Source: Pseudomonas asiatica (lineage in GTDB: Bacteria; Pseudomonadota; Gammaproteobacteria; Pseudomonadales; Pseudomonadaceae). Taken from it: a DNA stretch of 64,000 bases. The notes under the pieces are model-generated. The model made no database searches, was not told where the DNA came from, and saw nothing but the letters and a program-made list of their open reading frames with translations. The stretch lies in assembly GCF_009932335.1 (NCBI RefSeq), contig NZ_BLJF01000003.1, positions 806,001 through 870,000 on the forward strand, in the 5' to 3' direction. A program made the translations under genes and the position numbers. Every line of letters begins with the position of its first letter. The stretch's first letter is position 1. This document shows, one piece after another, positions 1-64,000 of the stretch.

Positions 1-492
1 TTCGGTAAACGTACCCTGCATGAAGTGGTTTCCGGTGAACGTGACGCGCTGATGGCTGACATCACTGCTTCGCTGAACCGCATGGCCGCCAAGGAGTTGG
101 GTATCGAGGTGGTCGACGTGCGCGTCAAGGCCATCGACCTGCCGAAGGAAGTCAACCGCAGCGTGTTCGACCGCATGAGCACCGAGCGTGAACGTGAAGC
201 CCGCGAGCACCGCGCCAAGGGTAACGAGTTGGCTGAAGGTATCCGTGCCGATGCCGATCGTCAGCGCCGCGTACTGCTGGCTGAGGCCTATCGCGAAGCA
301 GAGGAAACCCGCGGTGACGGCGACGCCCAGGCGGCCGCCATCTACGCCAAGGCCTACACCCAGGACGCTGATTTCTATGCGTTCTACCGTAGTCTGCAGG
401 CGTACCGCGAGAGCTTCTCGAGCAAGAGCGACGTGCTGGTCCTGGATCCGAAGAACGAGTTCTTCCGCTTCCTGGACAAGAGCAGGCCGTGA
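1..492 (+). CDS. hflC: HflC, C-terminal part (cut by window edge)
   Basis: The reading frame is open from base 1, so only the C-terminal ~163 residues are present. HflC forms with HflK the membrane-anchored SPFH complex that restrains the FtsH protease; this part lies in the periplasm. Visible features are the SPFH/band-7 C-terminal segment (MADITASLNRMAAKELGIEV), the long charged Ala/Glu/Arg helix (EREREAREHRAKGNELAEGI) and the terminal YAKAYTQDADFYAFYRSLQAY block typical of HflC. The next genes are hisZ and purA, the usual Pseudomonas order. The start codon and membrane anchor lie outside the window. Confidence 0.95.
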   Translation, partial: FGKRTLHEVVSGERDALMADITASLNRMAAKELGIEVVDVRVKAIDLPKEVNRSVFDRMSTEREREAREHRAKGNELAEGIRADADRQRRVLLAEAYREAEETRGDGDAQAAAIYAKAYTQDADFYAFYRSLQAYRESFSSKSDVLVLDPKNEFFRFLDKSRP

Positions 493-794
493 TGCTCAGG
501 CCCTGATTTTCATGCGGCGGCGCCCCGCCTGGCAGCTAAAACGCCAGGCGGGGTGCATCCTGAATGAAAAGGGGTGTATGATGAGGCAGCCGGGAAATTT
601 CCCGGCTTTTTTGCGTCTGCAAGGTTGATTGGCAAACCGCCAGTTGGCGGATTGGTCAGGTCGCAAGGCAATTCGAGGGTGTCGGGTACGGTGACTGCGC
701 TGGGATCAGTGCTGCCCGCTGCTGTGCGCGATACCGGCTTTACTGACGGCTCGCCTGCTTGGCAAGCCGCCCGGACCAGAGGGGAAATGGCGTA
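493..794. other. hflC-hisZ intergenic region with two strong hairpins
   Basis: No convincing gene is seen here. It contains a GC hairpin at 521-555 (gccccgcctggc paired with gccaggcggggt), which lacks a T-run, and an intrinsic terminator at 589-612. A further short stem (ccgcc/ggcgg) follows near 640. I looked for the small DUF2065 membrane protein that often separates hflC and hisZ in pseudomonads and found no matching frame. Confidence 0.5.
589..612 (+). terminator. Intrinsic terminator after hflC
   Basis: The perfect palindrome gccgggaaatttcccggc is followed directly by a run of six T, a standard Rho-independent terminator on the + strand. It would end hflKC transcription and separate it from hisZ. 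Confidence 0.75.
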
Positions 795-1982
795 ATGGCA
801 ACGGTAGACCGCTGGCTGCTGCCAGATGGCATCGAGGAAGTACTGCCACCTGAGGCCGCGCGCATCGAGATCGCGCGCCGCCAGGTGTTGGACCTGTTCC
901 AGAGTTGGGGCTACGAGCTGGTCGTCACCCCGCATATCGAGTACCTGGAGTCGCTGCTCACCGGCGCCGGCCAGGACCTGGATCAGCGCACCTTCAAGGT
1001 AGTAGACCCGCAGTCCGGTCGCCTGATGGGCTTCCGCGCCGACTTCACCCCGCAGGTGGCGCGCATTGACGCCCACACCCTGCGCCGTGAAGGCCCGAGC
1101 CGCCTGTGCTATGCCGGCAGCGTGCTGCACGCCCAGCCGCGCGCCCTGTCCACCTCGCGTAGCCCGATCCAGCTGGGTGCCGAGCTGTACGGCGACGCCA
1201 GCCCCACCAGCGATGTCGAAGTCATCAGCCTGATGCTCGCCACGCTGCAGCTGACCGATGTGCCAGATGTGCACATGGACCTGGGCCACGTCGGTATCTA
1301 CCGCGGCCTGGCCCGTGCTGCCGGCCTGTCCGGCGCGGTCGAGCAGCAGCTGTTCGACGCCCTGCAGCGCAAGGCCGTGGATGAGATTCAGGTGCTGACC
1401 GCCGACCTGCCGAAGGACCTGGGCAACATGCTGCGCGCGCTGGTGGAACTGTGCGGTGGCCGCGAAGTGCTGGCCGAAGCCCGCGTGCGCCTGGGCCGAG
1501 CCCCGGCCAGCGTGCTGGCGGCGCTGGACGACCTGCTGGCGATCGCCGATCGCCTGGCGTCGCGCTTCCCGGACCTGCCGCTGTACTTCGACCTCGGCGA
1601 GCTGCGCGGTTACCACTATCACACAGGCGTGGTGTTCGCCGTGTTCGTGCCGGGCGAAGGCCAATCGATCGCCCAGGGCGGGCGCTATGACGACATCGGC
1701 GCCGATTTCGGCCGGGCCCGCCCGGCCACCGGTTTCTCCACGGATTTGAAGACCCTGGTCACACTGGGGCGAGCGGAGGTCGTATTGCCAACTGGCGGCA
1801 TCTGGATGCCGGACAGTGGCGACGCGGCCCTCTGGCAGCAAGTCTGCCAGTTGCGCAACGAGGGCCAGCGTGTGGTCCAGGCCCTGCCTGGCCAGCCGTT
1901 GAGTGCTGCTCTCGAGGCGGATTGTGATCGGCAATTGATTCAGCAAGACGGGCGCTGGCAGGTTCTGCCGCTGGCCCAGTGA
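795..1982 (+). CDS. hisZ: ATP phosphoribosyltransferase regulatory subunit
   Basis: HisZ is a catalytically inactive relative of histidyl-tRNA synthetase that pairs with short-form HisG to make and regulate ATP phosphoribosyltransferase, the first step of histidine synthesis. The 395-residue product starts [20 protein letters not shown] and carries class II synthetase-like motifs ([20 protein letters not shown], and [14 protein letters not shown] near residues 265-280). The start at 795 was chosen because gaggggaaa precedes it and family homology begins there; upstream codons are not family-like. It lies between hflC and purA, the usual arrangement in Pseudomonas. Confidence 0.93.
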
Positions 1983-2023
1983 GTTTCTGCGCCGGCAGTA
2001 GGCCGGCAACCAAGTTTGCGTGA

Positions 2024-3331
<1,308 letters not shown>

Positions 3332-3351
3332 TCTGCCTTCCAGGCTGATCT

Positions 3352-3387
3352 GACGCCGTGGCCCTGAAAGGGGCTGCGGCGTTTTCA
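3352..3387 (+). terminator. Terminator after purA
   Basis: The sequence gacgccgtggccctgaaagg continues into a complementary arm ending cggcgt and then tttt. This is a stem with a GAAA-type loop followed by T residues, 20 bases past the purA stop. Confidence 0.65.
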
Positions 3388-3402
3388 TTTGTGGGGTATG
3401 CC

Positions 3403-3507
3403 TGTACTGGCCCTATCGCCGGCAAGCCGGCTCCCACAGGGACCTCGCAACCCCCCAGACTTGTGGTGAATCTGTGGGAGCTGGCTTGCCGGCGATAGGG
3501 CCGGTGC
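3403..3507. repeat. Inverted pair of REP-like palindromes
   Basis: Two arms of about 33 bases (ctggccctatcgccggcaag at left, its near-complement cttgccggcgatagggccgg at right) flank a short spacer with ctcccacagg and ctgtgggag. The same unit recurs near 17981 and related units occur at 5570, 13931, 24267 and 25846. This is the paired REP/BIME pattern of P. putida-type genomes. Confidence 0.75.
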
Positions 3508-3626
3508 AGGCAAGCACACTGCTGAACCTTGGCATTTATCCCTGCTGCCTCCGGCACAACCCTTGCTGTAAGAAGTTTCTGTAGATGCCATCAGAATAGT
3601 GGCGCCAGAAAACACGAGGGTTCACC

Positions 3627-5561
3627 GTGTCTGCCATCCTCTCACTGTTACGAAGCCGCCTTTTGCGGCCTGTGTTTGTTGCCCTTGGTATCGCTCTTTT
3701 GGTGCAGGTGCTGGTAGCCGTTGCGCTCACCCGAAGCACGGTTACCGCCCTGGAAGCCGACCTTGGCGAACGCCTGGGCAATGACAGCCGCCAGCTCGCC
3801 AGCGAACTGGAGCAAGCTGGGCAAGATGTGCGCTCGGGCCTCGATGGCCTCTCCAGCAGCACCCGCCAGCGCCTGAGTGCAGGTTTGTCGGCACGTCTGC
3901 AAAGCGAGCAGCAGCAGCTGCGCAGCACGCTGGAGAAGAACCTCAAGGACTCCGCCAACGATATGGCCGAGCTGCTGGCGTCGGTCGCACCGCGGGCGAT
4001 CTGGGACAACGATGTGCCGGTGCTCTCCGACTTCGCGCGCCGCGCCCAGCGCAACCCCAACGTGCTGTTTGTGGTTTACGACGACGCTCAGGGCCAGCAC
4101 CTTACCCGCTACCTGAACCGGCAGAACCCGATCAACCAGGCGTTGATGGAAAAAGGTCAGGGCGAGCGTGCGCTGGACAAGGTGATCGACGCGGCACGGC
4201 GGGACCCGGCGGTGTACTTCGTCGAGGCCTCAATCAGCCCCAATGGTGCGGAAATCGGCAAGGTGGTGATGGGTGTTTCCACGGCTGGCATCGACCAGGA
4301 GCTCAAGGCGCTCGACCAGCGCTTCGCCGCCCTTATCACCAGTGGTGAGCAACTGGTCGGTGACAGCCTGGTCGGTGCTGCGGCTGAGAGTGGCAACACC
4401 CTGCGCGAGCGTTTGGAAAAGGCCCAGGGCAGCGCCGCCGCGATGCAGGCCAATACAGCACAGACGGTTCGCGATGCTGCTGCAGAGCTGCGTTGGCGCA
4501 TCGGCCTGGGGCTGGTGCTGGTCGGCCTAGGGGTGCTGCTGGTGGTAGCCGTGGTGCTTGGCCGGCGGGTGTTGAGCAAGCTGCGCCTGCTGATCGCTGC
4601 ACTCGACGACCTCGCTGCCGGTGAAGGCGACCTGACCAAGCGCGTGCTGCTCGACAGCCGCGATGAAATCGGCGACATGGCCTCGGCGGTGAACCGCTTT
4701 GTCGACAAGCTGCAGCCCATCGTGCGCGAGGCCGGCGAGGTGGCGCAGCGTACCGGCGTTGAGATTGGCGCAATGGCCCAGCGCAATGCCGGCGCCGATG
4801 CTGCCGCTGCGCTGCAACGCGATGAAGTGGCGGCCAGCCTGCGCGACCTGTCAAGCATGGCCGACGAGGCCCAGGCTGAAAGCCACGCGATGCAGGCAGC
4901 CCTGCAGCAGGTGGTGGATATCCGCCAGGCAACTGACGAGAACAGCCGCACATCAACCCAGCTAGCCGGTTTGATCGAGAACCTGGCCGGGCAGGTGGAG
5001 GCCGGCTCCCAGGTGATCGAGCGCCTGGCCAAGCAGAGCGAGCAGATCGAAGTGGTGCTGACGGTTATCCACGGCATCGCCGAACAGACCAACCTGCTGG
5101 CCTTGAACGCGGCCATCGAAGCCGCCCGTGCCGGCGAAACCGGGCGCGGGTTTGCCGTCGTGGCCGATGAGGTGCGGGCGCTGGCGAGCAAGACGCAAAG
5201 TTCCACAGGAGATATCCAGGCGCATATCGCCGCGCTGCAGAAGGGGGCCAAGGAGGCCGTGGCCACCATCAGCCAGGCCGGGCTCAAGGCCAGCGAAGGG
5301 CTGCTGGTGCTGCGTGACAACGAGCGCCGTCAGCAGTCGGTGCAGGCGGCGGTGGAGCAGGTGCATGCAGCCATCGGCCTGGCCACCCGCGCGGCCGAGC
5401 AGCAGGCGAGCGGGGCGCAGGCAGTGCGTGGACGGGTGGAAACCATACACGCCCAGGCCGAACGCTCGGCCGAGGTGGTGATGCAGACAACGGCCAGTAG
5501 CAAGGTGCTGGATGACCTGGCGGCACAGCTGCGTGCCAGCCTGGGCCAATTCAGAGCTTGA
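3627..5561 (+). CDS. Methyl-accepting chemotaxis protein
   Basis: This transmembrane chemoreceptor signals to CheA/CheW. The 644 residues run in order: TM1 about 13-33, a periplasmic sensor region about 34-288 rich in coiled-coil heptads, TM2 about 289-313, a HAMP domain, and a long cytoplasmic signalling coiled coil. The conserved hairpin tip ([19 protein letters not shown]) lies near residues 485-505, followed by [15 protein letters not shown]. Translation starts at GTG 3627, preceded by cgaggg. No CheR-docking pentapeptide is seen at the C-terminus. The ligand cannot be read from the sequence. The last ~72 codons are duplicated at 8351-8574. Confidence 0.95.
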
Positions 5562-5569
5562 TGCGGTCC

Positions 5570-5688
5570 CTGTAGGAGCGGCCTTGTGTCGCGAAAGGGC
5601 TGCGCAGCAGCCCCGGGATATCTGCTTGAACGCTGAAATTGCCGGGGCCGCTGCGCAGCCCTTTCGCGACACAAGGCCGCTCCTACAG
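5570..5688. repeat. Inverted REP-type pair downstream of the chemoreceptor
   Basis: Long arms (tgtaggagcggccttgtgtc and its complement gacacaaggccgctcctaca) enclose a spacer with a second nested stem (cagccccgg / ccggggc). In the duplicated copy near 8578 only the tail gcgctcctaca remains, so most of this unit was lost there. Confidence 0.7.
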
Positions 5689-5737
5689 CGAGTCATGTTG
5701 CTAAGCTGTCGGCGACACATGACAAAGGGAGTTGCTC

Positions 5738-6229
5738 ATGTCCGCCCAACTGGTCGCCGCCAAGGCATGCCTTGATTTTCTCCACACTGACAGCGTGCAG
5801 CTGACGGTACCGCTGACCGCCCTGCAAGCCTACTGCGCCATGACCTCGGACGTCCCCGGCTGGCTGGCCTTGGCTTTTCAAATTCGCGACTACATCTCAC
5901 GTCGTTTCAATGTCGCCGATATCCACGGCTTCACTCGCCGCGATCCAGAGCATGTACCAGCCGTCGGCGAGGGTCTGGACTTCTTCACTGTCGAGGCCAT
6001 CAGCGACCAGCAACTGGTGCTGACCTCGCGCGATACGCACTTGGCCGTCATGGTCTGCATGGATGTGTCGACAGGGGAGTGCGGCTTCCCGCAGTTGAAC
6101 GTGACCACCTCGGTGAAGTGCTTCAACACCTTTGGGCGTTTGTACATGGTACCGGTTGGATGGGTTCATGGCGTGATCGTGCGGCGGATGCTGAGCAACT
6201 TGCAGGGCCATCGTTTCGAGCGTCGATAA
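5738..6229 (+). CDS. DUF2867-like protein
   Basis: A 163-residue soluble protein beginning MSAQLVAAKACLDFL. The arrangement with PGWLALAFQIRDYI, a middle LTSRDTHLAVMVCMD strand and a C-terminal GRLYMVPVGWVHGVIVRRML resembles the DUF2867 family, which has no firm biochemical role. A good ribosome site (aagggag) precedes ATG 5738; two in-frame codons upstream are not needed. It is the first gene of the type VI patch. In the second cassette its promoter, ribosome site and start codon survive at about 8594-8637, but the body of the gene is gone. Confidence 0.7.
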   Translation: MSAQLVAAKACLDFLHTDSVQLTVPLTALQAYCAMTSDVPGWLALAFQIRDYISRRFNVADIHGFTRRDPEHVPAVGEGLDFFTVEAISDQQLVLTSRDTHLAVMVCMDVSTGECGFPQLNVTTSVKCFNTFGRLYMVPVGWVHGVIVRRMLSNLQGHRFERR

Positions 6230-6460
6230 GCAGCAGATTCTTACCTGATAAATCAGAATTTTTACCTGATGTTGTAGGTAACTTCCCAAAGTTTGCCTTG
6301 GTGAGCGCGTGCTATTGCGTGGCTTGGCACAGGGAACTAGTGTCAACCGGGCCTTGAGGCGACAGCGCTAATCCGCCGTGAGCTTTTCAGGCACAACCGC
6401 AAGACGACAATATCAGAGCGTTGTCGTTATCAGCCCAAACATTACCAGGGAGAGGTAAGC

Positions 6461-6949
6461 ATGGCTTTCGATGCTTATATTCAAATCAACGAAATCGCTG
6501 GTGAGGCGCTGGACGAGCAGTTCACTAACTGGATCGAGATCGCTGGCTATAAGTTTGGTGCCAACCAGAGCACCTCTGCCACCGCCAGTTCTGCGGGCGG
6601 CGCATCATCAGGTCGCACCACCCTCACCAACTTCTCTTTCACCAAGCACCTGGACAGCGCCAGCTGTAAGCTGCTGGAAGCCAGCTGTGCCGGCCAGCAC
6701 CTGAAAGAAGTGAAGTTGGTGCTGTGTCGTGCGGGTGGCGACAAGCTCAAGTACTACGAGGTCGTCCTCGAAGAAGTGATCATCGCTGACTACACCCAGA
6801 GCGCCAGTGCCGGCGTGCCGATGGAGGTGGTGCAACTGAACTATGGCCGTATTAAGACCACTTACACACGGCAGAAGCGCCTCGACGGCAGTGCCGGCGG
6901 CAATGTGACCGGCGGCTGGGATCGCATCAGCAACAAGAAATATGCGTGA
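6461..6949 (+). CDS. hcp: Hcp family type VI secretion tube protein (copy 1)
   Basis: Hcp hexamers stack into the inner tube of the type VI secretion system and can carry effectors in their lumen. The 162-residue product begins MAFDAYIQINEIAGEALDEQ and has the family core (GRTTLTNFSFTKHLDSAS, YYEVVLEEVIIADYTQS, VVQLNYGRIKTTYTRQ). The ribosome site gggagagg precedes ATG. Nine bases later an effector-like gene follows, the usual pattern for Hcp-delivered cargo. No other type VI structural genes are in the window, so this is an orphan hcp locus. Confidence 0.93.
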   Translation: MAFDAYIQINEIAGEALDEQFTNWIEIAGYKFGANQSTSATASSAGGASSGRTTLTNFSFTKHLDSASCKLLEASCAGQHLKEVKLVLCRAGGDKLKYYEVVLEEVIIADYTQSASAGVPMEVVQLNYGRIKTTYTRQKRLDGSAGGNVTGGWDRISNKKYA

Positions 6950-6958
6950 GGTGCGACT

Positions 6959-7933
6959 ATGTCCGAGGCACGTAGCTTCATCAATCCCCAGGCACAATCC
7001 TATGAGTCGTTGAAGGCCAGCACGCCGATGTCGGCCAATCAGCGGGCCAAGTTTGATGTGTTGAATGCGCATATCGTCAATAGCGTGGTTGTCGGAGGGG
7101 AGCTGGTGATTGTTGGAGATCCCAGTACCCCATCGTGTACGAGCCATGAAGCATATTTGATGGCAGAGGCGGCGGGGATACACCATCAGCTTGAGATCAA
7201 TGGCGCTGGGGTGGATGACTTCTTTCTGGATAACTATGAGATGTTGAAAGGCTTGCTCTCTCATACCTCCATGGGGGCAGGCGTTGTGAGCGATGGTTGG
7301 AGCAGATACCTCGATGCGATCAAGAGGACGTTGGAAGAAATCGAGATATTACATCGGGAGTATTTGAAAAACGGCACGCTAAAAGCGCGTGACGAATTTT
7401 ATGCCAAGAGAATGGCATTGTTTATGAAGTTGGAAGGGCAGTTGAACAACATGGCTGCGTATGGTTCGGGCCTGCAAAATAAGGGGTCGGTGAAAAGAGC
7501 GCTCGAGATATCTACCAAGAGCTACCTACATACAGGTGAAATTGCTGGATATGCCGAAAAGATTGCTGGCGTCTCGAAAGCGGCAAGTCTGATAAAGAAG
7601 GGCACTTATATCGGCTTGGGGCTCGACGTGGCTTCAACAGGGCTGAGTATCCATCATGCATGTACCTTTGGACGCTCTGAAGATTGCAGAAAGGCCAAGT
7701 ATGTGGAAGGAGTCTCTCTGGTCGGCAGTACGGGGGGCTCGATCGCGGGCGGGTCGATTGGTGGATTTCTAGGGGGAACTGGATGCGTACTTTTCCTCGG
7801 AGTGACGACAGGCGGTCCGGGGGCCCTCGCGTGTACTGTCATTGGAGGCGCCGTGGGTGGTGCTGCAGGCGGTTCGGTCGTAGGTGATATCGGTGAGATG
7901 TTTGGTGAGTTGTTATATGAGGTGACGCAATGA
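6959..7933 (+). CDS. Putative Hcp-associated glycine-zipper type VI effector
   Basis: This 324-residue protein directly follows hcp. The N-terminal half is hydrophilic (MSEARSFINPQAQSYESLKA, then charged helices around residues 110-165). The C-terminal ~110 residues are rich in Gly/Ala/Ser/Val with repeated small-residue spacing (GGSIAGGSIGGFLGG, IGGAVGGAAGGSVVG), as in glycine-zipper membrane-inserting toxins. It ends LLYEVTQ and overlaps the next gene by ATGA. Context suggests a pore-forming antibacterial effector (Tse4 is a known glycine-zipper example) delivered by the adjacent Hcp. This is inference from context and composition; no catalytic motif is visible. Confidence 0.7.
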   Translation: MSEARSFINPQAQSYESLKASTPMSANQRAKFDVLNAHIVNSVVVGGELVIVGDPSTPSCTSHEAYLMAEAAGIHHQLEINGAGVDDFFLDNYEMLKGLLSHTSMGAGVVSDGWSRYLDAIKRTLEEIEILHREYLKNGTLKARDEFYAKRMALFMKLEGQLNNMAAYGSGLQNKGSVKRALEISTKSYLHTGEIAGYAEKIAGVSKAASLIKKGTYIGLGLDVASTGLSIHHACTFGRSEDCRKAKYVEGVSLVGSTGGSIAGGSIGGFLGGTGCVLFLGVTTGGPGALACTVIGGAVGGAAGGSVVGDIGEMFGELLYEVTQ

Positions 7934-8307
7934 TTGGCTTCGACGCCAGGTGGTTAGGTCTTCCTTTAATGATGGCTATGTTCATGGTCATATTTATATG
8001 GGTTTATATTTCAGTTCGCTATGTGAGTTACATAGAGTCGTTGCTTTCTAATAGTTCAATGGTTTCTGGTAATAAAAAGATTTTTGGTCAGGCGGGTTTG
8101 CTGGGTAAAGTGATGCGTACCGGCTCCGCATCCGTAATGTTGTCGATGAGGGCGATTTGCATTCGTAAAGGCCTTTTGGATCTTCAGGATGTAAAGAAAT
8201 TTCCTGGTGGTTTGCGCCGTATGCTTGTGGGCTTGTGGTTTGTTCATGTCGCTATTTTTTTGTCGCTCATAGGTCTTTGGAGTTGGTTGAAATTGGAAGG
8301 CTATTAA
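7930..8307 (+). CDS. Putative membrane immunity protein (copy 1)
   Basis: A 125-residue protein starting at ATG 7930, overlapping the effector stop (ATGA). It has two hydrophobic segments, about residues 10-30 and 98-120, around a basic middle containing GSASVMLSMRAICIRKGLLD. A small inner-membrane protein translationally coupled to a pore-forming effector is the expected layout for an immunity factor. Its paralogue lies at 9916-10290. Base composition is more AT-rich than the core genes, suggesting transfer. Confidence 0.65.
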   Translation: MIGFDARWLGLPLMMAMFMVIFIWVYISVRYVSYIESLLSNSSMVSGNKKIFGQAGLLGKVMRTGSASVMLSMRAICIRKGLLDLQDVKKFPGGLRRMLVGLWFVHVAIFLSLIGLWSWLKLEGY

Positions 8308-8350
8308 TTTGGTGTGTGGGTAGGCGAGTTTGCGCCGATCGCCGGCAGCA

Positions 8351-8574
8351 CGGTGCCGGCGGCGGTGGAGCAAGTGCATGCCGCCATCGGCCTGGCGACC
8401 CGGGCTGCCGAGCAACGGGCGCATGGTGCGCAAGCGGTGCGTGGACGCGTGGAGAGCATTCACGCCCAGGCTGAGCGCTCGGCTGAAGTCGTGATGCAGA
8501 CGACCGCCAGTAGCAAGGTGCTGGATGACCTGGCGGCGCAGCTGCGGGCCAGCTTGGGGCAGTTCAGGGCTTAG
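8351..8574 (+). pseudogene. Duplicated 3' end of the chemoreceptor gene
   Basis: The segment encodes [19 protein letters not shown] and continues to SLGQFRA-stop. It matches the last ~72 codons of the chemoreceptor at 3627-5561 with a few changes (RAH for QAS, ESI for ETI). There is no receptor body upstream; homology starts abruptly inside the coiled coil. It is a footprint of segmental duplication, not a functional gene, although a short frame from GTG near 8314 is open. Confidence 0.88.
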
Positions 8575-8898
8575 CGCGCTCCTACAAAGGGCGTGTTGCT
8601 AAGCTGTCGGCGACACATGACAAAGGGAGTTGTTCATGGCCGCTCAGCAACGAGCCCTGAGTTCGCATGACACGTTCTTTTTCGCGATCAAGCTAACATC
8701 ATCGCCAAATTTGTAAGAAATTTCCCAAATTTACCTTGGTCGGCCGCGTGCGGTTGCGGCGCCAGGCACTGAGCGCTAGCGTCAATCGCACCTGAAGACC
8801 CGCAGCGCAATCCGCCATTCGCCTTCGGGAACAACCTCAAGGCGGCGATGTTCGAACACCGTCGTTATCAGCCCAATTTTTACCAAGGAGAGGTAAGC
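8575..8898 (+). other. Duplicated leader with stub of the DUF2867 gene
   Basis: The block gttgctaagctgtcggcgac through acatgacaaagggagttgttc and ATG 8637 copies the upstream region of the gene at 5738. After about four codons the similarity to that gene ends and the frame stops at about 8717. The rest, including tttgccttgg/tttaccttgg and cgttatcagcccaa, copies the 6230-6460 leader in front of hcp. No gene is supported here. Confidence 0.7.
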
Positions 8899-9387
8899 AT
8901 TGCTTTCGATGCTTATATTCAAATCGCGGAAATCACTGGCGAAGCACTGGACGAGCAGTACGCCAACTGGATCGAAATCATCGGCTACAAGTTCGGTGCC
9001 AACCAGAGCACCTCTGCCACCGCCAGTTCTGCGGGCGGCGCATCATCAGGTCGCACCACCCTCACCAACTTCTCTTTCACCAAGCACCTGGACAGCGCCA
9101 GCTGCAAGCTGCTGGAAGCCAGCTGTGCCGGCCAGCACCTGAAAGAAGTGAAGTTGGTGCTGTGTCGTGCGGGTGGCGACAAGCTCAAGTACTACGAGGT
9201 CGTCCTCGAAGAAGTGATCATCGCCGACTACACCCAGAGCGCCAGTGCCGGCGTGCCGATGGAGGTGGTGCAACTGAACTATGGCCGTATCAAGACCACC
9301 TACACACGGCAGAAGCGCCTCGACGGCAGTGCCGGCGGCAATGTGACCGGCGGCTGGGATCGTATCAGCAACAAGAAATATGCGTGA
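8899..9387 (+). CDS. hcp: Hcp family protein (copy 2) with ATT in place of ATG
   Basis: The product is identical to copy 1 from residue 29 onward and differs at five positions before that. The ribosome site ggagagg and spacing are conserved, but the start codon is ATT (8899-8901) instead of ATG. Either ATT is used weakly, or translation begins at the in-frame ATG at 8848 and adds 17 residues, or the gene is poorly expressed. Apart from the start the frame is intact. The next gene is a broken effector. Confidence 0.8.
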   Translation: MAFDAYIQIAEITGEALDEQYANWIEIIGYKFGANQSTSATASSAGGASSGRTTLTNFSFTKHLDSASCKLLEASCAGQHLKEVKLVLCRAGGDKLKYYEVVLEEVIIADYTQSASAGVPMEVVQLNYGRIKTTYTRQKRLDGSAGGNVTGGWDRISNKKYA

Positions 9388-9396
9388 GGTGCGACC

Positions 9397-9919
9397 ATGT
9401 CCGAAGCACGTAGCTTTATCAATCTCCAGGCGCAATCGTATGAGTCGCTGAAGGCCGGCACGCCGATGTCGGCCAATCAGCGGGTCAAGTTTGATGTGTT
9501 GAATGCGCATATTGCCAATAGCGTCGTTTTCCCTGGCGAACTCGTGATCGTGGGTGATCCAAGCACCCCCTCCTGCACTAGTCATGAAGCTTTTCTCATG
9601 GGTAAGGCGGCTGGGATACACCTTGATATCGAGTTGAACGGAGGGGGAATCGATGGATTCTTCCTAGAGAACTATGACCTGTTGCAGAGCTTGTTGACCC
9701 GTGCGTCTATAGGTGCAGGTGCAGCCAGTGATGCCTGGAACAAGCATCTTGAGGCTATCAAGAAAACGCTAGAGGAGATTGATCAACTGCATCACAGCAG
9801 GTGCAGGGACTGTCGCTTGCGTGTTGCTCGGCGGAGTGGCTGGAGGTAGTGTAGGTGGGGCGTTAGGAGAAATGGGTGGCGAGTTTCATGGAGAAGTTTT
9901 ATATGAGGTGCTGCAATGA
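9397..9919 (+). pseudogene. Internally deleted, frameshifted effector (copy 2)
   Basis: Codons 1-131 match the effector at 6959 (MSEARSFINLQAQSYESLKA and onward). After EEIDQLH the frame enters unrelated residues and stops at 9849. In a second frame from 9791 to 9919 the glycine-zipper tail is preserved (ITAGAGTVACVLLGGVAGGS) and ends VLYEVLQ-stop with the same ATGA junction to the next gene. About 455 bases present in copy 1 are missing and the junction is out of frame. Confidence 0.87.
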
Positions 9920-10290
9920 CCAATGTGCAGGTCGCGGTGCTCGGAGTGTGTTTGTTTGCATCACCATTTTTAATGTTTGGAACGTGGATTGTAATTGCAT
10001 ACCGCTTCCTTGATAAGGTCGAGGCAAGCTTCTCAAATAGTCCCATGGTTGTGGGAAGCAAAGCAATGTATGCCCGTGCTGGTATGCTTGGGCAGATTAT
10101 GCGTTTGGGGTCAGTTTCCGCGATGCTATCAATGAAGGCTTTTTGCATTCGCAAAGGTATGTTGGACAGTGAAGATGTCCGCAATGCCCCTCAAGGCCTT
10201 AAAAAACTACTGGTTTGGTTATGGCATGCTCACGTGCTGCTTTTTATCTTGCTGGCTATGTTCTGTGTTTGGATAAGGTTTCTGAGATGA
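9916..10290 (+). CDS. Putative membrane immunity protein (copy 2)
   Basis: A 124-residue paralogue of the protein at 7930, with the same two hydrophobic ends and the conserved middle GSVSAMLSMKAFCIRKGMLD. The frame is intact although the coupled effector upstream is broken. It starts at ATG 9916 inside the old effector stop. If the pair is toxin and immunity, this gene would now be an orphan immunity gene, possibly protecting against siblings that keep the effector. Confidence 0.65.
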   Translation: MTNVQVAVLGVCLFASPFLMFGTWIVIAYRFLDKVEASFSNSPMVVGSKAMYARAGMLGQIMRLGSVSAMLSMKAFCIRKGMLDSEDVRNAPQGLKKLLVWLWHAHVLLFILLAMFCVWIRFLR

Positions 10291-10349
10291 CGGGTTTATA
10301 TTAATGAAATCCGGGTTGGTCACCAGTCTGGACCCGCTCTCCGCCTTAC

Positions 10350-10447
10350 TCAAATACATCCGTATAGTCAGTAAATACACCGGTAACCCGATGCCACGAT
10401 CAACAACGCCGCATAAGGCGCCGCCGCAGCGAAACAGCAGTTGGTTA
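10350..10447 (-). pseudogene. Duplicated 3' end of the iron ABC permease gene
   Basis: The stretch with tcaaatacatccgtatagtc and caacaacgccgcataaggcg aligns over about 95 bases with 11231-11327, the 3' end of the permease gene, in the same orientation. Scattered substitutions show it is older or under no constraint. It has no reading frame of its own. It marks the right end of the duplicated cassette. Confidence 0.82.
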
Positions 10448-10518
10448 GCCGGGTGGCGTTGAGCGCACGTTATCGCGGGCAGTATTTACAAGCATAGACG
10501 CCAGGGGGCGTAACAGGC

Positions 10519-11175
10519 ATGCTGGAGAACGAAACCTTCAATCGACTCGGAACCAATCATAAAATATCGGCGAGCATCTACAATCTGATCCTCGGCGCAG
10601 TACTGCTGTGGGGCTTCTTCGTCAACTGGTATCTGGTAATCACGGTGCCGCCCGATATTGTTCGGTCCATCCCCATGATGCTGTTCCTGGTTGGCTACTT
10701 GATCACCGCGTTACCGGGTGTCGCGATCATCTTCAAATCTGAAAAGCCGTTGTATAGTTTCCTCGGCTACAACCTGATCGTGATTCCGGTCGGGTTGCTG
10801 CTTGTCATCGTCCTCCCAAAGTACTCACATGAAAACATCGTGAATGCCTTGCAGGCGACCGTCTTGCTAACCGTTACCATGATGTTGCTGGGGTCTGTAT
10901 TCCCCCGCTTCTTCAAGCGCATCAAGGCGTCATTATGCATAGCTTTGATAGCTGTGATCTTCGTTGAATTGGCGCAGGTTTGGTTATTCGGTATCCATCT
11001 CGCGGTAATTGATTGGATCACAGCACTGATCTTCTGTGGCTATATCGGGGTTGATTGGGGGCGTGCGAACCAGATTGAGCGTACCGTGGATAATGCAATA
11101 GACAGCGCTGCATCGCTGTATCTAGACATTATCAATCTGTTTCTGCGGGTCTTGCGGATCATGTCCAAGAAGTGA
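10519..11175 (+). CDS. Bax inhibitor-1/YccA-like membrane protein
   Basis: A 218-residue protein with about seven hydrophobic segments, starting MLENETFNRLGTNHKISASI and ending with the BI-1-like tail SLYLDIINLFLRVLRI. In this family the conserved C-terminal Asp and LYLDFINLFL block follow the last helix, as here. BI-1/YccA proteins are multi-pass membrane proteins; YccA modulates FtsH. It lies at the end of the type VI patch, between the fbpB-tail copy and fbpB, so an immunity-like role is possible but is inference. The start ATG 10519 follows aggcatg and has no strong ribosome site. Confidence 0.65.
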   Translation: MLENETFNRLGTNHKISASIYNLILGAVLLWGFFVNWYLVITVPPDIVRSIPMMLFLVGYLITALPGVAIIFKSEKPLYSFLGYNLIVIPVGLLLVIVLPKYSHENIVNALQATVLLTVTMMLLGSVFPRFFKRIKASLCIALIAVIFVELAQVWLFGIHLAVIDWITALIFCGYIGVDWGRANQIERTVDNAIDSAASLYLDIINLFLRVLRIMSKK

Positions 11176-11194
11176 GTTGCCCAAGTGGCTTAAT

Positions 11195-11219
11195 GCCCAG
11201 GCCGCATGGCGGCCTGGGC
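11195..11219. terminator. Hairpin between convergent genes
   Basis: The perfect stem gcccaggccgc / gcggcctgggc with a short loop sits between the convergent BI-1-like gene and fbpB. The T-run is weak on both sides. Confidence 0.55.
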
Positions 11220-11225
11220 AAGCTT

Positions 11226-12791
11226 TCAAGCCTTGTTCAAATACATCCGCGTTGTAAGCAGATAAACCGGCAACCCCGAAACCACAATCAACAACGCCGC
11301 ATAAGGCGCTGCCGCCGCGAACTCGACGTTGGCCGTGTGCGCCCACACCTCGGTGGCCAGGGTGGTCATGCCGGTCGGGCTGAGCAGCAAGGTAGCTGTC
11401 AGTTCCTTCATGGCATCCAGGAACACCAGGGCAAAGGCTGCCGCCATGGCCGGGAAGATGATCGGCAGGGTCACCCGGCAGAACGCGGCAAAGCTGCTCG
11501 CGCCCAAGGTCCGTGCCGCTTCCTCCAGGGTAGGTGAAGCCTTGTTCAGTGCGGTGCGCACCGGCGACTGCGCCAGCGGCAGGAACAGCAGCGCATAGGC
11601 CAGCAGCAACAGTGCCGTGGTCTGGTACAGAGCCGGCACGTAATGCAGGGCGAAGAACACCAGGGTCAGGGCAATCACCAGGCCGGGCAGGGCGTGCAAC
11701 AGGTATGGCAGGCGCTCGGCCCAGATTGCCAGGCGGCCCTTGTAGCGCACCACCAGGAAGCTGATTGGCAGGGCTAGCAACACGCAGAAACCGGCACCCC
11801 CCAGCGACACCGACAACGAGGTGAACAGCGCCTTGGAAATGGCCGCAACAGGGAATGCCGCCGATGAACCCACGCTCAACCAGTAGCCGAGCATGGCCAG
11901 CGGAATACCGCTGCCCAACACCGCCAGGCCCACGCAGAACAGTTGCGCCAGCACTGCCCAGCCACGCAACCGCACCGGTTGTGCTCGTCGCGCCACACCC
12001 TGGCCGATGCGCACGTGACGGGCCTTGCCACGTACCCGCAGTTCAAGCCACAGCATCACCAGGCACATCGCCAACAGCACGGCGGACAGCATGGCCGCGT
12101 TGGCATTGCTGAACTCCAGTTCGAACTGCTGGTAAATCGCCGTGGTGAAGGTTTGCAAGCCTAGGATCGACAAGGCGCCGAACTCCACCAGCATGTGCAG
12201 GGCGATCAGCAGCGCGCCGCCAAGCATCGACGGCCACAGCAGCGGCAGGGTGACCTTGATGAATACGCCCCAGCGGCTGCAGCCCAGCGTACGTGCCGAT
12301 TCCTCCAGCGAGGTATCGAGGTTGCGCAGGGTCGCGGCCACCGGCAGGAACACCAGTGGGTACTTGGACAGGGCCATGACCATGATCGCCCCGCCCAGTC
12401 CTTCGAAGTCCGAGCTCAGCGACACCCAGGTGAAGCTGCTGACGAACGACGGCACGGCGAACGGCAGGCACAGCACCACGCCCCACAACCGGCGGCCGGC
12501 CAGGTTGCTGCGCTCCAGCAGCCAGGCCAGGGCCAGGCCGACCACCATGCAGGTCAGCGTCACCCCGACCATCAGCATCAGGGTGTTGCGCATCAGCCCC
12601 CAGACAAACGGCCGCCACAGCAGGTGCAAGGCTTCGCGCCAGCCGGCCTCCCAGGCTTTCATGGCAACGTACAGCAAAGGCAGCAAGCTCATCGCTACCA
12701 GGAACAGCACAGGCAGCACCACCCAGACGGAGGGGCGCTTGCGGCGCGGTACGAAGCGTACCGGCACCGGCTCGGACAGGGCGGCAGTCAT
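11226..12791 (-). CDS. fbpB: Ferric iron ABC transporter permease
   Basis: The 521-residue FbpB/HitB-type permease has two fused binding-protein-dependent transport domains, giving about 12 membrane segments. Two EAA loops are visible (SLEESARTLGCSRWGVFIKV near residue 165, and TLEEAARTLGASSFAAFCRV near 425). It passes Fe3+ received from the periplasmic FbpA through the inner membrane. Its start overlaps the fbpA stop by one base (TGATG). The ATPase subunit is not adjacent. The last ~95 bases are copied at 10350-10447. Confidence 0.93.
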   Translation of the reverse strand: MTAALSEPVPVRFVPRRKRPSVWVVLPVLFLVAMSLLPLLYVAMKAWEAGWREALHLLWRPFVWGLMRNTLMLMVGVTLTCMVVGLALAWLLERSNLAGRRLWGVVLCLPFAVPSFVSSFTWVSLSSDFEGLGGAIMVMALSKYPLVFLPVAATLRNLDTSLEESARTLGCSRWGVFIKVTLPLLWPSMLGGALLIALHMLVEFGALSILGLQTFTTAIYQQFELEFSNANAAMLSAVLLAMCLVMLWLELRVRGKARHVRIGQGVARRAQPVRLRGWAVLAQLFCVGLAVLGSGIPLAMLGYWLSVGSSAAFPVAAISKALFTSLSVSLGGAGFCVLLALPISFLVVRYKGRLAIWAERLPYLLHALPGLVIALTLVFFALHYVPALYQTTALLLLAYALLFLPLAQSPVRTALNKASPTLEEAARTLGASSFAAFCRVTLPIIFPAMAAAFALVFLDAMKELTATLLLSPTGMTTLATEVWAHTANVEFAAAAPYAALLIVVSGLPVYLLTTRMYLNKA

Positions 12792-13804
12792 CAGAGCAGG
12801 CCGACCTCGCGCTCAAGCTCGATCGCTTCCTCGGCATTGCCCAGGTCGGCTGGTGAGATCTTCGGCGGGCGCAGGTCTTCGAACGGTTTCAGGCCACGGT
12901 CGGAGACCATGCCTTTGTGCAGCGGGTACTCGGCGGTGGTCTGGGTGATCACGCGCTGGCCTTCTTCGCTGGCCATCCAGTTGAGCAGGGCCTGGGCTTC
13001 TTTCGGGTGCTTGCTGGCCTTGACCACGGCTGCGCCGGAAATGGTGACCAGGTTGCCGGCATCGCCATCGGCCAGGTAGTAGAGCTTGGTATCCAGCTTG
13101 CCGCGCTCGCGCTCGAGCGCATACCAGTAGTAGTTGTTCACCAGTACCGCAGCCACTTCGCCTTTTTCCACGGCTTTGAGGGCGACCATGTTGTTGGTGT
13201 AGGTCTTGCCGAATGCCTTCAGGCCGGTCAGCCATTCTTCGGTGGCTTCTCGCCCGTGCATCTTCAGGATGGCCACGGCCTGTTCCTGGAAGGCGCCGCT
13301 GGTGGGCACATAGCCGACGCGGCCTTCCCACTCGGGGTTGGCAAAGTCCATCACTGTGGTCGGCAAGTCTTTCTCGTCGACCTTCTTCGGGTTGAAGACG
13401 ACGATGCGCGTACGGGCGGTGATGCCCATCCAGGTGCCGTTGGCGCCTACATACTCCTTGGGCATCATGTTCGCGGTGGCGTCATCGATCTTTGCCAGCA
13501 GGCCCAGTTCGCCCAGGTTGTTCAGGGGAGGGGACTCTTCGGTGTAGATGATGTCGGCCGGCGAGCGTTCGCCTTCCTCGATGATCTGGCTGGCCAGCTG
13601 GTTGCTGCTGCCCTTGCGGATATCGATGTGGATGCCGGTCTTGGCCTCGTAGGCCTTGGCGATGGCCTCGCCGATTTCCTTGTGCTGACCGTTGTACATG
13701 GTCAGGGTGACCGGTGCGTCTGCCATGGCGGCCGGAGCACCGATGGCCAGGCTCAGCACGGCGGCGGCCAAGGTACGCATCAGCGGTTGCGGGCGGATCG
13801 TCAT
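12791..13804 (-). CDS. fbpA: Ferric iron ABC transporter substrate-binding protein
   Basis: A 337-residue periplasmic ferric-binding protein. A signal peptide is visible (MTIRPQPLMRTLAAAVLSLA, cleavage near AMA-DAP), then VTLTMYNGQHKEIGEAIAKA and the paired-tyrosine iron ligand site NNYYWYALERERG near residues 225-235. The start at 13804 gives a signal peptide; longer frames reaching 14044 run through a REP pair and are rejected. First gene of the fbpAB pair. The upstream AT-rich palindrome aaacgatttcgttt may be a regulator site but matches Fur poorly. Confidence 0.95.
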   Translation of the reverse strand: MTIRPQPLMRTLAAAVLSLAIGAPAAMADAPVTLTMYNGQHKEIGEAIAKAYEAKTGIHIDIRKGSSNQLASQIIEEGERSPADIIYTEESPPLNNLGELGLLAKIDDATANMMPKEYVGANGTWMGITARTRIVVFNPKKVDEKDLPTTVMDFANPEWEGRVGYVPTSGAFQEQAVAILKMHGREATEEWLTGLKAFGKTYTNNMVALKAVEKGEVAAVLVNNYYWYALERERGKLDTKLYYLADGDAGNLVTISGAAVVKASKHPKEAQALLNWMASEEGQRVITQTTAEYPLHKGMVSDRGLKPFEDLRPPKISPADLGNAEEAIELEREVGLL

Positions 13805-13930
13805 GCGGGTACTTCCTCGCTTACGGCTACATATTTGGAAACAATGGTAAACGAAATCGTTTCTCAAGTGGCTGGGTGACGAGAAATTCATGGTCAGACC
13901 ATGGTGCAAGAGTCTGAAGGTGTGTTGGCT

Positions 13931-14036
13931 GTGCTGGCCTCTTCGCGGGTAAACCCGCTCCCACAGGTGCATCACAGGTCTTGAGGGGAGTGAAATACCT
14001 GTGGGAGCGGCTTTAGCCGCGAAGAGGCCAGCACAG
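13931..14036. repeat. Inverted REP-like pair
   Basis: Arms gtgctggcctcttcgcgggt and the complementary ccgcgaagaggccagcac flank a spacer containing gctcccacagg and cctgtgggagc. Confidence 0.7.
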
Positions 14037-14084
14037 GTTTGCACCTATGACCGAAAAGAGGAGGGATACAAAAATCGCAGGCAA

Positions 14085-14117
14085 GAAAAAACCCACTAGC
14101 AAGCTAGTGGATTTTTG
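14085..14117 (-). terminator. Terminator of the tRNA-Leu unit
   Basis: The stem ccactagc-aa-gctagtgg is bounded on the left by aaaaaac, i.e. a T-run on the minus strand, immediately downstream of the tRNA at 14120. Confidence 0.8.
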
Positions 14118-14119
14118 TA

Positions 14120-14206
14120 TGGTGCCCAGGAGAAGACTCGAACTTCCACGACCGTTAAGTCACTGATACCTGAAACCAGCGCGTCTACCAATTCCGCCAC
14201 CTGGGC
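14120..14206 (-). tRNA. tRNA-Leu (anticodon CAG), copy 1
   Basis: An 87-base tRNA read on the minus strand. The acceptor gcccagg pairs with cctgggc, CCA is encoded, the D-loop is ggcggaattggtagacgc, the anticodon loop is ttCAGgt, and there is a long class II variable arm and a gttcgagtc T-loop. The variable-arm stem contains gac paired with gtc. Confidence 0.95.
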
Positions 14207-14294
14207 AAAGCTTTACATCATCTGGAGAAGGCGACTATCGTTCGCTTTCACACAGTAGTAACAGATCCTTGGTCATCTGTTACTTGAAAATATT

Positions 14295-14381
14295 TGGTGC
14301 CCAGGAGAAGACTCGAACTTCCACGGCCGTTAAGCCACTGATACCTGAAACCAGCGCGTCTACCAATTCCGCCACCTGGGC
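14295..14381 (-). tRNA. tRNA-Leu (anticodon CAG), copy 2
   Basis: Same structure as copy 1 and transcribed first. The only differences are two paired substitutions in the variable arm (ggc/gcc instead of gac/gtc), which keep the stem. CCA is encoded. The 88 bases between the copies contain no gene. Confidence 0.95.
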
Positions 14382-14652
14382 ACACATTCGAGATTACTTG
14401 ATGCTTTACAGCGCCGCTCATCTCTACTACAACTTCGGGGTTGTCCGTCGTTGTGGTGCGCACTATACGGACGGTCCGGGGGGCTGTAAACCCCCCAAGC
14501 AAAAAAAATTTCAAAAAATTCAACTTGTTGATTCCGCAGGCCTATTCGTCCTCGCCAGACACGCCGGTGGGGCTGTCCAAGGCTGACATTTCCGGTTTCA
14601 ATACGCCTATGCCAGAATTCCTATCTATATACCCCAAGGTGAACCCCTTCTG

Positions 14653-17229
14653 ATGGCCGATTGGCAATCCCTCGATCCCGAGGCCGCTCGCGAAGCGGAA
14701 AAATACGACAACCCTATTCCCAGCCGTGAGCTGATCCTGCAGCGCCTCGCCGACCGTGGCGAACCGGCCGCACGCGAGGAGCTGGCGGCCGAGTTCGGTC
14801 TTTACGACGAAGACCAGATCGAAGCCCTGCGCCGCCGCCTGCGTGCCATGGAGCGCGATGGCCAGCTTATCTATACCCGGCGCGGCACTTATGCCCCGGT
14901 AGACAAGCTGGACCTGATCTGCGGCCGCGTCTCCGGTCACCGCGACGGCTTCGGCTTCCTTATTCCGGACGACGGCAGCGAAGATCTGTTCCTCAGCCCG
15001 TCGCAAATGCGCCTGGTGTTCGACGGTGACCGCGGCCTGGCCCGCGTCTCTGGCGTCGACCGCCGTGGCCGCCGTGAAGGCGTGCTGGTCGAAATCATCT
15101 CCCGCGCCCACGAAAGCGTGGTCGGCCGTTACTTCGAAGAAGGCGGTATCGGCTACGTTACCCCGGACAACCCGAAGATCCAGCAGGAAGTGCTGGTCAC
15201 CGCCGGGCGTAACGGCGGGGCCAAGATCGGCCAGTTCGTCGAGATCAAGATCACCCACTGGCCGACGCCGCGCTTCCAGCCGCAGGGCGATGTGGTCGAG
15301 GTCATCGGCAACTACATGGCGCCGGGCATGGAAATCGACGTTGCGCTGCGCAGCTACGATATCCCGCACGTCTGGCCCAAAGAGGTGATCAAGGAGGCGC
15401 GCAAGTTCCGCTCCGAAGTCGAAGAGAAGGACAAGGAGAAGCGCGTCGATCTGCGCCACCTGCCGTTCGTCACCATCGACGGCGAGGACGCCCGCGACTT
15501 CGACGACGCGGTCTATTGCGAACCGCTGGGCAAGCTGCGCCTGTTCTCCGGTGGCTGGCGCCTGTATGTGGCCATTGCCGATGTGTCCAGCTACGTTCGG
15601 CTGGGCTCGGCCCTGGACGTCGAGGCCCAGCAGCGCGGCAACTCGGTGTACTTCCCCGAGCGCGTGGTACCGATGCTCCCCGAAGAGCTGTCCAACGGCC
15701 TGTGCTCGCTGAACCCGCATGTCGATCGCCTGGCGATGGTCTGCGAAATGACCATGAACAAAGCCGGCCAGATGGTCGACTACCAGTTCTACGAAGGCGT
15801 CATCCACTCCCACGCCCGCCTGACCTACAACAAGGTCAGCAGCATGCTCGAGCACTCCCGCACCCGTGAGGGCAAGGCGCTGCGCGAGGAGTACAAGGCA
15901 GTCGTCCCGGACCTGAAGAACCTGTACAACCTGTACAAGGTGCTGGTGGAGGCCCGTCACACCCGTGGCGCGATCGACTTCGAGACCCAGGAAACCCGCA
16001 TCATCTTCGGTGACGAGCGCAAGATCGCGGAAATCCGCCCGACCGTGCGCAACGACGCCCACAAGCTGATCGAAGAATGCATGCTGGCGGCCAACGTGGC
16101 CACCGCCGAATTCCTGCAGAAGCACGGCGTGCCGGCCCTGTACCGCGTGCACGACGGCCCGCCGCCGGAGCGTCTGGAAAAGCTGCGCGCCTTCTTGGGC
16201 GAACTGGGCCTGACCCTGCACAAGGGCAAGGACCCGTCGCCGAAGGATTACCAGGCACTGCTGGCGAGCATCGCCGGGCGCCCGGACTTCCACCTGATCC
16301 AGACCGTGATGCTGCGTTCGTTGAGCCAGGCGGTGTACAGCACCGACAACAACGGCCACTTCGGCCTGAACTACGAGGCGTACACCCACTTCACCTCGCC
16401 GATCCGTCGCTACCCGGACCTGCTGGTGCACCGCGCCATCCGCAGCATCATCCGTTCCAGGGTCGACACCCCGCACGTCAAGCGTGCTGGCGCCATGAGC
16501 ATTCCCAAGGCGCGTATCTACCCGTACGACGAGAACACCCTCGAGCAGCTCGGCGAGCAGTGCTCGATGACCGAGCGCCGGGCCGATGAAGCCACCCGTG
16601 ACGTGGTCAACTGGCTCAAGTGCGAGTTCATGAAGGACCGCGTCGGCGAAACCTTCCCGGGTGTGATCACTGCGGTAACCGGTTTCGGCCTGTTCGTCGA
16701 GCTGACCGATATCTATGTGGAAGGCCTGGTGCACGTCAGTGCGCTGCCGGGTGACTACTACCACTTCGACCCGGTGCACCACCGTCTGTCTGGCGAGCGT
16801 ACCGGTCGCAGCTTCCGACTGGGCGACACGATCGAGGTCAAGGTCATGCGCGTCGACCTGGACGAACGCAAGATCGACTTCGAAGTGTCGGAAAAGACCC
16901 TCGCCGCCCCGATCGGCCGCAAGCAGCGTGGTGCCGCACCGGCTGCCGGCCAGGCCGAGCAGGCCCCGGTCGAGGCCAAGGCCACGCCTAAGCCGCGCAG
17001 CCGCAAGAGCGAAACCGCCGAGGCGTACTTCCCGAAAGACGCTGTGCAGCGTAACGCCGAAGTGCGCAAGAGCCGCGAAATGAAGAAGGCGCTGATGAGC
17101 GAGGCGCGCAGTGGCGGCCATGCCAGCAGCAAGTCGGACAAGGGCGGCAAGGCCTCCGGCAAGCCGACCAAGCACCGTAAAGGCCCGTCGAAGTCCGGCG
17201 CGCCACGCAAGAGCAAGAGCAAGTCATGA
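14653..17229 (+). CDS. rnr: Ribonuclease R
   Basis: Processive 3'-5' hydrolytic exoribonuclease that degrades structured RNA. The 858 residues run in order: an N-terminal HTH-like region, two cold-shock domains, the RNB catalytic domain and an S1 domain. The RNB active-site Asp cluster is DGEDARDFDDAVY (~276-288) with DNNGHFGLNYEAYTHFTSPI further on; the S1 domain starts FPGVITAVTGFGLFVELTD near 665-685. A long Lys/Arg/Ser-rich tail (~750-858) is expected for RNase R. Its stop overlaps the next start (ATGA), giving the rnr-rlmB operon usual in this genus. Confidence 0.97.
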   Translation: MADWQSLDPEAAREAEKYDNPIPSRELILQRLADRGEPAAREELAAEFGLYDEDQIEALRRRLRAMERDGQLIYTRRGTYAPVDKLDLICGRVSGHRDGFGFLIPDDGSEDLFLSPSQMRLVFDGDRGLARVSGVDRRGRREGVLVEIISRAHESVVGRYFEEGGIGYVTPDNPKIQQEVLVTAGRNGGAKIGQFVEIKITHWPTPRFQPQGDVVEVIGNYMAPGMEIDVALRSYDIPHVWPKEVIKEARKFRSEVEEKDKEKRVDLRHLPFVTIDGEDARDFDDAVYCEPLGKLRLFSGGWRLYVAIADVSSYVRLGSALDVEAQQRGNSVYFPERVVPMLPEELSNGLCSLNPHVDRLAMVCEMTMNKAGQMVDYQFYEGVIHSHARLTYNKVSSMLEHSRTREGKALREEYKAVVPDLKNLYNLYKVLVEARHTRGAIDFETQETRIIFGDERKIAEIRPTVRNDAHKLIEECMLAANVATAEFLQKHGVPALYRVHDGPPPERLEKLRAFLGELGLTLHKGKDPSPKDYQALLASIAGRPDFHLIQTVMLRSLSQAVYSTDNNGHFGLNYEAYTHFTSPIRRYPDLLVHRAIRSIIRSRVDTPHVKRAGAMSIPKARIYPYDENTLEQLGEQCSMTERRADEATRDVVNWLKCEFMKDRVGETFPGVITAVTGFGLFVELTDIYVEGLVHVSALPGDYYHFDPVHHRLSGERTGRSFRLGDTIEVKVMRVDLDERKIDFEVSEKTLAAPIGRKQRGAAPAAGQAEQAPVEAKATPKPRSRKSETAEAYFPKDAVQRNAEVRKSREMKKALMSEARSGGHASSKSDKGGKASGKPTKHRKGPSKSGAPRKSKSKS

Positions 17230-17972
17230 GTCAGCTGGAAAAGATCTACGGCGTGCACGCCGTGCAGGCATTGCTGCAGCACCATCCGAAGCGGGTCAAG
17301 CAGATCTGGCTGTCGGAAGGGCGCAGCGAGCCGCGCCTGCAGGCGTTGCTGGCGTTGGCTGCGGAAAATCGCGTGGCGGTCGGCCAGGCCGAGCGTCGTG
17401 AGATGGATGCCTGGGTAGAAGGCGTGCACCAGGGTGTGGTCGCCGAGGTGAGCCCGAGCCAGGTCTGGGGCGAATTGATGCTCGAGGAATTGCTCGAACG
17501 CACCGAAACACCACCGCTGATCCTGGTGCTGGACGGTGTGACCGACCCGCACAACCTTGGCGCCTGCCTGCGTACCGCCGATGCCGCCGGCGCCACGGCA
17601 GTGGTGGTGCCCAAGGACAAGTCTGCAACCCTGACACCGGTCGTGCGCAAGGTGGCCTGTGGCGCTGCGGAGGTGATTCCGCTGGTGGCCGTGACCAACC
17701 TGGCGCGTACCCTGGAGAAACTGCAGCAGCGTGGCCTGTGGGTGGTAGGTACCGCCGGCGAGGCCGAGCAGGAGATCTATCAGCAGGACCTGACCGGGCC
17801 GCTGGTGATGATCATGGGCGCGGAAGGCAAGGGCATGCGCCGGCTGACCCGCGAGCATTGCGATTTCCTGGTGAAGTTGCCGATGGGCGGTAGTGTCAGC
17901 AGCCTGAACGTGTCGGTGGCGACTGGCGTGTGCCTGTTCGAGGCTGTGCGTCAGCGTCAGGCCAAGCGCTGA
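17226..17972 (+). CDS. rlmB: 23S rRNA 2'-O-methyltransferase (G2251)
   Basis: RlmB is a SPOUT-fold (TrmH family) enzyme that 2'-O-methylates G2251 of 23S rRNA. The 248-residue product has the N-terminal substrate-binding domain (IYGVHAVQALLQHHPKRVKQ) and the knot motifs NLGACLRTADAAG, MGAEGKGMRRL and SVSSLNVSVATG. It is translationally coupled to rnr. Length is standard. Confidence 0.96.
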   Translation: MSQLEKIYGVHAVQALLQHHPKRVKQIWLSEGRSEPRLQALLALAAENRVAVGQAERREMDAWVEGVHQGVVAEVSPSQVWGELMLEELLERTETPPLILVLDGVTDPHNLGACLRTADAAGATAVVVPKDKSATLTPVVRKVACGAAEVIPLVAVTNLARTLEKLQQRGLWVVGTAGEAEQEIYQQDLTGPLVMIMGAEGKGMRRLTREHCDFLVKLPMGGSVSSLNVSVATGVCLFEAVRQRQAKR

Positions 17973-17980
17973 TCTTCGGC

Positions 17981-18089
17981 CTGTACCGGCCCTATCGCCG
18001 GCAAGCCGGCTCCCACAGGTGCACCACAAGGTTCAGCACCTGTGGCGATCCTGTGGGAGCTGGCTTGCCGGCGATAGGGCCAGTGCAGG
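17981..18089. repeat. Inverted REP-like pair after rlmB
   Basis: ggccctatcgccggcaagcc and its complement flank gctcccacagg and cctgtgggagc. It is nearly the same unit as at 3403-3507. The whole rlmB-rpsF gap (17973-18278) contains only this pair, a promoter and a leader. Confidence 0.75.
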
Positions 18090-18129
18090 AATAATGTGTT
18101 TCAGGCTGTTCAAATATTCACCAATCACC

Positions 18130-18158
18130 TTGCTTGTACGCCTCGCCTTCTCTACAAT
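18130..18158 (+). promoter_or_regulatory. Likely sigma-70 promoter of the rpsF operon
   Basis: ttgctt (18130-18135), 17-base spacer, tacaat (18153-18158). It lies about 120 bases before rpsF, leaving a leader. Confidence 0.55.
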
Positions 18159-18163
18159 TGCGC

Positions 18164-18278
18164 CCCTTGCCGAGCTGGCAGGCGCGCATGTGCCTCCCCT
18201 TCGTGCAAGACATACAGTGTCATTCACTCCTTGTCTGACCAGATTCGCTGGCAGACTACTAACCCGTAAGGAGCATTC
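18164..18278 (+). promoter_or_regulatory. Structured 5' leader of rpsF
   Basis: A stem forms from gcgcc...gcc and ggc...ggcgc around 18161-18186, with the loop sequence gccgagctggc. rpsF leaders in many bacteria carry a hairpin bound by the S6:S18 complex for autoregulation. Whether this one belongs to that family is inference. The ribosome site taaggag precedes ATG 18279. Confidence 0.35.
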
Positions 18279-18704
18279 ATGCGTCATTACGAAATCATCT
18301 TCCTGGTTCACCCGGACCAGAGCGAGCAAGTCGGCGGCATGGTTGAGCGTTACACCAAGCTGATCGAAGAAGATGGTGGCAAGATCCACCGCCTGGAAGA
18401 CTGGGGCCGTCGTCAACTGGCCTACGCAATCAACAATGTTCACAAGGCTCACTACGTGATGCTGAACGTTGAGTGCACCGGCAAGGCCCTGGCCGAGCTG
18501 GAAGACAACTTCCGCTACAACGATGCCGTTATCCGTAACCTGGTCATCCGTCGTGACGAAGCCGTTACCGGCCAGTCCGAGATGCTGAAGGCTGAAGAAA
18601 ACCGCAGCGAGCGCCGTGAGCGTCGTGAGCGTCCTGAGCATGCTGAATCCGCCGACGGCGACGACAGCAATGACAGCGACTCCAGCGATAACGCTGACGA
18701 GTAA
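18279..18704 (+). CDS. rpsF: 30S ribosomal protein S6
   Basis: S6 binds the central domain of 16S rRNA together with S18. The 141-residue product begins [20 protein letters not shown] and contains the family strand [20 protein letters not shown]. The C-terminal ~35 residues are an acidic Ser/Asp-rich tail ([16 protein letters not shown]), longer than the ~130-residue E. coli-type form. First gene of rpsF-rpsR-DUF2232-rplI. Confidence 0.98.
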
Positions 18705-18732
18705 TCCACGGACCTTTAGAGGAGCCTATTAA

Positions 18733-18963
18733 ATGGCACGTTTCTTCCGTCGTCGTAAATTCTGCCGCTTCACTGCTGAAGACGTGAAAGAGATCGACTT
18801 CAAAGATCTCAACACCCTGAAAGCTTACGTATCCGAAACCGGCAAGATCGTTCCAAGCCGTATCACCGGTACCAAAGCTCGTTATCAGCGTCAGCTGGCT
18901 ACCGCTATCAAGCGCGCCCGCTTCCTGGCCCTGCTGCCCTACACCGACAGCCACGGCCGCTGA
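18733..18963 (+). CDS. rpsR: 30S ribosomal protein S18
   Basis: A 76-residue basic protein ([20 protein letters not shown]), partner of S6 in the small-subunit platform. Ribosome site agaggag. Standard length; second in the operon. Confidence 0.98.
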
Positions 18964-18996
18964 GACCGGGTCGTCGACAAGCAGTAAGGGATTAGC

Positions 18997-19860
18997 ATGC
19001 GAGCGTTAGCAAGTTTCATCATGCGCGGTCGTGTGCAGGCCACCCTGGTGGTGGTCATCAGCGCGGTACTGCCGCTGCTGTTCTGGTTGAGTGCCGCTGC
19101 CGGCAGCCTTGTGCTGCTGCGGCGTGGGTTCAAGGATGCTACAACGGTCATCGCCGGCGGCCTGCTGGCCGGGCTGGCCGTGTGGGTCATGGGCGATCCC
19201 ATCACCTTTCTGGTGATCGCGGGTGCCCTGGGCCTGGCTGCGCTGTTGCGCGCCGAGCATCCCTGGAGCCGGGTGTTGCTGGTCAGTGCCGTGTTCGCCG
19301 TGGCTTTCAGCCTCGTGCTCGATCTGGCGCTGGCGCAAACCTTCGATGTACTGGCCAAGGCCTTTGCCGAAGCCATGCCGAAAATCGAGGGGCAGCCGGT
19401 GCTCTCCGGTGAGCTGATCCGCCCTGTGCTGGTCGCTTCCACAGCAGTGACGGTGCAATTGTTCAGTGTGCTGGCCTTGGTGCTGGCGCGCTACTGGCAG
19501 GCAGCGTTGTACAACCCTGGAGGCTTCGGTCGCGAGTTTCGCGCCCTGAAGTTGCCGAAACAGACCATGGCGGTCTTGGTGGCAGTGATGGTGGTGGCCC
19601 CGTTCATCGGGCCGCAGTTCATCGTCCTGGCATCGGCCTCGAGCCTGGTACTGGTGCTGGCCGGCATCGCCTTGATGCATGGGCTGGTGGCACAGGGTCG
19701 ACTGGCCGGTTTCTGGCTGGTGGGCATGTACGTGACGCTGCCGCTGATCATGCAGCTGATTTATCCGTTGCTGGTGGTTCTGGCCATTGTCGACAGCCTG
19801 ATTGATTTTCGCGGTCGCAAGTCCCCCAAGGGGAATGACTCCGCGAACGGTGAAGGTTAA
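18997..19860 (+). CDS. DUF2232 membrane protein
   Basis: A 287-residue polytopic membrane protein with about eight hydrophobic segments and a short basic tail ([18 protein letters not shown]). In Pseudomonas a DUF2232 (YybS-like) protein is commonly encoded between rpsR and rplI, matching this position. Function unknown. Start ATG 18997 follows agtaaggg. Confidence 0.85.
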
Positions 19861-19880
19861 AAGTTAAGAGGTTTTACCAA

Positions 19881-20327
19881 ATGGAACTGATCCTGCTGGA
19901 AAAAGTCGCTAACCTGGGCAACCTGGGCGACAAAGTAAAGGTTAAGGCTGGTTACGGCCGTAACTTCCTGCTGCCATTCGGCAAGGCCACCGTTGCCAAC
20001 GCCGCCAACCTGGCTGCGTTCGAAGAGCGTCGCGCCGAGCTGGAAAAAGCAGCTGCTGACAAGAAAGCTTCGGCTGAAAGCCGCGCTGCCCAACTGGCCG
20101 AGCTGGAAGTGACCATCACTGCCACCGCTGGCGACGAAGGCAAGCTGTTCGGTTCGATCGGCACCCACGACATCGCTGACGCCCTGACCGCCTCCGGCGT
20201 TGAAGTGGCCAAGGCTGAAGTTCGTCTGCCGAACGGCACCATCCGTCAGGTTGGCGAATACGACGTAGCCGTGCACCTGCACAGCGACGTTGAAGCCACC
20301 GTACGCGTGGTCGTCGTAGCTGCCTAA
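19881..20327 (+). CDS. rplI: 50S ribosomal protein L9
   Basis: L9 binds 23S rRNA domain V and extends from the L1 side. The 148-residue product starts [20 protein letters not shown] with the N-terminal fold [13 protein letters not shown], then a long charged helix and the C-terminal domain ([15 protein letters not shown]). Last gene of the ribosomal operon; a terminator follows. Confidence 0.98.
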
Positions 20328-20372
20328 GCTGCGCTGACTGTCTGGCTCCTTGTGGGGCAGGCGGTTAACATC

Positions 20373-20416
20373 GGGCACGGTCCTGTTTTCGACAGGCCGT
20401 GCCCTTTGTCTTTTTC
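20373..20416 (+). terminator. Terminator between rplI and dnaB
   Basis: The stem ggcacgg-cctgt / acagg-ccgtgcc is followed by ctttgtcttttt. It ends the rpsF operon before dnaB. Confidence 0.7.
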
Positions 20417-20440
20417 ATCCTCCAGAATTCTTTCGTGGCC

Positions 20441-21838
20441 ATGAACGAGATCACCACTTCCGAACAGCTTGACCTGCAAACCGCAGCCCTGAAGGTGCCG
20501 CCGCATTCCATCGAGGCCGAGCAGGCCGTGCTCGGTGGCCTGATGCTGGACAACAACGCCTGGGAGCGGGTGCTGGACCAGGTATCGGATGGCGACTTCT
20601 ACCGGCATGACCACCGCCTGATCTTCCGTGCCGTGCACAAGTTGGCCGACGCCAACCAGCCATTCGACGTGGTGACCCTGCACGAGCAGTTGGACAAGGA
20701 AGGCCTTTCTTCGCAAGTCGGTGGGTTGGCGTACCTGGCCGAGCTGGCCAAGAACACCCCGTCGGTGGCCAACATCAAGGCCTACGCCGCGATCATTCGC
20801 GAGCGCGCCACCCTGCGCCAGCTGATCAGCATCAGTACCGATATCGCCGACAACGCGTTCAACCCGCAAGGGCGCAACGCCGAAGAAATTCTCGACGACG
20901 CCGAGCGGCAGATCTTCCAGATTGCCGAGGCTCGCCCGAAAACCGGCGGCCCGGTGGGGGTCAACGAACTGTTGACCATGGCCATCGACCGCATCGACAC
21001 GCTGTTCAACTCCGACAGTGACATCACCGGCGTATCGACCGGTTTCACCGACCTCGACGAGAAGACCAGCGGCCTGCAGCCAGCCGACCTGATCATCGTC
21101 GCCGGCCGACCGTCGATGGGTAAGACCACTTTCGCCATGAACCTGGTGGAAAACGCCGTACTGCGTACCGACAAGGCGGTACTGGTGTTCTCCCTCGAGA
21201 TGCCAGGTGAATCGCTGATCATGCGTATGCTCTCGTCCCTTGGCCGTATCGACCAGACCAAGGTGCGTTCCGGCCAGCTGGACGACGATGACTGGCCGCG
21301 CCTGACCTCGGCTGTGAACCTGCTCAACGACCGCAAGCTTTTCATCGACGATACTGCCGGTATCAGCCCCTCTGAAATGCGCGCGCGTACCCGTCGCCTG
21401 GCCCGCGAGCACGGCGAAATCGCCATGATCATGGTCGACTACCTGCAGCTGATGCAGATCCCGGGTTCGGCCGGTGACAACCGGACCAACGAGATTTCCG
21501 AGATCTCCCGCTCGCTCAAGGCTTTGGCCAAGGAATTCAACTGCCCGGTCATCGCCCTGTCGCAGCTGAACCGCTCCCTGGAACAGCGCCCGAACAAACG
21601 CCCGGTGAACTCTGACTTGCGTGAATCCGGTGCGATCGAGCAGGACGCCGACGTGATCATGTTCGTCTACCGCGATGAGGTGTACCACCCTGAGACCGAG
21701 CACAAGGGCGTGGCGGAAATCATCATCGGTAAGCAGCGTAACGGCCCCATCGGCTTCGTGCGCCTGGCGTTCATCGGCAAGTACACCCGCTTCGAGAACC
21801 TTGCGCCGGGCATGTACAACTTCGACGACGACGAATAA
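20441..21838 (+). CDS. dnaB: Replicative DNA helicase
   Basis: DnaB is the hexameric 5'-3' helicase of the replication fork. The 465 residues carry the N-terminal primase/loader-interacting domain ([19 protein letters not shown]) and the RecA-like domain with Walker [10 protein letters not shown], Walker [11 protein letters not shown] and the DnaB motif [15 protein letters not shown]. The start at 20441 ([13 protein letters not shown]) is preferred to one 42 bases upstream that lies next to the terminator. Standard length. Confidence 0.97.
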
Positions 21839-21866
21839 GCCACCGGCCTCATCGCCGGCAAGCCAT

Positions 21867-21892
21867 GAATCCGACAACCATCGTCGGATTTG
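21867..21892 (+). terminator. Terminator after dnaB
   Basis: aatccgac-aaccatc-gtcggatt followed by ttggt. A candidate promoter for ygiQ (tatatt at 21907-21912) lies just downstream. Confidence 0.5.
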
Positions 21893-21954
21893 GTCAAAAT
21901 TTGTGCTATATTCCGCGCCCGCGATTTCCCTGCACACCAGAACCGGTCACTGAC

Positions 21955-24255
<2,301 letters not shown>

Positions 24256-24266
24256 CTGGGCGATTC

Positions 24267-24398
24267 TTGGGGCTGCTTTGCAGCCCATCGCGACACAAGG
24301 CCGCTCCTACAATGACCGTGCAAACCCGACAATTCCGGGGGGCTCGCGGTCGGTGTAGGAGCGGCCTTGTGTCGCGATGGACCGCAAAGCGGTCCTAA
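24267..24398. repeat. Inverted REP-type pair between convergent genes
   Basis: catcgcgacacaaggccgct and its complement agcggccttgtgtcgcgatg, with outer arms ggctgctttgcagcc-like and ggaccgcaaagcggtcc. It can also act as a bidirectional terminator between ygiQ and the LOG gene. Confidence 0.7.
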
Positions 24399-24409
24399 AA
24401 ATCTCAGCT

Positions 24410-25027
24410 TCAGTCAGGCTTCTTGTCGACCCACTTCGGCGCCACCGGCGCAACAAAGCTGTCCATCCCGTCCAGCAGCTCATCGGGCTGCTGCCCCAGC
24501 AGCAACATCGCCCGATGCTGCTGCCCCAGCAGCAACATCGCCCGATGCTGCTGCCGCACGAAGCCTTCTTCGACGATATGGTCGAGGAACCCGCCCAGCT
24601 TCTCGTAGAAACCGTTCACATCCAGTAGCCCCAGCGGCTTGGCGTGATAGCCCAATTGCCCCCAGGTCCATACCTCGAACAACTCCTCCAGCGTACCCAG
24701 CCCACCGGGCAGGGCGATAAAGGCGTCGCTCAGTTCGGCCATGCGTGCCTTGCGCGCGTGCATGCCGTCGACCACTTCCAGGCGGCTGAGGCCCTTGTGG
24801 CCGATTTCGGCATTCATCAGGCTCTCGGGGATGATTCCGATCACTTCGCCACCGGCCGCCATGGCCGCGTCAGCGACGGTGCCCATCAGGCCAACTGCGC
24901 CGCCGCCATAGACCAGGGTCAGGCCGCGACGGGCTATCGCCTGGCCCAGCGCCATGGCCGCTTCACGGTAAGCGGGGTTGGCACCAATGCTGGCGCCGCA
25001 GAACACACAAACGGAACGTACGGGCAT
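24410..25027 (-). CDS. LOG family protein (TIGR00730-type)
   Basis: LOG proteins hydrolyse nucleoside 5'-monophosphates to base and ribose 5-phosphate; plant and some bacterial members activate cytokinins. The 205-residue product has [12 protein letters not shown], the nucleotide-binding [11 protein letters not shown], and the signature [12 protein letters not shown] near residues 107-118. The C-terminal part contains the duplicated decapeptide [10 protein letters not shown] from a 30-base tandem repeat, making the tail longer than usual. The bacterial substrate is not known for this member. Confidence 0.88.
24487..24546. repeat. Perfect 30-base tandem duplication inside the LOG gene
   Basis: The unit gctgctgccccagcagcaac plus atcgcccgat occurs twice in a row without mismatch, and a third partial unit (gctgctgcc) follows. 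The length is a multiple of three, so the frame is kept. Confidence 0.9.
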
Positions 25028-25091
25028 TGCTCATCTCCAGTCACTCAGGCTGACAGGGTAAGGCCCATGTCCTACAGTTCCAAGGCTGGTT

Positions 25092-25181
25092 TCACTCCGG
25101 TCGGGAGAATTCGCAGATGGCGCCGGTCGCTCCATGGGCGTAGGCCGCCAGCAGGCTGTTCATCAGGCTACCAAGGGTCAT
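25092..25181 (-). CDS. Possible 29-residue small protein
   Basis: The frame starts ATG 25181 (MTLGSLMNSLLAAYAHGATG) and ends FSRPE. The ribosome site taggagc is well placed eight bases upstream. No relative is recognised. The evidence is the ribosome site and a plausible amphipathic N-terminus only. It sits in the LOG-azurin gap. Confidence 0.35.
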   Translation of the reverse strand: MTLGSLMNSLLAAYAHGATGAICEFSRPE

Positions 25182-25300
25182 TTCGTATTGCTCCTAAATG
25201 AGAGGTTGTCCCATCGTCCAATAAAAGGGCATGATGTGCCCTTGAATTGGTTGTATACAATCCATTGAACAATTCTACTGGCTGGCCTCTTGACAGCCCC

Positions 25301-25314
25301 TTGACCCATATCAG
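25301..25314 (+). promoter_or_regulatory. Candidate ANR/FNR site upstream of azurin
   Basis: ttgacccatatcag differs from the FNR/ANR consensus TTGAT-N4-ATCAA at two positions. It lies 60 bases before the azurin start. Azurin is under ANR control in P. aeruginosa, so the site is plausible; not tested. Confidence 0.45.
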
Positions 25315-25373
25315 CAAGGGGCTGAACGGTTTCAGGCAGTCTCGCAATTGATAAAACCCTGCCAAGGAGATTC

Positions 25374-25826
25374 ATGATGTTTGCGAAAGCTGTAGCGGTA
25401 TCCCTGCTGACCCTCGCCAGCGCTTCTGTCTTCGCAGCCGAGTGCTCGGTGACTGTCGACTCCACCGACCAGATGTCCTACAACACCAAGGAAATCACCG
25501 TCGACAAGAGCTGCAAGGAATTCACCGTCAAACTGACCCACTCCGGTAACCTGCCGAAGAACGTCATGGGCCACAACCTGGTGATCAGCAAGACTGCCGA
25601 CATGCAGGGCATTGCCACCGAAGGCATGAGCCAGGGTCTGGAAAAGGACTACATCAAGGCTGACAACGCCGCGATCATCGCCCACACCAAGATGATTGGT
25701 GCTCCTGAGAAGGAGACCGAGGTGAAGTTCGATGCTACCAAGCTGGAAGCCGGTGGCGACTACAGCTTCTTCTGCACCTTCCCGGGCCACATCTCGATGA
25801 TGAAGGGCAAGGTCGTCGTCAAGTAA
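25374..25826 (+). CDS. azu: Azurin
   Basis: Azurin is a periplasmic type 1 blue-copper electron carrier. The signal peptide ([20 protein letters not shown]) is cleaved after AA to give [15 protein letters not shown]. Copper ligands are visible: His in MGHNLV, then Cys, His and Met in the loop [10 protein letters not shown]. The disulphide pair is the N-terminal Cys and the Cys in KSCKEF. Mature length is about 129 residues, as usual. Start may be 25374 or 25377; aaggaga precedes both. Confidence 0.97.
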
Positions 25827-25845
25827 TCAAAGGCTGACGGTGAAC

Positions 25846-25890
25846 CCTGTGGGAGCGGGTTCGGCGCCCCGATGAACCCGCTCCCACAGG
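25846..25890. terminator. REP-like hairpin after azurin
   Basis: cctgtgggagcgggttc and its complement gaacccgctcccacagg enclose a short loop. It serves as a likely bidirectional terminator between azurin and the nadE remnant. Confidence 0.6.
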
Positions 25891-25906
25891 TCTTTCTACA
25901 GCCTGA

Positions 25907-26221
25907 TCAAGGGGCGAACGGCAGTTCGCGCTTGTGCTGGGTCTTGCGGTAGGTAGCGACGATGATATCGAACGCTTCCTGGTCAACCGGCTGCCCATGC
26001 AGGAAGGCATCGATCTGCTGGTAGGTCACGCCATGGGAGGCTTCGTCCGGCTTGCCCGGTGCCAGGTCTTCCAGGTCCGCAGTCGGCACCTTCTCCACCA
26101 GTGACTCCGGCGCACCGAAGCTGCGCGCAATCGCCCGCACCTGGTTCTTCACCAGCCCGCTCAGCGGCGCCAGGTCGCAGGCACCATCACCGAACTTGGT
26201 AAAGAAGCCCATCACCTTCCT
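25907..26221 (-). pseudogene. nadE: 3' fragment of ammonia-dependent NAD synthetase
   Basis: The ~104 codons end normally ([16 protein letters not shown]) and match the C-terminal third of short Nad[20 protein letters not shown], then [15 protein letters not shown] and [11 protein letters not shown]. Everything upstream of GFFTKFGD is missing: the PP-loop SGGxDS and NAD-binding residues are absent, and the sequence beyond 26221 is unrelated with a stop. The gene was cut at this point by the island that begins here. The fragment cannot be an active enzyme. Confidence 0.9.
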
Positions 26222-26570
26222 CCCCCCGAAATAGTGCCCAATCCAGCGCAGTGACTGAGTGAGTGACTATTTTTGCTCTTGTGCAGAATCTGTATCTGCA
26301 CAGTCTGGGGATTCTGGACTGCGCCCTCTCCCAGACCTTCTTCCGATTTCGCTAGATGGGGCTGAGCTTGGTTAGGGCATAATGTCCTAGTTCGCAAGAT
26401 GCCCGCGACCCTCCGGGTAGTCCTGACCCAGGTTCAATGAGCCGTAATGGCTAGCAGTAATCCGATAGCCCCGCGCTCAGCATGGAGCTTCAGATGGTGC
26501 TTCCTTGATCGCAGATGTCAGGACAGTGTTGCATCTTGCCGATCTCGATCTAGGCATTTCTGGAGGAACC
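26222..26570. other. Left island end and nadE2 leader
   Basis: No gene. The first ~60 bases carry gtgactgagtgagtgactat, then an inverted repeat at about 26280-26300 (gtgcaga-N7-tctgcac) and an upstream region for the NAD synthetase gene. One of these may be part of the attachment site, which needs the other end to confirm. Confidence 0.4.
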
Positions 26571-28202
26571 ATGGAGCAACGTTTGAGAGTGGTAATGGCC
26601 CAGCTGAACATCCGCGTCGGGGATGTATACGGCAACGTTGAGAAGGTCATCGAAGCCGCTCATAAGGCCCGCGACGACCTCAAAGCCCAGGTCATCGTTT
26701 TCCCAGAGCTGACCCTTTGCGGTTACCCACCAGAGGATCTGCTCCTTCGCTCCAGCATGCAGAGCCGGATCGAAAAAGCCCTGCAGCATATCAAGGACGC
26801 TGTCCAAGGCATCGTCACTGTAATCGGCTTCCCTTGGGTCGAGGATGGAGCGCGCTACAACAGCTGCGCCGTGATTTCGGACGGCAAGGAGCTCGCCCGC
26901 TATAACAAGCAGCGCCTGCCTAACTATCGTGTTTTCGATGAGAAGCGGTACTTTGAGCCGGGCAGCGGCCCATGCGTAGTTAACCTCTTCGGCGTACCGG
27001 TCGGTATCACTATCTGTGAGGACATCTGGTTCTCCGAGCCGCTCAAGCAGGCTTGTGATGCCGGTGCCCAGATCATGCTGACCCTGAATGCCTCGCCGTT
27101 CCATCGTGGAAAGCAGGCTGAACGTGAAGAGCTATTGGCGACGCGTGCCAGCGAATGCTCAATCCCCATGGTCTACGTGAACCAGGTTGGTGGCCAAGAC
27201 GAACTGGTGTTCGACGGCAACAGCTTCGTAGTGGATGGCGACGGAAAGGTTACTCAGCGCGCCCCTGCTTTCGAGGAGGGGCTCTTCGTCTCGGAGTTTG
27301 AGATCAAGGAAGGCGTTTTGGTGCCCGTTCCGGCTCAGACCACCGAGCTTCTCAGCATTGAGGCCAGCGTCTACCAGGCACTGGTAGCTGGCGTTAAGGA
27401 CTATGTGCAGCGCAACGGGTTCAAAGGTGTTGTGCTAGGCCTTTCGGGTGGCATCGACTCGGCGTTGGTGCTCGCTGTTGCTGTGGATGCCTTGGGTGCA
27501 GAAAACGTTGAAGCTGTGATGATGCCGTATCACTACACGGCCCAGATGAGCCAGGACGACGCGAAAGAGGAAGCCGACATCTTGGGTGTGAAGTACAGCG
27601 TCCTGCCCATCGCATCCATGGTAGAAGCCTTCCTGACCACGCTTGCGCCAATGTTCGAAGGTTTGGGCAAAGACACCACCGAGGAAAACCTCCAGGCCCG
27701 GTGTCGCGGCACCATGCTCATGGCCATTTCCAACAAGAAGCGGTATCTCGTTCTCACGACCGGCAACAAGAGTGAGATGGCGGTCGGCTATGCGACCTTG
27801 TATGGTGATATGGCGGGTGGCTACGACGTCTTGAAGGACGTACCGAAGACCTTGGTATTCCGCCTCTGCGAATACCGCAACACCCTGGGCTACGTAATTC
27901 CGCAGCGCGTCATTGATCGTCCACCATCTGCAGAGCTTGCTCCTGACCAGAAGGACGAAGATTCCTTGCCTCCATACCCTGTCCTTGATGAGATCCTTCG
28001 CTTGTACATCGAGCAGGACTTGTCTGCCGATGCCATTACCGAGAAGGGCTTCGATCAGGAGGTTGTGAGGAAGGTAATTCGCTTGGTCGACCTGAACGAA
28101 TACAAGCGGCGCCAGGCCGCTGTGGGCCCTCGTGTCACCGAGCGCGGCTTCGGTCGTGACCGGCGTTACCCTATCACTTCTGGCTGGAGTATCGGTGATT
28201 AA
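26571..28202 (+). CDS. nadE: Glutamine-dependent NAD+ synthetase
   Basis: This enzyme amidates nicotinate adenine dinucleotide to NAD+ with ATP, taking ammonia from glutamine. The 543 residues are two domains: an N-terminal nitrilase-type glutaminase with the Glu-Lys-Cys triad in FPELTLCGYPPEDLL, YNKQRLPNY and ITICEDIW, and a C-terminal synthetase with PP-loop LGLSGGIDSALVLAVAVDAL and the TGNKSEMAVGY motif. Start 26571 has gaggaacc upstream and gives the family N-terminus. This two-domain type differs from the short NH3-dependent enzyme whose remnant lies 350 bases away, so it probably supplies the function lost on insertion. Confidence 0.95.
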   Translation: MEQRLRVVMAQLNIRVGDVYGNVEKVIEAAHKARDDLKAQVIVFPELTLCGYPPEDLLLRSSMQSRIEKALQHIKDAVQGIVTVIGFPWVEDGARYNSCAVISDGKELARYNKQRLPNYRVFDEKRYFEPGSGPCVVNLFGVPVGITICEDIWFSEPLKQACDAGAQIMLTLNASPFHRGKQAEREELLATRASECSIPMVYVNQVGGQDELVFDGNSFVVDGDGKVTQRAPAFEEGLFVSEFEIKEGVLVPVPAQTTELLSIEASVYQALVAGVKDYVQRNGFKGVVLGLSGGIDSALVLAVAVDALGAENVEAVMMPYHYTAQMSQDDAKEEADILGVKYSVLPIASMVEAFLTTLAPMFEGLGKDTTEENLQARCRGTMLMAISNKKRYLVLTTGNKSEMAVGYATLYGDMAGGYDVLKDVPKTLVFRLCEYRNTLGYVIPQRVIDRPPSAELAPDQKDEDSLPPYPVLDEILRLYIEQDLSADAITEKGFDQEVVRKVIRLVDLNEYKRRQAAVGPRVTERGFGRDRRYPITSGWSIGD

Positions 28203-28227
28203 TAGCTGAGGCAGCTGATCTATGTAC

Positions 28228-28254
28228 AAGGGGCGCTATTGCGTCCCTTTTCTA
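28228..28254. terminator. Terminator between convergent nadE and ABC-3C ATPase genes
   Basis: aaggggcgc-tat-tgcgtccctttt forms a stem with one bulge, with T residues on the + side and A-rich sequence on the other, so it may work in both directions. Confidence 0.6.
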
Positions 28255-28269
28255 TAAAGGATGGTCTCG

Positions 28270-29964
28270 CTAAAGTTTGAAAAATTTTTCTTCTTTGGTC
28301 AGTTCGAGAATGGTATTGGCTTCAAGGAACTTTTTATCAAAGCCACCAAGTTTGTCGTTTAAAATTGCTGCGATAGTTTGTATTTTCTTTTCGTTAGCAA
28401 AATCAAATAATTTTATTAGCTTGTCTTCGTCTACAACTTCAAGATAGTCTTGGGCGGTAAAAGCAGGAAGCCTGGATTTGAATTTATTCACGAAGTACAC
28501 ATAGGACATGTCGAAAGCCATTGCTGCGGCCCTCGGAACTCCGTCGCCAGTGTTCAGTTCTTCGTTTGTAATCTTGAAATCTGCCTTGCCATCTCGGCCT
28601 GCAGAAACTGTCAGTTCGTTGTGATGAGTTACGAATAATCTTTTAGTGATGTCGACATATGCTTCATTGAAGACTTTAAGCTTGGAGTTTAAGTCAGAGT
28701 AGTGCACTGCAATACTCCGCTTTACGCCGTCAACTGTAGTGAGTAGATCTTTGATTCGCTTGTTGGACACCTCTACCTCGCTTATGACGTAAGCAAGCCT
28801 GCCTCGAGCCTCCCGTAAATCCTGCATTTGCTTTTCGACCAGGATCAGTCCGCTGACATGGCTGTCTCTGGAAAGATCTTTCACCTTACTCTGTTCATCT
28901 GATATGAGTCGTGCCAAACTCATTCTCAGAGTGTCAAGTTCATCCGCTGTCTCAGCCGACATTTCTTCGACGTATGCGGCCTTGCGGCTCATTATCGAAT
29001 TATGGAATTCAATAGTTTCTTCAAGTGTCTTGCTGAGGTTTGGAACTAGCGACTTGGCCTCATTGTAGAGAGAGGTAATTTCCCCTACGTTTAGCTCCAC
29101 CAAGTTATTTTTGTATCGTTCGATTGTTTTGTTATTATAATAAAGTTTTGTTTCAAGCTTGACGATACGAGAAGTCAATGCTGCCACGCTTCTTCGGGAT
29201 TCCCGGAGTTCTGCGATGGCATAACTTTGAGATTCAAATATGTCGTACTCATCTTCTTTGATTTGAAGTTCAGAAATCTTCAGGTCGATTAGTTGGATTT
29301 CTTCCTGGCGATTCGCCAAAGGGAGGCCGCCGAGAAGTGTTCGGATACGATTATCTTCTAGTTGTATTTGCTGCTCAATTAGGTTGATCTGGCGAACGGA
29401 ATCAATGAATTCAAAGTCAAACAGATATGCATAAATCAGGTCGTAATCATTGTCGCTAGTGTACGTGTGTAGGTACGCAAGCGTGTTGTTGCTTGTGGTT
29501 CTGTTCGTTCGGAAGAACTTGCTTCGTATTGAGTTGAAGCTAGGCTGCTCTCGTGTATATCCAAATATACGAGGGAGTTCGCGAGTGAAGCCAGCATTGC
29601 TCTTGTAGACGACGCCATCAATGGTGCTAATGATTTTGATGCTCTCACGTAGGGATCCCATTTTTCTTGAGAGCACACGCGTGATTTGGTGATTAATGGA
29701 GGCGACTCTTAGAGTTAACTCAAACTTAACGTCGCCTTTGGTAAGATAGTCTTTAACCTTTTCGTTGACCTTGTTGTTGTCAGGATCTTTCCAAAGAGGC
29801 TCAGACTTTCCGCCCAAGCAGAATGCTAGTGCACGAAGTGATGTGCTTTTACCAATCTGGTTCCCAGTTTCGCCCAGGTTGGTAATAATGTTAATTCCGT
29901 CCTTGAATTGGATGGTACGTATTTCTTCGCTTCCATCAAATACAGATAATTTAATCAGTTGCAT
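28270..29964 (-). CDS. ABC-three-component-type ATPase (DUF2326-like)
   Basis: A 564-residue SMC/RecN-like ATPase. N-terminal Walker A is GETGNQIGKSTSLRALAFCL near residues 31-50; the middle (~190-430) is a long coiled coil with heptads (VKLETKLYYNNKTIERYKNN); the C-terminal lobe holds the second half of the ABC head. This matches the DUF2326-type ATPase of ABC-3C anti-phage and conflict systems. Last of four overlapping genes on the minus strand, starting within the previous gene. Base composition is clearly AT-richer than the core genome. Confidence 0.8.
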   Translation of the reverse strand: MQLIKLSVFDGSEEIRTIQFKDGINIITNLGETGNQIGKSTSLRALAFCLGGKSEPLWKDPDNNKVNEKVKDYLTKGDVKFELTLRVASINHQITRVLSRKMGSLRESIKIISTIDGVVYKSNAGFTRELPRIFGYTREQPSFNSIRSKFFRTNRTTSNNTLAYLHTYTSDNDYDLIYAYLFDFEFIDSVRQINLIEQQIQLEDNRIRTLLGGLPLANRQEEIQLIDLKISELQIKEDEYDIFESQSYAIAELRESRRSVAALTSRIVKLETKLYYNNKTIERYKNNLVELNVGEITSLYNEAKSLVPNLSKTLEETIEFHNSIMSRKAAYVEEMSAETADELDTLRMSLARLISDEQSKVKDLSRDSHVSGLILVEKQMQDLREARGRLAYVISEVEVSNKRIKDLLTTVDGVKRSIAVHYSDLNSKLKVFNEAYVDITKRLFVTHHNELTVSAGRDGKADFKITNEELNTGDGVPRAAAMAFDMSYVYFVNKFKSRLPAFTAQDYLEVVDEDKLIKLFDFANEKKIQTIAAILNDKLGGFDKKFLEANTILELTKEEKFFKL

Positions 29965-30191
29965 AAAGAAATATCACCTTGCTTCGTTAGCTCTACACAT
30001 CCAGTGATGTAGAGCCAGTCGAGCGCGTACAGAATGTAAGCAAAAGAAACACGCTCAAATCTATCTTGATATTTTTCGAAAAGTGCTAGTGGGCTCATGG
30101 AGCCAAATTCGCTAGACTTTAAGACCATCAGTAAGCGTCCACCGACTATGTAAAGGCTTTTAAGCGGTGAGCTTGTATTCTGAATGATCAT
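29955..30191 (-). CDS. ABC-3C small middle component (MC6-like)
   Basis: A 78-residue protein (MIIQNTSSPLKSLYIVGGRL) with a winged-helix look (SPLALFEKYQDRFERVSFAY, LDWLYITGCVEL, then a short beta end). Position and size match the middle component that accompanies DUF2326-type ATPases. It overlaps both neighbours by 4 and 10 bases, so it is translationally coupled. Family assignment is from size, context and pattern only. Confidence 0.65.
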   Translation of the reverse strand: MIIQNTSSPLKSLYIVGGRLLMVLKSSEFGSMSPLALFEKYQDRFERVSFAYILYALDWLYITGCVELTKQGDISLCN

Positions 30192-30778
30192 GCAGGAGGC
30201 TCCAATATCTTACAGTGAATGAAGCCATAGCAAACTATTAACTGTCCGGCCCATTCTATAAGCTCAGATTCAACGCCTTGAAAGACAGTGTTAGTTCCAA
30301 CTATAAGCTCGGAGACCTTCTTTACAAGCTCATCCGATCCCAGCCGTATTACATTCAGCTTTTGCTCAGGGGAAGCTGGTCGCTCAGCCTGCCTCATGAA
30401 CAATTCTCGCCTGGCGGTTTTATACTTCTGATTTATAGCGTAAAGAAATCTTTTCTGTGCGCCAGGATCTTCGTCATCGATAGTTGAGATAAGGCTTTCA
30501 ATGAGATCCATGTAGCCGACATTGTCAATGATTAACTCCGAATACACCGAGACCCTGTTGTACTCAATTTTTTCATCGACCTCAGGGTAATCTATCTCGA
30601 CGTCTGGGATCTCATCATACGGGGTATGAGTCGACACAATTTTCATTAGTAACGGATTGAGCAGAGATGAGATGGCCGCAGAAGTTGCGGCTATCGTGAC
30701 AGGCCCACTGCCGGTGCTGACTACTGTTAACCCGCCGTTCGATGCCGTAGCTTCAATATCTGGCGTTAATAGGCTCAT
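30188..30778 (-). CDS. ABC-3C third component with C-terminal adapter-like domain
   Basis: A 196-residue protein. The N-terminus has a Gly/Thr/Val-rich stretch (GLTVVSTGSGPVTIAATS, residues ~15-32) and the rest is helical and charged, ending GVESELIEWAGQLIVCYGFI as in ABC-3C C-terminal domains. No nuclease or other catalytic motif is visible; the usual large effector domain is absent. The N-terminal motif closely resembles the C-terminal motif of the membrane protein encoded just upstream (TTVVSTGRGNVTVHKK), which is unusual and may link the two proteins. Confidence 0.55.
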   Translation of the reverse strand: MSLLTPDIEATASNGGLTVVSTGSGPVTIAATSAAISSLLNPLLMKIVSTHTPYDEIPDVEIDYPEVDEKIEYNRVSVYSELIIDNVGYMDLIESLISTIDDEDPGAQKRFLYAINQKYKTARRELFMRQAERPASPEQKLNVIRLGSDELVKKVSELIVGTNTVFQGVESELIEWAGQLIVCYGFIHCKILEPPA

Positions 30779-31083
30779 TTTTTATGTACAGTAACATTGC
30801 CGCGACCCGTGGAGACAACCGTAGTTGAGCTATGATCTGAGGTAGCGGAAATCGTCGGTTTTCTGCTGAATGCCTGCAAAATGATCAGCAAGAAAAAGCA
30901 AAATACAGTAGCTGCAAGGGAGTACAGGAACAGCTTGTAGATGGATTCGCTTGGGAGGCCCTTGAGCAAGTCAGACTTAAACCAACCGGCGTGCATCGAG
31001 TAGAACATCGCAGCTCCCACTGCAGCAAAGCCGCCTCCAGCGGTGGCGATTACCTTCAAGAAGCCGAACATTCCTTTCTCCAT
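30775..31083 (-). CDS. Small membrane protein of the ABC-3C operon
   Basis: A 102-residue protein with two hydrophobic segments (~8-28 and ~47-70), then a cytoplasmic tail ending TTVVSTGRGNVTVHKK. First gene of the four-gene operon and coupled by ATGA to the next. A membrane partner with a short beta-prone tail matching the N-terminus of the next protein suggests it is the membrane effector or anchor of the system. No database family is recognised. Confidence 0.6.
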   Translation of the reverse strand: MEKGMFGFLKVIATAGGGFAAVGAAMFYSMHAGWFKSDLLKGLPSESIYKLFLYSLAATVFCFFLLIILQAFSRKPTISATSDHSSTTVVSTGRGNVTVHKK

Positions 31084-31518
31084 GGTGGTCGGTCACTCGG
31101 CAGTGAGTGCCAGCAACGTGATATTACAGATTTCGCTTACCGCTCCACAAGGGCGCTCCCGCCCCGAACCCTCGGCATAGGCAGGATCCTGCAGCCTTTG
31201 AGACCAGGGTCTGCGTGCGCGGATATCCGGCCTTGGAACCCTCCTGAGGGCTGCGTTCGAGGTTCAGCAGAGCACGGGGCGGCTTGAGTCAAGGGCAGCC
31301 GTTCGCTTTACCAGGGAAGCTACAGAGGGCAGCTACCGGCAGGAGAGGTGGGGCTCAGCACATCGCGCTGCTGACATGCTGGAGCACCTGGCCTATAGCT
31401 TTTTCGGCGAGATCACTAAAAGCCGAGCGCAATCGTCTACAGCAGCTACACTGCATTGTTAGATTCACATTACATTGCAACTGGGTGACGTAAACCAATT
31501 ACCATTAAGGGGTGTAGT
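31084..31518. other. Gap between ABC-3C operon and small gene
   Basis: No convincing gene. Open frames here lack ribosome sites and family features. The last 30 bases have an AT-rich candidate promoter (ttacattgcaactgggtgac) for the gene at 31519. The region probably also holds the promoter of the minus-strand ABC-3C operon near 31084. Confidence 0.4.
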
Positions 31519-31713
31519 ATGCGCGAGTGTCTCGTTAATAAAATGATTGCCCACCTCAAGTTTGAGATCAATTACTTGCAGGCTGAGGCATTGTCGGCTA
31601 GCTCAGATCGCGACGAAGAGCGGTGCCGTGAAGCTCTGCGCCTCCAAAGCAACGCCATCGAATATTTGTTCAGAGCAGTCGATGCTAAACGCAAAATTGC
31701 ATTGCAGCGTTGA
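31519..31713 (+). CDS. Hypothetical small protein (64 residues)
   Basis: MRECLVNKMIAHLKFEINYL begins a mostly helical, charged protein with no recognised family. A ribosome site (aaggggtg) precedes the ATG. It converges with the gene at 31715, leaving one base between stops. Confidence 0.5.
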   Translation: MRECLVNKMIAHLKFEINYLQAEALSASSDRDEERCREALRLQSNAIEYLFRAVDAKRKIALQR

Positions 31714-31714
31714 A

Positions 31715-32533
31715 TCAGTAGGGCCTTAGCATTTTGCGGCCATCCTTGTTGAGGCGTAGGATATTATTGGCTACGAAAAAATTCGTAAGCACTGCGGACA
31801 GGTACTTCCAGTTCTCGGCGACGTCTCCCCGAAAGAAACCTGCGTTGTGCATTCGCCATTCAGCATGGGTGCGGACGGCTCCAATGAAGTCGGCAGAATT
31901 AGTAACGCCAAGGTGGATATCACCCAAGTCTACGCCTGGGTTTTGATAAAGTAGGCCTTGTGCTATGGCAATGATGAGTGGGGCATCTATCTCCGCCTGC
32001 ACTGTAGGAAGCGGCGCAAGGTATTCAGTAAGCAACCTACCTAGACAATCGAAAGACGACTTACTGAGTAGGTGCGTTATAGAGTCGAAATCTACATACA
32101 CAAAACCGTTCGAATCCGAGGTTGGGAAAAGCGATTGGTAATGCAGGAAGCGGCATTTGGCAGGCTCTCGCTCTTGATATTTTTCATTGCATTCAGCTTG
32201 AGACATGTTTAAAACTAAGTTGGCTTGCTTTTCGTCCAGAAAACCCACAATAACAAAGTCTTGAAGTAGCTGCCAAGTTAAGGGCTTTGTATCATCTTCA
32301 GTGAGTTGTAGTACTTTATATAGAAAGCCTCTAAATCCTGCATAGTCGTCAAGGCACATAGTATGTGGGTGGAAGCCGGTAAGGGTCATATATGCATCGA
32401 ACATTTGCAAGACTTGAAGCATGCTTCGTTTAATATCGATATCATCGGAATGGCGAAGAATGGGAAGATTTTCCGCTACCTCGGTTTGAATGCTGAAAAA
32501 ACCCCGTAGTTGAATTCCGCCCAGAGTCAACAT
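31715..32533 (-). CDS. Hypothetical protein (272 residues)
   Basis: Not recognised. The N-terminus (MLTLGGIQLRGFFSIQTEVA) is followed by an all-helical soluble protein with several Cys/Trp residues, no signal peptide and no membrane segment. Codon use and a long uninterrupted frame support a real gene. The likely upstream control region at 32534-32690 carries a 10-base inverted repeat. Confidence 0.7.
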   Translation of the reverse strand: MLTLGGIQLRGFFSIQTEVAENLPILRHSDDIDIKRSMLQVLQMFDAYMTLTGFHPHTMCLDDYAGFRGFLYKVLQLTEDDTKPLTWQLLQDFVIVGFLDEKQANLVLNMSQAECNEKYQEREPAKCRFLHYQSLFPTSDSNGFVYVDFDSITHLLSKSSFDCLGRLLTEYLAPLPTVQAEIDAPLIIAIAQGLLYQNPGVDLGDIHLGVTNSADFIGAVRTHAEWRMHNAGFFRGDVAENWKYLSAVLTNFFVANNILRLNKDGRKMLRPY

Positions 32534-33093
32534 GGTTGCTACCTGTGGTTTAGGTAAAAACCTCAGTGTAGGTCGGCAGTCGGTGTAGTGCGAATGCCGG
32601 ATCTTGAATGTTAAAAATCAACGTCTCTCGTAATGTCCGCTTTTGGGAACATTATGAGGATAAAAGGGCTTTGATGTTCCCAAATGGGGGCATTATATCG
32701 AGCATTCCTTTTTTGCTTTTCACCTTCGGGTGGGGCTGTCGTGAACCGACCTCTTATCAGAGCCAGGTTGCGGCCCGAGCGCTTCCATCCTCAGCGTCTG
32801 GCTCTGCGTGCTCGGCTTGCGATTCTGATATGAGCCATCAACCTGAATGGTCGAGCGGCTCTTAGGCATTCACAAAGCCTTAGCACCGAAGCCACCAGTA
32901 GTCTTCGAGCTCGCGGAGGGCGAAGACCTACCCTTCTAGGAAGGGCTGAATCGTGGGCACAAAAAATCGTGTTGAGGAGCGGCTTCTTTGAAGATGTGAG
33001 ATTCGCAGGAGCCGGCATTAGCCGTGTTTGCTACAGCTAGCTCCTGAAAGGCATCTACACTCGATTTTCCAGCCGGTGACCGAGATCAGAACG
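32534..33093. other. Gap with an inverted repeat
   Basis: No gene is supported. tttgggaaca at 32642-32651 and tgttcccaaa at 32675-32684 form 10-base arms separated by 23 bases, within an AT-rich patch; this could be an operator or the stem of an RNA. Two further short stems flank 32930-33040. Candidate promoters were not convincing. Confidence 0.45.
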
Positions 33094-33561
33094 ATGCCCA
33101 CCCTTCCTCCGCTCGGGGCCAGTGAAGAAGAATGGCGCGCCTTTGCCGAAGAACGCTGTGAGGAGCTCAAGCCTCATGTAGCGGAGTTCATCCTGGAGCG
33201 GTTCACGTATAAGCCCAGGTATGTCCAACAGCGGGTCTGGCGAACCTTCGCGACCGTGTCAGCCCTGAGCACGCAGTTCGACATCTACATCCGCATGTTT
33301 GTGAAGCCAAATGACTACTGGCCAAGGGAGTGCCTTGTCCTGGCTCGGATCGGCTTCACGAAGGAACGTGCTGGACATGGTCGAGCGCTAGTGCAGCGCC
33401 TGGTGGAGCTGGCTCCAACATTCGGCTATCGCTACCTCGCTATCGAGTCAGCCAATGCCAACGCATCAGCTTTCGCCGAGAGGCTGGGCTTCAGCCCTCG
33501 CGACAATGGCCGTCACTGGATAGGTATGGTCGACGCCGTGCAGGAAGCCTTGAATCGCTGA
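33094..33561 (+). CDS. GNAT-like N-acetyltransferase
   Basis: A 155-residue protein. The acetyl-CoA loop is GFTKERAGHGRALVQRLVEL (Q/R-x-x-G-x-G/A-type RAGHGRA) followed by FGYRYLAIESANANASAFAE, the usual GNAT C-terminal pattern. The first ~90 residues are not typical. Start ATG 33094 is preferred to the longer frame from 33028 because the extra 22 residues look non-coding. No substrate can be inferred. Confidence 0.6.
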   Translation: MPTLPPLGASEEEWRAFAEERCEELKPHVAEFILERFTYKPRYVQQRVWRTFATVSALSTQFDIYIRMFVKPNDYWPRECLVLARIGFTKERAGHGRALVQRLVELAPTFGYRYLAIESANANASAFAERLGFSPRDNGRHWIGMVDAVQEALNR

Positions 33562-33588
33562 TAGGTGGGACGTGGTCGGGCCAGCGGC

Positions 33589-33798
33589 TCAATGGTCTTT
33601 TTCAGTCAACTGCCCAAAGGCCCGCAGCTGGTAATCCGTCACTACTTGAAAACCATGCTCTGCCAGCATCCTGAGAAGCTCCAGCTCAGCCCCCACGACT
33701 CCGTCAGCCTGGGCCTGGTGATACCGCTTCAGTGCCTCGATGGCCTGGCTGTACAGAGGGTCATCAGGCAGCAACACTTTGCTGAGATCTTTCTTCAT
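33589..33798 (-). CDS. Small protein of the DYQL family (module A)
   Basis: A 69-residue protein (MKKDLSKVLLPDDPLYSQAI ending with VVTDYQLRAF). A paralogue lies at 38353-38562 and a more distant one at 37083-37292. The ribosome site gagaggg precedes the ATG and the previous stop overlaps it (TAATG), so it is translated with the gene before it. Function unknown. Shared motifs are DLSKVL.PD.PLYS.A.EALK.YHQAQA and TDYQL. Confidence 0.6.
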   Translation of the reverse strand: MKKDLSKVLLPDDPLYSQAIEALKRYHQAQADGVVGAELELLRMLAEHGFQVVTDYQLRAFGQLTEKDH

Positions 33799-33995
33799 TA
33801 CCCTCTCCAATTTTGCCGGGACGATCCCGCTTTCTCGGGTGTGCGGTTCGCGAGCTCAATCAGGTGGGCGTGATGCTCCCGGACAACCTTGTCCAACGTC
33901 TCCTGGTTTAGAAACCGTGGGCGTTGACGAACCATCTTGCGTTCGTAGGAGTTCGAAGCAGTCTTCGTTGGCTCTGGGCAGCTTTGTCGAGTCAT
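33798..33995 (-). CDS. Small protein of the FLNQETLD family (module A)
   Basis: A 65-residue basic protein with RQRPRFLNQETLDKVVREHH. Its paralogue is at 38047-38256 with RRRPVFLNQETLDSVAREHQ. The order is FLNQETLD-gene then DYQL-gene in this module and reversed in the other. An ATG at 33935 would give a shorter form, but residues upstream are also similar to the paralogue, so 33995 is retained. Function unknown. Confidence 0.5.
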   Translation of the reverse strand: MTRQSCPEPTKTASNSYERKMVRQRPRFLNQETLDKVVREHHAHLIELANRTPEKAGSSRQNWRG

Positions 33996-34120
33996 TCCGA
34001 AGGATCTCAGGCAGATTGGTTGAGGCTAGGATACATCGACATCCCTTCACCATGGCTATCCCGCACTGTTCAGTGCCAGCATTGTGCGATCCAGAATCCG
34101 TAACCAGGGAAAGATAGTCG

Positions 34121-34747
34121 ATGAAGAATGTGAGGATGGTACGCCACGGCGAGAGTGCTGCGAACGCAGGCCGGCCCACCAAGGATCACGCGAGTATCCC
34201 CCTCACAGCAAAAGGGCTGGAGCAAGCCCATATGGTCGCCCGGTCTTTCACGAACGCCCCAGGCCTAATCGTTGCTTCGCCGTTCCTTCGCGCCCAGGCA
34301 ACCGCGCAGGTGACGGCAGCCCGATACCCTGCTGTCGCTTTCGAAACCTGGCCGATTCAGGAATACACGTACCTAGCGCCGGCACGTTGTGTTGATACAA
34401 CCCTGGCGCAACGGCGTGGTTGGGTTGAGGCGTACTGGCAAAGAGCAGACCCCGCCTACCGTGATGGTGAGGGCGCAGAGTCGTTCCAGGAACTGGTAGG
34501 TAGAGCGCGGTCATTCCTTCACCGACTTGGTAAACATCCAGCTACTGACATAGCCGTGTTTTCGCATGGTCAGCTCATCAACACGGTGGCTTGGCTACTC
34601 GAGCATGAGCCACAGGAAATTGATGGCCTGGCGATGCAGGACTGGCGAGAGTATGAGATCGCCAATCACATTGAAAATGGTCAGGGCTTTTTCATTGCCT
34701 GGGAGTCGGGCAAATGGGGAACTGGCCAACGAAAGGGCTCCTCCTAA
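34121..34747 (+). CDS. Histidine phosphatase family protein
   Basis: A 208-residue protein of the phosphoglycerate mutase-like fold. The catalytic RHG motif is VRHGESAANAG at residues 7-17, with the second His in DIAVFSHGQLIN near 145-155 and the Arg in SPFLRAQATAQ. The exact substrate cannot be told; relatives remove phosphate from small metabolites or proteins. No other phosphatase-pathway gene is nearby. Confidence 0.8.
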   Translation: MKNVRMVRHGESAANAGRPTKDHASIPLTAKGLEQAHMVARSFTNAPGLIVASPFLRAQATAQVTAARYPAVAFETWPIQEYTYLAPARCVDTTLAQRRGWVEAYWQRADPAYRDGEGAESFQELVGRARSFLHRLGKHPATDIAVFSHGQLINTVAWLLEHEPQEIDGLAMQDWREYEIANHIENGQGFFIAWESGKWGTGQRKGSS

Positions 34748-34794
34748 AGCGTTCTGCGTGTCGAGCGTCCACCAAACACGTAGAACGATGCCTA

Positions 34795-34944
34795 TCAGTT
34801 GCAGGATGCACCAACCTTCGTGTTGAATTGCTTCACATCAACGACCTCGTCCTCGCACTTACCGTCGGTGATGCTTCCCCATCCGTTCTCGGAGGCCTGC
34901 TGCAATAGCAGTTCTTCGATGACAGAGTTTACCTCTGAGCACAT
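34795..34944 (-). CDS. Possible small protein (about 49 residues)
   Basis: MCSEVNSVIEELLLQQASEN to the end KVGASCN-stop. The LLLQQ element recalls the DYQL-family gene at 37083. No strong ribosome site is visible and an alternative start at 35007 would overlap the next gene. Low support. Confidence 0.25.
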   Translation of the reverse strand: MCSEVNSVIEELLLQQASENGWGSITDGKCEDEVVDVKQFNTKVGASCN

Positions 34945-34965
34945 CACAATTACAGGATGTTTTGA

Positions 34966-35778
34966 ATGACAGACCAATCGATTTTGAACGAAAGTTTCTT
35001 CGAGCAAGGCTTTATATCCAGAAACATTGATGAAACAATCGCACGCATAACTTCAGAAAACGAAGAGTGGTTTACACTGCTGAGGGATATAAATAAACTT
35101 CTGCAGGCAGCTGTAGTGTCTGGCTTTGAAAAGCATCACGGTAGAACCATGGACTTAGAAGTTCTAGCCATGTTTTCGGCTTTGCGGTCTTTAAGTAATT
35201 TTCAATCGGTTTTCATAAACCTCGAGCGAGGTATGATTGTTGAAGCCAGGATTTTGATACGATGCCTTTTTGAAAATGCATTTTGCGTGGGTGCGTTAGC
35301 AGAAAGTCCTGAGAAATTTATCCCCTTGCTCCATAAAGATAACGTTGCTGCCAAGCGCGGCCAAGCCAAAGCCTTGAAGCAAGGTAACTACTCTCTAGAT
35401 CAAGACGTTGCTGCGGCCATGGACGAGATCTTGGCTGGCGATAAAGGCCGCCACTTGAACTGGCAAGAAGTTGCAGAGATGTCTTCGCTTGGGCATCAAT
35501 ACTTATTTTATAAGCATCTTTCTGATGATGCGATGCATTATTCAGCTTCTTCGCTTAAGCGCTACATTGTGTCAAATAAGGAAACTAATAGCTGGAGCGG
35601 CTACAAATTTGGGCCAGGCAAGAAAGCGGAAGTCGCTCTGTCGGCTAACCTGGCTGCATCAGCAGCTTTAGGTATCCTGATTGGATTTCTTCAGGCGACC
35701 AAAGATTCTTCCCGCGACAAAGAGGCGAATGAGCTTCTGGATAGATTCGGATCACTCAGCTCCTTAAAGCCAGAGTGA
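34966..35778 (+). CDS. DUF5677-like protein
   Basis: A 270-residue helical protein (MTDQSILNESFFEQGFISRN). The block ERGMIVEARILIRCLFENAF near residues 90-110 and the later HYSASSLKRYI resemble the DUF5677 family, seen in bacterial and phage genomes with no known activity. Possible ribosome site acaggatg. It converges with the gene at 35787 and is AT-richer than the core genome. Confidence 0.6.
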   Translation: MTDQSILNESFFEQGFISRNIDETIARITSENEEWFTLLRDINKLLQAAVVSGFEKHHGRTMDLEVLAMFSALRSLSNFQSVFINLERGMIVEARILIRCLFENAFCVGALAESPEKFIPLLHKDNVAAKRGQAKALKQGNYSLDQDVAAAMDEILAGDKGRHLNWQEVAEMSSLGHQYLFYKHLSDDAMHYSASSLKRYIVSNKETNSWSGYKFGPGKKAEVALSANLAASAALGILIGFLQATKDSSRDKEANELLDRFGSLSSLKPE

Positions 35779-35786
35779 TCGATTTT

Positions 35787-36569
<783 letters not shown>

Positions 36570-36688
36570 TTTTGTGCTCCATTTTATAAAAGGGTCAGAT
36601 TACACTACGTTTCAGGGGCGACCAACATAATTACCAACCGTCGAAGGAGAGTGCATTGATTGAGCCGAAGCTATAGGAGCTAGTTTTT

Positions 36689-37106
36689 ATGCGATGGGTT
36701 GGCAACCAGGCTGTTTTCCAGGAGCAAAAGACACGTCACGATGAGTCCATTCCTCTACCTGAAAGCTGCCAAGGCGTGATCGCCAAGTATGCGCGGGCCA
36801 GTAAGCTCTCCGAAGGAGACCTACTCTTCCACTCTCACAAAGATCGAAAGCGCCCTATGCCACCGACAGCTCTGAGCTGAATGCTGACCGCCTTGGCCCA
36901 CAAAGCAGACGTCAAGCTTGAGCGTGTAACGGCTACCCAGATTCGACACACCGTGTTCAAGATTGGCATTCCGAGATGACAGGACATCGTTCACGTACCA
37001 CCGCGTTGGACTACATAGTCAAGGATGGGGACAGGATCAAGCCGACTGAAAAGAGCCGCGCGCCTAGAGGTGAATCCATCTATCAGTGGACTGACTGCCC
37101 AAGCGT
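36689..37106 (+). pseudogene. Tyrosine recombinase remnant
   Basis: Fragments of a phage-type integrase in broken frames. MRWVGNQAVFQEQKTRHDES and IPLPESCQGVIAKYA resemble the region before the first catalytic Arg-Lys; ATQIRHTVFKIG matches the box II H-x-x-R element; then GHRSRTTALDYIV, near 36979-37010, matches the final His/Tyr box but in a different frame after a stop near 36977. At least two frame changes prevent a functional protein. Confidence 0.7.
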
Positions 37107-37292
37107 GCCGGCCTTGTGCAATTGGTAGTCGATGACGGTCTGGTACAGGTGATCAGCCTCCAGGCGGAGCCTTTCTACCTCGTCGGCTGGTTTCCCCTCG
37201 TCCACGGCTTGGTGATGGGCACGTATCGCTTGGAGAGTTTGCTGCAATAGCAGCTCTCCTGCCTCAGCCATTCCCAAGATCGTCCTCTTCAC
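37083..37292 (-). CDS. Small protein of the DYQL family (module B)
   Basis: A 69-residue protein (MKRTILGMAEAGELLLQQTL ... TVIDYQLHKAG), a distant paralogue of the DYQL proteins at 33589 and 38353. Start GTG 37292 overlaps the stop of the 131-residue gene by four bases (GTGA). Unknown function. Confidence 0.6.
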   Translation of the reverse strand: MKRTILGMAEAGELLLQQTLQAIRAHHQAVDEGKPADEVERLRLEADHLYQTVIDYQLHKAGTLGQSVH

Positions 37293-37684
37293 TTCGAGCC
37301 CTGCCGGCTCGCACGGTGTGCTTCCAAGTGCGCCATTTCAGCGCCCCAGGTCAGAACGAATTTCTCGAAATCGTGGAAGTACGGCCCTGCAGCCACGCGG
37401 GTAGAGCCAATGCTCGCAGCCGCAAATCGCTGCCGCCAAGGCTCGGGAATGCTGTCTTCAATAACCAGGCGAACGCCGTTATGGGACTGCGTTGTGATGG
37501 AATCGACGAGCTCCTGGCTCGAGAGCTCATTACCGCTCATTAATGCCTTCAGGGCCTGGTCAACCTCATCGATCTCCAACAGCGGGAGTTCAGCGCGAGA
37601 GTCTCCAGGCTGCAGATCAGCAAGCGCCCACAAGGCTCTGCGCTTCGCGATTTCCAGGCTGCGCAGCTGGTGATGAGTCACCAC
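37289..37684 (-). CDS. Hypothetical protein (131 residues)
   Basis: Not recognised. MVTHHQLRSLEIAKRRALWA begins a helical, charged protein. The ribosome site aaggagggg is strong and lies just before GTG 37684/37681. It is coupled to the DYQL-type gene that follows (GTGA). Part of module B with the MNT gene; possibly an antitoxin-like partner, which is inference. Confidence 0.6.
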   Translation of the reverse strand: MVTHHQLRSLEIAKRRALWALADLQPGDSRAELPLLEIDEVDQALKALMSGNELSSQELVDSITTQSHNGVRLVIEDSIPEPWRQRFAAASIGSTRVAAGPYFHDFEKFVLTWGAEMAHLEAHRASRQGSK

Positions 37685-37754
37685 GTCTCGCCCCTCCTTC
37701 TGTTATCAAAAACATCTCACGCGGCCATCTGACCTTTCCGAATAGGCGTGGTAG

Positions 37755-38054
37755 CTAGAGCTCGATCATCTTGCTCTCGATCTCCTGCCAGAAGTGTTCG
37801 GGCATGTTGTTGCCGATGTTGAAATCCACTGGTACGCCGATCAGTACCTGGAGCTCATCTTCAAGGTCGGCGATGTCGAAAAGCGAGATTGTGCCGGTCT
37901 TGCTGGAGGGAATGGTGGCGAGGATGTCGAGGTCGCTACCTTCTTGATCATCACCTCGCACAGTCGAGCCAAACAGCTGTGGGGATACGAAGCCGTAGGA
38001 TTCGACCAGGCGCTTTATGGCTCCTTCTTTGCCACGGATCGCATCGCTAGGCTT
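37755..38054 (-). CDS. MNT-like nucleotidyltransferase
   Basis: A 99-residue minimal nucleotidyltransferase with the motif GSTVRGDDQEGSDLDILAT (GS-x10-DxD) near residues 28-46, starting MKPSDAIRGKEGAIKRLV. MNT proteins usually pair with HEPN (DUF86) toxins, adenylating them; here no HEPN protein is adjacent, but small FLNQETLD and DYQL genes surround it. The end is FWQEIESKMIEL. It overlaps the preceding gene by eight bases. Confidence 0.75.
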   Translation of the reverse strand, partial: KPSDAIRGKEGAIKRLVESYGFVSPQLFGSTVRGDDQEGSDLDILATIPSSKTGTISLFDIADLEDELQVLIGVPVDFNIGNNMPEHFWQEIESKMIEL

Positions 38055-38256
38055 CATGGGGTTTACTGGCCTTCGAGCGCGCCTCAAGCTGAAGTTCTTC
38101 ACTCAGCTTTTGCAGATGAAGCTGATGCTCGCGAGCAACGCTATCAAGCGTTTCCTGATTCAAGAATACAGGGCGACGGCGAGCCATCTTTTGATCATAA
38201 GCGTCAGGAGAAGCTTTTTCCGGATCGGTTCGAGCACAACGAGTCACCTTGTCCAC
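38047..38256 (-). CDS. Small protein of the FLNQETLD family (module B)
   Basis: A 69-residue basic protein (KMARRRPVFLNQETLD, then VAREHQLHLQKL), paralogue of the gene at 33798. It ends just inside the MNT gene, so it is likely coupled with it. Function unknown. Confidence 0.5.
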   Translation of the reverse strand: MDKVTRCARTDPEKASPDAYDQKMARRRPVFLNQETLDSVAREHQLHLQKLSEELQLEARSKASKPHEA

Positions 38257-38352
38257 CTATCGGTTTGTCAGCTGTTGTCACAAGTGGATTGTAGGAGGCA
38301 AAGTGCAAGTTTTGCACCTTGCATGTTGGCGACCGATCTCCAAGGCCGGTTG

Positions 38353-38562
38353 CTAATGGCCTTTCGCTGCCGGCCCGCCAAGGGCTTGGAGCTGGTAATC
38401 AGTGACGGCTTGAAAGCGATGTTCGGCCATCAGCTTGAGGCGCTCCAGCTCCGCTCCAACTACCCCTTCAGCCTGGGCTTGGTGGTACAGCTTCAGCGCT
38501 TCCACAGCCTCGCTGTACAGGGGGTGGTCAGGCATGAGCACCTTGCTCAGATCTCTTTTCAC
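38353..38562 (-). CDS. Small protein of the DYQL family (module B, upstream copy)
   Basis: A 69-residue protein (MKRDLSKVLMPDHPLYSEAV ... FQAVTDYQLQAL). Start GTG 38562 is chosen because aagggag lies five bases upstream and the shorter protein matches the module A paralogue in length. It heads the module B group on the minus strand. Confidence 0.6.
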   Translation of the reverse strand: MKRDLSKVLMPDHPLYSEAVEALKLYHQAQAEGVVGAELERLKLMAEHRFQAVTDYQLQALGGPAAKGH

Positions 38563-38568
38563 GATCAC

Positions 38569-39018
38569 TCCCTTTCGCCATAGCTAGCCGCCATAGTCGC
38601 CTCCATGGCTACATCGTTCAAGGTCGGTGATGTTAGCTCTCCGGCTCGTTGATCAAAGGCAGCTCGCTCGGGCCTTGACCTGCTAGTTCTTCGACTTCGG
38701 CTGCATCACGAATCCTCTATGTGATGCCATGTGCAGGCCGGTCTCGTATCGATGTTTCAGTTTCGTCGAGCAACACAAGTCCCTTATCAGCCCTCGGCGC
38801 AGAACGCAGGCCGGCGAATCCTTCAAGCGCTAACGCCGCGCATCTTCCCACCTGAAACTTGGCCAGCTTCTCCCTGATAGCCATTGACTCAATGAGCTTA
38901 CCGCTCAGCCGAAAAAACCAAAGACAGCAAGTCGAGCGCCAAAAAACGCTTGAAAACGACAATCTTGCGGGGTTAGTCTGCGGAAACCGGAAAACAATAG
39001 CCCAACGGGAGTCAAAAA
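38569..39018. other. Gap before the flavin-dependent operon
   Basis: I see no gene. The region must hold the promoters for the minus-strand module B and for the operon at 39019, but no strong -35/-10 pair stands out. A good ribosome site (cgggagtc) precedes 39019. Confidence 0.4.
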
Positions 39019-40086
39019 ATGAAGATCAGTCTGTTGCAAGAAGGCGAAACCATCCAAGGCGTCAGCGTTCCGCAGCGTTATCAGGAAATGATCGCCGAAG
39101 CCTGTCTCGCTGATAAGCTCGGTTTCTACGCCTGGGGCACCTCTGAGCAGCACTTCAACCCACCGAAATTTACTGTCTCCGCGCCTGAGGTGCTGTACGC
39201 AGCTATCGCCGCACAGACCAAGGACATCAAATTGCGCACCATGTGTGCAGTGATGCTGCAGTGGAACCACCCAATCCTCGTCGCTGAACGAACCTCGACC
39301 TTGGACATTGTCTCCAATGGCCGAGCAGAAATCGCCACTGCGCGTTCGAACAACCTGGTGACTCTCGAAGCCTTCGGCGTCGACCCGAGCACTACTCGTG
39401 CGCAGTGGGAAGATGGTATGGAAGTGCTCATCAAAGCCTTCGCAGACGAAACGCTGCAGCATGAAGGCCCAATCTGGAGTATTCCACCCCGCACCATTGT
39501 TCCACGCCCGGTTCAGACCCCGCATCCACCAATCTACGTATCGGCCTCCAGCGTGCAGACGCATAGCAATGCCGGCGAGCGTGGGATTGGCGTGCTCAGT
39601 TTCGAAAACTACTTCGGCTTCGATTACCTCCAAGAGTGCATCGACGCCTATCGTGCGGGCCTAGCCACGCACAAGAGCTCCGTACCGCGCCGTACCGAGC
39701 AAGCAGGCCTCTACGTCGCCACTGCGTTCTGCGATACCACTCGAGCTCGAGCAATTGATATCGCTCGCGACGTCACCACCAGCTACTTCAAATTCATCAT
39801 CGACCTCTACGCCCCGCTCGGCAAAAAAGGGTCGTATGAGTATCTGGATGGTCGAATGCTTCGCCTGCTCGATCACGAGGGCGACATGGACTTCCTCGTT
39901 TCGGAAACACCGTCCGTGATGGTCGGCGATCCAGACGACTTCATTAAGCGCATTCGCAAGCTACAGCAGATGGGCATCGACGAGATCCTGCTCCGAATCG
40001 ATGGTATCCCTCACGAAGACATCATGCGCTCCATCGAGCTGATCGGTCGTGAAGTTATGCCTGTCATCAATGGGGGTGCCAAATGA
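39019..40086 (+). CDS. Luciferase-like flavin-dependent monooxygenase
   Basis: A 355-residue LLM-class oxidoreductase, starting MKISLLQEGETIQGVSVPQR. The TIM-barrel pattern is visible: AWGTSEQHFNPPK near residue 39-51, then KLRTMCAVMLQWNHPILVAE and GRAEIATARSNN. These enzymes use reduced FMN from a separate reductase and oxygen. The flavin reductase follows immediately (ATGA overlap), forming a two-component monooxygenase. Substrate unknown; relatives act on aldehydes, sulfonates, pyrimidines and other small molecules. Confidence 0.88.
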   Translation: MKISLLQEGETIQGVSVPQRYQEMIAEACLADKLGFYAWGTSEQHFNPPKFTVSAPEVLYAAIAAQTKDIKLRTMCAVMLQWNHPILVAERTSTLDIVSNGRAEIATARSNNLVTLEAFGVDPSTTRAQWEDGMEVLIKAFADETLQHEGPIWSIPPRTIVPRPVQTPHPPIYVSASSVQTHSNAGERGIGVLSFENYFGFDYLQECIDAYRAGLATHKSSVPRRTEQAGLYVATAFCDTTRARAIDIARDVTTSYFKFIIDLYAPLGKKGSYEYLDGRMLRLLDHEGDMDFLVSETPSVMVGDPDDFIKRIRKLQQMGIDEILLRIDGIPHEDIMRSIELIGREVMPVINGGAK

Positions 40087-40613
40087 GCCAGGTGCAGATG
40101 AAAGCGCCTCTCGAGGCGCCAGAGATCGACGTGCAGATCTTCAAAGAGGCTATGGCCGACTTCCCAGCAGCAGTCACGATCATCACTACCTGGGACAATG
40201 AGGGCCGCCCTGTTGGGGCGACTCTCTCGGCGGTCTCATCCCTGTCGGCGTCTCCTCCCATGATGCTGGCCTGCTTTGATCGCAAATCCAAAACCCTCGA
40301 ATGCCTCACTCAGGGCAAGCCTTTCCTGATCCATGTGCTTGGTGAAGGCCAAGAACATTTGGCGATGCTGTTCGCAGGAAAGTGCGCCGACAAGTTTGAG
40401 GGCATCGAGTGGAAGCGCGGAAAGCTCGGCCTTCCCACGATTTGTAATGCAGCATGCGCTCTGGCCTGTGAGGTAGCAGAGGTTCTGCCGGGTGGCGACC
40501 ACCTCATCGTAACCGGGCATATCCGCCACATCGACCACAACAACCAGCAGACACCGCTTCTCTACCATCGCAGGAAAATGTTCGCCGTACCCGCTGCTGG
40601 AGCGCCTGTATGA
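40083..40613 (+). CDS. Flavin reductase family protein
   Basis: A 176-residue protein with the flavin-binding fold of the HpaC/RutF type: FPAAVTIITTWDNEGRPVGA, then SLSASPPMMLACFDRKS and VEVLPGGDHLIV-like GDHLIVTGHI. It would supply FMNH2 to the LLM monooxygenase, with which it overlaps by four bases at its start; it also overlaps the next gene by four bases. Confidence 0.88.
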   Translation: MSQVQMKAPLEAPEIDVQIFKEAMADFPAAVTIITTWDNEGRPVGATLSAVSSLSASPPMMLACFDRKSKTLECLTQGKPFLIHVLGEGQEHLAMLFAGKCADKFEGIEWKRGKLGLPTICNAACALACEVAEVLPGGDHLIVTGHIRHIDHNNQQTPLLYHRRKMFAVPAAGAPV

Positions 40614-40912
40614 AGCAGGTGGTGGTGGTTTACGGAACTCCTGCGGATACCCAAGCGTTCGAACGTCACTACCGGGAAGTGCATGTGCCGCTCGTGAAGC
40701 AAATGCCGAACCTCGCGAAGTTCGAAGCCAGCATTACCAGCACTGCAACCGCCCAAAAAGACTGGCATGCGATTGCGGTACTGAGTTTCCGTAATCAGGA
40801 AGAAATGGACGCATCGCTGAGCTCCCATGCTGGTGTTGCAGCCGTGGAGGACGTATCGAACTTCGCCAGCGGTGGCTGCCAGATCTACACCTGCGAATTC
40901 GAAAGCTTTTAA
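40610..40912 (+). CDS. EthD-like protein
   Basis: A 100-residue ferredoxin-like protein of the EthD/dimeric alpha-beta barrel type (MKQVVVVYGTPADTQAFERH, then YREVHVPLVKQMPNLAKFEA). Members appear in many oxygenase clusters as helpers or isomerase-like enzymes. It overlaps the reductase gene by four bases, so it belongs to the operon. Role inferred from context. Confidence 0.75.
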   Translation: MKQVVVVYGTPADTQAFERHYREVHVPLVKQMPNLAKFEASITSTATAQKDWHAIAVLSFRNQEEMDASLSSHAGVAAVEDVSNFASGGCQIYTCEFESF

Positions 40913-40936
40913 GAATAACTAGAGCGAGGCCTTGCT

Positions 40937-42439
40937 ATGAATCTACCACTGGATCCTTTGAAGCACCTGAGCGCGAATGTTCAGGCCTTTCTGAAGCAAC
41001 CAATGAAACTGATGATCGACAATCAGTTCGTAGAAGCTTGCGAAGGTAAGGTGTTCCCAACGTATGACCCGGCTACCAGTCAGCTGATCGCGAATGTGTC
41101 CGAAGCTGGAATCGCCGATGTGGAGGTGGCGGTCGCTTCTGCCAACCGTGCGCTGGTCGGGCCGTGGGCGAAAATGCTGCCATCTGAACGTGAGGCTGTG
41201 ATTCGCAGGCTCGCCGACCTCATAGAAAAGCACGGCGATGATTTGGCCCAAATTGAGAGCCTGGATAGCGGCAAGCCTGCTGCGCAGATTCGAGCTGTGG
41301 ACATCGAGCTGTCCATCGGGGCGCTTCGCTACAACGCCGGCTGGCCGACGAAGCTCCATGGCCAGACGATCCCGGTGAGCGCGCCAGATATGCACGTCTA
41401 CACTCGCCGAGAGCCTCTCGGGGTCATCGCTGCAATCGTGCCGTGGAACTTCCCGCTCTGCCAGGCTTGCTTCAAACTTGCACCCGCACTGGCTGCTGGT
41501 TGCACTGTCGTGCTGAAGCCTGCAGAGCAAACGCCTCTCTCGGCGCTGTATCTCGCCAAGCTGGCAATTGAGGCGGGTCTGCCTTCTGGAGTTCTGAATG
41601 TCCTCCCAGGCTTTGGCAAGGTTGCCGGCCAGGCTCTAGTCGAACACCCAGGCATCGCGAAAATCGCTTTCACTGGCTCCGAGGCAGTTGGCAAACACAT
41701 TGTCCGAACTGCGGCCAGCGACCTCAAACACGTCTCCATGGAGCTTGGGGGCAAGAACCCGAACGTAATCTTCGCCGACGCCGATCTCGATCAAGCTGCC
41801 GCAACCGCAGCAATGGCCATCTTCTTCTACTCAGGCCAAGTCTGCGCTGCGGGTTCCCGCTTGATGGTGGAGCGCAAGGTTTACGAACGCGTCCTGGAAA
41901 CGGTAATGGGGGAAACCGCAAGGCTGAAAGTTGGCCACGGTCTCTCGCCAGACACCTCTCTGGGCCCACTGATCTCTGCAGATCAGTTCGCCAGGGTCAG
42001 CGGATTTGTCGAGCGCGCCAAAGCTGATGGGATCGAATGCGTCATGGGTGGCAAAAAAGCGGGTGGGGCTCTCTCTGATGGCCACTTCCTTGAGCCAACG
42101 ATCCTGTTGAATGCGTCTGACAATCAGGAAGTGGTAGCCGATGAAATTTTCGGCCCCGTCCTGGTAGTTCAAACATTCGAATCGATTGACGAGCTCACCA
42201 CCCGAGCGAACAACACCGGCTTTGGTCTGTCAGCTGGCGTGTGGACACGCGACGTAGGCAAGGCACATAAGGTAGCCGCAGCACTCCAGGCTGGTACAGT
42301 GTGGATCAATACTTACGGAAACTTCGATTGCGCTGCACCATGGGGTGGCTACAAGCAGTCCGGGTATGGTCGTGACAATGGCGCTGAAGGCATCGAAAAA
42401 TTCCTTCAGACCAAGACAGTCTGGACGAACTGCAACTGA
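40937..42439 (+). CDS. Aldehyde dehydrogenase
   Basis: A 500-residue NAD(P)-dependent aldehyde dehydrogenase. The Rossmann-type region has PWNFPLCQACFKLAPALAAG; catalytic Glu lies in SMELGGKNPN and catalytic Cys in FFYSGQVCAAGSR near residue 300. The C-terminal NTYGNFDCAAPWGGYKQSG is usual. It follows the EthD gene by 24 bases with agcgagg as ribosome site. It would oxidise an aldehyde made by the monooxygenase. Substrate unknown. Confidence 0.93.
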   Translation: MNLPLDPLKHLSANVQAFLKQPMKLMIDNQFVEACEGKVFPTYDPATSQLIANVSEAGIADVEVAVASANRALVGPWAKMLPSEREAVIRRLADLIEKHGDDLAQIESLDSGKPAAQIRAVDIELSIGALRYNAGWPTKLHGQTIPVSAPDMHVYTRREPLGVIAAIVPWNFPLCQACFKLAPALAAGCTVVLKPAEQTPLSALYLAKLAIEAGLPSGVLNVLPGFGKVAGQALVEHPGIAKIAFTGSEAVGKHIVRTAASDLKHVSMELGGKNPNVIFADADLDQAAATAAMAIFFYSGQVCAAGSRLMVERKVYERVLETVMGETARLKVGHGLSPDTSLGPLISADQFARVSGFVERAKADGIECVMGGKKAGGALSDGHFLEPTILLNASDNQEVVADEIFGPVLVVQTFESIDELTTRANNTGFGLSAGVWTRDVGKAHKVAAALQAGTVWINTYGNFDCAAPWGGYKQSGYGRDNGAEGIEKFLQTKTVWTNCN

Positions 42440-42446
42440 TCCTCGA

Positions 42447-42471
42447 GTGACGCCGTCTACATGATGGCGTC
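42447..42471. terminator. Possible hairpin after the aldehyde dehydrogenase gene
   Basis: tgacgcc-N11-ggcgtca forms a stem just past the stop. No T-run follows. It could end the operon. Confidence 0.35.
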
Positions 42472-42582
42472 AGCTCAGCGTAACCGTCCGGCCAACTCAC
42501 CTTCCTGACCCCGACGCCAAAGGCGATGGTGTCCACCTAATTTAAGTGGACACCATTTCTAGCCTTTTAAGCGGGTCTTTCC

Positions 42583-42915
42583 ATGCAGTCACAACGCCGT
42601 TCCTATTCAAAATCCTTCAAGGCCCAAGTTGTCCAAGAGTGCGCCCAGCCCGGCGCATCGATTGCCAGCGTCGCGCAGAAGCACAGCCTTAACGCGAACC
42701 TCGTACATAAATGGATTAGGGTACTCACGAACAAAACTATGGCGCTGCAACCTGCTTTCATTCCAGTGCCCTTGCCGCTAGCCGGAGGACATTCGCAGGC
42801 AGCTTCATCAAGTATCTGCATTGAAATCCAGCACCCGCGTGGCACCGTCAAAGTGAACTGGCCGACCGAAAGCGCTGTCGCCTGTGCCACCTTTCTGCGA
42901 GACCTGTTGGAATGA
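42583..42915 (+). CDS. tnpA: IS66 accessory protein TnpA
   Basis: A 110-residue protein with a HTH region (SYSKSFKAQVVQECAQPGAS, then SVAQKHSLNANLVHKWIRV). It is the first gene of the IS66 unit and overlaps the next (ATGA). Confidence 0.88.
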   Translation: MQSQRRSYSKSFKAQVVQECAQPGASIASVAQKHSLNANLVHKWIRVLTNKTMALQPAFIPVPLPLAGGHSQAASSSICIEIQHPRGTVKVNWPTESAVACATFLRDLLE

Positions 42916-43247
42916 TTCGGATCGATGCCATCTGGCTTGCCACCGAGCCTATGGACATGCGCGCCGGTACCGAGACCGCGCTGGCCAGGGTGATCGCGGT
43001 GTTCGGTGTGGCGAAGCCGCACTGCGCATACCTCTTCGCTAATCGCCGTGCCAACCGAATGAAAGTCTTGGTGCATGACGGTGTGGGCATTTGGCTGGCA
43101 GCGCGACGATTGAACCAAGGCAAGTTTCATTGGCCCGGCATCCGTCACGGATCGGAAGTCGAACTCGATAACGAGCAACTTCAAGCCTTGGTACTGGGTT
43201 TGCCGTGGCAGCGGGTCGGCGCAGGCAGCGCGATCACAGTGCTTTAG
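42912..43247 (+). CDS. tnpB: IS66 Orf2-like protein TnpB
   Basis: A 111-residue protein of the IS66 Orf2 family (MIRIDAIWLATEPMDMRAGT, and ANRMKVLVHDGVGIWLAARR). It starts in the tnpA stop. Confidence 0.9.
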   Translation: MIRIDAIWLATEPMDMRAGTETALARVIAVFGVAKPHCAYLFANRRANRMKVLVHDGVGIWLAARRLNQGKFHWPGIRHGSEVELDNEQLQALVLGLPWQRVGAGSAITVL

Positions 43248-43308
43248 CCCCTGCCATTAGCCCGTCGGTTTATCGCTGTTGACGACCTGCTCTGACACAA
43301 TCAGCGGC

Positions 43309-44844
43309 ATGACTTCCTCGCCCAATCTCGACCAGATGACACCGGAACAGCTGCGCGGCTTGGCCGAACAGGCTATGCAGTTGCTGTCCCAGGTCGACTC
43401 CATGAGCCAGAAAATCCAACGCCTCGAAACGGTCAACGAGCAACTGGCTCATGAAATCGCCATCCTCAAGCGACACAAGTTCGCCAAGCGCAGCGAGCAA
43501 CTGAGCCCCGACCAAGGCAGTCTGCTTGATGATCTGCTCGATACCGATATCGCAGCTATCGAAGCCGAGCTGAAGGCAGCCAATCCGCCGGCCGCACCGG
43601 CCGAGCCACGTCATAAGCCCAAGCGTGCACCACTGCCGCCGCAGTTTCCGCGAACCGTGATCCGTCACGAACCAGAGAATACTCAGTGCGTGTGCGGCTG
43701 CCAGCTTCAGCGAATCGGCGAAGACGTCAGCGAGAAGCTCGATTACACTCCGGGCGTGTTCACAGTTGAGCGGCATGTGCGTGGAAAATGGACGTGCCGT
43801 CAGTGTGAAACACTGATCCAGGCGCCTGTACCGGCCCAAGTGATCGACAAGGGCATCCCGACCGCAGGCCTTTTGGCCCACGTGATGGTGGCGAAGTTCG
43901 CCGACCATTTACCGCTGTACCGGCAGGAGAAGATTTTTGGTCGGGCCGGACTGCCCATCGCCCGTTCGACACTGGCGCAATGGATCGGACAGACCGGTGT
44001 GCAGCTCCAGCCTCTGGTCGATGCGCTGCGTGAGCATGTGTTGGCCCAGGGCGTGATCCACGCCGATGAGACCCCGGTTCAGATGCTCGCACCAGGCGAA
44101 AAGAAAACCCACCGCGCTTACGTGTGGGCCTATAGCACCACGCCTTTCTCGGCCCTAAAGGCCGTGGTCTACGACTTCAGCCCCAGCCGTGCCGGCGAAC
44201 ATGCGCGTAACTTCCTGGGCACGTGGAACGGTAAGCTGGTCTGCGATGACTTCGCCGGCTACAAGGCCAGCTTCGAGCTGGGCATCACCGAAATCGGCTG
44301 CATGGCCCATGCACGCCGCAAATTCTTCGACCTGCATGCAGCCAATAAAAGCCAGTTGGCGGAGCAGGCGCTTCACTCGATTGGCGGGTTGTATGAAGTC
44401 GAGCGACACGCCAAGGAAATGAGCGACGAAGCCCGCTGGCGATTACGTCAGGAAACAGCGGTGCCCATCGCTGAAAAACTGCATGAGTGGATGTTGGCCC
44501 AACGCGAACTTGTGCCCGAGGGTTCGGCCACGGCCAAGGCCCTGGATTACAGCCTTAAACGCTGGGTAGCGCTGACGCGCTACCTGGAAGATGGTGCTGT
44601 GCCCATCGACAATAACCAGATCGAGAATTTGATCCGGCCGTGGGCGCTTGGGCGCTCGAACTGGTTATTTGCCGGGTCGCTGCGCAGTGGAAAAAGGGCG
44701 GCGGCAATCATGAGCCTGATCCAGTCGGCGCGTATGAATGGGCACGATCCGTATGCCTATCTCAAGGATGTACTGATGCGGCTTCCGACACAGCGGGCGA
44801 GCGAAATCACGCAATTACTCCCGCAGCATTGGATGCTTGCCTGA
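43309..44844 (+). CDS. tnpC: IS66 transposase TnpC
   Basis: A 511-residue transposase. N-terminal coiled coil and Zn-binding CVCGCQLQRIG / CRQCETLIQ region (~125-170); DDE core with HADETPVQML (first Asp region), VCDDFAGYKASFELG (second Asp) and NNQIENLIRPWALGRSNWLF (Glu and C-terminal motif). Start ATG 43309 is chosen; a TTG at 43279 is less likely. The frame is intact. Confidence 0.93.
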   Translation: MTSSPNLDQMTPEQLRGLAEQAMQLLSQVDSMSQKIQRLETVNEQLAHEIAILKRHKFAKRSEQLSPDQGSLLDDLLDTDIAAIEAELKAANPPAAPAEPRHKPKRAPLPPQFPRTVIRHEPENTQCVCGCQLQRIGEDVSEKLDYTPGVFTVERHVRGKWTCRQCETLIQAPVPAQVIDKGIPTAGLLAHVMVAKFADHLPLYRQEKIFGRAGLPIARSTLAQWIGQTGVQLQPLVDALREHVLAQGVIHADETPVQMLAPGEKKTHRAYVWAYSTTPFSALKAVVYDFSPSRAGEHARNFLGTWNGKLVCDDFAGYKASFELGITEIGCMAHARRKFFDLHAANKSQLAEQALHSIGGLYEVERHAKEMSDEARWRLRQETAVPIAEKLHEWMLAQRELVPEGSATAKALDYSLKRWVALTRYLEDGAVPIDNNQIENLIRPWALGRSNWLFAGSLRSGKRAAAIMSLIQSARMNGHDPYAYLKDVLMRLPTQRASEITQLLPQHWMLA

Positions 44845-44877
44845 GGCAGGCTAAGTGGACTTCGCCAAATAGTCAGC

Positions 44878-45429
44878 TCAAAGGCTGATTGGCATCAACA
44901 ATTCGGAAGCGACTTTTCTCAGCATGTAGGTTTCGCGCAGAATTGACTGCCCCATCGAAGACTCGTGACGCTGCATGACGGCTTCATTGTGTGCGATGGC
45001 TTCATGCAGGTTGATCCAGACAGGCCGCATACCATTAGCGATTTCGTGGCTTTCCATTCTCACCGGCTCTAGCTGGGGCGCTACTTCGCATTGATAAAAA
45101 TGCGAGGTCATGTGCATCAGATCGTACTGTGGCTTTTGGTAGGGCCGGTACTCCTCGATGTAACCGTAGTGCTGGAGCACCTGTATTTCACGAGCACCAG
45201 TCTCTTCCTCAAGCTCACGCTTCAGGCCTGCGACAATGTCCTCGTCACCATCAAGGCCGCCTCCAGGAAAGCTGAAATCGTTATAGCGCTCGGTGAACAG
45301 CAACAGGATCTGTTCACCCCGCATCACGATGCCGCGAGCTGCATGTCGACGGAATACTCTGCCCTGCTTGGATTTCAGCTCGGGGTGAACAATTTCAGTT
45401 ATGAGTTGCATGTGGTCTCGTAGCGGCAA
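44878..45429 (-). CDS. NUDIX hydrolase
   Basis: A 183-residue protein with the NUDIX box GGGLDGDEDIVAGLKRELEEE-type (G-x5-E-x7-REUxEExGU; the second Glu region GLKRELEEETGAREI is standard). It would hydrolyse a nucleoside diphosphate linked to another moiety. Its stop lies 12 bases from the IS66 end. No partner identifies the substrate. Confidence 0.85.
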   Translation of the reverse strand: MPLRDHMQLITEIVHPELKSKQGRVFRRHAARGIVMRGEQILLLFTERYNDFSFPGGGLDGDEDIVAGLKRELEEETGAREIQVLQHYGYIEEYRPYQKPQYDLMHMTSHFYQCEVAPQLEPVRMESHEIANGMRPVWINLHEAIAHNEAVMQRHESSMGQSILRETYMLRKVASELLMPISL

Positions 45430-45503
45430 GATCAGTTAGTCATCGTCCAGGGTGGCCACGGTATTTCCTCAGTTCTGGAAATACTGTGGCCAGTGGAACT
45501 GGC

Positions 45504-46355
45504 TCAGCGAAGCAGCAATAAGGGTACAGTGGATGTACGCAGCATCGTCGTGGTCGTGCTGCCTATCAGAAACTGCCTGATGCGTGAGTGCCCGTACGCC
45601 CCCATGACCAAGAGGTCAATGCCGTGCTCTGCCTGATACGCATGCAGTGTGGACTCTACTTCGCCTGGGCGGATCTCGGAATGCACCAGCGAGCCGGAAG
45701 ACGCAAGCGTGGTTCGTGCCTTCTCCAGCGCGTTCTGGTTGTCTTCAGAATCCGTTCCAACCATGACGATATGAATTGGCAGGCCTTCGCACAGCGGGCT
45801 TGAAGCAAGCATCTGTAAGGTCTTGTGGCCTGTTGCGCTGCCGTCAAATGCCACCATGACCGTTTCAGGTTTCCTGAAATGGCTGGTTGTAATCAGGGTG
45901 GGGCGGTGGATAGTTCGGACTATCGCTTCAATCTGGCTGCCAAGACTTTGGGCACTGCGCGTGCTGTCCTCACCGACTCTTCCAATCACCAGTAACCGAA
46001 TATCGTCTTGGAGATCGCTCAGGCTCTCGACGAGATGGCCATGGCGCTGCTTCATATCAGGTGACATGGCGCCAGAGTGAACTGTTCGCTCGCGAGCTTT
46101 TTCAAGCATGTGCTGCCCATGCTCCAACGCCAGTTTTGCCCGCTGCGCATCCAGCATGGCCAACTCTTCCAGCAGATGTTCTCTGCTACCGAGACCGATA
46201 TTGCCGCTGAGGTCAGCGGATGCAGGATATTTCTCCTTATCCAGCACATGAAGCAAGGTCAGGGGAGCGCTGAGTCGTTGCGAGGCCCATGCTGCGTAAT
46301 CGCAGACCGCCAATGAGGATTGTGAGTTATCAATGCATGCCATTACGCGGGTCAT
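45504..46355 (-). CDS. Universal stress protein, two Usp domains
   Basis: A 283-residue tandem Usp protein. Domain 1 starts MTRVMACIDNSQSSLAVCDY; domain 2 near 155 with TVMVAFDGSATGHKTLQMLA. The ATP-binding G-x2-G-x9-G-S/T is visible as LVMGAYGHSRIRQFLIGST at the end of domain 2. It is 11 bases downstream of a SulP transporter, on the same strand, and may modulate it. Confidence 0.88.
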   Translation of the reverse strand: MTRVMACIDNSQSSLAVCDYAAWASQRLSAPLTLLHVLDKEKYPASADLSGNIGLGSREHLLEELAMLDAQRAKLALEHGQHMLEKARERTVHSGAMSPDMKQRHGHLVESLSDLQDDIRLLVIGRVGEDSTRSAQSLGSQIEAIVRTIHRPTLITTSHFRKPETVMVAFDGSATGHKTLQMLASSPLCEGLPIHIVMVGTDSEDNQNALEKARTTLASSGSLVHSEIRPGEVESTLHAYQAEHGIDLLVMGAYGHSRIRQFLIGSTTTTMLRTSTVPLLLLR

Positions 46356-46366
46356 TGTCGTTCTCC

Positions 46367-47854
46367 TTAGTGGCTCATGAGCTTGTCGATGGCACCGGGT
46401 TTGTCATGCACGCCGAAGCGGTCAACGATTGTCGCGCTGGCTTCATTGAGACCGAGCACTTCAACCTCAGCGCCTTCGCGTCGGAACTTGATCACGACCT
46501 TATCCAGCGCTGCGACGGCGGTGATATCCCAGAAATGCGCCTGTGTGAGATCGATGGTGACCTTGTTGAGCGCCTCCTTGAAGTCAAAAACCTCAGTGAA
46601 CTTGTCCGCAGAGCTAAAGAACACCTGGCCCACGACGCGGTAAGTCCGATGCGATTTCGTCTCTTCAAGAGTGCTCTTGATATCCAGGTAGTGCCCGACC
46701 TTGTTTGCGAAGAACAGGGAGGCCAGCAGCACACCTACCAGTACGCCGTAAGCCAGATTGTGAGTGGCCACGACGACCACGACGGTCGCCACCATGACGA
46801 GGTTGGTCGACAGCGGATGCTCTTTCAGATTACGCAAGGAATCCCAGCTAAAGGTGCCGATGGACACCATGATCATCACAGCCACGAGTGCCGCCATAGG
46901 GATTTTGGAGAGCCACTCGCCAAGAAATACCACCATCAGCAGCAGGAAAACGCCGGCACACAATGTCGAGAGACGGGTGCGGCCACCAGATTTCACGTTG
47001 ATGATCGACTGGCCGATCATGGCGCAACCTGCCATGCCGCCAAGCATGCCGGCAGCGATGTTGGCCACACCCTGGCCTTTGCACTCGCGGTTTTTGTTGC
47101 TGGTGGTGTCGGTAAGGTCGTCGACGATGGTCGCGGTCATCATTGATTCGAGTAGACCCACTACTGCCAACGCAGCCGAGTACGGGAAAATGATGCGCAG
47201 GGTTTCAAAATTCAGCGGAACTTCAGGCCAGAGGAAGATCGGGAGCGTATCAGGCAGTTGGCCCATGTCACCGACGGTGCGGATATCCAAACCGAGGTAA
47301 ATGGCGATGGCAGTCAGCGTCAGAATGCACACCAATGGAGAGGGAATCACCTTGCCGATTTTCGGTACATACGGGAACAGGTAGATGATTCCCAGGCCCG
47401 CAGCGGTCATGGCATAGACATGCCAGGTGACATTGGTCAGCTCAGGCAATTGCGCCATAAAAATCAGAATCGCTAATGCGTTTACGAAGCCGGTGACTAC
47501 CGAGCGTGAAACAAAGCGCATCAACGAGCCGAGCTTCAGGTAGCCGGCAAGGATTTGAAGTACGCCACATAGTAGCGTCGCGGCCAGCAGGTACTGGAGT
47601 CCATGCTCTTTTACCAGCGTAACCATCAGCAGTGCCATGGCGCCTGTCGCCGCCGAGATCATTCCGGGGCGCCCGCCGACAAAGGCGATGACAGCACAGA
47701 TACAGAAGGAGGCGTAGAGACCGACTTTGGGATCTACCCCGGCGATGATGGAAAAGGCGATGGCTTCCGGGATCAGCGCGAGTGCGACCACCAGCCCCGC
47801 GAGCACGTCGGCACGGACGTTGGAAAACCACGTTTGTCTAAGTTTTTGCAGCAT
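46367..47854 (-). CDS. SulP family anion transporter with STAS domain
   Basis: About 495 residues, a SLC26/SulP transporter of ~12-14 membrane helices with a short STAS domain at the C-terminus ([20 protein letters not shown]). The SulP signature region [20 protein letters not shown] is near residue 30-50. Family members import sulfate or bicarbonate. Start ATG 47854 ([10 protein letters not shown]) is favoured; a start 12 bases earlier is possible. Confidence 0.9.
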
Positions 47855-47866
47855 ATAAATATCCAA

Positions 47867-48336
47867 GGCAAAGCATCGCGCACGCCAAGGGAGTGGCGAG
47901 CGAATCGATACAAATTCAAATTTTGAGGATTTTTTGCTGTGTGCTTAAGGTGTAAAACCAGGCGTACAGCAGTGAGCACCCGCGAGCGAGGCTAGCGGAA
48001 GCAGGTTGTTGCGAGGGGGCGTAGCGCTAAGGCGGCGTAGGCTGCCAGTAGATCGTTTGGAGTACAGTCATGCTGATGTTCCTGTAGCTCAAGGGGTATG
48101 CGGAGCCGAAGTATACAATGAAGCCATCGTCGATTGCGACCCGCTGGCAGGCTCTGCATGACCTACGTCAGATACAGGCTTATTCAATGGGTATACCTGC
48201 GGGCAAGGCTTTGTTTTCCACCCGTTCTTGTCCGAGCTGGTCTGTGTGCTGAGGGGTGAGTTGGCCAGACGGTTACAGCTCAGCTTCGTTGGGCACCGCT
48301 TCATCCTCTTTAGCCGACTACCAGGTCGGCTTTTTT
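47867..48336. other. sulP-Lrp gap with orphan + strand terminator
   Basis: No protein gene is supported. It should hold the sulP promoter near 47900-47940 (AT-rich). It ends with a terminator that works on the + strand although no + strand gene precedes it. Confidence 0.45.
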
Positions 48337-48338
48337 TC
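48312..48338 (+). terminator. Intrinsic terminator on + strand with no gene upstream
   Basis: agccgac-tacca-ggtcggct followed by seven T. It lies just after the stop of the minus-strand regulator. The T-run orientation fits + strand transcription. Confidence 0.7.
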
Positions 48339-49386
48339 AGGAGCGGCCAGGGCCCAAGCGCTTATAGAGCAGATCGATGTATGGGAAACTCTCAATGCGC
48401 TCGATCCCTTCAACCATCCGAAGCTTGTCATCGATCAGGTCGAAAAGCGCGATCCTAGATTCGCATACCACCTCGACAAACAGGTCGAATCGACCGGCGC
48501 ATATGGTGATGTAAGACACCTTCTCAAAGCCGCGCAGACGGTCAGCTACGTCCTTTACCCGAACACCTGGACGTACAGTCACCGCTACCCAAGCAAGAGC
48601 TCGATTTTCCAAGTTCATTGGGCTAGTGATGGCCATAATGTTGAGCAGCCCAGATTCGAGCAAAGCATTCAAACGCCCCCGCACCTGGGACTCGGAAATA
48701 TCTAAAGCGTTTGCGATGTTTTTCAATGGCGCCCGACCATCAAAGCTCAGTTCATGGACGATCTTCCTGTCCACATCGTCCATTTCCTTGCTCAAAACTC
48801 CCTGCGACTGAGCCGCAGGAGCGCGACCGAAGAACTGCGCTCTCTGGTAGAACACGCTGTAGTAAGGAAAAACCTCGATCCCTTTGACCCCCTTCAGTAC
48901 AGCGACCTCATGATTGAGGACGTACTGCATGCGGGCCATGTCAGAGCAAATGATCTCCACGAAGAGCGAGAAACGACCAGTCGTGGTGACGACATAATCG
49001 ACATCAGCGAGGCCTATCAGAGATTCCGCAACGTCGGAAACTGGGGAGCTGAGATCAAGGGTAATGCCCACCAAAGCCCCTGCTTGATAGCCCAGGGAAG
49101 CAGGGTCTGTCAGAGCAACGATCTGGATAACATTCTGCTCAAGGAGCTGGTGCACTCTGTTACGCACGGTGCGCTCAGAAATATCTAGCTCGCGTGCTAT
49201 GGCCACAAAAGGTCGACGACCATCCTCTTGGAGGTGGGCAATAATCTCCCGGTCGGTAGCTGACAAGGGCTGCTCTGAAAGCGGGCCATGGCCATTCGGA
49301 TGGAGGCGAGTTACAGCGGGCGCTTCTTTCAGATCAGCTGTATTCATGTCGATGCGGTCAAGGAGGCGAATCGTCGTATTATCCAC
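48337..49386 (-). CDS. Double-domain Lrp/AsnC family regulator
   Basis: A 349-residue protein that is two Lrp/AsnC units joined. Unit 1: HTH LSATDREIIAHLQEDGRRPF ... ISERTVRNRVHQL and ligand domain to ~190. Unit 2: HTH LSKEMDDVDRKIVHELSFDG ... ISESQVRGRLNALL and ligand domain. Single-unit Lrp proteins are ~150-165 residues, so this is a fusion or tandem duplication. It is encoded next to ribBA- and cobW-type genes on the minus strand and probably controls the nearby catabolic genes. Confidence 0.88.
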   Translation of the reverse strand: MDNTTIRLLDRIDMNTADLKEAPAVTRLHPNGHGPLSEQPLSATDREIIAHLQEDGRRPFVAIARELDISERTVRNRVHQLLEQNVIQIVALTDPASLGYQAGALVGITLDLSSPVSDVAESLIGLADVDYVVTTTGRFSLFVEIICSDMARMQYVLNHEVAVLKGVKGIEVFPYYSVFYQRAQFFGRAPAAQSQGVLSKEMDDVDRKIVHELSFDGRAPLKNIANALDISESQVRGRLNALLESGLLNIMAITSPMNLENRALAWVAVTVRPGVRVKDVADRLRGFEKVSYITICAGRFDLFVEVVCESRIALFDLIDDKLRMVEGIERIESFPYIDLLYKRLGPGRS

Positions 49387-49408
49387 CCCCTCCCAGTTTG
49401 GGCAAGCG

Positions 49409-50524
49409 TTAAACTACACCTTCAGCCGGTAAGATCTCGACAACTTCCAGGTCATACCCTGCCAAACCGATGAACTTAGCGGGAGAGCCCATGTTCCGAA
49501 TTTTCTTTACCCCCAGATCCTGCAAAATCTGAGCCCCCGTGCCTAGCTCAGCATAAGTGCGGGAATGAGCCCGCTGGCATTTACGACTAGGCGTGGTTAA
49601 TTGAGGCACACGCTCAAGCAAAGCTTGAGACGTTTCATGTGTGGCGAGTATCACCACTACACCATGCCCTACCGAAGCGACTTTCTCCAAAGCCCCCCAT
49701 AGCGTCCAGCTACTGGGGATGGTGCATTCGGCTCCAACCAGGTCGCATAGAGGATCTATGGCATGCACTCTTACCAAAGTGGGTTCATCGCCATGTAATC
49801 GCCCCATGACCATGGCCATGTGAACACCACCCTCTATGACGTCCTCATAGGTCACCAAGCGAAAGATGCCATGTACCGTTGGTAATTCCCGCTCGCCGAT
49901 ACGCACAACCGTGCGCTCTGTCGTCAGGCGGTGATGGATCAGGTCAGCGATAGTTCCGATTTTGATGCCATGCCTCTCGGCGAATGCTTCAAGATCACCT
50001 CGGCGCGCCATGCTCCCATCATCGTTCATCACTTCCACAATTACGGAGGCAGGCGTCAGTCCGGCCAAGCGCGCAAGGTCACACCCCGCCTCGGTATGGC
50101 CAGCCCTTGTAAGCACACCTCCCTCACGGGCTCGTAAAGGAAAAATATGGCCAGGCTGGACTAGATCATCAGCGGTAGAGTCAGGATGCACAGCAGTCAA
50201 AACGGTGTGAGCTCGATCTGCTGCCGAGATACCCGTCGTGACACCGTGGGCGGCCTCAATCGAGACTGTAAAAGCGGTCGTGAAGGCGCCCCGATTACTG
50301 GGCACCATCTGCTCCAGGCCCAAGCGGACACAATGATCATCAGTCAGAGTAAGGCAGATGAGACCTCGCGCTTCTCGTGCCATGAAATTGATGATGTCCG
50401 GAGTACATTTTTCAGCAGCGATCAGCAGATCACCTTCGTTTTCCCGGTCTTCGTCATCCACCAGAAGGACAAGCTTGCCCTGACGAAAGTCATCGATGAT
50501 TTCTTCGATTGTGTTGAAAGGCAT
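49409..50524 (-). CDS. RibBA-like: DHBP synthase with degenerate GTP cyclohydrolase II domain
   Basis: A 371-residue fusion. The N-terminal 3,4-dihydroxy-2-butanone 4-phosphate synthase domain is well conserved ([16 protein letters not shown] acidic loop; [16 protein letters not shown]). The C-terminal domain keeps the fold ([17 protein letters not shown] ... [15 protein letters not shown]) but lacks the CxxGDxF and RCDC zinc residues of GTP cyclohydrolase II, so that half is probably inactive. Extra RibB activity may raise riboflavin supply for the flavin enzymes in the island. Start at 50524. Confidence 0.85.
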
Positions 50525-50558
50525 ATTGTTATTGGTCGCCTAAGAGTGGAGTACGGAG

Positions 50559-51512
50559 TTAACGAAGGCAGGCTTCAAATGAGCTGCGTAGCGCTTCAGA
50601 TTCAAGATTGCGGCCAATGAAGACGAGCTTGCTAACACGTGGCTCGCCGTCAGCCCAAAGCCGCTGGACATCACCGTCAGCCATCGCCTGAACACCTTGA
50701 AATACGAAGCGGCGCGGCTCATTGGTAAAAGCCAAAATCCCTTTGTATCGAAGAAGGTCTTCACCGTACTCGCGCTGCAGGGTCTGGATGAACCCCATGA
50801 ATCGGTCTGGTACAACTTCCTTCTCAGTCGTCAGAGAAACGCTCACAACTTCGTCATCATGACGGTGGAGAAGAATGGGCTTTGACTGCCCCCCATTTTC
50901 CAATCGAAGAGTCTCCAGGGTAAAAGACCCACGCCCGGTGAGTATGGAGACGTCCAGATCACAATGGCGTGTTCGGAAGTGTTCGGCTTGGGGGCTCAAT
51001 CTGCGCAAGAGACCTTCGACGGCGTCAGCCTGGCTTCCGGTAAGCGTCTCGACTTTGTTCAGCAAGACCGTATCCGCAAACGCCAGTTGCTGGACGATCT
51101 CGGGGTGCCGCTTCCAGTAGCTTTCGATGTGTGCTCCATCGACAACACACACCACTGAATCCAATACCAGGTCGTCGTTCAAATCATCATCGAGCATGAA
51201 GGTTTGAGCTATTGGTGCTGGGTTGGCCAATCCTGTTGTCTCGATGACGAGGGCATCGAACCCACCCTTCTCGAGCAGGATTTCTAGACTGTGCAAAAGA
51301 TCGCCGCGAACAGAACAGCACAGGCATCCATTGCTGAGCTGAATGACCTGCTCATCTCTGTTCTCAATCAGCTCTGAGTCGATCCCAAGCTCTGCAAATT
51401 CGTTGACGATGACTGCATAGCGCCTACCGCCAGGTGCGGTAAGCATCCGCCTGAGAAGCGTTGTCTTTCCGGCCCCCAAGTACCCGGTTAGCACAGTGAC
51501 TGGGATTTTCAT
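50559..51512 (-). CDS. CobW/COG0523 family GTP-binding protein
   Basis: A 317-residue metal-handling GTPase. Walker A is GYLGAGKTTLLRRML at residues 9-23; the metal site is GCLCCSVRGDLL (CxCC) near residue 62-73; NKxD is NKVE. C-terminal CobW_C domain (EYGEDLLRYKGILAFTNEPR). Start 51512 (MKIPVTVLTGYLG) is preferred to 51542. Such GTPases deliver zinc or other metals; the adjacent metal-dependent amidohydrolase or RibBA may be the client, which is inference. Confidence 0.87.
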   Translation of the reverse strand: MKIPVTVLTGYLGAGKTTLLRRMLTAPGGRRYAVIVNEFAELGIDSELIENRDEQVIQLSNGCLCCSVRGDLLHSLEILLEKGGFDALVIETTGLANPAPIAQTFMLDDDLNDDLVLDSVVCVVDGAHIESYWKRHPEIVQQLAFADTVLLNKVETLTGSQADAVEGLLRRLSPQAEHFRTRHCDLDVSILTGRGSFTLETLRLENGGQSKPILLHRHDDEVVSVSLTTEKEVVPDRFMGFIQTLQREYGEDLLRYKGILAFTNEPRRFVFQGVQAMADGDVQRLWADGEPRVSKLVFIGRNLESEALRSSFEACLR

Positions 51513-51747
51513 AGCGATGACTCCGACGGCAGATCCTGACATCTACTCCGCTCAAACAGCCGTTGAGCGACCCGTGGAAAAAGGCGTTGACAACCAATTT
51601 CTTTGCTGATTATGTATCAATTCGCTAAGAAAAAAAACAAAAGCGGAATCCCGCAGGTCGGAAATCACGTTTTCCGTAGCTAGCGAGTCTGGTGCGACGG
51701 CCAATCCGTCCTCCAGCATCCTGAGGCTCCGCGCTGGAGAAGCAACG
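51513..51747. promoter_or_regulatory. Divergent promoter region
   Basis: The gap separates cobW (minus) from the amidohydrolase gene (plus). A -35 ttgaca (51587-51592) is followed by an AT-rich region with only a weak -10 (ttatgt or tatgta). The Lrp-type regulator could bind here. Confidence 0.35.
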
Positions 51748-53406
51748 ATGATCGAAAGAGATGCGCCATCCGAGAGAATTCTCCTCGGCGGCAAGGTGAT
51801 TACCATGAGCCAGGATGCTGACCAGCATGCTCAAGGTATCGTCATTCGAGGCGACCGAATTGTGAGGCTGATCCGACGCGATCAGGTTGAGCAGTTCCGC
51901 ACCCCCTCCACCGTCATCACCGACCTTGGTGATCGAACCCTGATGCCAGGATTCGTGGACGTCCACGCCCATGCTGAAGTGGTATGCCGCACAACGTTCA
52001 ACACCATCGATTGTCGAGCACCGGAGTGCTCTTCAATTGAAGATGTGTCCGCCTTGCTCGCCAAAGCCCGAGACGAGAAAGCCCCTGGGGAATGGATTGT
52101 CGGCCAAGGAAACCTGTTCTTTGACCGCAAGCTGCGGGAGGGACGACTCCCCACCAGAGAAGAGCTCGATTCGGTAAGCCTTGAACATCCGATAGCCATC
52201 CGCGCCGGCGGACACATCACCGTGCTGAACAGCAAAGCCCTTGAAGTCGCGGGTATAGATCGCGATTACGTACCACCAGAGTTCAGTGTCACGGGGCTTC
52301 CTATCGTTGAACGCGATGAAAACGGCGACCCAACCGGAGTGGTCAAGGAGATGGACACGTTGCTTCCTCTCCCAGGTTGCGACCGTTCAACCCTGAAAAG
52401 CGCCTTGAAAGCGGGCCTTTTCGAGTATTTTACGCGATTCGGTGTGACCACGATTGGCGAAATCTCGGAGACCGTCGAAGGCATCCAGTGCATGGACGAG
52501 ATGGCATGTGAAGGTACTCTGCCGGTCGCTATGAGGGTCTACATTTGGGCGCCAGGCACTATGGAGCTGGATGAGGCATGCAACTGGCAGGAAAAAATCC
52601 AGCTCAATGCCTCTGAGCATATGATCCGCATGCAGGGGATAAAGCTGTTTGCCGATGGGGGGTTCTCCGCGAAAAGCGCTGCGGTGAGTTGCCCTTATCT
52701 GGGCCTGAATGGCCAGTGCGGAGAGATCGCATTCCCCAAATACTTTTTCCGCCGAGCTTACGAACAGTCTCAGAAAAGCGGGCTTCAACTTGCAGTCCAC
52801 GCTAACGGTGACCGTGCCCAGGAGTGGCTCTGTGAACTCGTTGAGTCGATGGGCGGGGCCAGTAGTGGCCGTACCCGCATGCGTATCGAGCACGCTGGCA
52901 ATTTCATGCCCCGCCAAAAGACCATGGAAGCGTGGGCTGCAGCGGGCATCATCCCTGTCCCTCAGCCGGTGTTCATCTATACCTTCGGTGAATACTTCCC
53001 CGATTACCTCGGAGACACAGGACGCATCGGTCGTTTCCCATTCAAAGACCTCCTTGCCCAAGGTTGGAAGCTTTCCGGCAGTTCGGACGTCTGGATCGGT
53101 TCTGAACGTGAAGCGACGAACCCCCTCTTCAGTGTCTGGTGCTGCGTAAAGCGTCAAACCTACTCTGGCAGCTTCATCGATCCCGAGCAGGCGATCACCT
53201 TGGAGCAGGCACTGCGCATGCATACCCTGGATGCAGCAGCCACAATGGGAGAAGAAGACATTCGAGGCAGCATCACTCCTGGGAAGCTCGCCGATATCAT
53301 TGCACTGGACAGAGACCCATTTGCTGTACCAGTTGATGAACTTAGAAATATAAAAGTGGAATACGTACTCACACAAGGACGTGCGGCTCTTAACCTTACC
53401 TGTTAA
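51748..53406 (+). CDS. Amidohydrolase family protein (YtcJ-like)
   Basis: A 552-residue amidohydrolase. The metal site pattern begins LMPGFVDVHAHAEVV (HxH near residue 71-75); later LAVHANGDRAQEWL and RMRIEHAGN; SGSSDVWIGSEREATNPLFS near the end; then GSITPGKLADIIALDRDP. YtcJ-like enzymes cleave amide or N-formyl bonds; the substrate here is unknown. First of a + strand group with a small membrane protein and a permease. Confidence 0.88.
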   Translation: MIERDAPSERILLGGKVITMSQDADQHAQGIVIRGDRIVRLIRRDQVEQFRTPSTVITDLGDRTLMPGFVDVHAHAEVVCRTTFNTIDCRAPECSSIEDVSALLAKARDEKAPGEWIVGQGNLFFDRKLREGRLPTREELDSVSLEHPIAIRAGGHITVLNSKALEVAGIDRDYVPPEFSVTGLPIVERDENGDPTGVVKEMDTLLPLPGCDRSTLKSALKAGLFEYFTRFGVTTIGEISETVEGIQCMDEMACEGTLPVAMRVYIWAPGTMELDEACNWQEKIQLNASEHMIRMQGIKLFADGGFSAKSAAVSCPYLGLNGQCGEIAFPKYFFRRAYEQSQKSGLQLAVHANGDRAQEWLCELVESMGGASSGRTRMRIEHAGNFMPRQKTMEAWAAAGIIPVPQPVFIYTFGEYFPDYLGDTGRIGRFPFKDLLAQGWKLSGSSDVWIGSEREATNPLFSVWCCVKRQTYSGSFIDPEQAITLEQALRMHTLDAAATMGEEDIRGSITPGKLADIIALDRDPFAVPVDELRNIKVEYVLTQGRAALNLTC

Positions 53407-53469
53407 CTGCCAATTCAGCCGGTTGTCAAAGACCGGCCCTCACAAGAAAAGGTTGCAGGAGATAATAAA

Positions 53470-53622
53470 ATGCGTGCTTTACCGCTCGAACTTGAACAAA
53501 GAATAGCTCTGCTCGAAGAAGAACAAAATCAAGGAGCTGATTTTGACACCGCAACATGGTTCTGGCTCATTATTCTGGGGGTTATTATCCCAGTCGCCGT
53601 GGCTGTATGGGGGTGGGCATGA
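53470..53622 (+). CDS. Small single-pass membrane protein (50 residues)
   Basis: MRALPLELEQRIALLEEEQN, then ATWFWLIILGVIIPVAVAVW-like hydrophobic helix to the end GWA-stop. The ribosome site caggagataat precedes it and its stop overlaps the permease start (ATGA). The size and coupling suggest a small auxiliary subunit of the NCS1 permease. It is too short for routine gene callers. Confidence 0.65.
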   Translation: MRALPLELEQRIALLEEEQNQGADFDTATWFWLIILGVIIPVAVAVWGWA

Positions 53623-55064
53623 CTAAGCACAATGTGGCCGAAGCCGTTGCCGACACCTCGGCCTGGCCTCTGCTTCCAGCAGAACGTGTTTGGGGAAGCT
53701 GGCAACTCCTCATCGCCCTTACAACGGCAGGAGCTGCTACCTGGTGTTACATCATTGGTGAGTACGTAGGTTATTACCTTAATTTCCGTCAAGGATTTGC
53801 GGCCCTTACTGCAGGATGTATGTTCGGGATGCTGATCACCGTATTGGCAGCATTGCCCATTTGCTGCCGTTTCGGTGTTGACTCCATTGCCTCGAGCAAG
53901 CCTGCTTTTGGCACCAAGGGGTGGGTTATCCCCGCAAGCTTACAATTCCTATCCATCCTTGGCTGGAACTGTCTGCTGCTAATTTTCTTCGGAAAATCCA
54001 CAGCCCAATTCTTAGTCGCCGTTGGCCTCACTACCCCCGCACACAGTGGTATCGTTGAGCCGTGCGCTACGCTCTTCGCTTGCGTCTTGGTAATGCTACT
54101 GCTACTCAGAGGTTCTGGCGGTGTAGATCGAGTTGCGAAAATTTTGGTAGCCCATGTTTTCGTTGGCCTCTGGATGCTGTACATCATCGTGAACGAGCGC
54201 TGGGACGATTTGGCGATGGCAAAGCCAGCGCAGGCCTCGGCTGACCCTGTATGGAATTTCGTGACGGGCCTGGAACTAGGCATCGCAGCATCGCTGTCTT
54301 GGTGGCCATACATAGGGGCGATGTCCCGAATGGTTCCTAACGGCAAAAAAGCCGCTGTGCCGGCGATGCTAGGGCTGGGTGGTTCAGTCGCAGCGTTGAG
54401 TTTGATTGGGGTGGCAGGTGTTCTGGTTCTGAAAGTTTCAGACCCATCAGAATGGCTTCGAACGGTAGGCGGGCCGACCTACGCCATTATCTCGTTGGCC
54501 TTCGTCACTGCAGCAAACCTGGGCACAGCAGTAGCCGGTATCTACTGCTCCGCTCTGGGCTTGCGCCACTACAAAGTATTCGAAGAGATTTCGTGGAAGG
54601 TACTCCTGGTTATAATCATCACGCCTATCGCGATTATTGGTCTGGCAATACCGAACCTGTTCTTCAATAACTTCTCTGCGTTCCTCGGCTTTATTGGAGT
54701 TGGCTTCGCTCCGCTTTGTGGCATTCAGATTACTGATTACTATCTCTTGAGGAGAGGGAAAATCAATGTGCGGGGTCTGTTTGACGAAAGCGAGCCAATC
54801 TATCGTTATTGGAAAGGCGTGAACCCGGCAGCAGTCTTGGCTATGGTTGCTGGTGTTGCATCTTATATTTACGTTCTAAACCCACTGACCTTTGCTTCCA
54901 ACGCTCCATACCCGTTGATACCTGCTTCCATTTTGGCGGCGGTGGTAGCGAGCGTAGTATTCCTGCTCGTTACTCGACTCGTAGTGATTCCGTCTGGTAA
55001 AGGTGGCTACCCAAAGACTGAAAAGGTCTATCAGCCTGAAGAGCACAGTACCCCACCTATCTGA
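53619..55064 (+). CDS. NCS1 family permease
   Basis: A 481-residue transporter with about 12 membrane helices of the nucleobase:cation symporter-1 type (codB/allantoin/hydantoin permease family). Residues PAERVWGSWQLLIALTTAGA near 25 and SWWPYIGAMSRMV near 230 are typical. Start ATG 53619 overlaps the small membrane gene; an upstream start at 53556 is not family-like. It probably imports the N-containing substrate of the amidohydrolase. Confidence 0.9.
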   Translation: MTKHNVAEAVADTSAWPLLPAERVWGSWQLLIALTTAGAATWCYIIGEYVGYYLNFRQGFAALTAGCMFGMLITVLAALPICCRFGVDSIASSKPAFGTKGWVIPASLQFLSILGWNCLLLIFFGKSTAQFLVAVGLTTPAHSGIVEPCATLFACVLVMLLLLRGSGGVDRVAKILVAHVFVGLWMLYIIVNERWDDLAMAKPAQASADPVWNFVTGLELGIAASLSWWPYIGAMSRMVPNGKKAAVPAMLGLGGSVAALSLIGVAGVLVLKVSDPSEWLRTVGGPTYAIISLAFVTAANLGTAVAGIYCSALGLRHYKVFEEISWKVLLVIIITPIAIIGLAIPNLFFNNFSAFLGFIGVGFAPLCGIQITDYYLLRRGKINVRGLFDESEPIYRYWKGVNPAAVLAMVAGVASYIYVLNPLTFASNAPYPLIPASILAAVVASVVFLLVTRLVVIPSGKGGYPKTEKVYQPEEHSTPPI

Positions 55065-55069
55065 AACAA

Positions 55070-55093
55070 GCCCGCCAGCTAAATCTGGCGGGC
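55070..55093 (+). terminator. Hairpin between permease and SnoaL-like genes
   Basis: gcccgccag-ctaaat-ctggcgggc with a weak following T content. It may attenuate rather than stop transcription into the next gene. Confidence 0.5.
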
Positions 55094-55121
55094 ATCACCT
55101 TTAATGAATCCAGGTATCGGA

Positions 55122-55487
55122 ATGACCACACTGACAACAGAACTTTTAGACGACATCGTTGCCGCCTTCAACGAGCATGACGCCGAGAAAGTCATTAGCT
55201 TTTTTCACACAGAAGGTGAGCTGATAAGCGCGAGCGGTGGCAATGGCCGAGGCACTCTCACGAAGGGCAGAGACGCCATTAGGGAGGCCCTCAAGGCAAG
55301 GTTCACCGCCAGCCCTGATATCCAGTGGATGGAAGGCATGAGCTGGATCGCTGCAAATCAAGCGGTGACTGAATTTCGAGTGGTCGCGACCTTGCCAGAT
55401 GGTGGGAAACTGGACGTTCTGGGGTGCGACGTCTGGGAGTTTTCCGGAGATAAAATTCTCCGCAAAAACACCTACTACAAACAGTAG
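55122..55487 (+). CDS. SnoaL-like / NTF2-fold protein
   Basis: A ~121-residue NTF2-fold protein (MTTLTTELLDDIVAAFNEHD, then GRDAIREALKARFTASPDIQ). Members are isomerases, hydratases or helper proteins. An alternative start at 55104 adds six residues. Last of the + strand group; a terminator follows at 55561. Confidence 0.75.
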   Translation: MTTLTTELLDDIVAAFNEHDAEKVISFFHTEGELISASGGNGRGTLTKGRDAIREALKARFTASPDIQWMEGMSWIAANQAVTEFRVVATLPDGGKLDVLGCDVWEFSGDKILRKNTYYKQ

Positions 55488-55560
55488 ATCTGGTGGCCAA
55501 GCTCTACCTACTAATGAGCAGACCAGTTACGCCCTCTGGCAACCCGGATCACGAGTAGAA

Positions 55561-55586
55561 AAAAACGCCAGGGTTGGCGGTTTTTC
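55561..55586 (+). terminator. Terminator of the amidohydrolase group
   Basis: acgcca-ggg-ttggcggt with surrounding A and T runs (aaaaa before, ttttt after). It works in both directions by sequence. Confidence 0.7.
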
Positions 55587-55727
55587 AAAGTCTTGCTCGG
55601 GGTTGCCGGCTGTCCATGACGGGGTTTAGAGTGTCGTGAAGAGGTCTTTTCCTCAGAGAGGTATCGGTGCCGGATACGTACCAGATGAGGCTAACTAGAG
55701 GGCCGTCATCACGTCAAGGCGCTGTGC

Positions 55728-56093
55728 TTACTGCAGCCACGATTCCACGGTCTCAGCGCCATGCTCAGCTTTCCATGCCTTCAGAACGGCGTGGTTGCCG
55801 CCTTTAGTCTGCACGACTTCACCGTTGTGCGGGTTTTTGTAGACCTTCACTTCACGCGGCTTGCGAGTCGACTTCTCTTGGGCCTGGGGGGCCTGACGGC
55901 GAGTGCCTGCTTGTGGGTCAAGAATGTTGACTACCTCGCGGAGGCTGTAGCCGTACTCACCAAGCAATGCACGGAGTTTGTCTTCAAACTCCATTTCAGC
56001 CTGGATAGCGCCGTCACTTTTCATGGCTTCCAACTCAGCGAGTTGCTGGGCAAGCTGCTGCTCAAGGCGACGGAATTCTGCGAGACGAGACAT
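55728..56093 (-). CDS. MvaT/MvaU family nucleoid silencer
   Basis: A 121-residue H-NS-like xenogeneic silencer of pseudomonads. N-terminal coiled coil (MSRLAEFRRLEQQLAQQLAE), C-terminal AT-hook-like DNA-binding motif KVYKNPHNGEVVQTKGGNHA. The start at 56093 follows aggaagc; longer frames are rejected. Located in the island rather than the core, so it may silence the island or compete with host MvaT. Confidence 0.9.
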   Translation of the reverse strand: MSRLAEFRRLEQQLAQQLAELEAMKSDGAIQAEMEFEDKLRALLGEYGYSLREVVNILDPQAGTRRQAPQAQEKSTRKPREVKVYKNPHNGEVVQTKGGNHAVLKAWKAEHGAETVESWLQ

Positions 56094-56148
56094 TGTTAGC
56101 TTCCTAAATGGTCGGTCGTGCAAGAGTACATTCTGACCACACCGACCG

Positions 56149-56543
56149 CTACTCAGAAACGAGCGAAGCAATAATGCTATGTGCCGAGCAAAGCGTGCTG
56201 ACCCACGCTGTGCCCACCCGTTTTCCTGGGGAGCTACAGAACGAGCAGGTCTTCAGCGATAGCTCGATGGCCACATCAACGGCGCCTCGGCAGTACGCGT
56301 CCCCGCCATCGTAGAAAAGTGCAGCTCGCCTAATTTGGATTTGATCTGCGAGACGGTAACGGGCATCACCTCTGGGTGCCGAACCAAGTGAACCTGCAAT
56401 GTGTCGCAAAGCGCGAGGAGGATGTTCTTCCCACCTGGGCCACAGCAAATCTCATCGACGCCAAGATCAGAGAACATCTGAGGGTAGCGCTGACGAAACT
56501 CCCCAATATCGATCTCGGGAAGGGCTTCCGGGGACTGACTCAT
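56149..56543 (-). pseudogene. Frameshifted gene with C-terminal Cys cluster
   Basis: From ATG 56543 the frame reads MSQSPEALPEIDIGEFRQRY and is open to 56253; at about 56315 (tttt) the better match jumps to the next frame, which then reads FYDGGDAYCRGAVDVAIELS ... KTCSFCSSPGKRVGTAWVST and stops at 56149. A single-base change or a -1 slip at the T-run would join both into a ~131-residue protein. Read as a decayed gene; a programmed frameshift is less likely. Function unknown. Confidence 0.55.
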
Positions 56544-56810
56544 AGTGCTCAAGGCTTTCCAGAAGGAGTAGAGGCCCCGGCCATGGTGTGATTTGCGATC
56601 AAAATGGCAAGCAGAGCGCGCCGGCCAGGGATGGCCGAGAGGCGTGAGGATGGACGCCCCCAACGGGGCCGAGACCGGCAAAGCCGGGCTCGGTTTACGA
56701 CAGCCGGCCCCAGAGGGGCACGCCCAGGACTTAGCGGTGCATTTTGCTGAGCCGCTCGACCAGTCTAGCGGGTGGGTACAGCTCAGCGTGACCAAGCTCG
56801 ATTTTATAAA

Positions 56811-57200
56811 TCACTGGAGACGGTTGGGTGTTGGCATATAGCGATCACCTGCCAAACGCCGAAACTCTTGAAGGCTTCGCCGCCCCCCATCTTTCCTAAA
56901 CGTAGCCACCACGTACCTGGAGTTAAGGGTCGTGATAACCCAGAACCTCCCTTCTTTGGCCACAGACTGAATGTCAGATGTGCGGATCAGGTGGCCGTCT
57001 GCGAACCTACCAGTCGGGTGCTCAAGTAGGTGGCCAAATACAATGCCCACGGCGCTGCACGCGTGAATCTGGACGTTTACAAGATAGGCAGTTACCAGGG
57101 ACTCATAGTCCTGGTTCACCGCTCGAGCAATCCGTAGCAGATCGAAGTCGCTAAAGCGCTTCACATGGAAGTCGACCGCGACAGTGTTGATATCTGTCAC
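56811..57200 (-). CDS. Hypothetical protein (129 residues)
   Basis: Not recognised. MTDINTVAVDFHVKRFSDFD begins an alpha/beta protein. It overlaps the previous gene by four bases (ATGA) and so is likely co-expressed with it. Confidence 0.55.
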   Translation of the reverse strand: MTDINTVAVDFHVKRFSDFDLLRIARAVNQDYESLVTAYLVNVQIHACSAVGIVFGHLLEHPTGRFADGHLIRTSDIQSVAKEGRFWVITTLNSRYVVATFRKDGGRRSLQEFRRLAGDRYMPTPNRLQ

Positions 57201-57685
57201 GAGTGAGAACTCCGAGGTTCAGCCCCGGCATTCGGCTTTGTGGCACGACGTCGGTACAGCTCCTTCACGCCGGTCAGGGACTCGACATCAAGCCTAGGCT
57301 CGTGCGTATCGACGTATACGGCGCCGCTCTCGACCTCAAGCACACAGATGGGCACTTCTGCACGGTCGTAGCCCATCGACAACGACTTGAGCTTCTCCAT
57401 CTTCCAACCAGTGCCCTTGTTCATCCAGCCGGGAGTCATGACTTGAACATCCTGTACCACCAGGCACTCGTTCTGAGCCAACAGCAACTCCATGAGTCGC
57501 GGCTCATCGTTGAGCATCTCTTCATAGTCGACGAACCGATCCTCGTGCTGGCGCTTGAGGCTGACGTGATACCAGTGCGTCGCCAGGGATCGGGTGACTG
57601 CATGAAAGTGAGCGAGGCCATCCCCAAACATACCCACGGGGCCAGCCTGGTCTTGCGTGCTAATGCGGAACATCGTGAATCTCAT
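57197..57685 (-). CDS. Hypothetical protein (162 residues)
   Basis: Not recognised. MRFTMFRISTQDQAGPVGMF begins an alpha/beta protein with no membrane segments. Coupled to the next gene by a four-base overlap. Confidence 0.55.
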   Translation of the reverse strand: MRFTMFRISTQDQAGPVGMFGDGLAHFHAVTRSLATHWYHVSLKRQHEDRFVDYEEMLNDEPRLMELLLAQNECLVVQDVQVMTPGWMNKGTGWKMEKLKSLSMGYDRAEVPICVLEVESGAVYVDTHEPRLDVESLTGVKELYRRRATKPNAGAEPRSSHS

Positions 57686-57716
57686 CTGGGCAAGTCCGCC
57701 AGGCGGAGCTTGCGGG

Positions 57717-58115
57717 TCAAAATAATCCGAATATTGTCTTGAGCGAGGCAGTTTGCTCGCGACCTTGGCCGATCAACACATACACCGTGTTCCGTGTCTC
57801 AAACATGCATACGCCGTCATAGGTCTTGCACAGCGTCGACCGCACCCATCCGCCAGGCGGGAACCGCCCCTGGCTGTCGTAGGTGACGCAATGGGAGTAC
57901 AGGAACATCGGCTGCAGGCCTGCAGATCGAACCCTCGCGAGCGACTCAGGCGGCTCATCGACGTGGAAAAGAAGCCAGTCCTCAACAAGGCAGTACGGTC
58001 TACGGGGGAAGCGTTCGGCGAGCAGTGCCTCAATCTCAGGTCGAGACAGGGATGTGCCAGCGGAAGAGATTTTTCCTTCCTGGAGCAACTCGTGCTCAAC
58101 AGAGCTATCAGTCAC
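57717..58115 (-). CDS. DUF6957-like protein
   Basis: A 132-residue protein with VEDWLLFHVDEPPESLARVR and LYSHCVTYDSQGRFPPGGWV, a pattern I associate with the DUF6957 family found on Pseudomonas islands and phages. GTG 58115 with gaggtac upstream is chosen; an ATG at 58244 would add 43 atypical residues. Function unknown. Confidence 0.55.
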   Translation of the reverse strand: MTDSSVEHELLQEGKISSAGTSLSRPEIEALLAERFPRRPYCLVEDWLLFHVDEPPESLARVRSAGLQPMFLYSHCVTYDSQGRFPPGGWVRSTLCKTYDGVCMFETRNTVYVLIGQGREQTASLKTIFGLF

Positions 58116-58259
58116 CAAGTACCTCGGTATCCAAAACGACGAGGTGATGTGCGAACGGGATCGTAGCGGCAGATCGCCATTCGACTCACTCGAACCAATA
58201 TATCTGTTTGAGCGAGTCGAGGCAAACGAGGCATACCGTCTCATTTTGCGGAGGCAGAA

Positions 58260-58727
58260 ATGCCGCTACGCCATTCTCTCGCCGCCGTGCTTCAGTCGCT
58301 GCGAACGCAGCAAGGCCTGTCTCAGCAGGAGATCTCCGGCCTGGTTCGTCAACAAACGATCAGCGAGCTGGAAGCTGCTCGCTTCACGGCCACCATTGAT
58401 ACCGTGAGGGATCTGGCCATTTCGTTGAACATCAGCCCAGCCACCCTGTTCGCCATGGTGATTGCTGCTGAGAATCAGCAGACAACACACCAGGTGCTGA
58501 TCGACGCAATTGTGGAAGCGGAGGCCTTGGGCAGAGCCAACGAGATCATGGAACGACGGCCTCGCGAGATTGAGCATCCACGAGTCACGGCTGCCAGAGA
58601 GAAGTGGAAGGCAGTTCAAGCGCTGAAAAAAGACGGCCTCACCCAGGCTGAGGTGTCCCGTGCTCTGGGGTACTCGAAGGGCACTGTGTGGCGGCTTTGG
58701 GAGCGGGAGCCAGGCAGCTGCGGCTGA
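58260..58727 (+). CDS. XRE-like regulator with second C-terminal HTH
   Basis: A 155-residue protein. N-terminal XRE HTH (SLAAVLQSLRTQQGLSQQEI), C-terminal HTH LKKDGLTQAEVSRALGYSKG. Ribosome site cggaggc precedes the ATG. It is divergent from the DUF6957-type gene and probably represses it or the adjacent operon. In the next frame to its end, 58700-58806 continues a similar repeat (see findings). Confidence 0.7.
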   Translation: MPLRHSLAAVLQSLRTQQGLSQQEISGLVRQQTISELEAARFTATIDTVRDLAISLNISPATLFAMVIAAENQQTTHQVLIDAIVEAEALGRANEIMERRPREIEHPRVTAAREKWKAVQALKKDGLTQAEVSRALGYSKGTVWRLWEREPGSCG

Positions 58728-58913
58728 GAGGCTCAGGGCGATACGAGAGCTGAAGGAGGCCGGCCTCTCTCTGGCCGAGGTCTTCAAGAAGCGGGTTGCC
58801 GAGTAGCACGGTTGGGCGTGGCACGCAGGTTAGTAATAACCGAGCGCTCTTGTTGGAGCACTATTCATTACACGGCATCTTAGGGAGAAATCACGACGCG
58901 GCGGCTGATGCGG

Positions 58914-60026
58914 CTACGGAGAGGGCGTCTCCACGAAATCCTTGTCTTTGCCCGTAAAGAACATCATGGCCGTTCGGGACTGCAAGCAGTTTTCCGCTTC
59001 CTCACTGAACAGTGATCGTTCAACAGGATCAGCCCAAATTTGAGCCACCCCCTCTTTGCGGAATACCTCCAACGGGAGAGGAATCGACGCATACGGATTG
59101 TGATAGATCCTCAGCCCATCGGTGATCTTTTCCGAGCATTCATCGCCCTTAGAAACAACGTGCTCCAAGCCGCTCGGTGATGACCAGATCGAACGAATGA
59201 TCGCAGTCGGGCAACCGGACATCGCATCTACTTTCCCCCAAGTGCCCAGGTGGCTGAACACCACTGCGCTGATGTGGCTGAAGCGCGGACAGTCGAAGAA
59301 ACCCAGCTCGATCTCTGCGCCATTGTCTTTTTGCACGCTCCCCAAGGTTTTCCCTTCAAGACCATTGGGGAAGCGCCCAGGATTGGCTATGTATTCGGAC
59401 TCATCCACGTAGTAGTCGAACAGCAAGGCTTCGATTGGTCGAAAAGCTTGCAGTTGAAAACCGGGTTGCTCAAACGGGGCAAGGGCGAGGACAAAGGGTC
59501 GGTCTTTGACATGGTCATGGTGGGCATATTTGTCATCGAATTTTCGCGACTTGCTCATAAAGGCATTAGCCAAGCGAATGATGGCAACCCGATTGAGTTC
59601 GTTGAAATCGACGTCCTTGTAAAACTCGGGCGTCATTCCCAACCCCCATTCGGGCGTTGCGTCAGCGGCATGGTTGGCCGTGGTAGCCTCGACGGTGAAC
59701 GTCACTTCACCCGCTGTGAGCAGAAAGTCGGGTGCAGGGTGAGTCCAGTCAAATGAGAAGCCATAGTCGCGAAAAGTCGCGTGAAGGTAGATCTCCCAGA
59801 AGCTTGAGTTGAAGGTCGTCTGAAACTCCTTCACAAACTTATTATCCCTGTCGGGGAACCCCTCAAGCCAACGCAGAAGCTCCTCTCTCTGATAGTGCCG
59901 GCCTTTACGCCCGTCGGTGATCGTTTTGAAATGAGGATGGAGCTTGTCGGTATGGTAGAGAGGCGTAAGCAAGTCCACTGGAGCCACCGTCGCTGCAGAA
60001 TGATGACATAAGGTAGTGCCTGTCAT
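58914..60026 (-). CDS. Possible PD-(D/E)XK nuclease-like protein (370 residues)
   Basis: Not firmly assigned. The region FWEIYLHATFRDYGFSFDWT followed by APDFLLTAGEVTFTVEATTA (~residues 85-115) has the PD...E spacing of the PD-(D/E)XK fold, with Thr rather than Lys in the last position. No membrane segments. It lies alone between the XRE gene and the recombinase operon, a common place for defence or cargo genes. Confidence 0.5.
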   Translation of the reverse strand: MTGTTLCHHSAATVAPVDLLTPLYHTDKLHPHFKTITDGRKGRHYQREELLRWLEGFPDRDNKFVKEFQTTFNSSFWEIYLHATFRDYGFSFDWTHPAPDFLLTAGEVTFTVEATTANHAADATPEWGLGMTPEFYKDVDFNELNRVAIIRLANAFMSKSRKFDDKYAHHDHVKDRPFVLALAPFEQPGFQLQAFRPIEALLFDYYVDESEYIANPGRFPNGLEGKTLGSVQKDNGAEIELGFFDCPRFSHISAVVFSHLGTWGKVDAMSGCPTAIIRSIWSSPSGLEHVVSKGDECSEKITDGLRIYHNPYASIPLPLEVFRKEGVAQIWADPVERSLFSEEAENCLQSRTAMMFFTGKDKDFVETPSP

Positions 60027-60157
60027 CGTATCTAGGAAGGGCTAGACCTAGAGCATGTCAGCGTGATGCAGAGGCCCCAACCATTGCGCTTCACGCCCGT
60101 CGTAAATTTCCCCACCTGCCCGGCAAAAAAAAGTCAGTTGGCCGAACAAGCGCTCGA

Positions 60158-60670
60158 TCAGCGTGGGTTATAACCACTACGGGCCAGGGCATCCTGCAGC
60201 TTTCCGACAGCAGCTCGGATTGAATAGGCTTCGTGATCATCTATTGCGCACCCACGAAACTCGCTCCAGTGGGCCCGCTTAAAGAATTGGGCAAGTGCCA
60301 TAGTCTCTCCGTGGCTCAACTCGGCGTCCGCCTGGCAGCCATCGATCTCGAAAATCACTCTGACATTGCTGTACTGGGTCAGCTTGCTCATGGGGGTGCT
60401 CCTCTTGGGGCATTTTGGCGGATTGTGGACGAATTGCTTCATTTGTTCTCGTGACGCTATCACCTGATCACGAATCTCTTCGGGATCGATGGCCATGCCA
60501 CCTCCAGGTGTCGTTCTCAGCGTCTTCAATGAGTTCACCGCGTCGATGAACGCCCGCTCTCTGGCTTTCTCAAGCTCAGAGCGATTATCTCCAATGGCGT
60601 GGTTCCACAGGCGTCTGACGAAGCTTACGGCAGCCCGCCTCGAGCAACGGTACATAGATTTTGCTATCAC
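60158..60670 (-). CDS. Hypothetical protein in recombinase operon (170 residues)
   Basis: Not recognised. It begins at GTG 60670 (MIAKSMYRCSRRAAVSFVRR), overlapping the previous gene by four bases (GTGA). It is rich in charged helices. Its position as last gene of the integrase operon suggests an accessory role. Confidence 0.5.
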   Translation of the reverse strand: MIAKSMYRCSRRAAVSFVRRLWNHAIGDNRSELEKARERAFIDAVNSLKTLRTTPGGGMAIDPEEIRDQVIASREQMKQFVHNPPKCPKRSTPMSKLTQYSNVRVIFEIDGCQADAELSHGETMALAQFFKRAHWSEFRGCAIDDHEAYSIRAAVGKLQDALARSGYNPR

Positions 60671-60891
60671 AATTCGCGCTCGCGCCGGCGAGTGGCTGCA
60701 TTCGACCTATCCATCCAGTCGTCATGCTCCTCATCATCAATAAGCGTCGACAAAGCGTTAAGAAGACGATCTCGGATTACACGCTGCTGTTCCCAGAGTG
60801 AATCCAGGTCGGGAGCATCACTCATCGCGTCAATCGCTTCCTCGACCGCCTCCAGTTCGTCAGCACGAGCTTTCTCAAATTCTGAATTCAT
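60667..60891 (-). CDS. Small acidic protein in recombinase operon (74 residues)
   Basis: MNSEFEKARADELEAVEEAI starts an acidic helical protein. ATG 60891 lies nine bases after aggag; an ATG at 60900 is also possible. It overlaps the next gene. Unknown function. Confidence 0.5.
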   Translation of the reverse strand: MNSEFEKARADELEAVEEAIDAMSDAPDLDSLWEQQRVIRDRLLNALSTLIDDEEHDDWMDRSNAATRRREREL

Positions 60892-60903
60892 CTGGCACAT
60901 CTC

Positions 60904-61413
60904 CTATCCACCCATTCGGCCTTGCAGCTGCTGAATCTCATCCTGGAGAACCACGATTGTGTGCTCCAGCTTGCGGATGTTGACTCGCATTTGATTGATG
61001 ACCCTCAGGGCTTCCTGATGATCGTCCATGTACATATCGCGAGCCTTCTCCGTCTCCCTGAGGTTGTTGAGCAATTCGGTGTTGGCAGCTCGAGCGTCTT
61101 GAACCTGGGTGAACCAATAGACGATCTCAACCCTGCTGAGCTCCAGCAACTCCTCAGGTGTGCGCGTCTGAGCTTTCGCGGCTGCCTCGTCGTTTTTTTG
61201 CTGAGCACGCTCGGCCTTGATTTCTTGCAGACGCTCAAGCGGCCAGACGCGATGGTAGATGGTGTTCCGATGTACTCCAGCCAGCTTGGCCAACTGGGTT
61301 GCGTTGGCCGAGATTGAAGAGTCTTTTTCCATTTTCTTCAGTGCAGCATCAAGCGCCAACGTAACAGCCTCGAAGTTCTCCTCATTCTTGGCGTCATAGG
61401 CGGCTGTACTCAC
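60904..61413 (-). CDS. HTH/coiled-coil protein of the recombinase operon (GinD/TnpC-like)
   Basis: A 169-residue protein with an HTH (ANATQLAKLAGVHRNTIYHR, residues ~40-60) followed by a long C-terminal coiled coil. It is encoded directly after the large recombinase with a GTGA overlap. Such a small HTH protein is expected in GInt-type operons (ginD) and in Tn554-like recombinase trios (TnpC). Assignment is by context and pattern. Confidence 0.65.
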   Translation of the reverse strand: MSTAAYDAKNEENFEAVTLALDAALKKMEKDSSISANATQLAKLAGVHRNTIYHRVWPLERLQEIKAERAQQKNDEAAAKAQTRTPEELLELSRVEIVYWFTQVQDARAANTELLNNLRETEKARDMYMDDHQEALRVINQMRVNIRKLEHTIVVLQDEIQQLQGRMGG

Positions 61414-63539
61414 ACAGATACCTCAATGCCGAGTTGCGTGAGCACGCCTTTGGCCTCGGCTATCACGAGCTTCATTTGCTCGATGGACAAGGCAACGTCA
61501 TCCAGATCTCTCAGTTCTGCAAAGGCCGCAGCCGGATCCGTTTCGTAGCGCCTGAGCGCCAGGGTGTTTTGAACATAGATCTCTTGCCACTTGGGTGCAT
61601 TGGCCTCTGTCACCACCGCGTTCTGGCACCGGTTGGGGTTGCACCGCAGTGAGCCGATGCAGGGAATGGACGGATCATCCAGATCCGTCGCATTGCCGTA
61701 GCAATATCCTTGACCGACGTTGATGACCGCGAAATTAAGCTCAACCATCCGCTCAAAAATTTCGTCGTTCGAATAGCCTGCCTCGAGATAGCCCCTGAAG
61801 TATTTCTTGAGCCGAGCACGGTGCGCGGGTGCATTGTCGCCGGCATAACCCCCGTCGGGGTCTAAGGAATTCATGATGAACTCCTTCTCGGCATCCCTTC
61901 GACCGGGGGCATCTGAGCCACCACCTGAACTTAGGGCTTCACCGATGCCGCCGTAGTCAATCGTAACGGTGCCGACCCGGTTGTGACGCCTATCTTGGCC
62001 GATGGTACTGGCATGGTGACCAAAGTGCTTAAGCTGGTAGGAAATGAACGGCAGTCCTACAGCAGCCCTGAACATCTGGTTGGAGAGTGAGTGCCTCAGT
62101 GTGTAGGGCGATACATCCAGCTCTTCGAGTTCGTCGAAGGTCACGGTGTTGGCCAAGAAAGTACAGAGTTGATGGGTTAACCCAGACCCGCTCAACGAGT
62201 TGGCCTCATGTTGCATGCCTGGCTTCACGGTGTTCATGTTGGCGAACAGGTAGGGGTTCTGCTTGAACCGGTTCAGGATCCGCAGCACTTGGACTGCATC
62301 CTTGACGATTGGGATCGCAACCCACTTGTCATCGAAAAGCTTCCTGAGGACTTCCTGATGTTTGATGACACCGCTGATGATGAGGTCGTGCCCGAATTCA
62401 TCAACTGTCAGGCAGCTATCAACCAGACAACCGGCTAGCTCTGATGGCCTCATTCCAGTGTACTGACCAATGATGTAGCAGGCGCTGTTGTTGATGTGGG
62501 TGAGGTACTCATACAGCTCGTTGTCCATTGGAGCTCGTGTCAATTTACACAGCGCTTCCTTGTCCTTCAGCATCCCAGGGTTTTGGGGTGACCAGTATTC
62601 AGGCTCCAGCTTGTAGAGGAAGGGCTTGATCTGGAGGCCCGTGTAGCCCCTTGAGGTCATCCGGTATGCAACGTAGATGTCGTAATTTCTCCGCGTGATA
62701 TTGGCGCTCCTGGCCTTCTGATATTCAGCCAAATCGAGCCGGCTCAGCGTGTACTGATCGCAGATGTCTTCCTTCAGCGCTCTGAGGAAATCGACAACGG
62801 CGAACGAGCCCTCACGGGAGCACTTTTCGAAAATATGATTACTGAACCATTTTTTTCTGGTGCGGTTTTTTTTGTTGGTAAAGCTGTTGTACTTCCACTT
62901 CAAGGCCTCCAGATCCACATAGGCCAAAGGCTTAGAAAATAGGTTTTCGACCAGGAAGTGAGATCGTAATACCTGGAAACCTTGAAGGGTTGGCCCCCTG
63001 AAGGCTCGGTCAAAGTGTTCAGCCCCCGCCCGATAGTCTTGTTCGGTGAAGTCGGCCAAGCTGAAGTGCGATCTTTCGAAGAAGTGATCCCCATGTTCCG
63101 CTCGCTTACGAGCACACATTTGATCGATAAACGGAATCACGGATTTGAACATGTCCAAGACTGAGTGAGGTTTGCGGCTCTTAGATTTTCGACTGAAGTG
63201 AAGAGCCCCTGGAATCTCCAGCACGCACAGCATGGCCATCTTCAGCTCGAACAGGATAGTGCTGTTAAGGCTCTCATAGACCCCGAAATCGATGCGCGAT
63301 TTGGCGCCCTGGATGTCCCTCGCAAGTGCGTGAGGCTCACCGTTGAAATCCCAGAGCATATCCTTTACGAGGCTCAATTTGCTGGCTGGGAGGTTCATCA
63401 GTGCTGCGAGCAGCTCAAGTGCGTTCACCCCATCGTTGGAGTGGGAGGTGACTGCGATGAGCTCGTTGCCCAAGTAGCCCAAGAACCGCTCGCGCACGGC
63501 TTTGATTTTGTAAATGAGGCTATCGAACCCGAGGATCAC
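61410..63539 (-). CDS. Large tyrosine recombinase / integrase
   Basis: A 709-residue tyrosine recombinase. C-terminal catalytic elements: IIGQYTGMRPSELAGCLV (box I Arg), SPYTLRHSLSNQMFR with LKHFGHHASTIGQ (box II, first His replaced by Tyr) and VGTVTIDYGG (catalytic Tyr region). A Cys-rich tail (CYGNATDLDDPSIPCIGSLR) follows, as in the recombinases of GInt-type islands. Start GTG 63539 overlaps the previous gene (GTGA). The order fits ginC or ginB of a gin operon. Confidence 0.8.
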   Translation of the reverse strand: MILGFDSLIYKIKAVRERFLGYLGNELIAVTSHSNDGVNALELLAALMNLPASKLSLVKDMLWDFNGEPHALARDIQGAKSRIDFGVYESLNSTILFELKMAMLCVLEIPGALHFSRKSKSRKPHSVLDMFKSVIPFIDQMCARKRAEHGDHFFERSHFSLADFTEQDYRAGAEHFDRAFRGPTLQGFQVLRSHFLVENLFSKPLAYVDLEALKWKYNSFTNKKNRTRKKWFSNHIFEKCSREGSFAVVDFLRALKEDICDQYTLSRLDLAEYQKARSANITRRNYDIYVAYRMTSRGYTGLQIKPFLYKLEPEYWSPQNPGMLKDKEALCKLTRAPMDNELYEYLTHINNSACYIIGQYTGMRPSELAGCLVDSCLTVDEFGHDLIISGVIKHQEVLRKLFDDKWVAIPIVKDAVQVLRILNRFKQNPYLFANMNTVKPGMQHEANSLSGSGLTHQLCTFLANTVTFDELEELDVSPYTLRHSLSNQMFRAAVGLPFISYQLKHFGHHASTIGQDRRHNRVGTVTIDYGGIGEALSSGGGSDAPGRRDAEKEFIMNSLDPDGGYAGDNAPAHRARLKKYFRGYLEAGYSNDEIFERMVELNFAVINVGQGYCYGNATDLDDPSIPCIGSLRCNPNRCQNAVVTEANAPKWQEIYVQNTLALRRYETDPAAAFAELRDLDDVALSIEQMKLVIAEAKGVLTQLGIEVSV

Positions 63540-64000
63540 AGGGAGACCGTCTCAATCAGAGGGCTAGGGATGATGTGCTCTGCCAGACGACGAGCCTCAT
63601 CCAGTTGCTCCGCTGTGAAGCCGTGGTCAGACGGCGTGAGGATACTTTCCAGTACCTCAAGGTTCTCGCGGATGACAGCGCCATAGGGTGTTTCTGCCAC
63701 GTTGCTTGTGGACATAATCGAGGTGTAGTCCCACTGCATGGCAAAAAGGTCGGGCAGATTCGACACAGTGATGATGGAGTTGCTACAGGACAGGCACTTG
63801 TTGAGCAGCGAGCACTTACTGCCTTTTTTGTAGCTCGGCAGCCTTTTAATTTCATCAGGAGGGTTAAGCGCATCCTTGCAACTGACGAGGCCCGTCCGAA
63901 TGATGATCGGCGATGAGGTTGCCGCAGGGGGAGTTGGCTTGACCTGCTGGCTATCGCGAATAATCGTGCCTTTGTGAATTTGGGTGAGCGCTTTGGTGTT
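63536..64000 (-). CDS. Upstream recombinase-operon protein, C-terminal part (cut by edge)
   Basis: The frame is open to base 64000 on the minus strand, so only the last ~154 residues are seen. A Cys cluster (KCSLLNKCLSCSNSI) precedes the final stretch ending LIETVSL. The downstream recombinase starts inside its stop. By order it is probably another integrase of the same operon (ginA/ginB-like), but its catalytic domain is outside the window. Confidence 0.6.
   Translation of the reverse strand, partial: NTKALTQIHKGTIIRDSQQVKPTPPAATSSPIIIRTGLVSCKDALNPPDEIKRLPSYKKGSKCSLLNKCLSCSNSIITVSNLPDLFAMQWDYTSIMSTSNVAETPYGAVIRENLEVLESILTPSDHGFTAEQLDEARRLAEHIIPSPLIETVSL

Follow-up and report, generated by a model that had tools for sequence, protein, structure and literature searches.

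The window analysed here is a stretch of 64,000 nucleotides that covers positions 806001-870000 of contig 3 of the source genome (5.97 Mb in three contigs). It enters an island of about 41.4 kb that lies between the two halves of nadE, the host gene for NH3-dependent NAD synthetase, and has a lower G+C content (53.7%) than the flanks taken (60.5% and 61.3%). The features of the locus are as follows, in window coordinates; the window ends at 64000 and the numbering is continued past its end.

25907-26215, minus strand: 3' half of nadE (NH3-dependent; 102-codon frame), PRK00768 positions 165-265 of 266
26209-26230, minus strand: attR and island end, on the nadE coding strand ...GGGGGGAGGAAG followed by GTGATGGGC..., from comparison with intact nadE of relatives and six other elements
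26218-26570, plus strand: terminal region of the island and leader of the island nadE, from an alignment of five islands
26571-28202, plus strand: glutamine-dependent NAD synthetase, 543 aa, NF010588/PRK13981, Pfam CN_hydrolase and NAD_synthase
28203-60903: variable cargo with candidate defence, catabolic and transport genes and an IS66 transposase
60904-61413, minus strand: ginD, 169 aa, by gene order and partners; weak regulator-type matches
61410-63539, minus strand: ginC, 709 aa, no Pfam or NCBIfam match; homolog in five of six other islands
63536-66046, minus strand: ginB, 836 aa, tyrosine recombinase match just below the Pfam cut-off (window ends inside it, at 64000)
66245-67507, minus strand: ginA, 420 aa, matches tyrosine recombinases
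about 67627: second island end and attL
67610-68152, minus strand (contig 873610-874152, past the window end): 5' half of nadE, PRK00768 positions 2-166

The first-pass annotation of this DNA had stated that only the last 100 or so codons of nadE remain and that they stop at about 26217. Both statements hold, since the remnant is the 102-codon frame and the host-like sequence ends at about 26217 when compared with intact nadE of relatives. The missing 5' part, which the annotation proposed to look for next to the other end of the island, was located there by profile searches beyond the window; it adjoins the far island end and is followed by pncB, and an azurin gene, identified with Pfam, flanks the 3' half. 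The break lies at codons 173/174 of 275. Both halves are still open frames in the source genome, and they could be expressed and assemble into a working enzyme that would make the island NadE redundant. However, the break falls at Pfam position 134-135 of the NAD_synthase domain and leaves the SGGVDS loop, at about residue 50, severed from the remainder, and the split tmk of Pseudomonas putida KT2440 forms no working enzyme according to its authors (PMC10653934). Assembly of the two halves is for these reasons highly improbable, and we treat the host nadE as interrupted. The gene is essential in Pseudomonas. A second complete nadE, the finding that the annotation had named as speaking against its reading, was not obtained: a PF02540 search of the whole source genome gave matches at six places. 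Three of them are the island gene and both halves of nadE; the other three are weak (23-34 bits, frames of 379-526 aa) and are taken for putative other ATP-pyrophosphatases. Apart from the island gene, this search found no complete NAD synthetase.

The first island gene, described earlier as an intact glutamine-dependent NadE some 350 bases away, indeed starts 354 bp inside the island end. Its product scores 795.7 bits against PRK13981 (cut-off 479) and aligns over its full length with the solved structure 5kha. Residues E46, K113 and C149, which we take to be the glutaminase triad, are the same in 5kha. The function proposed for this replacement enzyme derives from its family and its conservation. 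The roughly 200 nt 5' of the ATG (26370-26570) are well kept in five islands despite diverged synonymous sites, and this conserved stretch may be a regulatory leader. An RNA switch was considered and rejected, as the sole Rfam match was at chance level (E 5.8) and the fold was not clearly above shuffles (z -1.12). A sigma-70 consensus scan of 26150-28400 detected no promoter-like site.

At the opposite end of the island four frames of 420, 836, 709 and 169 aa follow each other on the same strand, all of them open. In GinA the residues R207, K252, H335, R338, H368 and Y377, presumably the catalytic residues of a tyrosine recombinase, are invariant among nine aligned GinA proteins. Such an arrangement resembles the genomic islands called GInts. 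As described in the available part of the report by Bardaji et al. (2017, PMC5385486), these are defined by a ginABCD operon that encodes three integrase-type proteins and a small fourth one, in which each of the four genes is needed for excision as well as for integration; they excise as a circle, are bordered by imperfect direct repeats of 10-17 nt, carry 2.5-70 kb of cargo and have a short AT-rich 3' end. By its ginABCD make-up, set against this published description, the element is assigned to the GInts. The likeness extends to ginABCD at one end, variable cargo and a specific site, and may include short imperfect end repeats (PMC5385486). With its 41.4 kb the island also falls within the published size range.

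The cargo itself is varied. The gene at 58914-60026 on the minus strand matches the candidate anti-phage family PD-T7-5 (E 3e-111). Directly beside the island nadE, at 28270-31083 on the minus strand, lies a cluster of three small genes and one for a DUF2326/AAA protein that weakly matches the candidate defence family PDC-M68B (E 4e-17); this cluster recurs as a block in three other islands. The region 39019-55064 encodes a luciferase-like monooxygenase, an aldehyde dehydrogenase, a riboflavin-synthesis fusion, an amidohydrolase and a cytosine/purine-type permease, and looks catabolic by its gene content.

The recurrence of this arrangement was examined in a set of 398 Pseudomonas genomes, one per species and with the source genome included. 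NH3-dependent NadE was found above the curated cut-off in 376 of these and glutamine-dependent NadE (E up to 1e-60) in 25. No NH3-NadE match was obtained in 15 genomes, of which 12 have glutamine-dependent NadE as the sole NadE found, and three (G075, G222 and G329; highly fragmented drafts in 650-880 contigs) matched neither type. Seven genomes gave sub-threshold NH3-NadE matches only: the source genome, G322, G369, G086, G332, G034 and G122. In the first five of these nadE is split by an insertion, and all five carry glutamine-dependent NadE beside the 3' half. G122 has a partial NH3-nadE plus a complete glutamine-dependent NadE. G034 and G234 were rejected as insertions, since their nadE pieces are adjacent or overlapping (a frameshift in G034). 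When GTDB contigs were scanned with the GinA alignment, four loci were confirmed, in Pseudomonas sp. ANT_H12B (G086), P. cichorii MAFF 302096 (G369), P. fluorescens HK44 and Pseudomonas sp. S31. The last two are additional cases of a split nadE with glutamine-dependent NadE beside its 3' half, and in each of the four genomes PF02540 finds a single complete NAD synthetase, along with the two halves and a pair of weak matches. In viral contigs none of 103 pattern matches for GinA was confirmed, and there were zero pattern matches for the island NadE. Among phage records, 7 contain a glutamine-dependent NadE at E up to 1e-30, and among plasmid records 36 do so at E up to 1e-60; none of these reaches 60% identity.

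All seven elements found in this way sit at the identical nadE site and carry glutamine-dependent NadE at the equivalent position, starting 323-395 bp from the nadE remnant motif and directed into the island. Their length is 21.3-42.6 kb in the five contiguous cases. For G332 the comparison of islands covers about 20 kb at each end, and the G086 element is spread over two contigs. When the frames of the source island were compared with the six other islands (tblastn at E up to 1e-15, with half of the frame or more covered), glutamine-dependent NadE, GinA and GinB were matched in all six and GinC and GinD in five, whereas no other frame was matched in more than four, overlapping reading frames of gin and nadE aside. 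The source host and G322 are 96-97% identical in their nadE halves, but their GinA proteins share 61% and their glutamine-dependent NadEs 83% identity, which argues for separate acquisition and for movement of the element between hosts.

The attachment site lies within the codons of a conserved 19-residue stretch of nadE. The site pattern was matched by 13 of 15 intact nadE loci, 12 of them reading GTGATGGG and one GTAATGGG. In the source genome the element sits between GTGAT and another copy of GTGATGGGC, and its ends are TTCTACCCCCCTACACT... and ...GGGGGGAGGAAG. The exact core common to both ends of the source element is 5 nt (GTGAT), and in four of the seven elements the core copies at the two ends are unequal. 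Joining the flanks in silico, which was done for five of the seven elements (HK44 and S31 left out), restored a 275-aa open nadE frame in three of them (source genome, G322, G086); in G369 and G332 the frame was open too. Since the joined flanks give an intact 275-aa frame, precise excision should heal nadE.

The position of the glutamine-dependent NadE in these elements can be viewed in two ways. It could be ordinary beneficial cargo, for example for the use of glutamine when ammonia is scarce, with the cut in nadE being incidental. Published GInts bear varied cargo (PMC5385486), and glutamine-dependent NadE is native elsewhere, being the sole NadE found in the 12 Pseudomonas genomes mentioned above. 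Yet its presence in seven of seven elements, at a constant terminal place while the other cargo varies, speaks against such a role, and the thyA-cutting relatives described below, 19 of 19 of which also have an extra complete ThyA, argue against it as well. We consider the ordinary-cargo explanation improbable. A further idea, that native glutamine-dependent NadE occupies the old nadE locus, was dropped: in about 1.5 kb of flank at 21 loci (L014-L034) azurin gave no match and pncB matched at L034 only. This last locus (G084:C32) has a 43%-identical glutamine-dependent NadE with a pncB-like gene and a nucleotidyltransferase-looking gene as neighbours, and its genome also has an intact NH3-NadE.

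In favour of a replacement, the island NadE is under strong purifying selection. Its dN/dS is 0.019-0.045 (12 of 21 pairs), compared to 0.071-0.172 for GinA (15 of 21 pairs), the remaining pairs being saturated at synonymous sites in both cases. In a tree of 27 rows the seven island NadEs form one clade on a long stem with support 100/100, the position of which among the native Pseudomonas glutamine-dependent NadEs is weakly supported (84/84). The seven elements are one lineage, and the occurrence of the enzyme in all of them reflects retention and not seven independent captures.

A comparable organization is found in more distant GInts. Within the genus set, the GinA relatives that come next, in 19 genomes and at 39-46% identity, are associated with thyA. 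In 18 of the 19 printed loci the thyA frame extends to the element, ending in ...RSSDVFL, ...RSNDLGL or near variants, and at the remaining locus (G269, with ginA in two pieces) the 5' part of thyA lies immediately ahead of the first ginA piece. According to PF00303, all 19 genomes contain a 5' thyA piece, a 3' piece and a complete extra ThyA, whereas a single complete ThyA, without any pieces, is present in each of the two controls (source genome and G322) and in the distant G271. The complete ThyA is on one contig with ginA in 17 of the 19, and in the six elements that were fetched it directly follows ginD. In an order-wide sample GinA was matched in 4 of 322 genomes: the source, G135 (one of the thyA group) and two from other genera. 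The loci of these last two are in thyA; one has a distant ThyA (28-30% identity) after ginD, and at the second the contig stops too early to show whether a ThyA follows. The P. putida plasmid pZXPA-20-602k (L209, 5880-12742) carries a gin-type operon followed by a thymidylate synthase gene that shares 4 nt with the last gin gene. Past the first recombinase of this operon, the two frames checked gave no ThyA match and no Pfam match, and on this plasmid the replacement appears to travel without a cut thyA visible at that end.

Still more distant GInts, in G271 and G105, cut a DUF808 gene, which we assume to be non-essential. In G105 a complete DUF808 copy lies beside the 3' half (G105:C39:2892-4460 and G105:C46:5540-5989), while in G271 the halves were found with no complete copy. 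The copy in the one and its absence in the other indicate that replacement is neither limited to essential targets nor universal in gene-cutting GInts.

In view of the above, we propose that a GInt has split nadE, that it brings a glutamine-dependent NadE as substitute and so makes the insertion survivable, and that gin-mediated excision heals the gene. We assign this reading a probability of about 0.86. The DUF808 elements, the plasmid with no cut thyA seen at one end and the unequal core copies in four of the seven elements weigh against it. Target-gene replacement, already put forward in the first-pass annotation, is borne out by the seven of seven islands with glutamine-dependent NadE, the strong purifying selection and the lack of another complete NAD synthetase among the matches found. 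On integration, the island NadE would take over the last step of NAD synthesis, which would render a normally lethal insertion survivable, and the host probably depends on the island thereafter. The survivability and lethality assumed here are drawn by analogy from the experiments on the tmk island of KT2440. If the gin proteins excise the element precisely at the core common to both ends, nadE would be rebuilt, and this step should be survivable as well. Being an enzyme of a different type, the replacement would offer the attachment site no close match; the best match to the site in the island gene is 14 of 21 bases. If part of the island were deleted or gin function were lost, the host would come to depend on the island nadE, and loss by deletion would be lethal.

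The same annotation had suggested that the element is locked in place. This part needs modification, as the joined flanks give an intact nadE frame and gin excision should be survivable; what stands is that deletion or decay of the gin genes should lock the element. Judged by their gene arrangement, two of the seven appear to have lost the ability to excise. In G086, ginB matches residues 24-498 only and ginC and ginD were not found. In G332 the island ends (G332:C1, 3242900-3243412 and 4033210-4033536) are 790 kb apart and in opposite orientation, as if an inversion had broken the island within its cargo; blastn (E 1e-5) of 20 kb at one end against 25 kb at the other gave no shared repeat that would explain such an inversion. 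In both genomes the island NadE is open and the remaining NH3-NadE matches are two halves only. These two stuck elements, together with the low excision frequencies given in the available text of the GInt paper (PMC5385486), could also mean that the host is locked from the start, with excision so rare that the swap is in effect permanent and only remnants of attachment sites are left. This is unlikely in view of the four open gin frames and the in-frame rejoining of flanks in the source genome, and of the different histories of element and host in the source genome and G322, which point to movement between hosts. Under the replacement mechanism proposed here, the lock would be a late stage that follows gin decay and not a starting condition.

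Islands that replace the gene they interrupt have been described before. Wirth et al. (2023, PMC10653934) established by experiment that the only essential thymidylate kinase of P. putida KT2440 is the dNMPK encoded on its tmk island. The arrangement occurs in several genera, with four conserved genes that encode two tyrosine recombinases, a TetR/AcrR-type regulator and one protein of unknown function (PMC10653934). Like the nadE island, this large island splits an essential gene and brings a non-orthologous replacement, but target and enzyme are different, and the word GInt does not occur in the available part of that paper (PMC10653934). From the resemblance of the published four-gene list to ginABCD we infer that the tmk islands may well be GInts. 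The recA island (RME) of Vibrio cholerae is an earlier case. Rapa et al. (2014, PMC4405046) predicted that its excision restores recA, amplified an empty site and consider that the carried recA avoids the harm of disrupting recA. Like the nadE island, it cuts its target at a specific site and has the substitute and the integrase at opposite ends (PMC4405046). However, the substitute in RME is a recA 23% divergent from that of the host (PMC4405046), whereas the nadE island brings another enzyme type, and the recombinases named for RME are a phage integrase and XerS (PMC4405046).

Differences from the published GInts concern the target. In the available text the sites lie in ssb and in genes for an ABC transporter and a ribonucleotide reductase (PMC5385486), and here the site is in nadE; and while those targets are probably not fully inactivated (PMC5385486), the nadE island combines a mid-gene cut with a replacement. 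The terms 'nadE', 'NAD', 'thyA' and 'thymidylate' are absent from the main text of the GInt paper (PMC5385486). A search of the literature on nadE with islands or recombinases and on thyA or thymidylate synthase showed no nadE or thyA GInt among the matches listed, as judged by titles and the starts of abstracts. As far as these searches show, the nadE and thyA GInt lineages are new, whereas GInts as such and target-replacing islands for tmk and recA were already known.

The results link GInts, the tmk island of KT2440 and the recA island, which had been described apart. They suggest that essential enzyme genes can be precise landing sites for large islands that bring a substitute. We lean, with some reserve, towards a broader view in which many GInts are gene-swapping islands, each lineage hitting the codons of a conserved core segment in the gene for a widely conserved and often essential enzyme (nadE, thyA and, by published gene content, tmk) and carrying a dedicated, sequence-distinct replacement as a fifth core gene. 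If this is true, replacement would open essential genes as landing sites, and decay of the gin genes would make the swap permanent. This would amount to addiction without a toxin and would provide a concrete route for the non-orthologous exchange of essential enzymes for other types. It also serves as a warning that maps of essential genes and metabolic models for Pseudomonas strains may misplace functions like NAD or thymidylate synthesis.
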